A DNA stretch of 64,000 nucleotides from contig NC_088647.1 in assembly GCF_964019385.1 (NCBI RefSeq), forward strand, positions 1,069,585 to 1,133,584, given 5' to 3'. Both the position numbers and the translations under genes were made by a program. The notes below the pieces were generated by a model. That model was not told where the DNA came from, searched no databases, and worked only from the letters and a program-made list of their open reading frames with translations. Positions within the stretch are counted from its first letter, which is position 1; the number at the start of each line of letters is the position of its first letter. Source of the DNA: Sycon ciliatum. Its lineage: Eukaryota; Porifera; Calcarea; Leucosolenida; Sycettidae. Shown one piece after another: positions 1-64,000 of this stretch.

Positions 1-248
1 CCCATAATAGAGCCTTGTACACAAGAGAGGGATTGGAAGCTGTGTCGCAACTCTGAGTTTCACGTATTGCTACGATCATTTCTCTCTTCCTCTTTGCCTC
101 CATCTCTTCCACGCAGTAGAATTATTCTCTGTCCACACACACAGTGTCCAATACCACACAGAGCAGAGCTTACTTACAAACAAGGTAGAACAGTACATAT
201 TTGCCCTCGCCTTCATCGTTCGCGTTCTTTTCGGCGTGCCTTCCACAG

Positions 249-12655
<12,407 letters not shown>

Positions 12656-13255
12656 TGTCAGTGATGTCACACATCATACTTTCAATGCAAGTATGACATC
12701 ACGGTGACATCACACCGTATAAGGCGAATACAACTCTATGACATCACTATGACATCACTATGACATCACTATACGAATATATTTTAATTGTGTACTGTCG
12801 ACGTTAACGATATTTGCATATTTATAGTTTGCTGGGTATCAGCTTTGAAACAAATCTACTATGTCCTTTCACTTCATGCATTGTCAATACTAAATGTGAA
12901 ATGTCTATTTCTGACTTCTTTCTGCTAAGCAATGCACGTTTCAGAAATCGTTCATATCTTCATAACCATGATGCTTCGACCTGCAATCCGCTCAGTGCAT
13001 TGGAAATGTGTATCCTTCAACTGTTTAACGTTATGTCCGTATTTCCTAAATCTATGGATTTATGCCGATTTCAATGTCTCTACTTGTATTCTCTTTGCAT
13101 GTTGATCTGCAAGGTCTTGACAAGATGGCTGCCATCATGTTGACAAGTCATGTGATGATTTCGACTGTGGTCACTATGTAGTCAGCCTGGTTAGCTGGTT
13201 AGGTGAGACCAGACCAACAATGACTGTTATGATTACAAGCATGGTTTGCTCGTGG

Positions 13256-13622
13256 TCCCTTTTTGATACTTTCAGTTCGCATAGCGTTGCTCGTCTTGAA
13301 TAGTAACTGATATTTTCACTGATACAGGCCAGCGTGTGATGAAGCCCGCAAAGAAGAACGTCCGCCGTGATAATAGATAGGACGGGACATAGAGCAACAA
13401 GCTCTATGCCATGTCCATTCTGATGAACTGAAAGCATCAAAAGGGATCACTTCGCTTGTGACACTAGAGAGGACGGGACATAGAGCAACTATGTCCTTTC
13501 TGATGGATGTGTCGCTAGCAAAGTTTTTTATTTAACCATGATTGCTAAGCCTGAATCAGTGAAAATATCAGATACTATTCAAGACGAGTAACGCTATGCG
13601 AACTAAAAGTATCAAAAGGGAT
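13256..13622. mobile_element. Foldback element with about 67-bp inverted arms
   Basis: 13256-13323 (TCCCTTTTTGATACTTTCAG onward) is the inverted copy of 13555-13622. The ~230-bp centre contains two related GGACGGGACATAGAGCAAC stretches (13380s and 13470s). Non-coding, superfamily unknown. Confidence 0.65.
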
Positions 13623-13768
13623 CACTTCACCGGGCCATGCTCTGCTCGACATGGTATGAATCCAACAATCGTCAAGTTTTCCTTATTTTTGTGTGAAACG
13701 CTCGGCCATCATAGGCTTGGCTAGGTTGGATATAATGCTTGCTTGGATGACAGTTACTAGTACTAGTA

Positions 13769-13838
13769 CACTATAGCTATGTGGTTAGAGCATCGCTGGC
13801 CTCAAGCGAACGTCCCTGGTTCGAGTCCTGGTGGTGAC
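13769..13838 (+). other. tRNA-like sequence (SINE head or pseudo-tRNA)
   Basis: A-box-like TAGCTATGTGGTTAGAGC and a perfect B-box GGTTCGAGTCC (13818-13828). The anticodon stem TCGCT/AGCGA pairs, but the loop lacks U33, one T-stem pair mismatches and the 5' acceptor strand does not pair with GTGGTGAC. Probably a degenerate tRNA or the promoter of a SINE, not a working tRNA gene. Confidence 0.4.
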
Positions 13839-14451
13839 AGTCAATGTTTTCTTCAGGCTTTGCCTTTTCCATTTGCTCAACTAGATAGTGTATAATACCA
13901 TCATAGGCATTGGCCATTCTGCCCAGATAAGTATTGTACCGCATGTAATTACGAGGACATTATGGTCACGTGCAAGACGAAAGCCCAACCCACCAGTATC
14001 TGGTTCCAATCAGGAGCACGTTGCACTTTTCCTTGAACTTCCTTCACTTCAGTGACCATGGTGAGTCTTTGTCCTCCATCTTGTGCTGGGATAACTTTGC
14101 ACCGGAACCTGGAGCCCTATTCAGACTAGTACTAGTGGTAGGTATGACATACTGAAGTACACATTGTGTAGGGCTCCCTTTGAGATTGACTAGGGTTTAC
14201 CCATGGAGTCCATCCAGTGGAAAATACGCATATTAGTACATGTACACCAGTAAAGTCTGACGCCTAAGCCACACTATAGACTATAGACTATAGACAGTGT
14301 GGTGGAGGGGCGGTGGGGTATAAACATGAAGGGCTACTCGCCAAATGCACGCCGACATAGCTATGTTCAGAAACATTATTGTCCCAAGGGGGTTCAGAAC
14401 CCGTGCTTTCACATCTTTTCTGCTCCCGCGAGGGTGTCATCACCATGATCT

Positions 14452-14820
14452 TGTAACCGAATGGCGCCTAGTAGCATGCACTATGATCCGACACACCGCC
14501 AAAGACAACAACCGACCGTTCCTTCTTCGTTCTAAGATTCTGTTGAGTAAGAAAAGTGTACGGTATTATATGTGACCAAAAAGATACAGTGAAAGAAAAG
14601 CCTAGCAAAGCATTGCAAGGCACGTTGGTTCGGCTGCGTTGGTTCAGCTGCACGCTAGTGCAAACATGCAGATCGACAATGTTGGGCGGAAACCAAACAC
14701 CACAACATTGCCAGAAACTAACTTGTTCACACCTACATACAATCATGAGTCCATACCGTGTCTGGTCCGGTTTGTTATGTTAGCAACCTAGAATGCATTG
14801 AACACATGGATTCGATCACA
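14452..14820 (-). repeat. Ty3/gypsy LTR, intact copy
   Basis: Starts TGTAACCGAATGG and ends GATTCGATCACA. It contains the uninterrupted target AAACCAAAC at 14690-14698, which serves as the empty site for the giant transposon. Confidence 0.92.
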
Positions 14821-14850
14821 CATTCCCCCCTGGTAACACAACAAAACAGG
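14821..14850 (-). other. Polypurine tract of the gypsy element
   Basis: CATTCCCCCCTGG beside the LTR is CCAGGGGGGAATG on the coding strand. Confidence 0.65.
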
Positions 14851-15016
14851 GAACTTGCACTAAAACGTAGAACTAAGGTTCTCCAAAGAAAAGAACAACA
14901 CTCCACCAACAGCTAAACAAGAGAATAGCAAAATGCGTAATGGGTCTTGCATTTGCTAGCTTGCTCCCAACTAAGCACGCGCCAAGCTAGACTGATAACA
15001 CGGCACACGTGCAGTT

Positions 15017-18000
15017 TCAGGAGCCATAGCGCTGCGGTGGCCTAATGGCAGATCTGTCTCGCAGGGACATGCGAATGCCGCCATCCCCAATGTTGGGCTC
15101 AGGGCCTGGCAGCACTGATGCTGGCTGGTACAGATAACCACCATCTGTTGCCGCTGCACTGTCGTCCATCGGCGCTGTTGGTTGGGCCAAGTTACGGGCG
15201 ACATCCCTCTTGATGATCTCCACGTTGACAATCTTCTCCGCTGAGTGTGGATCAGCAGCCCGGGTGATGACAACTGTCGACGGCGACACAACGCGAACGA
15301 TGCGCCACCCAGGCTCGTACGGTGCCAGGCATTTGCGGCTCCGGGAAGGCCGACGTAACAGCACCGCATCCCCTACGCTGTACTCTGCTCCTTCGATCAC
15401 GCTCTCTGTGTCGTTCCGGGAGAGCTCTTCGTTTACGAGGTCTCGCACACGTGCCGTCTTCTCTGCCAAGCTTTCAACCCAGCTTGACAAACTGAGGTCT
15501 TCTTCCTCGCGCTCGACCAGGAGGTTGCGTGGTTCCCATCCCATCATTGCGGCGCATGGCGAAATCCCAGTAGCACTGTGCGGCCGCACCCTGTAGTAGT
15601 AGAGCAGCATGCTCAGCTCTGTCTGCCAATCGCTGCTGTACTCGACCACTTTGCGGATAAGACCCAGCAGCGTGCGATTGAAGCGCTCGGCTCCCCCTTG
15701 GCTCTGAGGGTGGCGCACAGCTCCATGCCTCACATGTACGCCGAATATCGATAGCAGAGACGACACCACACAGTTAACAAACTCCGTGCCGTTGTCACAT
15801 CGAATTACGCTTGGTGGGCCAAACCGGGTGCAAATACCAACAAGCGCCTCCGCGACACTGACACCATCATGGCGGGCTAGGGGTACGACTTCCACCCACC
15901 GTGTGAACATGTCCACACACACGAGGACACAATGGTAGGAACTACTGCGGCTGGGTCCCAGCTCTAACGTATCAATCTGGATGACTTCCCACGGCCTGGT
16001 TGGTAGGTCGCTTCTCGCGGCTGGAGGGTTGAGCTCTCCTCGCGACGGGTTCGCTGCACGGCACGTCCCGCAGTCTCGGACGACTTCCTGGCAGCGTTGC
16101 GCCATCTGTGGGAAATGACAGCACTTCCGAAGACTGCCCCACATGGTCTCCCAGTTACCATGTCCGGTGTTGCGGTGAGCAGCACCGACGGCTTCACTCT
16201 GCAGTGCAGTAGGCAGGACCGGTACGATCACATCACCATCGACGGGGTCCACACGACTGAGGTACAGGACGCCATCAATAACACGCAGCTGACCCTTTGA
16301 TTTCTTGTACAGCTGGCTCGTCACTTGCTTTCCATCCTGTAGCTGTGTCACTGTCAGCTGCACGTCCGCATCTACCGCTTGGCACCCGCGGATAGACCGC
16401 ATCGACGTTGGCCCCTTCATAGAGCTTGCTGGTAGCGCTGCTGCGATTTCACCTGCTTCCTCCCGACAGGGAGGCCATGAGGTCGGCACGCGGGTGAGCC
16501 GATCTGCAACGTTCGACTCCGAGGGGACCCACTCCACGGACACCGTCATGCCAGCAGCAGCCACAGTGTCCTGAAACACCTGCAGGCGGAGACGGACGAG
16601 AGACTCGTGGAGACCCCCGACCTTCACGCGATGAGTATTCTGCGAGACCGAGCGCAACCAACCAGCAACCGTCTTCGAGTCGGTCACGATGGTCAGGTTC
16701 TTGACGTCCCACCGGATGGCCAGATCCAGCGCCTTCAGAGACGACTCGAGCTCCGCCACATTGATATGACGCTTGTCTGCTTTGTCTCGCAACCATGAAC
16801 CATCCTCGACAACCTTGCCATCCTGCGTGAGCACCGTGGCAATTGCCAGGTTGGACGCGTCACAATACGCTCGCCACGTACCCATCGTTGGGTCAGCGTA
16901 CCACACTCCGCTAACGGGATCATCATTGCACAGGCGGTGAACAATGTCGCGGCAACACTTCAAGACAGCTTCCGGTACAGCCTGATCCCATGCCACCTCT
17001 GACGTGCAGGCAAGGCGCTTGACATACGAACACGATGGGCGCAGCCAGGCACACACAGGGTAGTGCCCAATCACTCTGCCACACCAACTAAACAGTTCGC
17101 GCTTCGTTGGTTTGTCGGGTAGCTGTAGAGACACACCTTCGCGACGCGTCCACGACACACTCCCCTCTTCATCAGCCTGAAGTTGCAGACCTAGCACACG
17201 CGCACTCACAGCTGGCTCAGCCGGTTTGGTTGGCAGGCCATACTCCAGGAGCCGCGACTTGGTGCGGTCGACGAGCTGCTCTGGGACGTAGAGATCATCC
17301 ACGTAGTTGTCTACGCCAGCGAGATCACGCGTGGCCCACTTCACGATCAAGTCCATTGCCTTTGGAGCCACGGACAGCCCGAAGCCCATCCGCTCCAGGA
17401 CGTACACTTCGCCACGCCACACCACGCACTGATAACGCCACAAATCGGGATGAATGCGTACCTGTAGGTACGCTTTGCTGATATCCAGCAGCTGATACGC
17501 TTGCGGAACGCCCGCTTGACGCCACCTCCGTAGCGTCTCGCCACATGCCGGAGCGTCTGTGCCAGGGTGCGACGTCAGCTTCTGGTTGAGGAGCCGGTAG
17601 TCGAGGCAGGGCCGAACTGGCGTTGATGCCTTATGCTCCTGCGTAGCAGCGAGCAGAGGCAGCACACATCTCGGCTCACCATGCTTCTCGACGTCATGCT
17701 TCACTAGCCAGCCGTTGCCGAGCCATTTTTCAACCTCATCTCCAAATAGCTGTTCCTGCTCCTTGGAGAGCTTGGATCGTGGGTACTCTCCAAGGCCTGA
17801 CCCGATGCACGTAGTCGGCTCCGTCTTGTCCGCCCATTGCCACTGCACCTCCCACGCCTTGTCAGCCGTACTCCACCGGAGGATCATATCTGATGCCCGC
17901 AGCACAACATCGCCATTGCTGAGCTTCTCCACGTCCGCGTGGTGAAAGTCTTCAGCGACGGCTCGTGCTTCCGACTCGGGGCGTGATGGATGCTCATCTG

Positions 18001-19306
18001 GGGTGCTCGACGCCAGCACCAATGGGCATGCAGCATTGACGGTCCCGAATACAACCCCCACCAGTTCTCCTGCGTCATACTGCATATGCACACCACCCAG
18101 AGTCGCGATGCTGTTAACTCCAATCAGCACATCAGCCTCCACGACAGACAGGTCGTCCACCACCAGCATGTCAGTCTCGGTCTCACGTAGGCGAACCACA
18201 GCACTATCCAGCCGTGAGATTGTACACTCCACGACGCCACGGACATCCACCGGACTGCCATCGATCGCATTAATTGTCGATGACGTAGGCCTGATATCCA
18301 AAGCTAGGTCGGTTGCCAGGGCGCTAGCTACAAGGGAGCGGGATGCACAGGTGTCCACAGCAGCTACTACACGCTTGCTTGGACCGCCGGACCGTTTGAT
18401 GTCCACAAAGATCCGTGGCAGACTGTCACCTCCACTGCTCAGGCATAACACCTTGGAGTCACCATGATCACCAGAGTGCACAGGAGCAGCGGCTGCACTC
18501 CCACCCCGCTGCTTCTTCTGCTTGAAGGCCTTGAACTCCGAACAATCTCTCATCATATGCCCAGCCTCGTCGCAGAATAAACACGTCAGCTGACTGTGTT
18601 TGGCTTGCTTGTGGCTACCGGTACCAATACTCGTGCTCGCAGGGCAGTTCCGCTTGAAGTGGCCAACTTGACCACACTTGTAACACAGGACACGTCTTGC
18701 GGAGTCGCGACCTACACCTGCTGCAGCGGTCATCCTGGAAGAGCCTGATGGAGCCCGATCGTCTAGAGCACCGTAGCTCACTGCTGCCACACCGGGCTTC
18801 ATCGATCGTTCCACGCTTCTAAGCCGCCTGACGTACTCCACGCAATCGTCGATGGTGTCCGTTTTTCCACTCATACGGAGCTCCTTCGCAAACTGAGAGG
18901 GAAGCCCGGAGAGAAACTGCCCGATCACTATTTTATTCTTCCCATCAGCATCAACCTGCTCACCAGACAAGGTGAGAAGCCTCTTCAAGTCCGCTGCGAA
19001 GTTGTCCACCGACTCGTCTCCTCGCAAGATCCTGGACGTAAACATCGAGTATGCTTGATCCGGTGCCATCCCAAAAGCGGCGGTCAGCTTCGCTTTCACA
19101 TCGGCCGGCTTCTTCTTATCCGCTGCCGCCATCTCGTTCCACACGGTGAACGCCTCACCCTCGAGATAGAGCGGTAGATTCGCCATCTTCTTTTCGTCCG
19201 AGTCCCACTTCTGCAAGTCCGCGACAACTGAGAACTTCGCCCAGAATTCGCTCAGGTCGTCCCGACCCCCGCGGAACGGTCTCAAGAAGCATTCGACTTT
19301 GGCCAT
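15017..19306 (-). CDS. Ty3/gypsy Gag-Pol polyprotein, intact
   Basis: 1429 codons without a stop. Gag (about 1-200) is followed by two zinc knuckles, CYKCGQVGHFKRNC near residue 208 and CLFCDEAGHMMRDC near 241. A protease-like segment with VDTCASRSL near 318 has Cys where the usual third active-site residue is Gly. Reverse transcriptase has the LDYRLLNQ and YVDDLYV motifs (about 668). RNase H has AYCDASN (about 815) and SNVADRLTR. The integrase has an HHCC zinc site, D in QIDTLELG, D in IRCDNGTEF, E in GGAERFNRTL and a C-terminal chromatin-side region. The RT-RH-IN order places it in Ty3/gypsy. Gag and Pol are one continuous frame, so no frameshift is needed. Start chosen at the first ATG after the primer site. 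Confidence 0.93.
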   Translation of the reverse strand: MAKVECFLRPFRGGRDDLSEFWAKFSVVADLQKWDSDEKKMANLPLYLEGEAFTVWNEMAAADKKKPADVKAKLTAAFGMAPDQAYSMFTSRILRGDESVDNFAADLKRLLTLSGEQVDADGKNKIVIGQFLSGLPSQFAKELRMSGKTDTIDDCVEYVRRLRSVERSMKPGVAAVSYGALDDRAPSGSSRMTAAAGVGRDSARRVLCYKCGQVGHFKRNCPASTSIGTGSHKQAKHSQLTCLFCDEAGHMMRDCSEFKAFKQKKQRGGSAAAAPVHSGDHGDSKVLCLSSGGDSLPRIFVDIKRSGGPSKRVVAAVDTCASRSLVASALATDLALDIRPTSSTINAIDGSPVDVRGVVECTISRLDSAVVRLRETETDMLVVDDLSVVEADVLIGVNSIATLGGVHMQYDAGELVGVVFGTVNAACPLVLASSTPDEHPSRPESEARAVAEDFHHADVEKLSNGDVVLRASDMILRWSTADKAWEVQWQWADKTEPTTCIGSGLGEYPRSKLSKEQEQLFGDEVEKWLGNGWLVKHDVEKHGEPRCVLPLLAATQEHKASTPVRPCLDYRLLNQKLTSHPGTDAPACGETLRRWRQAGVPQAYQLLDISKAYLQVRIHPDLWRYQCVVWRGEVYVLERMGFGLSVAPKAMDLIVKWATRDLAGVDNYVDDLYVPEQLVDRTKSRLLEYGLPTKPAEPAVSARVLGLQLQADEEGSVSWTRREGVSLQLPDKPTKRELFSWCGRVIGHYPVCAWLRPSCSYVKRLACTSEVAWDQAVPEAVLKCCRDIVHRLCNDDPVSGVWYADPTMGTWRAYCDASNLAIATVLTQDGKVVEDGSWLRDKADKRHINVAELESSLKALDLAIRWDVKNLTIVTDSKTVAGWLRSVSQNTHRVKVGGLHESLVRLRLQVFQDTVAAAGMTVSVEWVPSESNVADRLTRVPTSWPPCREEAGEIAAALPASSMKGPTSMRSIRGCQAVDADVQLTVTQLQDGKQVTSQLYKKSKGQLRVIDGVLYLSRVDPVDGDVIVPVLPTALQSEAVGAAHRNTGHGNWETMWGSLRKCCHFPQMAQRCQEVVRDCGTCRAANPSRGELNPPAARSDLPTRPWEVIQIDTLELGPSRSSSYHCVLVCVDMFTRWVEVVPLARHDGVSVAEALVGICTRFGPPSVIRCDNGTEFVNCVVSSLLSIFGVHVRHGAVRHPQSQGGAERFNRTLLGLIRKVVEYSSDWQTELSMLLYYYRVRPHSATGISPCAAMMGWEPRNLLVEREEEDLSLSSWVESLAEKTARVRDLVNEELSRNDTESVIEGAEYSVGDAVLLRRPSRSRKCLAPYEPGWRIVRVVSPSTVVITRAADPHSAEKIVNVEIIKRDVARNLAQPTAPMDDSAAATDGGYLYQPASVLPGPEPNIGDGGIRMSLRDRSAIRPPQRYGS

Positions 19307-19362
19307 CTTGCACTGCTACCCAATTCGCCCGACTATTCCGAGTTACAACACAAACTCCTGAG

Positions 19363-19380
19363 TCCCGGGTTTCGGCACCA
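19363..19380 (-). other. Primer binding site, tRNA-Phe
   Basis: The + strand TCCCGGGTTTCGGCACCA equals the 3' end of eukaryotic tRNA-Phe with CCA, so its complement primes the minus-strand element. It lies eight bases from the LTR, slightly farther than usual. Confidence 0.78.
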
Positions 19381-19388
19381 AAAAGTGC

Positions 19389-19635
19389 TGTAACCGAATG
19401 GCGCCTAGTAGCATGCACTATGATCCGACACACCGCCAAAGACAACAACCGACCGTTCCTTCTTCGTTCTAAGATTCTGTTGAGTAAGAAAAGTGTACGG
19501 TATTATATGTGACCAAAAAGATACAGTGAAAGAAAAGCCTAGCAAAGCATTGCAAGGCACGTTGGTTCGGCTGCGTTGGTTCAGCTGCACGCTAGTGCAA
19601 ACATGCAGATCGACAATGTTGGGCGGAAACCAAAC
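19389..19635 (-). repeat. Ty3/gypsy LTR, first part of the split copy
   Basis: Matches 14452-14698 and breaks off after AAACCAAAC, where the giant transposon begins. It resumes at 63860. Confidence 0.93.
19627..19635. repeat. 9-bp target-site duplication AAACCAAAC, left copy
   Basis: The same nine bases occur at 63851-63859 and only once in the intact LTR (14690-14698), which proves a duplication. Confidence 0.9.
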
Positions 19636-20373
19636 GCTTGTGGCTCAATGTAGCTGAACCATCGGACCTTATTTGTCAGCTTGGATCACGTGATCCATCC
19701 AGCTGCCGCGTGCGGCAAACAGCCCAAATAGCGCTAACTCTGGCCTGCGAGCGTTTGCTGCGACTAGCGCGCTAGCGCTCGTGACATACACAAACGCGCT
19801 AGCCAGAATGCTTTGACTTTGATGGCTTTCAGCTTCTATTTTTTGAAAAGTAGCGCGCTCAGACCAGCTCGCTCACTCTTTTCCTCTTCCATTTTTTAGG
19901 GCAATTGTTTTGTTTGATAGACGAAGCTTAGGGTCTCTTTGGGTTTGCAACCCTTACCCTCCTGGAAAAAATCATAGTTGTGCTAGACTGCGACACTTCA
20001 GACCAGGTACTATTAGAGCCGCTAATGGACGACGAGCTATTTTCCGCTATCCGGAGCTCAAGCATTTGAGCCGCTAAATGGACGAGACTCCTGAGGTAAA
20101 GGATGCAGAGAATGAGGAGAGAACACTCGTATGGAGCAGGGAGTAGGTAGTGTACTACTTCCTGGTATGGAGCACTGAGAAGCGGTAAGTCTTAGGGCAA
20201 TTCTTAGCCAGTAATTACTTTCTCGCCATAATTATGTTCTCGTTTTTCGTGTCTTCTGTAATGCCAGTACACTAGCAGTACGACTACACTGTAGGCGAGA
20301 GTCCATAAGCCAGAGTGTGCAGCTCTCCATCTATGCAGCATAAACAAATAAATGACAAATTTCCTTTGCCTAA

Positions 20374-20756
20374 GGGCTGGGTTCCACTGCCGCTCCGCCG
20401 CACATCATCCACGGCATGAAACGTCATCATTACGAGCTGGTCCAGCGAGGCCGCGGCTCATCACCAGCTTTCGCTTCGCTGCTTGATACAAAAAAATGCA
20501 AGCCGCGGTCACGGCTTGCATTGTTTCCCGCACTTAATTGTTTTATTCGGGGGAATTTTAATTCGTTGCACAGGCCAGAATACGAGGATTTTTTTGGATT
20601 TCACGCGCGCGCAGGCAGGCTAAATGTCATAAAAAAAACGTCGAGCACGATCGCGGTACCGTGAATGGCGAGTGTCACTGGAACCGCGCCGCTCTGCTGC
20701 ATGCAGCCAAGTACCGTGGAGCAGCGGAGCTGCGGAGCCGCAGTGGAACCCGGCCC
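20374..20756. mobile_element. PIF/Harbinger-like MITE in the left arm
   Basis: 383 bp. Ends are GGGCTGGGTTCCACTGCCGC and GCCGCAGTGGAACCCGGCCC, flanked by TAA (20371-20373, 20757-20759). The 3-bp TWA duplication suggests PIF/Harbinger (inference). The same element is in the right arm (62731-63114), so it was present before the palindrome formed. Confidence 0.65.
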
Positions 20757-20961
20757 TAACCAAACTTATAGCAATTTGAAAATGTTTGACAATTTTTCAT
20801 AAAAAACTTGACAACATTGTTCTTCTGTAGAGTGCCGCTGGCAACTCCATCGATGAACTCCATCAATGAGCGCAGGGATAAAGTTTAGAAACCCTTCGAG
20901 CGAGAACGTGTTTTCAAAAAGGAAGCACAAATATGCCGCGTAACTTCCCCTCTAGTACTGT

Positions 20962-21129
20962 ATGGCTCCATCAAAGCCACTCGCTGACTACTTACCAGTA
21001 AAATGGGGTTGGACGGTTGTCAGATTAGCTGACATGTTTTCTGCCAACACAACCATAAGCAGTTGTCAACTCTCAAGACTAAAAGAGCTTGCGAAGAAAG
21101 TGAGAAACCTTGGCTATGAAAGCACATGA
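20962..21129 (+). other. 55-codon open frame conserved in both arms
   Basis: Starts MAPSKPLADYLPVKW and ends NLGYEST. The right-arm copy keeps the frame with one visible residue change (G to D). Function unknown; conservation may simply reflect the young age of the duplication. Confidence 0.3.
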
Positions 21130-22116
21130 AGCGTCAGAACATAATCGAGCAAACTTGGACCTAGATTACCAGTGTCTGCTCCAGAGCCGGGTCAGTGGCC
21201 CTGTTTGTGAGTACTTGGACCTTTTGGAAAAAGAACACTGGGTTACCTGCGACCTGGTCGGAAGTCCTGTCGAGTACTATACTTTTTTATACCGTTCGAG
21301 GGTATACCGCCACTGACAGGCTGCATACGCGTGCAGATGCGTGCGGCCAGAGTGCCCAGTGCGAGTACGTTCATACATGTACATGTACAATCATGTACAT
21401 CAGGAAGTCGAAAGTAAGTTTACGACTCCCTGACACACAGTAGCCGCACTTGAACGCATCTGGCTCTGGCCCAGTGTTGCAGGAATTGTGCCAGGTAGAC
21501 GTGTACCCGGTTTGTGTTAAATCTTAGAGCAGGTACTGCATACCCTATCATATCTGTGTACATGGGTAGACAGAGTCAGTGTTGTTGCGTCCCACTCAGC
21601 CGCGTGACCCTTCTGGTTCATTTCGGCACCAGCACTCTTTGCGTATGCAGAGTTGAGTAGAGTGCAAGTTCGGACCACAAGTACACTGCAGCGGCTAGTA
21701 GCAAACCTAACCTGTGCCGTGATGCCCGGCACGTGTGTGCATCTACTTCATCCCTGAGTAACACACCTGGTATATTGTGCACAATAGGGCACAGTAAATA
21801 ATCAGCATGCATCGCAGTTTTCTGCAACATATTCCTGAAGTCACTTTACACCTCAGAAGAATTGCGTCGCTGACTGGAATTCGATACCGGTTTAGTTTCT
21901 CTCTGGGTCATTATCAATCATAGAAAACCCGTCATACAATAGGTTCCAGCTAAAGTACCGTATCACCATGGTAATTACCTGGAAATTCGGTGTGTTTTCT
22001 ACGTTTTTGTTTAACAAGCAGCAATGTGCAACAGAAATTACCATGGTGATAGAGTAGATGACCGTGTGAAGCGGTGTGTGATGCAGCAAAGGTGAGCCTG
22101 TTACTGCGAGTCTATG

Positions 22117-22124
22117 CCCTAAAC
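22117..22124. repeat. 8-bp TSD CCCTAAAC of the hAT-type element
   Basis: Repeated at 23218-23225. The right arm has a single copy (GTTTAGGG, 61358-61365), an intact empty site. Confidence 0.85.
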
Positions 22125-23217
22125 TACGGCTCAAACGGGTGTACCTTTAACTAACGAACGGGTAATTTTCTTAACGGGCGGGTTAACGGGTACCCTTTAG
22201 CAGCCATATTATTTTTGTGTGCATTTATCACATAAATCATGATTTTTAAATTTGTATATTCTCAGGTTGTATTTTGATACCACATTATGATTCGCATTCT
22301 ATTTATTCGTGTCTCATGATAATATTATGGCAATGAAGGTTCCAAATTAATGTCATCCGTACATTTGCCCATAAACATAACTTCACAGGCAGTTACAATC
22401 GTACATGGTCCTAGTGCTACATGTATTTTGATACATGTACGCAAATCAACTGCAGATCGATGTGATTCAAGCCATGCAAGGACAGAATAGTTTAGCAAAA
22501 CTCCCGTGATCTCGCCCAATCCTATTTGCTATGTTCGCAGAGAACTGGTACTCTTCCCATTCAGAAGATGTTTGCACCCATTGCTAGCTGGGGTGCCTGA
22601 CACAGCTGATGTGCTGCTGGCCAGCTAGCTGCTAGTGCTAGCTCGTTGAACTCGTGAAACGAATCTTCACAAATCTGTAATCTTGTATGCAATATTTTGA
22701 ACAACTTTTCAACTAAACCGAGTTCGTCGATTGAAGGAACAAACTACAACCATGAGTATCATAGCTACCACCTACGAACATCGCCGTGTGTGACACTCCG
22801 ACTGGTCACTCAGCCTGGTGACACTAGTTCATTTTCAAGTACTGTGGCAGGTTCGATGTCGATGTCGGAGAACCATCGTAACTTTCTAGTAACTGAGCTG
22901 CCACCTCGAACGACTCGGTTTCAAGTCTTGCATTTTCTCATATTACAATCAAAAACCTCCAGTACGAGGATTTTTACTTGGACTAGAGTGGAGAGAACGG
23001 CTGTCTTTCAGCCTGCTCCTGCCTGACAAAGTCGAAAGCGGGAATGCACAGGAAAAGGAAAAGAGTATCCGCACTCCTATTTTGAGTCTTGGCATACGAT
23101 AGGATCATCGAAATCCAACTTTTTTTTTTTTTTTTTACAAACGGGTACCCTTTTACTAACGGTACCTGAGATTAACGGGCGGGTACCCAGGTACCCGGAA
23201 CACCCGTTTGACCCCTA
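22125..23217. mobile_element. Non-autonomous hAT-type transposon
   Basis: 1093 bp. Ends are TACGGCTCAAACGGGTG and the complement of TAGGGGTCAAACGGGTG, with an 8-bp TSD. The sub-terminal regions are full of ACGGGTACC-type words on both sides. There is no transposase; a poly-T run lies near 23121-23137. TSD length and TAGGG-type ends fit hAT. Confidence 0.8.
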
Positions 23218-23225
23218 CCCTAAAC

Positions 23226-23270
23226 AATAAACTTTGCCGTGGGATGATTCTCTTTGGGCTGCACACTCTG
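23226..23270. repeat. Short continuation of the left arm
   Basis: Inverted copy of 61313-61357. The match stops at CACACTCTG, where a 13-kb block (23271-36272) begins. The 12 bases 61301-61312 of the right arm have no left counterpart. Confidence 0.75.
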
Positions 23271-23856
23271 GTTAATGTACTCTTGGTGGCAGCATTCTGG
23301 TGCCAAAGATGATATTTTTTCAGAAAAATAAGCACTAGAGAAATGGAGTGGGAGTAACCAGAATTATTCTATTAGCAGAGCTGCAATACTTGGGATATGA
23401 GATTATTCCCGTAGCTATGCAAAAGACGCTATTCAGTTGTACTTTAGTAGCATCTGGCGCTAGCCAGTATCCACACCGCTGTAATTCGGTGCGTGTCACG
23501 GTGTCTGGTAGGGTGGTTCACGTGGCATGCCATGGTTGGTGCAGTATCCCGTATGTGTCCCGTACCGTAATTCGAGTATGCGGTGCGCACCGTAGCATAG
23601 ATGTATCTGGAGCGCTGTACGAGCTAAGATGTCGGGGCAAATATGGGGACATTCACAACATGCAATGTGAATATGCACGTCAGTTTCGTTTTAAGAAGTG
23701 GGTTTGACGGAGTAAGAAAAGGCCCCAGCTTTGGCTGCTGCATGCTAGCCCAGTGGGTACCAATCTCCTGCTATCGGCCGAGTGCTGATGGAACGGAGTA
23801 GAAGAAAAAGAAAGAAGAATATTGCGTTCAAGAATACAATTTCGGTAAGGGATATA
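23271..23856. other. Start of the 13-kb block in the left arm, no gene seen
   Basis: No protein similarity was found. GTTAATGTACTCTTGG at the start resembles GTTCATGGACTCTCG in the outer arm (63178), hinting at a rearrangement. An open frame 23348-23707 (119 codons) resembles nothing known. Confidence 0.4.
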
Positions 23857-24541
23857 CAGTAAAACCTGTAACTAAAGACCGCCGTCACTAGCGACCAGCC
23901 TGGTACTACCGACCACTTCGCCAGGCACGGAAGGTCTCACATTCAAAATGCACTGTGACTAGCGACTACCTTCTGAACGCGACCAGCGACCGCCTTTTCC
24001 TGTCCCAAACACAATTTTTGACCCGTAACTAGCGACCGCGATGTAGGAAATCAAATGTTGCTCGAAGCTCCTTCTTGAAATTTTACTGATTTTCCATGGT
24101 CCTGAAAAGAATCTTTCGATACTACAGCTGAACAAATGAATGCAGGTAATTTTGGCTGTGGAGTCGGTGTGGACTGCACTACACCTGTCAAAATTTCAAG
24201 CGCTGTCAAGAAAAAACATGATAGGAAACGTCTTGGAGAGCGCATCGAAAGCGCTCTCTGGTCGATGTTACTACTCGGAGGAGAAACGAAGACTGGGCGG
24301 CTCTGTCACACCAGTCATACAGACGGATTGACGATGGCATCAAGGAATCCAGAAACAAAGCAGCACCACAAGGTCCTGATGCTGAAGGATCGCGTTCAAG
24401 CAATCCAGAAGTCACAACAAGGACAGTCGGTATGATTGATCGCATGAACAAATTTGAAGCCCAGCGCGAAACGAAACTTCCCCAGGGATTTTGACTCCTG
24501 GCTTCAGAAGTAGCAGCTGAATTTGAAGTCTGCAAAAAATT

Positions 24542-24588
<47 letters not shown>

Positions 24589-24769
24589 TCTCCGTCTTTC
24601 TGACATTGCGCAAGTCCTGGGGAATCGTATTAGCTGCATTTTGACATACATATCATATAATGGGATCCACATATGGTCACGCGGTGCAAACCTCTAACTA
24701 AAGACCACCTGCTACTAAAGACCGCTTTTGCTGGCACCAAGGGGTGGTCGGTAGTCACAGGTTTTACTG
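23857..24769 (+). mobile_element. Pogo/Tigger-like element with CENP-B-type HTH remnant
   Basis: Ends CAGTAAAACCTGTAACTAAA and CACAGGTTTTACTG, flanked by TA (23855-23856, 24770-24771); 913 bp. On the + strand near 24355-24430 the frame reads KQHHKVLMLKDRVQAIQKSQ, the start of the CENP-B/pogo DNA-binding domain, then degenerates. Repeated words of the type CTAGCGACC/CTAAAGACC near both ends look like sub-terminal binding motifs. Confidence 0.7.
24548..24586. repeat. (TC)n microsatellite
   Basis: Inside the pogo-like element. Confidence 0.95.
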
Positions 24770-24829
24770 TACCGGTAAGTGGATAGCTAACTAAAATAAT
24801 TAGCCGTATGGTTTAGAAATAGTGGTGGC

Positions 24830-24916
24830 GACTCTGGATGGCAGTCGTGAGTCTGTCAAGTGTCAAGTCGACGGAATAGCGCTAGCTCCAGTGTGGGGAG
24901 CAAACCCATTCCTAGG
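24830..24916. repeat. Dispersed repeat, copy 1
   Basis: About 85 bp starting GACTCTGGATGGCAG and containing GTCAAGTGTCAAGTC and AATAGCG. A similar direct copy lies at 35540-35626. Confidence 0.6.
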
Positions 24917-25009
24917 TTAGCATCCCCCCACCTCACAACAGAGCAACCGAGTTTTGGATTAAGCTGGGAGTGCCGATTCGAGCAACTGGTATGATGGCTC
25001 TGCTTGGAG

Positions 25010-25262
25010 CCACTAGATGGCTCGCAGCTGAGCCGGCAAATGACTCTGCTTGGAGCCGGCAAATGACTCCGCATGGGGCCACCGAATGACTTCGCATGGA
25101 GCCGCCGAATGACTCTGCATGGAGCCGCCGAATGACCCCGCATGGAGCCGCCGAATGACCCCGCATGGAGCCCCAAATTGACTCCGCATGGAGCCGCCAA
25201 TGACTCCGCATGGAGCCGCCAATGACTCCGCATGGAGCCGCCAATGACTCTGAGTAGAGCCT
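25010..25262. repeat. Minisatellite of about 22 bp
   Basis: Ten or more units of the form GACTCCGCATGGAGCCGCCAAT with length variants. Open frames on the minus strand (HAESLAAPCGVIGG and so on) are by-products. Confidence 0.9.
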
Positions 25263-25379
25263 CCAAATGCTAAATATATTGGTAAGCATAACCAGTTGAG
25301 AGCATATATTCCATAAATCGGCACTCCCGGAGCGGATCACAAAGTGCAGCTACCCGTGCAATCTGTAAGCGGTGCAAGC

Positions 25380-26860
25380 TAGGTAAAGACTGTCAGAACT
25401 TGATATCATGGGCTGAGGCCATTGCCGCAGCCACCCATACTTTGGCTGCAGGTGGCGTCCGAATGTTACTCGGGCAGACATCGCTTTCCACCTTCCCGCC
25501 TCTCTGAATATCGAGTCCCGCAGCTGATTCGAAACGAGTGGCCGGTGTACAACGCCAGGCCAAAGCCACAACTGATGAGCAATATCCTCGCAGTTGCTGT
25601 AAATGCCCATCGATTGGCATTCGCAGCTGATGCCGCTAGTTTTCCCAGGTGCTGCGGGCTGCCACAATTGCAAACAACCCTTTGCGATTGCTGCTCTGCT
25701 TGATTGACTGTCCATCGCCCTATCCCCGGTCGAAATTGTACGAGCACCGGCCAAGTGCACCACTTGCATCAGTGAATACCAGCAAGTCGGGGGACGGCGT
25801 CCATTTAGGGTATAGGAAGAAGGACCGGCCGTTCCGCTAATCCAGGAGCTCAGGCCATCAGCAAAGATCTTTGAGGCACTCTTTGGAGAGCTTGATCAGG
25901 TAACACGGCTGCCGGTACCAGTTGGCAAGTGACCACAATCTGCAATTTGCATCCAGGGGCTATCACTCTTGTAGCAAACGGGAGCTTTCCCAGAAGAGAC
26001 TCGAGTTGACATTGGGTAGTTGAAGCTGTGTGAAGAGTGGCCCGAAGGAGATCACGAAGCTCGGCAAGTTCGTCCATAGGCATACTGATGTTAGCGCGGC
26101 GGGTGTCCAGGATGACGCCGATAAACATCAGGACGTGGGCTGGACCCTCCACTTTCGCTGACGCCAGAGAAAACACCGAGGTATGTAAACGCGCGGCGCC
26201 GAGTAGCGAGTTGCTGGCGAGCTAACACAAGTTCAGAGCAGGCATGGAGACAGAAACGTTAGTCGAGGCACTCCCCGTAATAGGATGATGCCAATAACGT
26301 CAGGACTTGAGCTGGACCCTCCACTTTTGCTGGGGCCAGAGAAACATCGAAGTATGTAAATGCTCGGAGCAGAATAGCGAATTGCTGGCAAGCTAACACA
26401 AGTCCAGAGCATGCACTGAGGAAGTAACGTTAGTTGAGGTATTCCCCGTAATGCAATAGGCGTGTGAGTGCGAACTGCTAGCACATAATCCATTCACTGG
26501 CGGATGCGACAGAGTTCCATATAGCTGGACTGGAGCGTAATACAGTCTGAAGGGCAGGGCACTCTCATAAAAGTATTGATCCTGCCAGCGGATCGACAAG
26601 GACCAATCCTCCGGGCGGACGGGAATTCGGCAGAATGCACTTTTAACATTGAGCTTAGCAAGATACACCGGGGCGAGCACAATTGTGGAGGAAATTGTTT
26701 GGGAACGCATGTTCCGCAAGTTGCATGCTCGAAAGTCGAAAACAGCAATGACATGCAAGAGACATTGTACAGGATCTTGGAGGGCGCATGACCATGTGAC
26801 TCGCGCATGCGTGCAGGTCGGGCCAGCTCGCTGGACTGCCTGCTAACTTGCGTTAGCATG
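25380..26860 (-). pseudogene. Decayed DIRS/Ngaro-type reverse transcriptase-RNase H
   Basis: Read on the minus strand in several broken frames. 26758-26600 gives AKLNVKSAFCRIPVRPEDW and YESALPFRLYYAP, the tyrosine-recombinase-retrotransposon form of RT. 26176-25850 gives FIGVILDTRRANISMP and LESLLGKLPFATRVIAPG, the RT-to-RNase H joint. 25800-25740 gives LLVFTDASGA, the RNase H start. There are many stops and frameshifts. A ~165-bp stretch is duplicated in tandem (about 26105-26270 and 26283-26450). The closest relative in the window is the Ngaro RT at 30600-32312. Confidence 0.75.
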
Positions 26861-26879
26861 CTAACGCTCATTATGGTTT

Positions 26880-27900
26880 AGATCGCATTATTGTAATGGT
26901 TGCGGTTTGATTTCAAAAGACCATAGAACGTGTCGTACTATCGGTCGAAAGTTTAGGGATGTGGTACTAATGGGCTGGGAATGTAAGGATCGGGTAGATT
27001 GCAGTGTTTTAATGGTCCTAGTTGTTGTATAAATAGAATGCTGAGATAATTAGAAGAGGACTATGAGGAGGAGCAAAATGACAGGGGTGACAGTGTTAAA
27101 GCTCTGAGCAGACGGCGTCGGCAGGAGTGCCTACACAGAGAGTAGAAGAAGGGAGAAGAGAGGTCCCGCCGCCTCGAGAGTCGCCGTGCTTGCGAAAGGC
27201 TATGCCAACAGCAAGAAACGACGGAGCAAATATCCCGTCGTTTGGAGACTCACCGCCTTCGTGACAAGACGCGTTGACAGCTAGAGACCGCTGCACAGGC
27301 ATCCATTCAGCAGGAGAAAATACATGCTCTCATGCTCGAACTTGTTCGGTGTGATCATCATGTTACGCACCAGCCTGGCCCTATTCCGTTGATGTTCCGT
27401 ACCATTCTGGCAAAGACTGCTGGCCACATGTTGAAACAGGGCTTGAAAAAAATGAAATAAGCTAGTACCAAAGCGTAATCTATTATTATATTTACTTTTA
27501 CTTGGTAGAATGTACCTGTCTGAGAGTTTGAGTTTTGAGTTATGTATCGATGTGCGTTTATGAACTAAAGTTTTGATTGTCATGCACATGTTTTTGTATT
27601 GCAAAGACGTTTCTATCAGTTCGAACAACACACATGATGACCTAGGCAAATATTAAGCATAGCGAGGGCTCCTGGGCGGTCAAGCCCTCTCTAGCCTTCA
27701 AGCCCAAGCGCTCTTTATTTGTGCGATATCGAAATGAAAAACTAAATGATATAACAACGATGAACAATTTATTTCAGCCAAGTACAAGTGGGGTCTATTG
27801 GTATCCTTTATTTCAGCCGAATAAAACTGTTGTTTATTCCTATCGCATAATGCATGATAACCTAGGCAAAAAAGATAGTGAGGGCCCTGAGCTTTCAACT
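26880..27900. other. No gene recognised
   Basis: AT-rich stretch with short open frames only. A related pair of words (CCTTTATTTCAGCCGAATAAA and TTTATTTCAGCCAAGTAC) repeats near 27766-27830. No terminal repeats or protein similarity were seen. Confidence 0.4.
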
Positions 27901-28104
27901 GAGCTCTCTCGTTGGAATTATTAATATGGAGGTGTATGTGCCAATTTTTCACGTAGGATTGCCTGCCACTTGCAGCACTGCATTGCCTTCTGCAACTTGG
28001 GGGAAGCTGCGTGCTCAGGCCCGTAGCAGCTCCATTCTGGTTGGTCCAGCGAGACCTGACTTCCACAACTTTGCGTGCTTTTCTTGTGACGGGCATATAC
28101 ATGG

Positions 28105-28138
28105 TACAAAGTATGTGTGTATGTGTGTGTGTCCGTGT

Positions 28139-28170
<32 letters not shown>
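28105..28170. repeat. (TG)n microsatellite
   Basis: TG-rich run directly before the LINE fragment. Confidence 0.9.
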
Positions 28171-28171
<1 letters not shown>

Positions 28172-28172
<1 letters not shown>

Positions 28173-28383
28173 TGGCGTTCCTCTGGAGCAGCTTGGTGAC
28201 ATCGTCCAAGATCGACAGGGATGGCGGGTCACCTGCCGTGACGCTGTCGACGCTATTGTCCAGTCCCGCATGGAGCCTGTGGCGAAGCCCCTCATTTGTG
28301 GCACTTGTGCGCGCAGTTTTCGTCGGCCACAGGATATTGCGACGCACAAGTGTAACGCTGTTCGCGCGGCCCGCGCGCGCTGA
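28172..28383 (+). pseudogene. C-terminal end of a LINE ORF2 (zinc-finger tail)
   Basis: Reads LEQLGDIVQDRQGWRVTCRD, then ICGTCARSFRRPQDIATHKC and a stop at 28381-28383. The QDRxxWR stretch followed by CxxC...HxxxC is the usual tail of several animal non-LTR retrotransposon proteins. Only this end remains. Confidence 0.6.
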
Positions 28384-28478
28384 GTATGGCGTTCCCCGCC
28401 CGGTGGACAACACGTCTCCTGGTCTGCCCCGTATGGGGCCACATAGCCAGTCATGGCAGTGGAAGAAGGAAGGAAGGA

Positions 28479-28481
<3 letters not shown>

Positions 28482-28534
<53 letters not shown>

Positions 28535-28553
28535 GTATATGTGTGTGTGTGTG

Positions 28554-28604
<51 letters not shown>

Positions 28605-28623
28605 GTATATGTGTGTGTGTGTG

Positions 28624-28665
<42 letters not shown>

Positions 28666-28690
28666 CGTGCGTGTGTGTGTGTGTGCGTGT
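28482..28690. repeat. (TG)n microsatellite with duplicated TATG block
   Basis: About 210 bp; two copies of a GTATGTATGTATGTGTATAT block lie about 72 bp apart. Confidence 0.93.
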
Positions 28691-28744
28691 GCCCCCCACC
28701 CAAACCAAAATCATGGTTTCTGGCCCCCACCTCTAACGACGATC

Positions 28745-28858
28745 TAGAGCCGCTCGCGACTCGAACCATGGAGATTGCCCATGTGTCGTCTTTTCGTTAC
28801 CTTGGATCCAACATACACAGCAACGGCCGATGTCATGATGATGTTACATCCCGGATCT
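28745..28858 (+). pseudogene. LINE ORF2 internal fragment
   Basis: Reads LEPLATRTMEIAHVSSFRYL then GSNIHSNGRCHDDVTSRIS, the segment after the RT palm found in L1/RTE-like LINEs (FxYLGSxIxxxG). It lies downstream of the C-terminal fragment at 28172-28383, so the order is not that of one element. Confidence 0.6.
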
Positions 28859-28872
28859 CTGTCTTTTCTCCT

Positions 28873-28876
<4 letters not shown>

Positions 28877-28925
<49 letters not shown>

Positions 28926-28992
28926 GTGTGTTTGTGTGTGTGTGTGTGTGTGTCTCTCTCTCCCTCTCTCTCTCTCTCTCTCCCTCTCTCTG

Positions 28993-29077
<85 letters not shown>

Positions 29078-29096
29078 ACCCCGCTCTCTCTCTCTG
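28877..29096. repeat. (TGTC)n, (TG)n and (TC)n compound microsatellite
   Basis: Ten TGTC units, then TG, then about 130 bp of TC. It abuts the left end of the Ngaro element. Confidence 0.95.
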
Positions 29097-29103
29097 TGTC
29101 AAT

Positions 29104-29349
29104 ATGTGGGCTTTGCGCAGCAAAGCCTAGTTAGCCCATGCACACGCATGCTGGTGGTGGAGTGCTGCGAGTGCGTGTCATGTGACCACCTCGTGATTAA
29201 GCTGTGTGCGCCGTGTATGGCCTGGCAAAATTTTATGGACAATCGTGGATCCAGCGTCTAATTATTTGGAGACGTGTTTTGCTGAGCTGTCTTTGTGCGA
29301 AGGAGCATTCTTTGCAGTTGCAGTTTCTGTGTGAAGTCAAAGTTTTTTC
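29104..29349 (+). repeat. Ngaro repeat A1
   Basis: Starts ATGTGGGCTTTGCGCAGC, ends AAAGTTTTTTC; the same as 34165-34410. Confidence 0.9.
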
Positions 29350-29395
29350 TTCCTTCCGAGGTTTCCCCTTTTCTCCGTTACTTGCGGAGATTAAT

Positions 29396-30601
29396 ATGAG
29401 CACCCGACGTGTCGCGACCCGCAGCATGGCTGTGCGAGCTCCTCCTGCTGCTGCAGCACCCCCTGCTCCCCCGACCCGCAGCATGGCGGCTCGAGCTTCT
29501 CCTGCTGCTGCAGCACCCCCTGCTCCCCCGGCAACGCCGGCTCCGGCGCCTGGGTTTTCTCCTGGCCAAATGGCAACCCTCCAGGCCTTGATCGCCACAT
29601 CTGTCCAGGCGGCTGTTAGAGCCGTCGCCCCTGCAGCCTCGGGTCAGGCGGAGTCGACACGCCGTCCGTCCCGCCCGGCTGCCCCTGCCAACACTGCCGA
29701 GCCTCGGGTGCAGGTGGAGGAGTCGTTTCCTACAGGTACGGGTGTGTGTAGTAGTAGTTCCACACGTGTGCCTACTAGTGCTAGCCTCCCTACCCCTGTG
29801 GCTGCGTCGACTGTCGTCGACGGGCTGTCTCCCCCTATACCTAGTGGTGTGACTATCCATAGCTCTCGTGTGCCTACTCCTAGTCCTAGTGTGAATAACT
29901 CTAGCAGTCTCCCGTACAATGATTTTGTGTGTAACCCTAGTGCTGTCAATGTCGGGTCCCGTAATGGGGTGACTGACCACGTGCCCCGTAGTACGTACGA
30001 CAAGGTGCTGCGCGGGGAATATGTGGAGCTTGCGTTGTTCCTCACCCCCCTCGCGGACGAGCCAGCCGCAAAGCGAGTCCGGGTGTCGGAGGATAGTGGC
30101 CAGCTAGTGCTCTCCCCGTCCCTGCCATCCCGCCGCAAGCTGGAGAGCCTGCCCGTTTGGCTGGAGGCATGGTCGGTGTATTGCGCACTGATCTGCGACA
30201 CCCAACCCGCAAGGGCGGTGTCGCTGATTACATATCAGCTTCGTATCATTCAAGCGGCGAAACGATATAGGTGGGCGGCGGTGTGCCAATATGACGAGGA
30301 GTTCCGTCGGAAACTCGCCCACAGCCCTGGCATGCAGTGGGATGTGGTGGATCAGGACCTGTACACCCGCTGTTTCACAGGCCAGGCGCTCGTTCTCTGC
30401 CCGCTATGCAAGCGTCTCGGACACACCGCCAACACCTGCACCTCCCGGGACCAGCGCAAGCCCGGCACGACCCAGCCAGCGTGCGAGCTGCACAACAAGG
30501 GCCGGTGCAATTTTCGGAACTGTAGGTATCGCCACGTCTGCAGCTCCTGCGGAGCTCCCGATCACGTCGCCACCCGGTGCGGGGCTCGCGCCGGCCAGTG
30601 A
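29396..30601 (+). CDS. Ngaro Gag-like protein with zinc fingers
   Basis: 402 codons from ATG 29396 (upstream frame open from 29204). Ala/Pro-rich N-terminus with a duplicated RSMAxRAxPAAAAPPAPP block, then a Ser/Thr-rich middle. A C-terminal zinc region has CPLCKRLGHTANTC, a CxxxxxxxCxxxxCxxxxC array (HNKGRCNFRNCRYRHVC) and CGAPDHVATRC. Such knuckles bind nucleic acid in retroelement Gag proteins. It overlaps the next ORF, which is in another frame. Confidence 0.85.
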   Translation: MSTRRVATRSMAVRAPPAAAAPPAPPTRSMAARASPAAAAPPAPPATPAPAPGFSPGQMATLQALIATSVQAAVRAVAPAASGQAESTRRPSRPAAPANTAEPRVQVEESFPTGTGVCSSSSTRVPTSASLPTPVAASTVVDGLSPPIPSGVTIHSSRVPTPSPSVNNSSSLPYNDFVCNPSAVNVGSRNGVTDHVPRSTYDKVLRGEYVELALFLTPLADEPAAKRVRVSEDSGQLVLSPSLPSRRKLESLPVWLEAWSVYCALICDTQPARAVSLITYQLRIIQAAKRYRWAAVCQYDEEFRRKLAHSPGMQWDVVDQDLYTRCFTGQALVLCPLCKRLGHTANTCTSRDQRKPGTTQPACELHNKGRCNFRNCRYRHVCSSCGAPDHVATRCGARAGQ

Positions 30602-32312
30602 GGCCCCGGCTAGTCCGTATCCTGCTTTATCCACGCACACACCTCACACTCCTGTTGTTTTTAATGCATTCGTGTCTGATTCGCACGCACGTACACACCC
30701 TGCCTTACCCACGCACACCCCTCACACTCCAATTGTTCTGCAGGCATTGGAAATTGAATTGCTCGCACACCCTGATCCTGCATTTGTTGCCCATTTGTTA
30801 GATGGTTTACGCTATGGTTTTAGAGTTGGCTATGACGGTCCCCGTCATTCTTTGCTTTGTGAGAATCTTGCTTCGGCATTTGTTTCCCCTGAGATTGTTT
30901 CAGCTTACCTCGCTAAAGAGGTTCAGCTTGGTCATACGGCCGGTCCGTTTCGGCAACCCCCGTTCGCCAACTTCCGCTCGGCTGGCGTCGGTGTCATTCC
31001 GAAGAAGTCAGGTGGCCACCGCCTGATAGTGCATCTGTCCGCGCCGGCCGGCGCTAGTATCAACGATGGCATTCCCGAAGACCTGTACAGCCTCGAGTAC
31101 ATTACTGTGGACGTCGTCGTGGGGCACGTGATCCGTCACGGCAAGGGCGCGCTAATGTACAAGGTGGATATCCGCCACGCGTTCCGAAACATCCCCGTCC
31201 ACCCACACGATTGGCCCCTCCTAGGCATGGTGTGGGACGGGCAGTATTACTTCGACAAGGTCCTGCCATTCGGGCTGCGGTCTTCCCCGGCTCTCTTCAA
31301 CCTGCTGGCAGATGCGCTATGTTGGATACTCCGGCACAACTATTCCCTGGCCGACCTCGAGCATTATCTGGACGACTACATCGGCGTCGCCCCGCCTAGC
31401 CCCTCTCCATCGTCATCTACCGCAGCCATTCAACAAGCGACGCTGCTAACCGTGTTTGAGAACTTGGGCGTTCCAGTGGCTACCGGCCAGGACAAGGTCG
31501 TCCCTCCAACGACTGTGATGACTGTGCTGGGGATCGAAGTTGACAGTGTGGAGCAGGCGACTCGGCTCCCCCAGGACAAGTTGTCCGCCCTCCACGCAGC
31601 TCTGGCAACTTGGCTCCAGCGCACCGACTGCTCCAAGCGTGAGCTCCTGTCCCTCATAGGCACGCTGTCCTTCGCCGCCAAGGTGGTCCCCCCGGGCCGC
31701 ACGTTCATTCGGCGCCTCATTGACCTCAGCACAACGGCTTCCTCCATGTCTGCCCGGATCCCGATCGATGAGGAAGCGCGCCTCGACATCGTCTGGTGGC
31801 ATCGCTTTGCAGCCGACTGGAATGGGAAGTCCTTCTTCCACGACCAGGCCTGGTCCCGTTCTCCTGACCTCCAGTTGTTCACAGACGCCTCCGGCGAGGG
31901 CTACGGGGGCTACTTCCAGGGCGACTGGTTTTTTGGGAAGTGGCCGGAGGAGTTTGAATCTCCTCAGCTAAGCGTTATTATGGTTAGAGAAATGGTTCCC
32001 ATTGCCCTAGCTTGCTGCATTTGGGGTCCGTGCTGGGCAGGGAAGAAGCTGCTGTTTCATTGCGATAACGAGGCGGTAGTTAGAGCTTGGAAGAATGGTT
32101 CATGTAGGAACAAGCAGGCCATGGCGTTGATCCGTTTTATGTTAGCTGTTGCCGCTAGGCACAATTTCATATTGTATATCCGCCATATTGCTGGTACTAA
32201 TAACGGCATTGCTGATGCTCTTTCTCGCTTGCAGCTGACCCGCTTCCGTCAACTGGCGCCAACGGCGGCTGCTTCGCCAGTGCCATGCCCCTGCCCGACC
32301 GTGCTGCTCTAG
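30600..32312 (+). CDS. Ngaro reverse transcriptase-RNase H
   Basis: The frame is open from 30291 and probably entered by frameshift or re-initiation near the end of Gag. RT motifs: VIPKKSGGHRLIVHLS, LMYKVDIRHAFRNIPVHP, VLPFGLRSSPALFN, and YLDDYIGV at 31364-31387. An RT-RH joint (LSLIGTLSFAAKVVPPGRTF) is followed by RNase H with LFTDASGEGYGG, LFHCDNEAVV and HIAGTNNGIADALSR. The arrangement is that of DIRS/Ngaro RTs. It overlaps the recombinase ORF by 28 bp. Confidence 0.9.
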   Translation, partial: EAPASPYPALSTHTPHTPVVFNAFVSDSHARTHPALPTHTPHTPIVLQALEIELLAHPDPAFVAHLLDGLRYGFRVGYDGPRHSLLCENLASAFVSPEIVSAYLAKEVQLGHTAGPFRQPPFANFRSAGVGVIPKKSGGHRLIVHLSAPAGASINDGIPEDLYSLEYITVDVVVGHVIRHGKGALMYKVDIRHAFRNIPVHPHDWPLLGMVWDGQYYFDKVLPFGLRSSPALFNLLADALCWILRHNYSLADLEHYLDDYIGVAPPSPSPSSSTAAIQQATLLTVFENLGVPVATGQDKVVPPTTVMTVLGIEVDSVEQATRLPQDKLSALHAALATWLQRTDCSKRELLSLIGTLSFAAKVVPPGRTFIRRLIDLSTTASSMSARIPIDEEARLDIVWWHRFAADWNGKSFFHDQAWSRSPDLQLFTDASGEGYGGYFQGDWFFGKWPEEFESPQLSVIMVREMVPIALACCIWGPCWAGKKLLFHCDNEAVVRAWKNGSCRNKQAMALIRFMLAVAARHNFILYIRHIAGTNNGIADALSRLQLTRFRQLAPTAAASPVPCPCPTVLL

Positions 32313-33214
32313 GCCTCGAGGCTGATGCCCTTGTAGCAGGTTCAGTGTCAGAACGCTCAGCGAGAACGTTCTCCACTGGCATTGATGCCTTCAATGATTA
32401 TTGCGTTAAACATATTGTCAATCCCCTTGCACCCTCTAAGGAGGATATCGTATTATTTGCTACCGAGCTGTCTCGTACGAGGTGTGTGGCGACTGTGCGT
32501 GTGTATTTGTCAGCGGTACGGTATCATTTGCTGTGCAAGCGTGTTCCGGTGACTTGTATGCAGTCCGTCCGTCTTTCTGCAGTTCTCAAGGGCCTTGAGA
32601 GGAGGCAGGGTCCCGCAACCACGACGCGGAGAGGTCTCACTGGGCAAGATCTGGCCGACTTACAGCATTTCCTACTCCGGTCCAACTACAGCGAGTCGGA
32701 CCGCGCAATGATCTGGGCCAGTGTCTTGACAGCGTTCCACGGCCTTCTGCGGGCGAGTGAGTTCCTGGCACCGCATGCAACAAGAGTCGATAGCACGCGC
32801 ACGCTAACCTGGCAGCAGATCAGTGTCCAGGCATCATCGGCAGTCGTCCGCTTGCGGGTGACGAAGACAGCCCAGCTGGGTGACGGCGGCCAAGTACAGC
32901 TGCGCGAGACACGCGACGACTTCTGCCCTGTGCGTGCCCTGACCGCCTATCTGGACCTTGCGGGTCAGAGAGAGGCGACGGAGCCAGTGTTTGTGTTTGC
33001 GTCTGGCCGGTTTCTGACCAGGGAGGAACTGACCAAGATTCTGCGGCTAGCCCTGAGGACGAACGAGGTCAGCTCTCACTCCATGCGTATCGGTGGCGCT
33101 TCACTCATGGCTCAGCGTGGGGCAAGTGAATGGCAAGTAAAGCGGGCGGGCCGCTGGAGAAGCTCTGCATGCGAACGTTATGTGCGGCAGGCAGCCGGGA
33201 TGCCTAGCTTGTAA
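32285..33214 (+). CDS. Ngaro tyrosine recombinase
   Basis: 309 codons starting MPLPDRAALGLEADALVAGS. Core motifs: first Arg in FHGLLRASEFL (about 155), Lys-containing LRVTKTAQ, His-x-x-Arg in SSHSMRIGGASLMAQ (about 264-267), GRWRSSACERYVRQ with the nucleophile Tyr near 299. All four catalytic positions are present, so it looks able to integrate a circular cDNA. Gene order and repeats support Ngaro rather than Crypton. Confidence 0.9.
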   Translation: MPLPDRAALGLEADALVAGSVSERSARTFSTGIDAFNDYCVKHIVNPLAPSKEDIVLFATELSRTRCVATVRVYLSAVRYHLLCKRVPVTCMQSVRLSAVLKGLERRQGPATTTRRGLTGQDLADLQHFLLRSNYSESDRAMIWASVLTAFHGLLRASEFLAPHATRVDSTRTLTWQQISVQASSAVVRLRVTKTAQLGDGGQVQLRETRDDFCPVRALTAYLDLAGQREATEPVFVFASGRFLTREELTKILRLALRTNEVSSHSMRIGGASLMAQRGASEWQVKRAGRWRSSACERYVRQAAGMPSL

Positions 33215-33376
33215 GTTATTGAGCGGCGCTCGCCATGATAACTAGTGTGTGTATGCCTGCACGGGCGCGGTATTAATGTGAGGAATTCGCGGCACCTGCA
33301 GCTGTGGTCACAAAGCTAGCTCGTTGTGGGTTGCGGGGATCGGGATGCCATGGTTTCTAGGACTACTATCTTTTTT

Positions 33377-34164
33377 GGGGCAAACGGGCCTCCTATTATG
33401 TCTGTATGTTGTGACGCCTGATGCCAGGCAGTCGTGTGAGCCCTCGGTGGGCGATTGGCTGGCCTCGGTGGCCGTTTGTGTGCCCTCGGCGGGCAAGATG
33501 ATATCGGCCCACGGTGGGCAGTTTGCTTGCCTCGGTGGCAATTTGCGCACCCTCGATGGGTTGTCTGCTGGTTTAGCCCTCGACGGGCGGTTTGCTGGCC
33601 GCGGCGGCCATTTGAGCGCCCTCGGTGGGCAGTATACTAGTTTACCCCTCGGCGGGCGGTTTGCTGGCCTCGGCGGCCATGTGTGCGCCCTCGGTGGGCA
33701 GTATGCTAGTTTAGCCCTCGGCGGGCGGTTTGCTGGCCTCGGCGGCCATTTGCGCGCCCTCGGTGGGCAGTAGGCTAGTTTAGCCATTTGGGCGCCCTCG
33801 GTGGGCAGTATGCTAGTTTAGCCCGCGGCGGGCCGCGGTGGCCATTTGGGCGCCCTTGGCGGGCGGATGCTAGTTTCAGGCATGCATCTTTACTCAATCA
33901 ATTATTATCAAAGAGCATATTCTTGAATATTTGAATTGTCCAAAAGAAATCATGGCAACCCCCAACCCAATGTGTCTATTGTACGTTTGTGCACGCCATA
34001 GTGAGCGGTACGTTGTGCGGGTGTCTGCGTGTCAGAGCATGGGTACACCAGTGGCGTGTGCGTGCATGTGTGCGCTTGCGTCTGGCTGCATGAGTGCACG
34101 AGTGCCCAAGCTGGGCGTGCGGGTGCACTTGAGGTGCTTGCATGTTGACGGGTGCAGGGGTTAA
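33377..34164 (+). repeat. Ngaro repeat B1 with internal minisatellite
   Basis: Starts GGGGCAAACGGGCC, ends GCAGGGGTTAA; the same as B2. 33430-33875 is a tandem array of about 60-70 bp units built from CCTCGGTGGGCAGT and CTGGCCTCGGCGGCCA. Confidence 0.88.
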
Positions 34165-34410
34165 ATGTGGGCTTTGCGCAGCAAAGCCTAGTTAGCCCAT
34201 GCACACGCATGCTGGTGGTGGAGTGCTGCGAGTGCGTGTCATGTGACCACCTCGTGATTAAGCTGTGTGCGCCGTGTATGGCCTGGCAAAATTTTATGGA
34301 CAATCGTGGATCCAGCGTCTAATTATTTGGAGACGTGTTTTGCTGAGCTGTCTTTGTGCGAAGGAGCATTCTTTGCAGTTGCAGTTTCTGTGTGAAGTCA
34401 AAGTTTTTTC
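34165..34410 (+). repeat. Ngaro repeat A2
   Basis: Copy of A1 directly joined to the end of B1. After it, 34411-34468 holds A2-specific sequence with a long poly-G run. Confidence 0.9.
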
Positions 34411-34468
34411 CCTCCCTCCCACCCCTTTTGAAGGGGCATTTTGTTTCTCCGGTGGGGGGGGGGGGGGG

Positions 34469-35257
34469 GGGGCAAACGGGCCTCCTATTATGTCTGTATG
34501 TTGTGACGCCTGATGCCAGGCAGTCGTGTGAGCCCTCGGTGGGCGATTGGCTGGCCTCGGTGGCCGTTTGTGTGCCCTCGGCGGGCAAGATGATATCGGC
34601 CCACGGTGGGCAGTTTGCTTGCCTCGGTGGCAATTTGCGCACCCTCGATGGGTTGTCTGCTGGTTTAGCCCTCGACGGGCGGTTTGCTGGCCGCGGCGGC
34701 CATTTGAGCGCCCTCGGTGGGCAGTATACTAGTTTACCCCTCGGCGGGCGGTTTGCTGGCCTCGGCGGCCATGTGTGCGCCCTCGGTGGGCAGTATGCTA
34801 GTTTAGCCCTCGGCGGGCGGTTTGCTGGCCTCGGCGGCCATTTGCGCGCCCTCGGTGGGCAGTAGGCTAGTTTAGCCATTTGGGCGCCCTCGGTGGGCAG
34901 TATGCTAGTTTAGCCCGCGGCGGGCCGCGGTGGCCATTTGGGCGCCCTTGGCGGGCGGATGCTAGTTTCAGGCATGCATCTTTACTCAATCAATTATTAT
35001 CAAAGAGCATATTCTTGAATATTTGAATTGTCCAAAAGAAATCATGGCAACCCCCAACCCAATGTGTCTATTGTACGTTTGTGCACGCCATAGTGAGCGG
35101 TACGTTGTGCGGGTGTCTGCGTGTCAGAGCATGGGTACACCAGTGGCGTGTGCGTGCATGTGTGCGCTTGCGTCTGGCTGCATGAGTGCACGAGTGCCCA
35201 AGCTGGGCGTGCGGGTGCACTTGAGGTGCTTGCATGTTGACGGGTGCAGGGGTTAAA
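34469..35257 (+). repeat. Ngaro repeat B2
   Basis: Copy of B1 including the minisatellite; marks the right end of the element at GGGGTTAAA. Confidence 0.88.
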
Positions 35258-35539
35258 TACAGCTTTCACTGTCCATGAGCGACACTGACTCGCACTGCTA
35301 ACTGGTGCTCACGAGGTGTTTGTCGCGCTGCAAACGGAGCGTCTCTGTAAGTTTGTATCCCTGGTGATGTTTGGACCTGGAGAGCACTATATAAATGGTG
35401 CTTCTCAGGCACAATCTTCCTCAGCCTACTCAAACTCGACTGACGAGGGTAAATTTTCCCGAAACACTGTGTATTGAGCAGGGAGTGGTCCCTTCTTGCA
35501 GGTTTTCCGAGTGGAAGGTTGGATGGACTTTTCGTGTGC

Positions 35540-35626
35540 TCTGGGTGGCAGCTGTCAGTCAGTCAAGTGTAAAGTCAAGGCGGCGGAATAGCGTGAGCTC
35601 CAGTGTCGAAAGCAAACCCTTTCCTA
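35540..35626. repeat. Dispersed repeat, copy 2
   Basis: Direct, diverged copy of 24830-24916, about 10.7 kb away on the other side of the DIRS relic, LINE pieces and Ngaro element. Confidence 0.6.
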
Positions 35627-35659
35627 ACAATCTTCGCCGAAGTCGCAACCACTATTTCG

Positions 35660-36094
35660 TAGGTCTACCCTTGTTAGGAGACAACCCTGGGGGTATCAAC
35701 TTTTTTTGTCTGATAACGAGTACATTTTTCTGCTGCTTTGCATCATCCATATTGTGTCCACATCAGAACTGATGGTTCCTTGTTATTAGACAGTGTTTTC
35801 CACCAGACCCCTGTACAAGACAACCCATTATCAGACAATGTTTCATCGGACCCCGATACAAGACAACATGAAATATCAATCGAGCTATCCTCGGCCATCC
35901 GCTTTTTCTTGTAATGAGAATTCAAACCTGTAGGACAGCTGGAGGGGACGTTATAACGAATTTGGTCTACAAACGAATAATCTCTTATCCGGACTTGCAT
36001 GTACGACTGCTAATGATTCATGGGATTTTGGATCGTTGTCTGCTAATGAGGTTTGTCTTGCAACCGATGTCATACTAACGAGGGTAGGACTGTA
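35660..36094. mobile_element. Degenerate pogo-like MITE
   Basis: Left end TAGGTCTACCCTTGTTAG, right end the complement of TACAGTCCTACCCTCGTTAG. Resembles 11587-11763 in sequence and size class. Confidence 0.5.
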
Positions 36095-36397
36095 AATTAA
36101 ATGCTTGAAAGTTGAAACTTCGTTTTTCAGATGAATCAGACTGCAAATCAATAGCATAGCAAAGACCATAGCTATCCCAGGAACACTTGAGTAGTGCCCT
36201 CTTTTACCTTTTTCTATGTTGTCCTCTTCAGTTTGAGCAGGTATGGATGTTTCCTAGTGCCTTCTAGAATTTCTAGGTATATCATTGGTCTTGTTCGGAT
36301 CGTCCATTACGTTTGCAGCTGTTCAAACTTGTATTGTTGTTTATTATTTTATTGATTTATTTATTCTACTTGCCTTTCCTATCTTCTTGTGTTTTAG

Positions 36398-36499
36398 CAT
36401 TAGGCGATTTGATCGCAGGACGAGAGAGGAGCTGATGGACGATCTCTCCAATGTTCCACTTGGTTCGGAGCGGCGCCGAGTGCTGACGTTGGGACTTGG
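36398..36499 (+). CDS. Candidate spliced exon inside the inverted arm
   Basis: A pyrimidine-rich tract and acceptor cttgtgttttag precede 36398; donor ggtaagga follows 36499. 102 bp in one open frame reading IRRFDRRTREELMDDLSNVP and LGSERRRVLTLGL. The right arm keeps acceptor, donor and frame, with Asn-to-Ser and Arg-to-Gln changes. Charged, probably helical; no family recognised. It may belong to an unknown gene of the giant transposon or be a captured exon. Confidence 0.35.
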
Positions 36500-36531
36500 G
36501 TAAGGATGAGTGTTCCCTCATGTTTACAAGT

Positions 36532-36690
36532 TATCCGTTTTGTCCAACACTAACGGTTATATGCAGAATACTGTTGAGTCAAAAATGTGCAACAATCAGC
36601 ACAAAAACTGACTGATGAGATCATGACATTCAACGACCTGATGCTTACCTGCATCACGTTTATACCCGTTAGTGTTGGAAAAAACGGATA
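36532..36690. mobile_element. Foldback MITE, left-arm copy
   Basis: Ends TATCCGTTTTGTCCAACACT and AGTGTTGGAAAAAACGGATA. Present at the mirror place 60885-61044. Its centre (GCACAAAAACTGACTGATGA ... CATTCAACGACCTGA) resembles the foldback at 42403-42895. Confidence 0.6.
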
Positions 36691-36863
36691 CCTCGTAAAC
36701 TTATGGTCCTCTTTTTTAATTTTAATCCTTGGCTCTCCATCCGAGTTCCCTCATGTGTTGCTATTATTTTTATTTACTTATTTTTTTGCCCAGGGTCTAC
36801 ATTCTACATTTATTTTACTTAGACTAGGGTTAGCTGTCCGTTTACCAGTACTCATCCACACAT

Positions 36864-38495
36864 ATGTGCACATAGGGTCTACACAGAACTCTATCAGTAG
36901 ATATTTTTGTATAGGAGGTTGTCTATCCTCCGGGATAGCACTATATACTCCCATTCTGTGTGTTCTCTGGTAGCTATGTTCCTTAGAGACCATATGACTG
37001 TGCCAGTGTGGTGACCGAGGTGAGGTGTGTCTGCACTGGCATCGTCAACTTGCCTACTGCTACGTGCTCCCCAGTGCTCCATCTGTGTCCTGTACTTTAT
37101 TTGGGGGGGGGGGGGGGAGGGGCAATACCGGTACTTCAGGTGCAGGGGGCAAGGGGGATGGGGTGGGGGACATCATGCCCCCAATGAACCTCTCCAGGCG
37201 TTGTTCTGGAGTAGACTAACCATAGGCGGAGTGTACACATGCAGCACATAGTTTGGGAATTAGAACGCGATCAGACTCGGGCATATTCAAAGGCAGTCTA
37301 TTGTGATAGTAGTCCTGGACGGATCTCACTATGATGACATAGGTCGTGCCCAGCATCACAATGCCCAACATTATAAATGACTGTTTTTTTTCCTGAGGGG
37401 CTAGATGAACATGTGGCTAGACTGCCGATGGCAACCAACAGGCTCAAGGCTGTGTTGAGACTTCGTGTTTGCGACCCGAGTCAATTGTTTACTCACCATG
37501 ACTAGGCATCGCATCGGGCATCGTATGACCATTTTATATGTCACTGTTCTTAGTCGCACCGGGGGCGTATGCCCGTTTTCAGGAGACTTATCAAAACACA
37601 TAAGCCCTGTGCCCTGAAGGTTAGGCCTATTGTTAGTCTGAATAGTCCTGGCTACTATCCCACTAAGTTCATTGACTTTCTACTGAACCTGTATGTACGT
37701 GAGGAAAGTACTGTTCTGGCCTGAACTACGGATTTCATCAACTTGGTAGAAGGTTTGCCTGTGCGGGACGATCATTTATTTTTAGTATAGATGTGACCAG
37801 CCTTTACACCAGCATCCCCAACGAGCTCGGTCACGTGGCATTGTCGTGGTATATCACACACAGGTATACAAGGTGGATGCCCCCGGCCCTTCGTACACGG
37901 TTAACAACAGCAGTGACTTCCTTGATGTCAGTCATTCGGAAGACTAACGGGTTCGTGTAAGATAACGATTTGTTTCCGCAGATCCAAGGGACTGCCATGG
38001 GTTCGCCTGCAGCAGTGGTCTATGCCGACATTGTTATGCTGTATTTGGAGAATCGGTACATTTTGCCGATCTTAGAGGGGGATGGTTTAGAGGTTCAGGT
38101 TTATAGACGCTTTATCAGTGACATTTTTGTTTCATTGCATGGTTGCGAAGGTCAAGTTCAGCGCGCTTTAGACAGGATTAATAAGTGTTCGGCCCTCGAG
38201 TTTGCGCATGAACTGGCACATGATGGCATTGATTTCCTGGACACCACAGTTTTCCGTAGTAAGGGATACATGGCGGTGAAGCCTCATTTCAAGGTCACCA
38301 ATCGTTTCCTGTATCTGCTTGCCGGTAGTAACCAGCCCCGTAGTATGGGTAAAGGTGTGATCACTGGGGAGTTGATCCGTATCCATCGGTCTTCGACCCT
38401 TGACCACCACTACGAAGCTGCTGCCGAGCAGGCGAAGCAGACTTTCCGGGCCCGTGTATACAAGAGCTCCATCTTTCATCTTTCAGACCGTACAC
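36864..38495. repeat. Inner left arm, second part
   Basis: Inverted copy of 54446-56070. It includes a poly-G run near 37104 and the Penelope-like RT remnant. The match ends at the CGTACAC word. Confidence 0.85.
37560..38495 (+). pseudogene. Penelope-like reverse transcriptase remnant, left-arm copy
   Basis: Fingers: LIKTHKPCALKVRPIV then LNSPGYYP. Palm: SLYTSIPNELG, then from 37970 QIQGTAMGSPAAVVYADIVM, degenerate box D FISDIF in place of a YxDD-type motif, FLDTTVFRSKGYMAVKPHF and STLDHHYEAAA. GTAMG followed by YA, and FLDxxV, are typical of Penelope-like RTs. Several stops and frameshifts before 37970. No GIY-YIG endonuclease is seen. Confidence 0.65.
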
Positions 38496-38659
38496 CAGGC
38501 ATGCAAGGCCGGCACAGCTGGGGTGGCTGGGGCGGCCTCAGCCGCCCCACTTTTTTGGCCGTTTTTTTGTTCTTGTTTTTTTAGCACACTGCAACAAAGC
38601 GCGATGATCGCAGCTCAGCTCAAACGTGGCAAATAATGAAGAATCCTTGTGTATCAAGG

Positions 38660-38662
38660 TCA

Positions 38663-38702
<40 letters not shown>

Positions 38703-38765
38703 CTGTGTGTGTGTGTGTGTGTGTGCCTGTGTGTGTACGTGCCTGTGTGTGTACGTGCCTGTGAC
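38660..38765. repeat. (TG)n microsatellite
   Basis: TG runs with CCTGTG interruptions just before the sushi exon, at the start of the loop. Confidence 0.93.
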
Positions 38766-38773
38766 GTGTACAG

Positions 38774-38947
38774 CCGGTGTGTGCACACCGCTAGCTAAAC
38801 CGACCAACGGCTACTCCCAGGGCACAAACTATTCTGCTGGAGGCAGCGTCGTCTTCGGCTGAAATTCCGGATACAACCTGCAGGGAAGCATTGTGCGCAT
38901 CTGCCAGATTGACGGTTCCTGGAGTGGGGCAGCTGCCTCATGTAATC
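38774..38947 (+). pseudogene. Sushi (CCP) domain exon with stop at a cysteine
   Basis: Acceptor gtgtacag, donor aatcgtaag, phase 1-1 as usual for sushi exons. Reads GVCTPLAKPTNGYSQGTNYS, then GGSVVFG-stop-NSGYNLQGS and RICQIDGSWSGAAASCN. TGA at 38860-38862 stands where the domain needs its second Cys (TGC/TGT). Sushi domains are extracellular adhesion or complement-type modules. With the LDLa and second sushi exons it is part of one broken gene fragment carried in the loop. Confidence 0.8.
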
Positions 38948-39990
38948 GTAAGTTGAATTTCAAGAGAGCCGATATATCCCTCTTGTGTAGAGAAGCTTCA
39001 GGCTGGTAGGAAGGCAGATTCTGGTGGCGTTGATCTTTCCTATTTACAGAGCATGTAATAGTCTGGGTGTTACCTGCCACTTTTCATCATCACAAATGAT
39101 GATCGTGCTTATCACAGGACCCAGGACCAGTCGGGCATCTCAGCCTGAGTCCTTAGGAGATATGTTATACTTGTAGGTGTATGGTTAGGGTGTTTCACCG
39201 GGTAGAGGCGACGGTTTCAAATAGGACACAGGTTGCAAACCGGAACGGACTCAATATTCACTTTCTCTCTTGGTATTTTGATTAGAAAACATATGTCACA
39301 GTGAGACTACGATGTGTTATACTCCGAGCCAAAATTTCATGGCTCTGCGATGACCAGACGCGCCATACCAAGCAGGTGAGTTTTTGACGTGTTGCTTCGC
39401 ACTGCGACTTGAGTTTTACGACTTTCAAAAAATCAACTTCTTGTCGCAGGTAAACAGCGGCTCGCCTCTTGCCAATAAAGCACCGCGTACCAATCAAAAC
39501 TAATGGAAGCACACACAAGGCTTATTGTTACTCTGTACTGGCTGTCGTGGAGCGATAGCAATTAGCTAATTTCAGACCCAAAGTGAATTTGACGTGCACT
39601 CTAAAACGTGTCCGGTTTGGAGCCACCTCTGATTTGAACTTTTTTGAAGCGAAAAATTGGGCAACTTGGAGGCAATGGGTCAACACAAAGGAGTGGCTCA
39701 GTTCGATTGACTCTGGCCCCAGAGCAAACTTCAACATGCCAGTTTCCTTCCACAAACATATTTCGAGTGAAAAATCAACGCTGATGATCGGTTTGGGTCT
39801 ATACAAATTTGGCTGTCAAGGCGTTCCGGTATCGAACCGTCTACTCTACCAGAACACTGAGTTGTTGGCATAAGCCGGTAACTTTTGTCGAGCCTGTTTT
39901 AGGCTACCACCTCCTCCAAATATGCTAATATCTCTTGACTGTACAAAAGATGTGCCGAGCAGACACTTTCTTCATCTCTTGACTGCTTTG
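38948..39990. other. Intron-like stretch, no coding feature seen
   Basis: Between the sushi and LDLa exons. A 96-codon open frame (39583-39873) resembles nothing. TCTCTTGACTG repeats at 39931 and 39974. Confidence 0.4.
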
Positions 39991-40021
39991 TGTGTTGTGT
40001 GTATGGGTACGTGTATCCAGC

Positions 40022-40174
40022 CATTCAACTGCAGTGCCAGTCTGGCTACCTGCCCTGCCTGCGTTCCAGCCTGTGGCTGTATCCTGCCATCACAGCGCTG
40101 CGACGGTGTTTGGTACGACTGTGCTGATGGCTCTGATGCACAGTACTGCCCAGGCAAGGTCACACCAGCTCCAG
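40022..40174 (+). pseudogene. LDL-receptor class A-like exon
   Basis: Donor ccaggtaag after 40174; acceptor probably tatccag before 40022. Cys-rich frame: CPACVPACGCILPSQRCDG then DCADGSDAQYCPG. RCDG...DCxDGSD is the LDLa calcium-binding signature, here with Ala for the usual final Glu. A short linker KVTPAP precedes the donor. Belongs with the neighbouring sushi exons. Confidence 0.7.
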
Positions 40175-41640
40175 GTAAGCACCAGCAGCAGCACTGATAG
40201 TAGTACCATGACTTCTATTATTATTACAGGGTGCGACAGAGCTCTCGGCCATTGAAGAAAATGTTGAGTCACCTCCACCACCACACTGCGCTCTTTAGCC
40301 GACTAGACCCTCCTGCACACAACCATCATCATTGCGAGGACACTTCCGTAGACGATATTGATAAACTCCTTCAGACAGCTGTTTCGCTAATACATAGCTC
40401 ATCAGTGAAGGTAGATATTGAATGATTAAAAATATAGACCAAACTGCTATTATATAGGGGGTTTCCACATACAAAACTGGCATAGCTGAGGTGATAACGC
40501 GGGAAAAGGAAAGTGTGAAGTACTGTTGACGCGCATTGGACATGCATGCAGCGTCGGATATTCGGCGCGGAAAATCAATCACTATTCAATGCAGAAATAA
40601 CGTGCCAGAATCAGAGTACTATGTAGCTAGTAGTGAGAGTCTGTGTACTAGTATTGCAGTTGTCCGAGCGCCATGAAGGCCTGCGAACGCACCTCAAGAC
40701 CCGCCGACGTCGACAGCCACAGCAGCCCCTGGGGCATGACACTGTACTGCTCGCCCGTCGCGCCCAGACGCTTGGCAGTCACTAGGCTTCATGCCACCAA
40801 TGTTGTCCGCAAGCTACCTTGTTATCTGCCCATCACCCACTGCCGTTGACACGCTGGGAGGCCCCGCGGCATTCGCCCAGTATATCGTCGTCAGAGCTGT
40901 GTCGACGGTACAATAACGCTGGTAGAAACAAACAGTTGGTCGTATGATATTGCGTCCTCCGGATTGTCCCTTGACTCGTCTTGTCCCTCTTCTTGCTCTG
41001 ACGCTAATGACTTCTATTACAAGCAAATGTAGAGCTACTGTTGACCGCTATTCACTGCTGTATTTATTTTATTACTTTGCATGGCCATGTTGAGGCAGTC
41101 TTCGCATCAATTTCCTTTACACAATGCGTGTACTACAATGTATTCAAAACCAATGTCTGTGCCACGCACACATACGCAAACGTTTTAGGGATGAAACGAG
41201 TATATCGAATACTCGACCGCTTGCTCGAAAATTCGAAAGGAGTGAGGACTCGTTTCGCAAAATACTCAAGTATCTTATGCACAGTGTACTGTATGCTTGT
41301 ACATCAAGCACGTCTGTTACTCAGACCAGTACTGATAACCCATGCAAGTGTGAAATTATTACTTGTCCCTACTTACCAACAAAAGACGTAGTTCAGACTA
41401 TTTCCTGCACTAGGCTGCATGCAAGACTACATGTGTCAGGTGTAATACGTTCAGTGTTACGAGAGTGTGTGCAGTACATTGTTTTATGTTGTCAGTAAAA
41501 TACTCGTACTCGCTCGAATACTCGCTCGTTTTTCAAAGAGTACTCGAGTCCTCAATTTTGGCACTCGTTTCACCCCTAGGCCAAACATGCATGCACTGAA
41601 TGCCTGTGCTCTGTGCTCTGTGCACTCTGTGCTTGTGCAG
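40175..41640. other. Intron-like stretch
   Basis: No exon recognised. AT-rich, with ACTCG-rich repeated words near 41200-41580 (GAATACTCG, GTACTCGAGT) that may be the ends of another degenerate MITE. Confidence 0.35.
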
Positions 41641-41816
41641 GTCAAACCGACTGCCAGGTCCTGTCACCACCGGCACTGGGCTCAATGACCGTGAACGGCT
41701 TGATGTTCAGCAACACGACCACGTTTGTGTGCAGTCTCCCTATGTCCTTATGGGCTCGGCCGTGTGTACTTGTGAAATCAACGGCCAGTGGAGCGGTGTG
41801 CAGCCAACTTGCGTCC
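41641..41816 (+). pseudogene. Second sushi domain exon, frameshifted
   Basis: Acceptor cttgtgcag, donor gtccgtaag. Phase-1 start gives QTDCQVLSPPALGSMTVNGL and NTTTFVC; after about 41731 the domain continues one base out of frame as SPYVLMGSAVCTCEINGQWS then GVQPTC. A one-base change near 41730-41738 breaks the frame. Confidence 0.75.
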
Positions 41817-42402
41817 GTAAGTACATGTACCAATGCTCGACTGGCTTGTATTATGCATTCCCGTTCATCACACCGCTCATACTGTCAAATGCTGCCTCTT
41901 TTCATTCACAATGGCATGGGTCACAGTGGATAGGCCTGGTGCAGGTATTGCCAGTTCCTTGCTTGCTGCAGTACAGTATGACATATTAACTTAGCTGGTA
42001 AGCAGTGCATGTGTGCATGGCAAGTGTTAATTTTGTCCATTGCTTCCCAACCCATGTGTAGTGACGACTGCTGCTCTGAGTGCGGCCAGTGACGAGCTAG
42101 TCAAGGACTCCGTCTCAGAACGCATGACACAAACGTGTAAGCCTAGTATTGCTGCATAATTAAGAGCAATTTCTCCTACTGCTGACTGCTGAAAATGTTG
42201 TGTCCTTCACAACTAGTCTCTTTGTTCTAAGAAGTCTGCCTCTTTCATCGATTCGTGTTTACCTAGCTGCGTTACGCTATTAGTAGCCTATTACCTGTTG
42301 TGCAATGGAGCTGGCCTAAAAGCTGCTCGCTCAACAGTTGTGTTGCATGGCATAGAGGGAGATACGGCAAGCCACCTCGGCATATTTGCGGATAGAGCTT
42401 TT

Positions 42403-42895
42403 ATTAGAAAGGAAAAGGACATATGGATACGAGTTAGGAGTAACTGTCCACCACTGTAACTAGCTACTACAGTAAAAAAATGCAACAACTAGGCACAAAA
42501 CTGACAGAGTGCTGAGACATTCGACGACCTGACTCCTAGCTTCAACACATCTCCGTAGCGCTAACCAACAGCCTTCCAACTTGGAAGGTTCAAGGTTAAA
42601 AGGAGAGACCAAAGAGGGGAAGGTAAGCGCAACGAAAATGAGCACAAGCTAGTAGTTGAAGCTACAGTCCCACAAGAACAAGAAATGTTGATTGTTACTG
42701 GACGATGACGAAACCAGTATTACCTTTCCCTCTTTGGTCTCTCCTTAACACTACGGAGATGTGTTGAAGCCAGGAGTCGGGTCGTCAAATGTTTTAGTGC
42801 CTGGTTGTTGCACTTTCTGACTGTATTTAGTATATAGTGACAGTTACTCTACACTCATATCCATACGTCCTTTTCCTTTCTACATTAATTTTATT
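42403..42895. mobile_element. Foldback element with arms of about 180-220 bp
   Basis: AGAAAGGAAAAGGACATATG at the left mirrors CATACGTCCTTTTCCTTTCT at the right. The arms share ACACATCTCCGTAG and GGAGAGACCAAAGAGGG near the centre. Related to the smaller MITE in both giant-transposon arms. Confidence 0.65.
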
Positions 42896-42899
42896 ATTG

Positions 42900-43553
42900 C
42901 CATATTGGCTCAACATCCGAGTTTCAAAGAGCTTTTAGTGGACGACTTAATCCATTTTCGGCAATACTTACAACGATCCAATCAGTCATATTGTAGATCA
43001 GGCTATGCTGTGGGTAAGTATACTACTGGCCTTGTATGGCTTATTGTTTGCCAGCGAGTATTTAGCATCATCTACTAGTATTCACTCGTTTGACAGCCAA
43101 AGAGTATTTGTGTGGGAGGCTGGGAGTCTCGCACCTGACTTGGTCACGTTGCGCCTGAAGGTCACTAAGACGCGGCCATATACGGTGGAGCCGTCGCAGT
43201 TCCATCTACTGTCGACCAAACATGCCCGGTATTGGCTATTCCGGTACATGACAGCCCATGCCTGTAGCACCAAGCCTGTGTTCACTTTTGCCAAAGGGAT
43301 CCACCTTACTCGGCCTTATTTAAATAAGATACTCTGTCACGCTCTCAACTGTTATCAGGTTAGCTCCTGCTCCATGCCCATTGTTGGAGCGACAGTCCTG
43401 GAATCCAGAGTTGCAAGTGAGGTGGTGATACGGCAAGCAGACGGTGGCAAAGTACGGCTTAAAAGCTCTACATCTGGCAAGTGGCCGGCATACCACCCCA
43501 ATGGACATCGGAACAGTACACGTAGAGTAGCATCTCTACGTGACAGGGTATGA
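42900..43553 (+). pseudogene. Dead tyrosine recombinase of a DIRS/Ngaro-type element
   Basis: Open from 43005: LWVSILLALYGLLFASEYLA, LVTLRLKVTKTRPYTVEPSQ, PVFTFAKGIHLTRPYLNKIL, SSCSMPIVGATVLES. It lines up with the Ngaro recombinase of this window (MIWASVLTAFHGLLRASEFL, LRVTKT, SSHSMRIGGA), but the first Arg is Phe, His is Cys and the second Arg is Pro. It cannot be catalytic. No partner RT or repeats were seen nearby. Confidence 0.75.
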
Positions 43554-44179
43554 GCGCAAGTGAGTTCTTATGCTCTACTAATGTGCATTGATACTGTGAC
43601 TATAGTTGCAGGGAATTTTCTAGAACCGCCCCAACCGGTTTTCGACCGGTTGAAAAGTTACAAATCAGTTCCAACCGCCCGTACTTTTCTGTGGGTGAAT
43701 GGAGCTGTGAATGGTCATACGCTTTTTTCTGGATGGATACTTCCAGCGAAGCCGCGTGGGCTGGTACTAGGGTCACGAGTTTGTACGGTTTGTACGGTCG
43801 AACCACGTCATCGAGCTGTAGCAACGGCGTTGCTACAGTCCAACAGCTCCGCGCGACACTCCAGCACCAAGAAATCTGTTAAATTGCTGTCGAGTGCCAT
43901 ATTTGGGTTGTATTTTGAAAACTATTTCCGGAGGGGGACCCCCCGACTCTTCATTGTACCGTAACCGGTTGGAAATTCGTCCTAGAATATACCCTGAGTT
44001 GGTGTACAGATCTCATCACATGAGCCTTATGCGGGATTTCCTATTGTCACTGGAAAATTCAGCCCTAACAAACAGTGTGATGGATGAATTTGACTCCAGG
44101 TATCTGCTTTTGGGAATGCCATGTATGCATGTCTGGCGTGCTGCTGCTATAATGTTGTGGCAGCAGCATTTTGGTGCGA

Positions 44180-44460
44180 TGGACTGTTCTTGTAACGGTG
44201 TACCTACCCATTTGCTGTTGCCGGATGCCGTGTTTTGTCAGTTGTGCCTGTTTGAAGGTGCCAGGCCAGCTTGTGTTGGTGCGTTCCCGTTAAGTTGCCA
44301 GGGCACCATATTTGTAACGGCGTTCCCGTTTTGCTGTTGTGGGGCTGTGTTTGTATCGGTGTGTTCCCGTTGAAGTTGACGGGGCACCACGTTAGTGGAT
44401 TGTGCCTGTTTGAAGTTGCCAGGCCAATCCTGTAACGCACACCCGTTTGCTGATAAATGG
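44180..44460. repeat. Degenerate tandem repeat
   Basis: Recurring CCTGTTTGAAGGTGCCAGGC and GGTGCGTTCCCGTT-type words, about 25-60 bp apart. Open frames here are likely artefacts. Confidence 0.55.
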
Positions 44461-44599
44461 GGACATGTTTGTCCATTTTGCTCGAGATTCACATGGCTGC
44501 GCCAGTTGCCTTGTGCGGATTAGACTGTTATCTGGCACTAGTCTTGATCTGTTTTATTCAGATTCAGATCAGCTATTGTTCCTATACGAGAAAATCTGT

Positions 44600-45060
44600 G
44601 GGTGCACATCCAATTCATTTGCAGATTTGCGTGCTTCTCCTGCAACGGGCGTTTACATGGTACATGGTGTGTGGGCGTATGTGTGGTGTGTTCATGCTGC
44701 ACAGGCCAGTATTGCCAAGCACTGGGGACCTTTGGCAATCTGAAGAATGTTTTGTCCGAGAATCGATCCTTGGATCTGTGGCGTTGCAGTTGTGGTGCTC
44801 CCGACCCTCTTGCGCGATGGCCGCGGAGACCTAGCGAAAAGGTTCGAGACATACGGCATCTCAATATCTTCCACCACAATCAGTACATCAGCACCACCAT
44901 CGAGTGTAGCGACATCAGCAATAGAAGACGCACATGATATCATCCACCCTTACGGCCTTAGCGAAGACCCGGGAATACCTGAGAAGATGTTAGCCGCAAC
45001 TTTACTGGAAAAGTCGTCGGTGACAACGGCACTCCATATTTTAGCTGCATGCAGTTAGGT
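44600..45060 (+). other. Unidentified stretch with short open frames
   Basis: GATTTGCGTGCTTCTCCTGC near 44624 resembles TTTGCGTGCTTTTCTTGTGA near 28070 (shared coding sense FACFSC(N/D)G and HGT), so a dispersed repeat family is likely. Frames 44602-44937 and 44747-45058 overlap and match nothing known. Confidence 0.3.
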
Positions 45061-45696
45061 CTCTCAACAAGTGTACCCAAAGTTTTCAAGCTAATACACA
45101 AGCAAATTCACTAGGGGCCGAGTATATTTTCCTACACCTCTCCCTGTTTGTTGTTGTTATTTCTGCATTCAAATTGTTTGTGTACCTGTACATTTATTAC
45201 AGTAGAGCCACGCATCCACAGCTGTTGTTTCCAAGGGGTCAGGCTCGTCAGTTTTACAAAACCTTTCAGCAATCTGGCCTTAGGCTTAGTTCCTTGACTT
45301 TTTGTGCCACTTTCTTAGATGCACATCCCACTGGATAGTGAGCAATACGTGTGTAGCAGAATCTGTATTCCAGAAAAGCAGAGACTCGAGTCTATTGACT
45401 TTTAAAACGTTATTGGCTGTGGTGTACCTAGAGGTATACACGTACATTCCTGGGTCCCACGTTCTGTGACGCCCGACTGTATTCGTGGTGCCTCAACAAC
45501 TTTTAATTTTGTGCGCTCGGAAAAACCTGCCGGAGACTGTGAGGCTGCAGAGTGTTGGCTGTGTTTTGCTTTAAAAAACCATCAGGTCTCCCCAGATTTT
45601 CTAGTCTGGCCCTGAATTTTGCCACTCTTCGGTTTCAAAACCTAGTGTGGTGGTGGAAAGCCTAGCAGTGTTGTGTGTGCATGTGTGTATTTTGTA

Positions 45697-45839
45697 CAGT
45701 GCTGGCCAGAGAAATCCAACCTCGTTAATAAAGTAGCGCGCGTTCGAGAGCACAGACCGGTCCAGTATGTTTACTACTAGGGCTGCATAGCGCCCGGTGC
45801 AATTTTATTCATAAGGTTGGATTTCTTTGGCCAGCACTG
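45697..45839. mobile_element. Tc1/mariner-type MITE
   Basis: 143 bp; ends CAGTGCTGGCCAGAGAAATC and GATTTCTTTGGCCAGCACTG, TA on the left side, GA on the right. CAGTGCTGGCCA ends are common in animal Tc1-like MITEs. Confidence 0.75.
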
Positions 45840-48730
45840 GAGTTAGAAGTAGGTCCTCTAAGGTCCTCTGTTTGTGCGCAATTGTGGTCACAGTGGCAGT
45901 AGTGGGTGAGGGGGGTAGACTCAGTTACTACGAAGATGGTGTATACATGATGGTGTATACAGTCATGTAGTTGAATGTTACTTCGGGCTTAGACCCAGAG
46001 GTTCTTGAAATGATGACCCCGGGTTTATGTACATGTATCATTCAGCTACCGTTGTCATAATGGCACTAGTTGATAGAACACCTGTATAAGTACAGGCTGT
46101 ACATCTAGCATTTTCCAAAATAGCACTCCGTACTTCGAGGCTGCAGCCGTTTTGCATGCAACGTTGTATGTGTTGATCGGTTGACAGCATGTGACAAAGC
46201 CGAGGACATACTAGTGTATCAGGAGCACTGTTTTTTAACACAGTGCGTCCCCCGCCTTGTCATGTTAATTTATCAAACAAGGCTTACTACCTATGCCAAC
46301 ATTATACATGTAGGGCTGTGCATGCTTTCAAAATTCTTCCTTGTTGAAGTAGAATACCGTGCTTGTGGGGGCTTTAGTAGTTCCTTTGCCAGATGTTCTA
46401 TGCGTATCTCAATGACTTATCAGTTTCAGCACTTGGGCAAGGCACATTCGGGCCTACACATGTAGCCTTGAATTCTGGCTTGGAGGCATTATTTATCTAT
46501 TTTCATGGCTGCTAGGTTCATCCTTAGTTAAGAGTTATTTCTCCGTGATTCGCTAATGAGTCCACAAAGGACGAAACAGCTAGACAGTACTAGTGCTGTC
46601 CCCAGATCGTGTATTCTAAATCCATAATACTGACGCTCAATCTCCAGACAGCTGTGTCAGCCTTTTTTAGGTCCCATCAGTGGAGCTCAGAGCGGGAGGT
46701 TAAACAAATGGCAATACGGTCTATATGAAATGAACAAAAAAAGCAATTTGAAAATGGCTCAAAGCATCAAAGTCAGCGAGCTATCTGCAAGACACGCACA
46801 AAGAGAGCTTTGCACGAAGGCAGATACATATTACATATACCTTTGACACTAACCAAAAAGAGTGCTCAATCAAGTCAACGCAAGGCAGCGTAATGCGGTG
46901 ATCGAGTCTATAAAAAGCTATAGTGACATGTAGCCAGGCCCCCAGCACAATAAGTTGACTTGCATCATGCTAAAATCGTTCACACAAATCTCTTATAATA
47001 ATTATTATATAGATTGCAGGATAGGGTGGTTGCACCAGGAAGTGCTGTCTCTGCGATAGTGGGACCAGCCAAGATTGCAGTACAGTCGTCCACCATCAAT
47101 CCAGCACTTCATTGGCCCACGCCCTCGATACACCAGCATGATTTCCGGAGTTATTACCATTCATTGATACATGCCCCCACCCCCCAGTTCTTCGGCACCT
47201 GACCCGAGTTCTATTTGGGCCACACTACTTTGTAGCAGTCATACTATAGTACTAGAACTGGATGCACGTGATATCCACTGGAGCTGGCGCTGGCCATGAG
47301 CTGACCCACCGCCGTGCCTCCCAGTGTCAATTTTGCTTATGTGATCCTACCACAATCTGGAACATTATCAGTACTCGCCTCTGTTGACTTGCCAGCACTA
47401 GTTCTGGTGGATCCGGGCATGTTTCTGCCTTCTCTTAAGCATGTATTCTCCTGCAGGTGCATCTTTCACCTCCCTCTAATGCGCGAGCACATTTTCTGTG
47501 GAGATTCAACGACACATAGACCAGAAAATACAGAACAGAACAGTGGCTGCCAATGCGACACAAGTACCACATAGACCTAAAAACTCATAAGTACCCTGGG
47601 AGTTAGATGCATTTACGGGCAGTATGCCAGGATTTGCGCAGCTAATTTAAAATCAGATTAGCAATGCTGTGTGCTACCTAGGTGGCATCTTGGACTCAAA
47701 AACCAACCGATTGTGGTCCAACCCAACCGACAGCGTTGTCGGTGGGTTCCGATTGGCAGGTGTTGGATGGACGTATGATCCATGCGTCCCCACAAGCAAT
47801 GAGAAGTTAACAATGCCACTAAGGATATAATATCGCGGACAGCAGTACAATGAAACTGGGCCATTCATTATCAGCAATATCAGGGGTATATCCCATCCGA
47901 TAAGACGTACAGCTCGTGTATGGCAGACTTTACAGCAGGTCCCGACATAGCTTGCCCCGTGCCCTTTACCACTCCTGGGCCAAAACTGTTGTACAATACT
48001 CGAGAGGGTCTAGCCTAGTGAGTGTGAATAGAACCTGGCAAACCATATCTCCAAGTGATTCACATGTTGGTATATTCTCCGTTATCATACATCAATTCCG
48101 AGCAATTTGACACCCGAATATTCTCGCACCACTACTGCTGAAGTATTGACCACAAACCATGTTCCATTTGACTTACAAAAGGAACTTGCAAAAGGCATGA
48201 GAGCACTGGAATCCGTAAAGACTCTCGCATTATTTATTAGCCACCATACATACCTTTCGGGAAGTCGTGTTGGAAGCAGCATGCTCGGAGAGCAGAGCTG
48301 AGTGAGATCTGCATACAGTAACACAGCGACAATGAATCACATGAACAGAAGGAAGCAGTCGTATCCGTACACATCTGAATATGCGCTTATGGGAGGAAAA
48401 TCCGTGCGACAAAAGAGGACCGTGTTATGCAGGTGTATGTCTTACCCGGGTACATACTAAGTGAGTTCCACCATACGTATATAATTTTATTGCAATTGAA
48501 TCACTTGACTGACTGGAGCCAAAAATATCAATTGGCACTTACTCCGGTTACCCGAATGTTTCGGTACCACTATCATTAGGTTTTTTGCAATCGAACCAAG
48601 TCATAGTTGAGTCATTTTCAATGCGTTAGGTGTTACCTGACGTGCTCACTGCATCAGCCGCTATGTCAGATTCCACCAGGCATGCACCAAACCAGGCGCA
48701 ATGCGCACACTGATGATGGTGGTTGGCACA
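45840..48730. other. No gene recognised
   Basis: About 2.9 kb of loop sequence. All open frames are under 100 codons and without known motifs. GTACAGTCGTCCACC at 47083 looks like a single end of a pogo-type MITE such as 398-872. Confidence 0.4.
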
Positions 48731-48734
48731 CAAC

Positions 48735-48786
48735 GAGCAGTAGTAAAAGTGAAAGGACTTTTTGCATGTGATTTTGTTGTAATTTG
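48735..48786. repeat. Direct repeat, copy 1 of 2
   Basis: About 50 bp (ACGAGCAGTAGTAAAAGTG ... TGATTTTGTTGTAATTT), repeated at 49547-49600. It may mark the edge of an old insertion. Confidence 0.6.
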
Positions 48787-49546
48787 TGCCAGTCGAATTG
48801 TCTCAGTGTAACTAGTTTATCGTTAGCTTACTAGTTTCTTTATACAAAAGAGAAAGACCAAGGAACTACAAGTTACGCTATACTGTCCACTAACACCACC
48901 AGTTACTAAACAATCAGCTCATGCGATAGCTATTGCACGACACTGAACAGCTCTAGCACATCTTGGATGCGCACTCCAACAGCCTTGTGGACGACGACTG
49001 TAACTGGAGAATCGGTCCGTCGCTCCACCAGCCCGGCGGCACAGTGGACAGTGCCTTGGGGGTGTCAGGCATGGATCAGGCTGATAAGGACGTGGTGGAG
49101 ACGGAAATGATGTTTGCAAGGAAGAGTGATGATATGCGTATGTGCTCTCCGCCAGTTGTTGAAGCAACAGTCCGGCAGTGGACAGTCGGCAAGGTTAAAA
49201 TAAGTGACCAACTGGGTGAAAGTACACCAAATGTGGCCCATCTCTTGAATGGTGCGGACCACGGCAAGGACCTGAAGTTGAAGGTCGTCAATGGCAACAC
49301 CGCATGGTCGACGTCAATGGGAACATCAAGCCATCAAGTTGGTGGAACTATGGAATGTCCGTCGCAGGCTGCAGCGACAGGGTAACGTGCTCAGGGAAGA
49401 GTACAGCGACGATGATCAGCTGTGTCTTGCACGCAGTCGTGTTGATCGTGGCGTGCAGAACAACAGAGTCAGTTGCGGTATTCGTACATTTGTCTGTTTA
49501 GGATTGTGATCCCCAGGAAGTCCTTTCGTGAGGAGTGATGTCACGC
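48787..49546. other. No confident gene; 140-codon open frame
   Basis: 48963-49385 is open (DDDCNWRIGPSLHQPGGTVD and so on) and resembles nothing recognised. It lies between the two direct repeats. Confidence 0.3.
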
Positions 49547-49600
49547 AACGAGCAGTAGTCAAAGTGAAAGGACTTCTTGCATGTGATTTTGTTGTAATTT
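49547..49600. repeat. Direct repeat, copy 2 of 2
   Basis: See 48735-48786. It lies just beyond the 3' end of the gypsy relic and could be part of its lost LTR. Confidence 0.55.
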
Positions 49601-49623
49601 TGTAAGGTGTGGTGGCAGAACTT

Positions 49624-50793
49624 TCAGCTGGTAGTGGGTGATGGGCTGTCTGTGTGACAACAATTACGGGCTTGACGAACGACATAATTATGGCGAGTCG
49701 ATCTTTGGCCAGTTGCTGAGTTGGAGATCGTCACCGTAGACCCAGAGATCTGGTCCACGGTCCAGGGGTTGGGATCCCACTGTGGTGAGAGCTTGTGTGC
49801 CTGCTCATTGCGGCGTAAGACGCGCTGACCAGGAGTGAGGATGGGGGCGTTTGACCGGCGGGTGGCATTGGCAGCGTCGCACTGGGATTGGCGGAATTGC
49901 TGGTCACGGTGGGCAGCTGAAGGTAAGTCTGGTGCGGCTGCCGTAATGCAGGGTATGCTGTCGCGGATGGGGCGACCAAACATGAGTGTTGCCGGTGCCT
50001 CGTGAGTGGCAGGGTGTGGCGTGGTGCGGTACGCTAGGAGCCATTGGTCAAATGCAACATTGATGTCTTCGCCAGCTAGTTTGGCAGTTCGCAGAACTTT
50101 GCCAATGGTACGGTTGAGGCACTCGACTGCTCCGTTTGCTTGTGGCCACAAAGGAGGGGTGTGGCGGTGCTGGATAGCGTGTGGCGCGAGGAAATCAGCA
50201 AAAGCCGAAGAACGGAACTGAGGACTGTTGTCCGAGACTAGCTCTTCGGGCAAGCCGAACATGGATAATGTAGAGCGCAGAGCTACAACACCGGCCGTAG
50301 TGGGTGTCGTGCTGAACACGTTGATGACCGGGTAGCGAGTCAACTGGTCGATAGTGGCAAGCAGGTGCTGACCGTTTGGCATGGGTCCATACAAATCGAC
50401 GAAGACTCGTTGCCACGGCTTGGTGGACGGTGGTGTGGGCACGGACTCCCGGACGTAGCGGTGTCGTTGAGAGAGTTGCTTGGCACGGAATACATTGCCG
50501 GCAGAGTGCTTCGGCTTCAGTAGCCATGTTGGGCCACCCAACATTGCTGTTGAGCCGTTGCTTGGTGCGGACAATATCTTGGTGGCCCGCATGTGTAAGC
50601 TGCAGGGTAAGCCGTTGGAGGGCCGTGGGAATGACGAGACGGTCGTTGCGGAGTAGTAGACCGTCACTCTCAGACAGTTCATGGCGGAGGGCAAAGTACG
50701 GGCGGACCGTGGTGTGGCTGGAATCCCAGCGGCCAGATTGCAGAGAGGAAAGGATGGCTTGCAGTGTGGTGTCTGCGGTGGTGGCGTCCGCAA
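49624..50793 (-). pseudogene. gypsy relic: integrase part of Pol
   Basis: 389 codons open in the frame of the integrase core: D in FVDLYGPMPNGQ, D in LVSDNSPQFRSS (usual Gly is Ser), E in NGAVECLNRTIGKV (usual Arg-Phe is Cys-Leu). A C-terminal region follows with LTPGQRVLRRNEQ. The HHCC part (HAGHQDIVRTKQRL ... CRQCIPCQ) is in another frame at 50195-50983. Confidence 0.82.
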
Positions 50794-50983
50794 TCTCCTT
50801 CAGAGCCAACGCATTCGGCTTAGCTGCTGTAGCTAGGGCATGTATGTACGCAGTGTCTTCCTGTGCGCCGATGTTTGGCAAGTCGGGATGAGGCTGCGGA
50901 TTGCGACTGACGACGTCGGCCGGGTTTTCTGGGCCAGGCTTGTACTGGAGCTGGAAGCTGAGATCCTGCAGGCGGAGGACCAT
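50195..50983 (-). pseudogene. gypsy relic: end of RNase H and integrase zinc region
   Basis: FQLQYKPGPENPADVVSRNP is the RNase H C-terminus; LTHAGHQDIVRTKQRL ... CRQCIPCQ is the HHCC site. It overlaps the integrase-core frame, showing a frameshift between them. Confidence 0.8.
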
Positions 50984-51340
50984 GCGCTCAATTCATGGTG
51001 GAGGTCTCGATCCGACGGCCTTGAGTTGCAGGAGCGGCTTGTGGTCGGTGACAACGGTGAACTGTGGATCACCTTGTCAAGTCGTGGTGAAAGCGAAGGC
51101 AGCCAAACTTGACACCCAATGCTTCCCGTTCAGTTTGAGAATATTGCTGCTCGACGCCGGAGAGTGCACGGCTGGCGAATGCTACAGGTGCATCGTGGCC
51201 GTTGTCTTGGCGTGGACACAGGATTGCGCCGAGGCCGGTGCGTCGACATACAGTGATGTGTTGCGGTCAAAGTATTGCAGCATGCAGTCTTCGGCGATGG
51301 CCTTCTTCAGTGCATCAAACGATTGCTGCTCAACATCAGT

Positions 51341-52204
51341 TCAACGCCAAACAGTACCTTTCTTAGTGAGAGCAGGGAGTGGCGTGGTGAGATCGGCCAT
51401 GTTACGAATGTAACGGCGGAGGAAGTTGGTGAGACCCAGGAAACTCTGTATGTCGCTGACGCAAGATGGCGTAGAGAATGTAGCCACAGACTGCTGGTGG
51501 CTGGGAGAGGCGCGGATGCCCTTGTCGGAGTAGACGCTAGCCATGAACTTGAGCCGAGGCTTGAGGATGTGACATTTGTGACATTTGGCTCGGTTGAGTG
51601 TAACGTTGTGATCTTGGAGCCGCTGGAGGCAGGCGGCGAGTCGTCGGTTGTGCTCTTCGACGCTCTTACCAAAGTTGAAGATGTTGTCGTGGACGTTCTT
51701 CACACCGTCGAGGCCAGCGAGCCATGGCGTCCAGTGTGCGCTGTAGGATCTCGGATGCGGACGATACGCCCATGGGCAGACGTTTACAGTGCAAAACTGC
51801 GTAGCGACGTGACTCAGGGTGGCCTGGCTCTCCACAGCGGTAGCAGAGCGATGTGCTGGATTCCCGCCGGCCTGGAGCGCGAGTGGCGACTGGGGCAGGT
51901 GGCTGGTGGTACGAGTTTGCAGCTGGATGTGGCGAAGACTGCATCGGTCGACGCGACGGAGTTGAAACAGTAGCAGGAGGCGGCTGTGTCCTTTTGTAGA
52001 ACGGTGGCTGATGACGGAGGGCATTGGTCGAGTCTTGTGTGCGCCGGAACGCCGTCGTCTGTTCCACTGACGCTTCAAATGCTCTGGCGGCCTTGAGCGC
52101 CTTGGCGAGATCAAGGGACCCAGTCTCCAGCAGTTTTCTGCGGAGTGGATCGGACGTGCATCCTGCCACAATTTGATCACAGAGAGCCACGTTCTTCTGG
52201 GCAT
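51341..52204 (-). pseudogene. gypsy relic: reverse transcriptase second half
   Basis: GVKNVHDNIFNFGKSVEEHN stands where VYxDDILV is expected, so both catalytic Asp codons are altered. Then NRAKCHKCHILKPRLKFMAS and the thumb SDIQSFLGLTNFLRRYI. Confidence 0.78.
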
Positions 52205-52583
52205 CGTCGGCGAAGCTGCAGGTCGTTGCCGATGCCAGCAAACGAGTATAAAACGTGTCTAATGTTTCGCCAGGCTGCTGGGTGACCTGCCGGAAGTGGA
52301 AGCGGGCCATGCTGGGGCTCTGCTTCGACTGAAAGTAGTCGGCGGCGGCGGTTATGAGGCCGTCGAGATCGTTGCCAGTGTTGGCTAACGTAGGGACGAG
52401 CTGCTGGATGTCCTTGCCGGCCACTTACTGGAAAGTGTCTCTCTGGCGAGTGTCATCCGAGATGCCGGCTGCTGCGACATAGAGTTGGAAACACCGTTCC
52501 CAGGCAGGAAAATGGGCAGCAGCATCGTAGAGACTGCTGTAGATCGGGAATGGCTCCGGAGGCGGTAGTGACAGTAGGGACAT
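51666..52583 (-). pseudogene. gypsy relic: Gag joined to RT
   Basis: MSLLSLPPPEPFPIYSSLYD from 52583, one in-frame TAA at 52427-52425, then AGKDIQQLVPTLANTGND. The zinc knuckle CYRCGEPGHPESRRYA passes directly into LPMGVSSASEILQRTLDAM, an RT motif; protease and the first half of RT are deleted. Confidence 0.8.
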
Positions 52584-52601
52584 GGCGAGGATCAGGCGTT
52601 T

Positions 52602-52614
52602 GCTCGCAGCGCCA
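52602..52614 (-). other. Putative primer binding site, tRNA-Ser-like
   Basis: The + strand GCTCGCAGCGCCA resembles the 3' end of a eukaryotic tRNA-Ser (GCTCACAGCGCCA), two bases from the LTR start at 52616. Confidence 0.5.
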
Positions 52615-52682
52615 ATGTAATGTTGTTCTCTTGCTGTATTCCAAACAACAACTAACTCGGAGCTCCGGAAAGCTCCGCAATA

Positions 52683-53266
52683 GTGAGGTTTTGCATTCCG
52701 AATTTCGGCTTGGCGTTCTTTGGTAATTTGTCGAACATCAAAATGTCGAATTTTCGCACCGAAGTTTGTTTTGCAAGTCGAAAATGATGTGTTTTGATTT
52801 CGTGAGCCCCAGCATCAGCAATGTCCTGTCCCGTGCTCCTTTTCTTGCTGATTCCGACAAACTTTGATCGCGCCCAAAGAGTCGAGGGCCAAACCTGCCT
52901 CAGTCGCCTCAGAAAAACCAACTCCATGGCCAAGTCAAATTTTATGGGTATCGCCATAGTCTTTTCAGCCACACAGATGACGGTGAGGACACTCCAGGCG
53001 AAAGAGAGTAGACAGGCAGTGGAGAGGAGCAATCAGAGGTAGCTGACGATGCTGATGTCGTCAAAGACGCCTGCGAAGCCATGCCAAGATAAGAAACCTC
53101 TTTGAATAAATCACGCGCTAGCGCTCTTCCACAAGAAAATTCATCCGAAAAATATGTTCGGCAAAGTGAGCTTTTTCCGAACAAACATGCCGCATCTTCG
53201 TGCGCATTTTCGACCTCGCTCCCGCGTGCCGAATCTTTTGCCGAATTTTGGAATGCAAAACCTCAC
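52683..53266. mobile_element. MITE inserted in the gypsy relic's LTR
   Basis: 584 bp; ends GTGAGGTTTTGCATTCCGAA and the complement of GTGAGGTTTTGCATTCCAAA, flanked by TA (52681-52682, 53267-53268). No coding capacity. Confidence 0.75.
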
Positions 53267-53400
53267 TAATATGATGCCAACAGAATGTAATGGTGTGCGT
53301 GCATGCGTACAGAGTCGGTGCGTACCGACTGTCAGCACAGGTGTGGAAAGCAGCATATGTAAATGGATAGGAGCACAAACGGTGCCGCGTGCATATATGT

Positions 53401-53462
53401 GTCGGTAGAGCATGAAACTCTTAATCTCAGGGTCGTGGGTTTGAGCCCCACGTTGGGCGCCA
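53401..53462 (+). other. tRNA-Lys(CTT) sequence with encoded CCA
   Basis: GTCGGTAGAGC (D arm), anticodon loop CTCTTAA with CTT at 53420-53422, T arm GTGGGTTTGAGCCCCAC, acceptor 3' strand GTTGGGCG and CCA at 53460-53462. The 5' acceptor strand and first D-stem half are missing and one anticodon-stem pair is lost. Animal tRNA genes do not encode CCA, so this came from a mature tRNA. It is either a retro-pseudogene or an unusually long tRNA copy beside an LTR: two bases later TGTCGTCTCGG could start an LTR of a minus-strand element. Confidence 0.6.
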
Positions 53463-53463
53463 A

Positions 53464-54445
53464 ATGTCGTCTCGGTTGGAGAACGAGCTGCCTCTACTAT
53501 ACCCTCGCCACGCCACACATCAAACGGACTAGTCAAGTGGTTTTTCTCTAGAGCTAGAGAGAGAGCTATTCATTACTACACTTCAGGAGACGACGGGAGA
53601 ACTGACAACTGACATGGCGAAAGGAAACATGATATCGGAAAGTGGTGCCCTCATCAGCACAAAAAGTGGCGTACTCGATATCATATCAGCACAAAAAGGT
53701 GCACGTGTCAGCAATACAACAAAGCAGCGCAGCAGCATGTACGAGTCAGCATCACAGAAACACAAATACAGCAGCAGGTACGACAAAGAGACAACACGTG
53801 CAGCCACATGTACAACATATGGGTGTGACAGTCCATATATGTACGTGTGAACACTACACACGATGAGAACATGCAAAGTATGGAGACCCAGACTGTGTGG
53901 TCAGCAGGACACAGCCCGTACAGGATGGAACAGACAACTAAACGTAATATAGCACCACGTACCGGCGGACTAGTCGACGCTGATGGGAGAAGTGGCACCC
54001 CCTGAGGCAGCTACGGATGCTAGAACTCTACAGCCAGACCAACACCAATATAAAACAAAAAGGTACACCACACCAGGAAGCAAGTCAAATAAAGATGTGT
54101 GAACAACAGCCACACACCACAGAAAAGCATACAGAACAAAAACTCAATTACCGACACCATAGACACTGCAAAATCCAAACAGGAGGAAAATACTAACTCC
54201 CTGAGGACACTGAGCATGAGGCAAACGGGCAAGCAACCTCTTGCCGATGTTCCACCGTGTAACAACAACCGCGCTGGCCACCGGACTGTATGGTAGGGGT
54301 ATTACACCTGGACCTCAAGACCAACGGGCGAAGGACAGCAGGCCGGGCTCAGGTAAATACAATGAGGAGCACTGTATACAACTACAGAAATAACCCAAAC
54401 CCATGCCAATTTGACCAACATACCTTCCCTGCGCATCCATTCCTA
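53464..54445. other. End of the loop, no gene recognised
   Basis: May begin with LTR-like TGTCGTCTCGG. Repeated ATATCAGCACAAAAA-type words at 53640-53700. No second LTR or protein motif found. Confidence 0.35.
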
Positions 54446-55380
54446 GTGTACGGGTCTGAAAGATGAAAGATGGAGCGCTTGTATACACGGGCCCGGAAAG
54501 CCTGCTTCGGCCGCTCGGCAGCAGCTTCGTAGTGGTGGTCAAGGGTCGAAGACCGACGGATACGGATCAACTCCCCAGTGAACACACCTTTGCCCATACT
54601 ACAGGGGTGGTTACTACCGACAAGCAGATACAGGAAACGATTGGTGAACTTGAAATGAGGCTTCACCGCCATGTATCCCTTACTACGGAAAACTGTGGTG
54701 TCCAGGAAATCAATGCCATCATGTGCCAGTTCATGAGAAAACTTGAGGGCCGAACACTTATTAATCCTATCTAAAGTGCGCTGAGCTTGACCTTCGCAAC
54801 CATGCAATGATAAAGCGTCTATAAACCTGAACCTCTAAACCCTCCCCCTCTAAGATCGGCAAAACGTACTGCTTCTCCAAATACAGCATAACAATGTCGG
54901 CATAGACCACTGCTGCAGGCGAACCCATGGCAGTCCCTGGCCTTGGATCTGCCGAAACACATCGTTACCATACACAAACTCATTTTTCTTCCGAATGACT
55001 GACATCAAGGAAGTCACTGCTTGTAATAACCATGTACGAAGGGCGAGGGGCATCCACCTTGTACATCTGTGTGTGATATACCACGACAACCGAGCTCGTT
55101 GGGGATGTTGGTGTAGTAAAGGCTGGTCACATCTATGCTCAATTATAAATGATCGTCCCGCACAGGCAAACCTTCTACCAAGTTGATGAAATCCGCAGTT
55201 GAGGTCAGAACAGTACTTTCCTCACATACATACGGGTTCAGTAGAAAGTCAGTGAACTCAGCGGGATAGTAGCCAGGACTATTTAGATTAACAATAGGCC
55301 TAACCTTCAGGACCCAGGGCTTATGTGTTTTGAGAAGTCTCCTGAAAACGGGCATGCGCCCCCGGTGCGACTAAGAACAG
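54446..55380 (-). pseudogene. Penelope-like reverse transcriptase remnant, right-arm copy
   Basis: Minus strand. 55355-55143 reads PVFRRLLKTHKPWVLKVRPI, then NSPGYYPAEF, better kept than the left copy. 54807 down reads FLDTTVFRSKGYMAVKPHFK and SNHPCSMGKGVFTGEL. The GTAMG box is frameshifted (QIQGQGLPWV). Both copies are inactive and diverged independently. Confidence 0.65.
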
Positions 55381-56070
55381 TGACATAATATATTATATTA
55401 GTGGGCATACGATGCTCAATGCGATGCCTAGTCATGGTGAGTAAACAATTGACTCGGGTCGCTCACACGAAGTCTCAACACAGCCTTGAGCCTGTTGGTT
55501 GCCATCGGCAGTCTAGCCGCATGCTCATCTAGCCCCTCAGGCAAAAAAAACAGTCATTTATAATGTTTGGCATTGTGATGCTGGGCACGACCTATATCAT
55601 CATAGTGAGATCAGTCCAGGACTACTATCACAATAGACTGCCTTTGAATATGCCTGAGTCCGATTGCGTTCTAGCTCCCAAACTATGTGCTGCATGTGTA
55701 CACTCCGCCTATGGTTAGTCTACTCCAGAACAACGCCTGGAGAGGTTCATTGGGGGCATGATGTCCCCCCACCCCATTCCCCCCTTGCCCCCTGCACCTG
55801 AAGTACCGGTATTGCCCCCCCCCCCCCTCCCCAAACAAATTACAGGACACAGATGGAGCACTGGGGAGCACGTAGCAGTAGGCAAAGTTGACGATGCCAG
55901 TGCAGACACTCCTGATCTCGGTCACCACACTGGCACCGTATAGTCTCCAAGGGACATAGCTACCAGAGAACACACAGAATGGGAGTATATAGTGCTATCT
56001 CGGTGGATAGACAACCTCCTATACACAAAATATCTACTGATAGAGTTCTGTGTAGATCCTATGTGCACAT
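54446..56070. repeat. Inner right arm, second part
   Basis: Inverted copy of 36864-38495, including a poly-C run mirrored by the left poly-G run. Ends at the insertion site of the RAG1-like transposon. Confidence 0.85.
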
Positions 56071-56074
56071 ATGT
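56071..56074. repeat. TSD ATGT of the RAG1-like transposon, left copy
   Basis: Repeated at 59824-59827. The left arm has a single ACAT (36860-36863) in the same context, an intact empty site. Confidence 0.85.
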
Positions 56075-56563
56075 CACTGCTGTTATCATAGACCTGATCC
56101 TGGCCACAGTGTCCTGGGTACGAGCGTACGCACTCTCCCTGGAAATTTGAATTTTTGATTTTCACAGAAACAATTTTTCGCTGACACGGGTCACATTCTT
56201 GCGTTTCTAGGACTGTTCTACGCTTGAAAGAAGAACAAGAACCACATACAGTGAGTGACTACAACATGATAGACCACACCAGAAAATTTGAAGACGATCG
56301 GTGAAGGTTGAGCTGAGTTCTGACACGATCTGTTGAAACAACTTCATGTCGCTCGTCATCACGATTGAGTAGCATCTCCGTTCTTGATAGACCCTTCCCT
56401 TCGTGTTCCAGAAGTTATTTTTCATGTTTGGTGAGTTTCTCGTCGGACCTCAGGTCTTTCTCGATCGATTGCCACCTCACTCGATCCGAACGAAACCTAA
56501 ACTACCGAAACGAAGCCTGCGCTTTTTTGGCTGTTTTTCCGTTTTTACGTGTAGATCTATAGA

Positions 56564-59500
56564 ATGGATCGTCATGTTCGATTACTGGGTCTTTTGTGTC
56601 GCGTCGGCGGTGTTCCGCTAGCCAAGCAGAAGCAGAAAACTACGTATTCTGTTTCTGAGAATGCCGAGGGTATTCTGAAATGTTTTGAAGTGGATATCAC
56701 ACAGGACCAACCACACCTGCACCCTACACAGATTTGCAGTACATGCTACAAGGCTGTGAATTATGCCTTGAGCAAGTCAGAGTATACACGTTGTGGTGGA
56801 GGATGTGCCGAGCCAAGTAGCTGGCTTCCCCATGATCATGTGCATGAGGATGGTACCACAGTATGCAGGGTATGCACTACCATTGAGCAAGCCGCCAAAG
56901 GTGGTCGTCCGGCTAAGAAAAAGAGAACAACAAAGCCACCTGCCCGTACAGCGGCAGCCGTTACATCCACGTGCACGTCTACGCACACAGGCACCCACCA
57001 GACACGGTCTCAGACAACAGGGATCAACTCGGAGAGTCAGAGTACATGTTTACAGAAATTGTATGATGTAGCAACACCAAGCTATGCAGCCAACAAGAGT
57101 CTGAGCACAGATAGATTCATCGGATGCCAAGCTATATTACAATGTACACTATGCAGCAATGTGCTAGAGAGAGCCGTGGAAGCAGACTGCTGTAGAAAGA
57201 GCTTTTGTTCCGCATGTGTGTGGGAGTGGCTGGCTTCTGATACAACATGCCCTGGTTGCAATGCACAGCTCTCCGTGTCGAATCTCAGCACGCCCAATCC
57301 GATCTTGCAGGGCTGCCTTGCCGAACTAGTGGTCAGGTGCGACAATTATGCTGGAGCGCTGATTGGTTGCCCGGCAACAGTGCCACTTGCTCAACTTGCC
57401 AGCCATGTGCAGAACTGCGAGAACACTGGTAAGCAAACAGTCGGCCCGTCCACCGCTGTCAGCGATGTGCTCACTGCTTCGCCGTCAAAGCTCCGAGGCA
57501 ACGTGTCAGACAGTCTCACCAGCCATCTAGTGAAGAGCAAGGCGGATGCTGGCGTACTTCAGTTGAGGAGCCGAGGTCCATCGCAGACATGGCAACGAAC
57601 AACAGTTGCAGCTGTACCGTCCAACAATGCATCAGCCAGGACTGTGCGGCGACGCTGTGCTGAGCTTGAAAAAACCAGCCAGCGCGTAGCAGGGAGTTTC
57701 GCCGGTGCAGTTGTCCAGCAAGCTGCCACATTAAGCCGGCTAAAGGAGGAAGAGCGTAAAGCTGTTCTTATTGAGGCTGGTGTCATGCCAAAAACACCTG
57801 GGACAGGCACAACGCTAGCATTGAAAGCCAACCTACACATGCCATGGAATCAGCTCCGGAAATTGAAAGTATGGCTGAAGGACTTTGGCCTGTATCTCGA
57901 GTCAGAGCGGGTAATGCGGAAACAGCTCGACGATCTTTTGCCCTTTACCATTGTGGCAGAAAAGACACCGTTCGTAGCAGCATCTGGAAGCGTCGAGCTG
58001 CATGCAATGGTGACAATTCCTGATCTTGTTGGGACTGTCCATCACTACTTGAACCAGCTGGAGGCAACAGATCAGCTTCACTGGCATGATGGCGCAATCC
58101 CAAAAGATGAGGTATGGGTCAAAATCGGCGGCGATCACGGTGGCGAGTCCTTCAAGATGTCGTTCCAGATCGTTAATGTACAGCAGTGCAATGCTCTACG
58201 GCACATCATTCCGTTTATCATCTTTGCTGCTAAAGATACGGCAGCAAATCTGTGCACGGCCCTGCAGCCATTCGTCAGTGAGGTCGAGAAGCTGGCCAGT
58301 ACAACGTGGCGTAACAGGTCAGTGAGGGTCTTGTTGTTCGGAGATTACGAACTGCAGACCACGTTGTACGGCTTGTCAGGGTCGAGTGGAACCCACCCTT
58401 GCCTGCACTGCACTGCTATGCGGAAAGAGATACAGCTACCTGGGTGTAGCGGAGCACCGCGCAGTCTCGATTTGTTGTGCACAGACAACGCTGCCTTTGT
58501 TGCAGCTGGTGCAAAATTAGCGGACGCTAAGAAGCACAACAACTGCATCCGGCCACCGATCTTGCCTGTGTCCCTGGACAATGTGATTATTCCCGTTCTT
58601 CATTTGGATCTGGGAATATTCGCTTGGATATTCGATGCCATGACCAAGGACTGCCAGATGCTGGACGTTGCCCTTGCATCATCCAGTACAGCAGTTGGCA
58701 CCGATAGCCGAGCGTACACTGTCACAACAGAGATGCACGAGAGCCTTCGCCAGAAGCAATTGGATCTTCAGAACGAGCGCACAGCAGCTGACAGTCTACA
58801 GGAGCAGCTCGAATGGCTTGCGATCCATGCTTCCAACCTGACTGCCCCACAGCTTGAAGCGGCCACAGCAGGAATTCAGGCGAAGCAGCACACCACCACA
58901 AGCGCCATCAGCTCTCTCCAGGATGAAGTGAAGGCTCTGTCTGACCAGCTCCAGAGCCGCAGTATTCTGCATGGTCCATGTGAGGCCTCACTGGACAGAA
59001 CTCTGCAGGAGTACAATATTTGTCGCCAGCGGTACCATGGTGGTGCCTTTATCGGCAATCATATTCACCATGCCCTGCAGCCACCAGTGGTTGCTGCTTT
59101 GTCAAATGCGCCTCTGATTGTCGCCTCCACCACAGAGAGAGCAGCGCCTCCATCCGTTCTCGACCAGGCCAGAGTAGTGGCAAAGCGGTATAATGACCTG
59201 CTCACTCAGTTCTCTCACTGCCGCCGAAGATACTCGTCCTGCGCAACAATGTCAGCAGAAGATATTCAGCTGTTCGAGAGTGATTGCGCTACCTTCCTCT
59301 CCACAGCACGGCAAGAGGTCGTCACCAGAAAACTTGGCCATGTAACGCCTAAGCTTCATTTGCTGGAATGCCATCTGCCTGACGCCTTGGCAAGATTCAG
59401 AGTTGGCCTGGGCCTACTAGCTGAGCAGGGAGGTGAAAGTATTCACGCCGAGTTCAACGACCTTCGCAAGCGACACGGAGGCGTCGTGAACGATGTCGAC

Positions 59501-59599
59501 AAGCTACGGACTGTCTTGAAGGCTCACCTTTCCTCCACGCTTCCTCAGCACGCCAAACTTGTCCCTCAAAGGGCCAAGCGCAAGCGGAAGGCCAATTGA
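56564..59599 (+). CDS. RAG1-like RING-finger transposase
   Basis: 1011 codons, intact. N-terminal zinc region as in RAG1: CRVGG (12-16), HPTQICSTC (53-61), CRVC (101-104), then a basic GGRPAKKKR patch. RING-type finger C194-C197, C209/C210, C215-C218, C229-C232, followed by a Cys/His segment ending HVQNC. Core: D524 in KIGGDHGGESFKMSF, D594 in LLFGDYELQTTLYGL, C613-x2-C616, LHLDLG (D682), a helical Gln/Glu-rich stretch (about 725-840), H932-x4-H937 and E958 in EQGGESIHAEF. These match the RAG1 order D600, D708, C727/C730, H937/H942, E962, and D594 to C613 is 19 residues as in D708 to C727. It likely cuts and joins DNA at the CAC ends. Odd: Cys of the first knuckle is Gly15, and the RING His position holds Lys. 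Confidence 0.88.
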   Translation: MDRHVRLLGLLCRVGGVPLAKQKQKTTYSVSENAEGILKCFEVDITQDQPHLHPTQICSTCYKAVNYALSKSEYTRCGGGCAEPSSWLPHDHVHEDGTTVCRVCTTIEQAAKGGRPAKKKRTTKPPARTAAAVTSTCTSTHTGTHQTRSQTTGINSESQSTCLQKLYDVATPSYAANKSLSTDRFIGCQAILQCTLCSNVLERAVEADCCRKSFCSACVWEWLASDTTCPGCNAQLSVSNLSTPNPILQGCLAELVVRCDNYAGALIGCPATVPLAQLASHVQNCENTGKQTVGPSTAVSDVLTASPSKLRGNVSDSLTSHLVKSKADAGVLQLRSRGPSQTWQRTTVAAVPSNNASARTVRRRCAELEKTSQRVAGSFAGAVVQQAATLSRLKEEERKAVLIEAGVMPKTPGTGTTLALKANLHMPWNQLRKLKVWLKDFGLYLESERVMRKQLDDLLPFTIVAEKTPFVAASGSVELHAMVTIPDLVGTVHHYLNQLEATDQLHWHDGAIPKDEVWVKIGGDHGGESFKMSFQIVNVQQCNALRHIIPFIIFAAKDTAANLCTALQPFVSEVEKLASTTWRNRSVRVLLFGDYELQTTLYGLSGSSGTHPCLHCTAMRKEIQLPGCSGAPRSLDLLCTDNAAFVAAGAKLADAKKHNNCIRPPILPVSLDNVIIPVLHLDLGIFAWIFDAMTKDCQMLDVALASSSTAVGTDSRAYTVTTEMHESLRQKQLDLQNERTAADSLQEQLEWLAIHASNLTAPQLEAATAGIQAKQHTTTSAISSLQDEVKALSDQLQSRSILHGPCEASLDRTLQEYNICRQRYHGGAFIGNHIHHALQPPVVAALSNAPLIVASTTERAAPPSVLDQARVVAKRYNDLLTQFSHCRRRYSSCATMSAEDIQLFESDCATFLSTARQEVVTRKLGHVTPKLHLLECHLPDALARFRVGLGLLAEQGGESIHAEFNDLRKRHGGVVNDVDKLRTVLKAHLSSTLPQHAKLVPQRAKRKRKAN

Positions 59600-59666
59600 G
59601 GACCGTTTCAGGTAAGTTCCTTGCTCAAACGATATCCCAAACATGTTGTTTGTTAGTTGATTTTCA

Positions 59667-59672
59667 AATAAA
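59667..59672 (+). terminator. PolyA signal of the RAG1-like transposase gene
   Basis: AATAAA 68 bp after the stop at 59599. Confidence 0.6.
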
Positions 59673-59908
59673 TTTAATTTTTGTGGGTCCGCTTTTGGTG
59701 CACACATGATTGTTTGCGTACGCGTGCACACGCGCCATGTGTATTACTATGGAAACTCGAAGAGTTTTTGCACGTGACGTGATTGCCGCCATCTTACTGA
59801 GTGGCCAGGCGCAAACAGCAGTGATGTGTGGATGAGTACTGGTAAACGGACAGCTAACCCTAGTCTAAGTAAAATAAAGGTAGAATGTAGACCCTGGGCA
59901 AAAAAATA

Positions 59909-60719
59909 CTTGGTCCGCGTCAGCGATATTGTCGCTTATCTTTCGACAATTTGAACTTAGACTTTGGACATGAACGCGTGCACTTGACATGATAAAACTT
60001 GGTACGATGGACGGTAAGGTATAGAATGACAACTAGCTGCGAGGAATTTATTGTCCAAGGAAGGGTTCCTACTTTTTTCGGTCCTCCTCGTCACTGCTCT
60101 CGGCGCTGGCGACAAATATTTTTGCTCGGGATCGACTCTCTTGCTTTTGCAAGCTCATCTTTCTTCCTCTCCGCTGCCTGGCTATTTTCTAAAGAGAAGT
60201 CGATCGTGACGGTCCCCTTCTCTATAGGACTTCGCGTGGGCAGCACGACAGCCTGTGTGGTTCAAATCAGACGCCGTTCTTTGCAAGATTTTATTTTGAA
60301 CGACGACGACGCGTACAGTACGAGTCGTACTTGCAAATCTCCCCAACGCGCTGGATACTCCGAGCGTTGAGCTGGAGGTAAGGAAGCTGCGATCTCACCT
60401 TGATGAGCGATCCCTGAGGTGAGCGACCTCGGCCGTTCAGCAAAATGGAGCTGATTCCGAGTAGCCGATTACTTTCTTGTGGCTTGCGCTGCTCTTGCCT
60501 GCACAGCGTAACAAGATAATCTATTTTGATGCGGCGCTGTATCAATCAGAATCACCCACCTGTCGCTCTCGAAATCCACTCGAACTCTAGCTAGACCTTT
60601 CAGGTACTAGCAAACTAACTTGCTAACCAAAATTGGGATGAAATGGGCTGCCAAGTAAGGATTGGCGACATATAAACAAAGCTCAAAGATAAGCGACAAT
60701 ATCGCTGACGCGGACCAAG
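59909..60719. mobile_element. TA-flanked MITE in the right arm
   Basis: 811 bp; ends CTTGGTCCGCGTCAGCGATA and the exact complement, TA on both sides (59907-59908, 60720-60721). The left arm has the uninterrupted site. No transposase seen. Confidence 0.8.
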
Positions 60720-60884
60720 TAAGTAAATAAAAATATTGACTAGTTTGAGGGAAAGACACAAACGGGAAAAGTCTGAAGAAAAAATTGACTGTCACCAAAA
60801 AAATAATAATAGCTACACACAGGAGGGAACTCGGATGGAGAGCCAAGGATTAAAATTGAAAAAGAGGACCATCAGTTTACGAGT

Positions 60885-61044
60885 TATCCGTTTTGTCCAA
60901 CACTAACGGATATAAACGTGATGCAGCTAAGCATCAGGTCGTTGAATGTCATGATCTCATCAGTCAGTTTTTGTGCTAATTGTTGCACATTTTTGACTCA
61001 GCAGTATTCTGCATATAACCGTTAGTGTTGGACAAAACGGATAA
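60885..61044. mobile_element. Foldback MITE, right-arm copy
   Basis: Mirror of 36532-36690. Confidence 0.6.
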
Positions 61045-61357
61045 CTTGTAAACATGAGGGAACACTCATCCTTACCCAAGTCCCAACGTCAGCACTCGGC
61101 GCTGCTCCGAACCAAGAGGGACACTGGAGAGATCGTCCATCAGCTCCTCTCTTGTCCTGCGATCAAATCGCCTAATGCTAAACACAAGAAGATAGGAAAG
61201 GCAAGTAGAATAAATAAATCAATAAAATATTAAACAACAAAACAAGTTTGAACAGCTGCAAACGTAATGGACGATTCGAACAAGACCAATGATATACCTA
61301 GCAATAAGTGTGCAGAGTGTGCAGCCCAAGGATAATCATCCCACGGCAAAGTTTATT

Positions 61358-63850
61358 GTTTAGGGCATAGACTCGCAGTAACAGGCTCACCTTTGCTGCA
61401 TCTCACACCGCTTCACACGGTAATCTACTGTATCACCATGGTAATTTCTGTTGCACATTGCTGCTTGTTTAACCCTTAACAAAAGGCAGAAAACACACCG
61501 AATTTCCAGGAATTACCATGGTGATACGGTACTTTAGCTTGAACCTATTGTATGACGGGTTTTCTATGATTGATAATGACCCAGAGAGAAACTAAACCGG
61601 TATCGAATTCCAGTCAGCGACGCAATTCTTCTGAGGTGTAAAGTGACTTCAGGAATATGTTGCAGAAAACTGCGATGCATGCTGATTATTTACTGTGCCC
61701 TATTGTGCACAATATACCAGGTGTGTTACTCAGGGATGAAGTAGATGCACACACGTGCCGGGCATCACGGCACAGGTTAGGTTTGCTACTAGCCGCTGCA
61801 GTGTACTTGTGGTCCGAACTTGCACTCTACTCAACTCTGCATACGCAAAGAGTGCTGGTGCCGAAATGAACCAGAAGGGTCACGCGGCTGAGTGGGACGC
61901 AACAACACTGACTCTGTCTACCCATGTACACAGATATGATAGGGTATGCAGTACCTGCTCTAAGATTTAACACAAACCGGGTACACGTCTACCTGGCACA
62001 ATTCCTGCAACACTGGGCCAGAGCCAGATGCGTTCAAGTGCGGCTACTGTGTGTCAGGGAGTCGTAAACTTACTTTCGACTTCCTGATGTACATGATTGT
62101 ACATGTACATGTATGAACGTACTCGCACTGGGCACTCTGGCCGCACGCATCTGCACGCGTATGCAGCCTGTCAGTGGCGGTATACCCTCGAACGGTATAA
62201 AAAAGTATAGTACTCGACAGGACTTCCGACCGGGTCACAGGTAACCCAGTGTTCTTTTTCCAAAAGGTCCAAGTACTCACAAACAGGGCCACTGACCCGG
62301 CTCTGGAGCAGACACTGGTAATCTAGGTCCAAGTTTGCTCGATTATGTTCTGACGCTTCATGTGCTTTCATAGCCAAGGTTTCTCACTTTCTTCGCAAGC
62401 TCTTTTAGTCTTGAGAGTTGACAACTGCTTATGGTTGTGTTGGCAGAAAACATGTCAGCTAATCTGACAACCGTCCAATCCCATTTTACTGGTAAGTAGT
62501 CAGCGAGTGGCTTTGATGGGGCCATACAGTACTAGAGGGGGAGTTACGCGGCATATTTGTGCTTCCTTTTTGAAAACACGTTCTCGCTCGAAGGGTTTCT
62601 AAACTTTATCCCTGCGCTCATTGATGGAGTTCATCGATGGAGTTGCCAGCGGCACTCTACAGAAGAACAATGTTGTCAAGTTTTTTATGAAAAATTGTCA
62701 AACATTTTCAAATTGCTATAAGTTTGGTTAGGGCCGGGTTCCACTGCGGCTCCGCAGCTCCGCTGCTCCACGGTACTTGGCTGCATGCAGCAGAGCGGCG
62801 CGGTTCCAGTGACACTCGCCATTCACGGTACCGCGATCGTGCTCGACGTTTTTTTTATGACATTTAGCCTGCCTGCGCGCGCGTGAAATCCAAAAAAAAT
62901 CCTCGTGTTCTGGCCTGTGCCACGAATTAAAATTCCCCCGAATAAAACAATTAAGTGCGGGAAACAATGCAAGCCGTGACCGCGGCTTGCATTTTTTTGT
63001 ATCAAGCAGCGAAGCGAAAGCTGGTGATGAGCCGCGGCCTCGCTGGACCAGCTCGTAATGATGACGTTTCATGCCGTGGATGATGTGCGGCGGAGCGGCA
63101 GTGGAACCCAGCCCTTAGGCAAAGGAAATTTGTCATTAATTTGTTTATGCTGCATAGATGGAGAGCTGCACACTCTGGTTCATGGACTCTCGCCTACAGT
63201 GTAGTCGTACTGCTAGTGTACTGGCATTACAGAAGACACGAAAAACGAGAACATAATTATGGCGAGAAAGTAATTACTGGCTAAGAATTGCCCTAAGACT
63301 TACCGCTTCTCAGTGCTCCATACCAGGAAGTAGTACAATACCTACTCCCTGCTCCATACGAGTGTTTTCTCCTCATTCTCTGCATCCTTTACCCCAGGAG
63401 TCTCGTCCATTTAGCGGCTCAAATGCTTGAGCTCCGGATAGCGGAAAATAGCTCGTCGTCCATTAGCGGCTCTAATAGTACCTGGTCTGAAGTGTCGCAG
63501 TCTAGCAACTATGATTTTTTCCAGGAGGGTAAGGGTTGCAAACCCAAAGAGACCCTAAGCTTCGTCTATCAAACAAAACAATTGCCCTAAAAAATGGAAG
63601 AGGAAAAGAGTGAGCGAGCTGGTCTGAGCGCGCTACTTTTCAAAAAATAGAAGCTGAAAGCCATCAAAGTCAAAGCATTCTGGCTAGCGCGTTTGTGTAT
63701 GTCACGAGCGCTAGCGCGCTTGTCGCAGCAAACGCTCGCAGGCCAGAGTTAGCGCTATTTGGGCTGTTTGCCGCACGCGGCAGCTGGATGGATCACGTGA
63801 TCCAAGCTGACGAATAAGGTCCGATGGTTCAGCTACATTGAGCCACAAGC
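61358..63850. repeat. Right outer arm of the giant transposon
   Basis: 2493 bp, inverted copy of 19636-22124. It ends GAGCCACAAGC, followed by the TSD at 63851-63859. The PIF/Harbinger-like MITE is at 62731-63114. Confidence 0.9.
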
Positions 63851-63859
63851 AAACCAAAC
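63851..63859. repeat. 9-bp TSD AAACCAAAC, right copy
   Basis: Matches 19627-19635. Confidence 0.9.
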
Positions 63860-63981
63860 ACCACAACATTGCCAGAAACTAACTTGTTCACACCTACATA
63901 CAATCATGAGTCCATACCGTGTCTGGTCTGGTTTGTTATGTTAGGAACCTAGAATGCATTGAACACATGGATTCGATCACA
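63860..63981 (-). repeat. Ty3/gypsy LTR, second part of the split copy
   Basis: Matches 14699-14820 with two visible differences (CCGG/CTGG and TAGCAACC/TAGGAACC). Followed by the gypsy TSD ATCT at 63982-63985. Confidence 0.92.
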
Positions 63982-64000
63982 ATCTTTCCTTTTACACCGT

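Follow-up and report, generated by a model that had tools for sequence, protein, structure and literature searches.

A probable Chapaev transposon with a RAG1-like transposase layout in the calcareous sponge Sycon ciliatum

The window analysed (the whole 64-kb stretch of Sycon ciliatum DNA) carries a 3,749 bp transposon on its plus strand (56075..59823), delimited by its ends, its target-site duplication, an empty site and 12 genomic copies that agree in the 14 terminal bases of either end. Its terminal inverted repeats, CACTGCTGTT on the left (56075..56084, plus strand) and again CACTGCTGTT, on the minus strand, on the right (59814..59823), are identical at 10 of 10 positions when compared as CACTGCTGTT/AACAGCAGTG, and the element ends diverge further in. 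Comparison of the flanks revealed a duplication of ATGT on the left (56071..56074) and on the right (59824..59827). When these flanks (1,075 bases on the left and 1,377 on the right) were compared with the window, both gave minus-strand matches in the opposite arm of an inverted duplication, the left flank stopping at 36860 and the right flank, over its first 85 bases, starting at 36863, with an overlap of exactly ATGT, present as a single copy (36860..36863, minus strand). This overlap of exactly four bases indicates that the element limits and the empty target site are correct, and the CAC...GTG ends, 4-bp duplication and empty site of the original prediction were thereby confirmed by the terminal repeats and the flank alignment. 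The remainder of the matching right flank in the opposite arm is broken by another insertion, beyond which the alignment picks up again. A possible polyadenylation signal, AATAAA, lies at 59667..59672 (plus strand). About 0.7 kb of the element lies outside the transposase ORF, and no other ORF longer than 93 aa was found inside it; the element is too small to house a RAG2-like partner gene.

The transposase ORF (56564..59599, plus strand, as are all features within it) encodes 1,011 aa followed by a stop, and was modelled by AlphaFold2 with a mean pLDDT of 85.8. It starts with a Chapa domain, or RAG1 N-terminal zinc region (residues 1–110, 56564..56893), in which C58, C61, W87, C101, and C104 show 90% conservation or more in A4, an alignment of 30 sequences comprising the window protein, four closer relatives, and 25 more distant ones reached via P0046. 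A RING-like part with flanking zinc fingers follows (residues 177–289, 57092..57430), in which the usual RING His is missing and K212 is found instead, along with C209-C210. Residues 346–410 (57599..57793) appear in some structural alignments as a tentative counterpart of the RAG1 nonamer-binding domain; these alignments, which have an rmsd of about 8, begin at model residues 346–348 and in one case at RAG1 391, and in hhalign the same residues were collinear with that domain but weakly scored.

The RAG1/Transib-type catalytic core occupies residues 411–1005 (57794..59578). The first catalytic Asp, D524 (58133..58135), lies where a core strand of the predicted model ends and probably corresponds to RAG1 D600, judging from that position and the neighbouring letters, as hhalign has a gap there. 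The second, D594 (58343..58345), occupies the RAG1 D708 position by conservation and by hhalign pairing in two of three runs. Then come the C(2)C motif, C613 and C616 (58400..58411; RAG1 C727 and C730), the LH motif, L679-H680 (58598..58603, invariant in A3 and A4), the H(4)H motif, H932 and H937 (59357..59374; RAG1 H937 and H942), and the catalytic Glu, E958 (59435..59437; RAG1 E962, aligned in low-scoring stretches). D524 is invariant in A1 (a profile of 21 sequences), A3, and A4; D594, C613, C616, and H680 are invariant in A4 and conserved to 90% or more in A1, and H932, H937, and E958 reach 90% or more in both, dropping below that level in A3, which includes truncated proteins. The roles of RAG1 residues D600, D708, C727, C730, H937, H942, and E962 are those we take to be generally assigned, their letters having been confirmed in mouse RAG1. 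A coiled-coil stretch (residues 711–802, 58694..58969) with predicted long helices at 716–754 and 761–797 had unrelated coiled coils as structural matches, and by our reading is an insertion relative to RAG1.

Pfam analysis of the window protein detected DUF1280 at residues 417–578 (7.6e-18, 65.4 bits against a cut-off of 25) and RAG1_imp_bd (3.8e-7, above its cut-off), while RING models scored below their cut-offs. The RAG1 core model PF12940 gave no match to the protein at E values up to 10, and its C-terminal 133 residues taken alone gave no Pfam match, PF12940 included. Both pieces of a broken relative from the same genome were recognised, the C-terminal one by PF12940 (27.6 against 25 bits) and the N-terminal one by RAG1_imp_bd (7.4e-13). 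At the profile level, A1 matched RAG1 of the PDB over residues 101–376, from the N-terminal zinc region through the RING (1.2e-22), and A4 over residues 99–385 (6.8e-18). DUF1280 was found in all set members scanned (21/21 and 30/30). At E values up to 0.01, the RAG1_imp_bd/Chapa region was detected in 8 of the 30 A4 members, and no single RING model matched more than 6 of them. Not every Chapaev therefore has a full front end that Pfam can detect.

For the core, hhalign against mouse RAG1 was collinear though weak (E 0.005–0.03, probability below 7% in 3/3 runs), pairing C613/C616 with C727/C730 in all three runs and D594 with D708 in A3 and A4, with a shift in A1. Both phmmer and hmmsearch paired H932, H937, and E958 with RAG1 H937, H942, and E962, in stretches that by themselves score negligibly (1.6 and 4.5 bits). 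The hhalign comparison with one RAG1 sequence scored too weakly to stand by itself and was rejected as sole proof of core homology. The structural search with the predicted model did match the core to the RAG1/Transib RNase H fold, and the reading survives on this point; the RAG1 entries among the best 50 matches listed showed 16–18% identity. That the RAG1-type N-terminus, the RING-like part, and the RAG1/Transib-type RNase H core all lie in a single ORF, as had been proposed from the letters, is supported by the profiles and the predicted fold.

The genome searched amounts to 538 Mb in 313 contigs, and the protein search, which scored 45 of 2,181 first-look candidates, gave at least 48 matches to the transposase, 12 of them covering residues 1–1011 at 98–100% identity. 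A search for further copies had been suggested in the original prediction; at least 12 are full-length (3,720–3,761 bp, 98.10–99.97% identity) and share their first and last 14 bases, and 11 of the 12 are open. Detailed analysis covered 28 loci: the 12 full-length copies plus 16 taken from the remaining 36 matches. Within the own lineage, a 4-bp duplication flanks 8 of the 12 copies, which occupy 10 distinct sites, three of them without duplication. The window copy (L001) and L004 have common flanks (99.95% over 6,033 bases) and therefore represent a single insertion copied together with its surroundings, as do L005 and L008. The latter two apparently lie in a tandem array. The remaining 16 loci fall into lineages B to E (15 loci), with ends of the CACGGCTGTT or CACGGATGTT type, and a single locus, L028, 54% identical. 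Both ends were present in 26 of the 28 loci (L024 and L028 being dropped), corresponding to 24 distinct flank pairs, and the duplication at these 24 sites was of 4 bp in 20, of 5 bp in one, and absent in three.

Pooled pN/pS values against L001, obtained from the 11 open own-lineage copies and based on small counts, were 0.29 for Chapa (2 to 2), 0.65 for the linker (6 to 3), 0.09 for the RING (2 to 7), 0.24 for residues 291–410 (4 to 6), and 0.24 for the core (24 to 31); omission of the broken copy L012 biases them towards constraint. The RING part looks constrained at least as much as the core, on these small counts. The family has multiplied recently, and it is probably capable of transposition.

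Chapaev transposons are reportedly due to Kapitonov and Jurka in 2007. In the passages available of PMC4079192, their hallmarks are target-site duplications of 3–4 bp, CAC and GTG termini, and the motifs C(2)C, LH, and H(4)H, and excerpts of PMC3985635 equate DUF1280 with Chapaev transposases and place them in the same clade as RAG1. All of these were found here: 5'-CAC...GTG-3' ends (CACTGCTGTT/AACAGCAGTG in this lineage, CACGGCTGTT or CACGGATGTT in four further ones), a 4-bp duplication at 20/24 distinct sites, the DDE triad D524, D594, and E958 together with the three motifs, and DUF1280 at 65.4 bits. Taken together, the duplications, ends, DUF1280, and motifs identify a Chapaev transposon. 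A Chapa domain followed by a RING is also present, as in the Chapaevs with Chapa, RING, and core reported in 2015 by Kapitonov and Koonin, in the part available of that paper, which gives lancelet and sea anemone as the hosts in which the group was identified (PMC4411706). With those elements it shares a single Chapa-RING-DDE core protein, CAC...GTG ends, the 4-bp duplication, the motifs, and DUF1280; it differs from them in its host, a sponge, and in a RING without the usual His. We thus assign a probability of about 0.93 to its being an autonomous cut-and-paste DNA transposon of the Chapaev group, with a RAG1/Transib-type RNase H core preceded by a Chapa zinc region and by a RING, an assignment that is based on hallmarks and Pfam rather than on a tree and in which Chapaevs were compared by description.

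The decisive domain combination is therefore already in print, and the element belongs to a known Chapaev kind. A literature search, run largely outside subscription papers, returned no title on this sponge element among the matches listed. What is added here is the precise structure of a family that is intact and has recently multiplied, the agreement of five lineages on a 4-bp duplication, and a RAG1 domain order that appears to be kept in two Chapaevs only about 25% identical, as judged from sequence for the N-terminal zinc region and from the predicted fold for the RING and core.

A true RAG1L element of the RAGL (ProtoRAG/TransibSU) type that had lost RAG2L would likewise have ends starting with CAC, and the N-terminus, RING part, and core of the sponge protein do match RAG1 best by profile and predicted fold. 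However, according to the sections available of PMC7204232, RAGL duplications are almost always of 5 bp, the protostome TIR consensus is CACTWMCAAACK..., and a RAG2L gene is carried, whereas in the sponge element a 5-bp duplication was found at only 1 of 24 sites against 20 of 4 bp, the ends read CAC(T/G)G(C/A)TGTT, no RAG2L gene or other sizeable ORF accompanies the transposase, and PF12940 misses the protein. No RAG2 family match was detected in the genome either, a weak result, as the control search also matched nowhere. We consider this origin very unlikely.

Equally improbable in our view is the N-RAG-TP type, which the original prediction had named as the nearest known one. Both are transposons with a RAG1 N-terminal zinc region, but the N-RAG-TP of Aplysia is made entirely of RAG1 N-terminus-like sequence as described in the part available of PMC8355894, by which description it was compared, and the sponge element has a full, conserved DDE core and features that fit Chapaev. 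N-RAG-TP may itself be a Chapaev that is truncated or has been described in part. Transib as the family was rejected, since both its 5-bp duplications (PMC7204232 and PMC8355894, in the passages available) and its canonical core-only transposase (PMC4411706, likewise in part) differ from the 4 bp and the Chapa/RING front end found here. Finally, a domesticated host gene lying between chance repeats would account for the single long ORF and its apparent constraint (the pN/pS of 0.24 in the core and 0.09 in the RING, from open copies and small counts), but the empty site, the target-site duplication, and a set of at least 12 near-identical copies spread over 10 distinct sites contradict it and leave it a negligible chance.

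The element would move by a transposase dimer binding its own CAC...GTG ends, with D524, D594, and E958 cutting them and the cut ends being inserted into the target at a stagger of 4 bp. RAG1 and Transib proceed through hairpin intermediates, and by analogy the flanking ends may do so here. The Chapa and RING parts would probably be regulatory, dimerizing, or candidate ubiquitin-ligase modules, not catalysts. RAG1 is the antibody-gene recombinase of its host and acts with RAG2 on RSSs; the sponge transposase differs from the RAG1 of jawed vertebrates by its low identity (16–18%) and by the coiled coil at 711–802.

We know of no agreed origin for the non-core N-terminus and RING of RAG1. The presence of a RAG1-like layout as far as a calcareous sponge bears on whether that N-terminus was acquired by fusion or by inheritance. 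The relevance suggested in the original prediction is thus real, yet not new, the same argument having been made from other Chapaevs in the portion available of PMC4411706. Tentatively, the complete RAG1 layout (Chapa, RING, NBD-like helices, and an RNase H core with a split zinc site) might be ancestral to Chapaev, Transib, and RAG and present in early-animal transposons, sponge Chapaevs carrying it with a RING that still serves transposition; if so, RAG1 would not owe its N-terminus to fusion with a distinct N-RAG transposon. The transposon may also have been transferred horizontally. The family is intact, has multiplied recently and has exactly defined ends, and so lends itself to a bench test, the question being what the RING and Chapa parts do in excision, insertion, and protein turnover in a transposon foreign to adaptive immunity.

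Protein searches for relatives scored 7,990 and 7,997 candidates, and among the matches listed the closest named protein was P0020 of Sycon ciliatum (43–44% identical), along with five further relatives whose scpid/scgid names are presumably Sycon identifiers. In the distant set, 6 of 59 entries had named hosts, all of them gastropods (Littorina, Nucella, and Plakobranchus). None of 44 pattern matches to relatives in a collection of genome contigs was confirmed. The sole PF12940 match in the genome (7/7 candidates scored) was not a true RAG1 gene; it was the C-terminal piece of the broken Chapaev relative described above, which also has a Chapa piece. In a search for Chapa-only elements, PF12560 was found in at least 122 genomic places (137 of 255 candidates scored), many of them short open frames of about 147–201 aa. 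At three loci with short Chapa frames, an ORF with the Chapa piece and a separate C-terminal ORF lie within about 2.76 kb that are 98.9–99.2% identical from one locus to another, and no ORF of 110 aa or more covers the catalytic-Asp region. These three loci, considered as candidate N-RAG-TPs, look rather like internally deleted Chapaev derivatives. A pattern search for the left end did not find it in L057 or L058, and in L059 revealed an inverted pair. Finally, in a search for own-lineage derivatives, the first 286 bases of the element had 23 genomic matches, 15 of which reached 95% identity or more over at least 284 bases.

The RAG1-type N-terminal zinc domain (PF12560) was found in at least 122 places of the Sycon ciliatum genome, a count to be read as a lower bound. 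At the three loci with short frames of this domain that were examined (L057 to L059), it was part of a stretch of about 2.76 kb, in which the Chapa piece and the C-terminal piece were encoded in separate ORFs, and the region of the catalytic Asp was without an ORF among those listed there (110 aa or longer). In addition, a broken Chapaev relative with an internal deletion was observed at C9:19280864-19282181 (L052 and L053); its N-terminal piece matched RAG1_imp_bd (7.4e-13), and its C-terminal piece scored above the Pfam RAG1 cut-off (27.6 bits vs 25). Two further copies of the element, L005 and L008, were separated by about 29 kb and look to lie within a tandem repeat whose units measure about 5.4 kb; no target duplication was found at either of them.

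Within the window, a large, interrupted inverted duplication was detected, with outer arms at 19636-21976 and 61511-63850 and inner arms at 36393-38489 and 54453-61182. As the outer arms are 99-100% complementary and the inner ones 94-96%, the two parts look to be of different age or converted. A second insertion of about 811 bp (59909-60719) was observed directly to the right of the Chapaev element, with inverted ends perfect over 37 bp, TA included (TACTTGGTCCGCG...). Reading by eye, TA was duplicated at its flanks, and the opposite arm carried the empty TA; the insertion looks like a non-autonomous element of Tc1/mariner type.

Long ORFs of the window, at 15017-19306 (minus strand), 29204-33214 (plus), and 4544-7123 (minus), read by eye like retroelement proteins. 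Their apparent features, also judged by eye, include zinc knuckles accompanied by reverse transcriptase and integrase, and a reverse transcriptase adjoining a tyrosine-recombinase-like ORF. The ORF at 4544-7123 contains a tandem repeat with 9.8 units of 30 bp. Finally, two 69-bp tandem arrays (33439-33785 and 34531-34877), 1,092 bases apart, were identical in consensus, copy number, and score.
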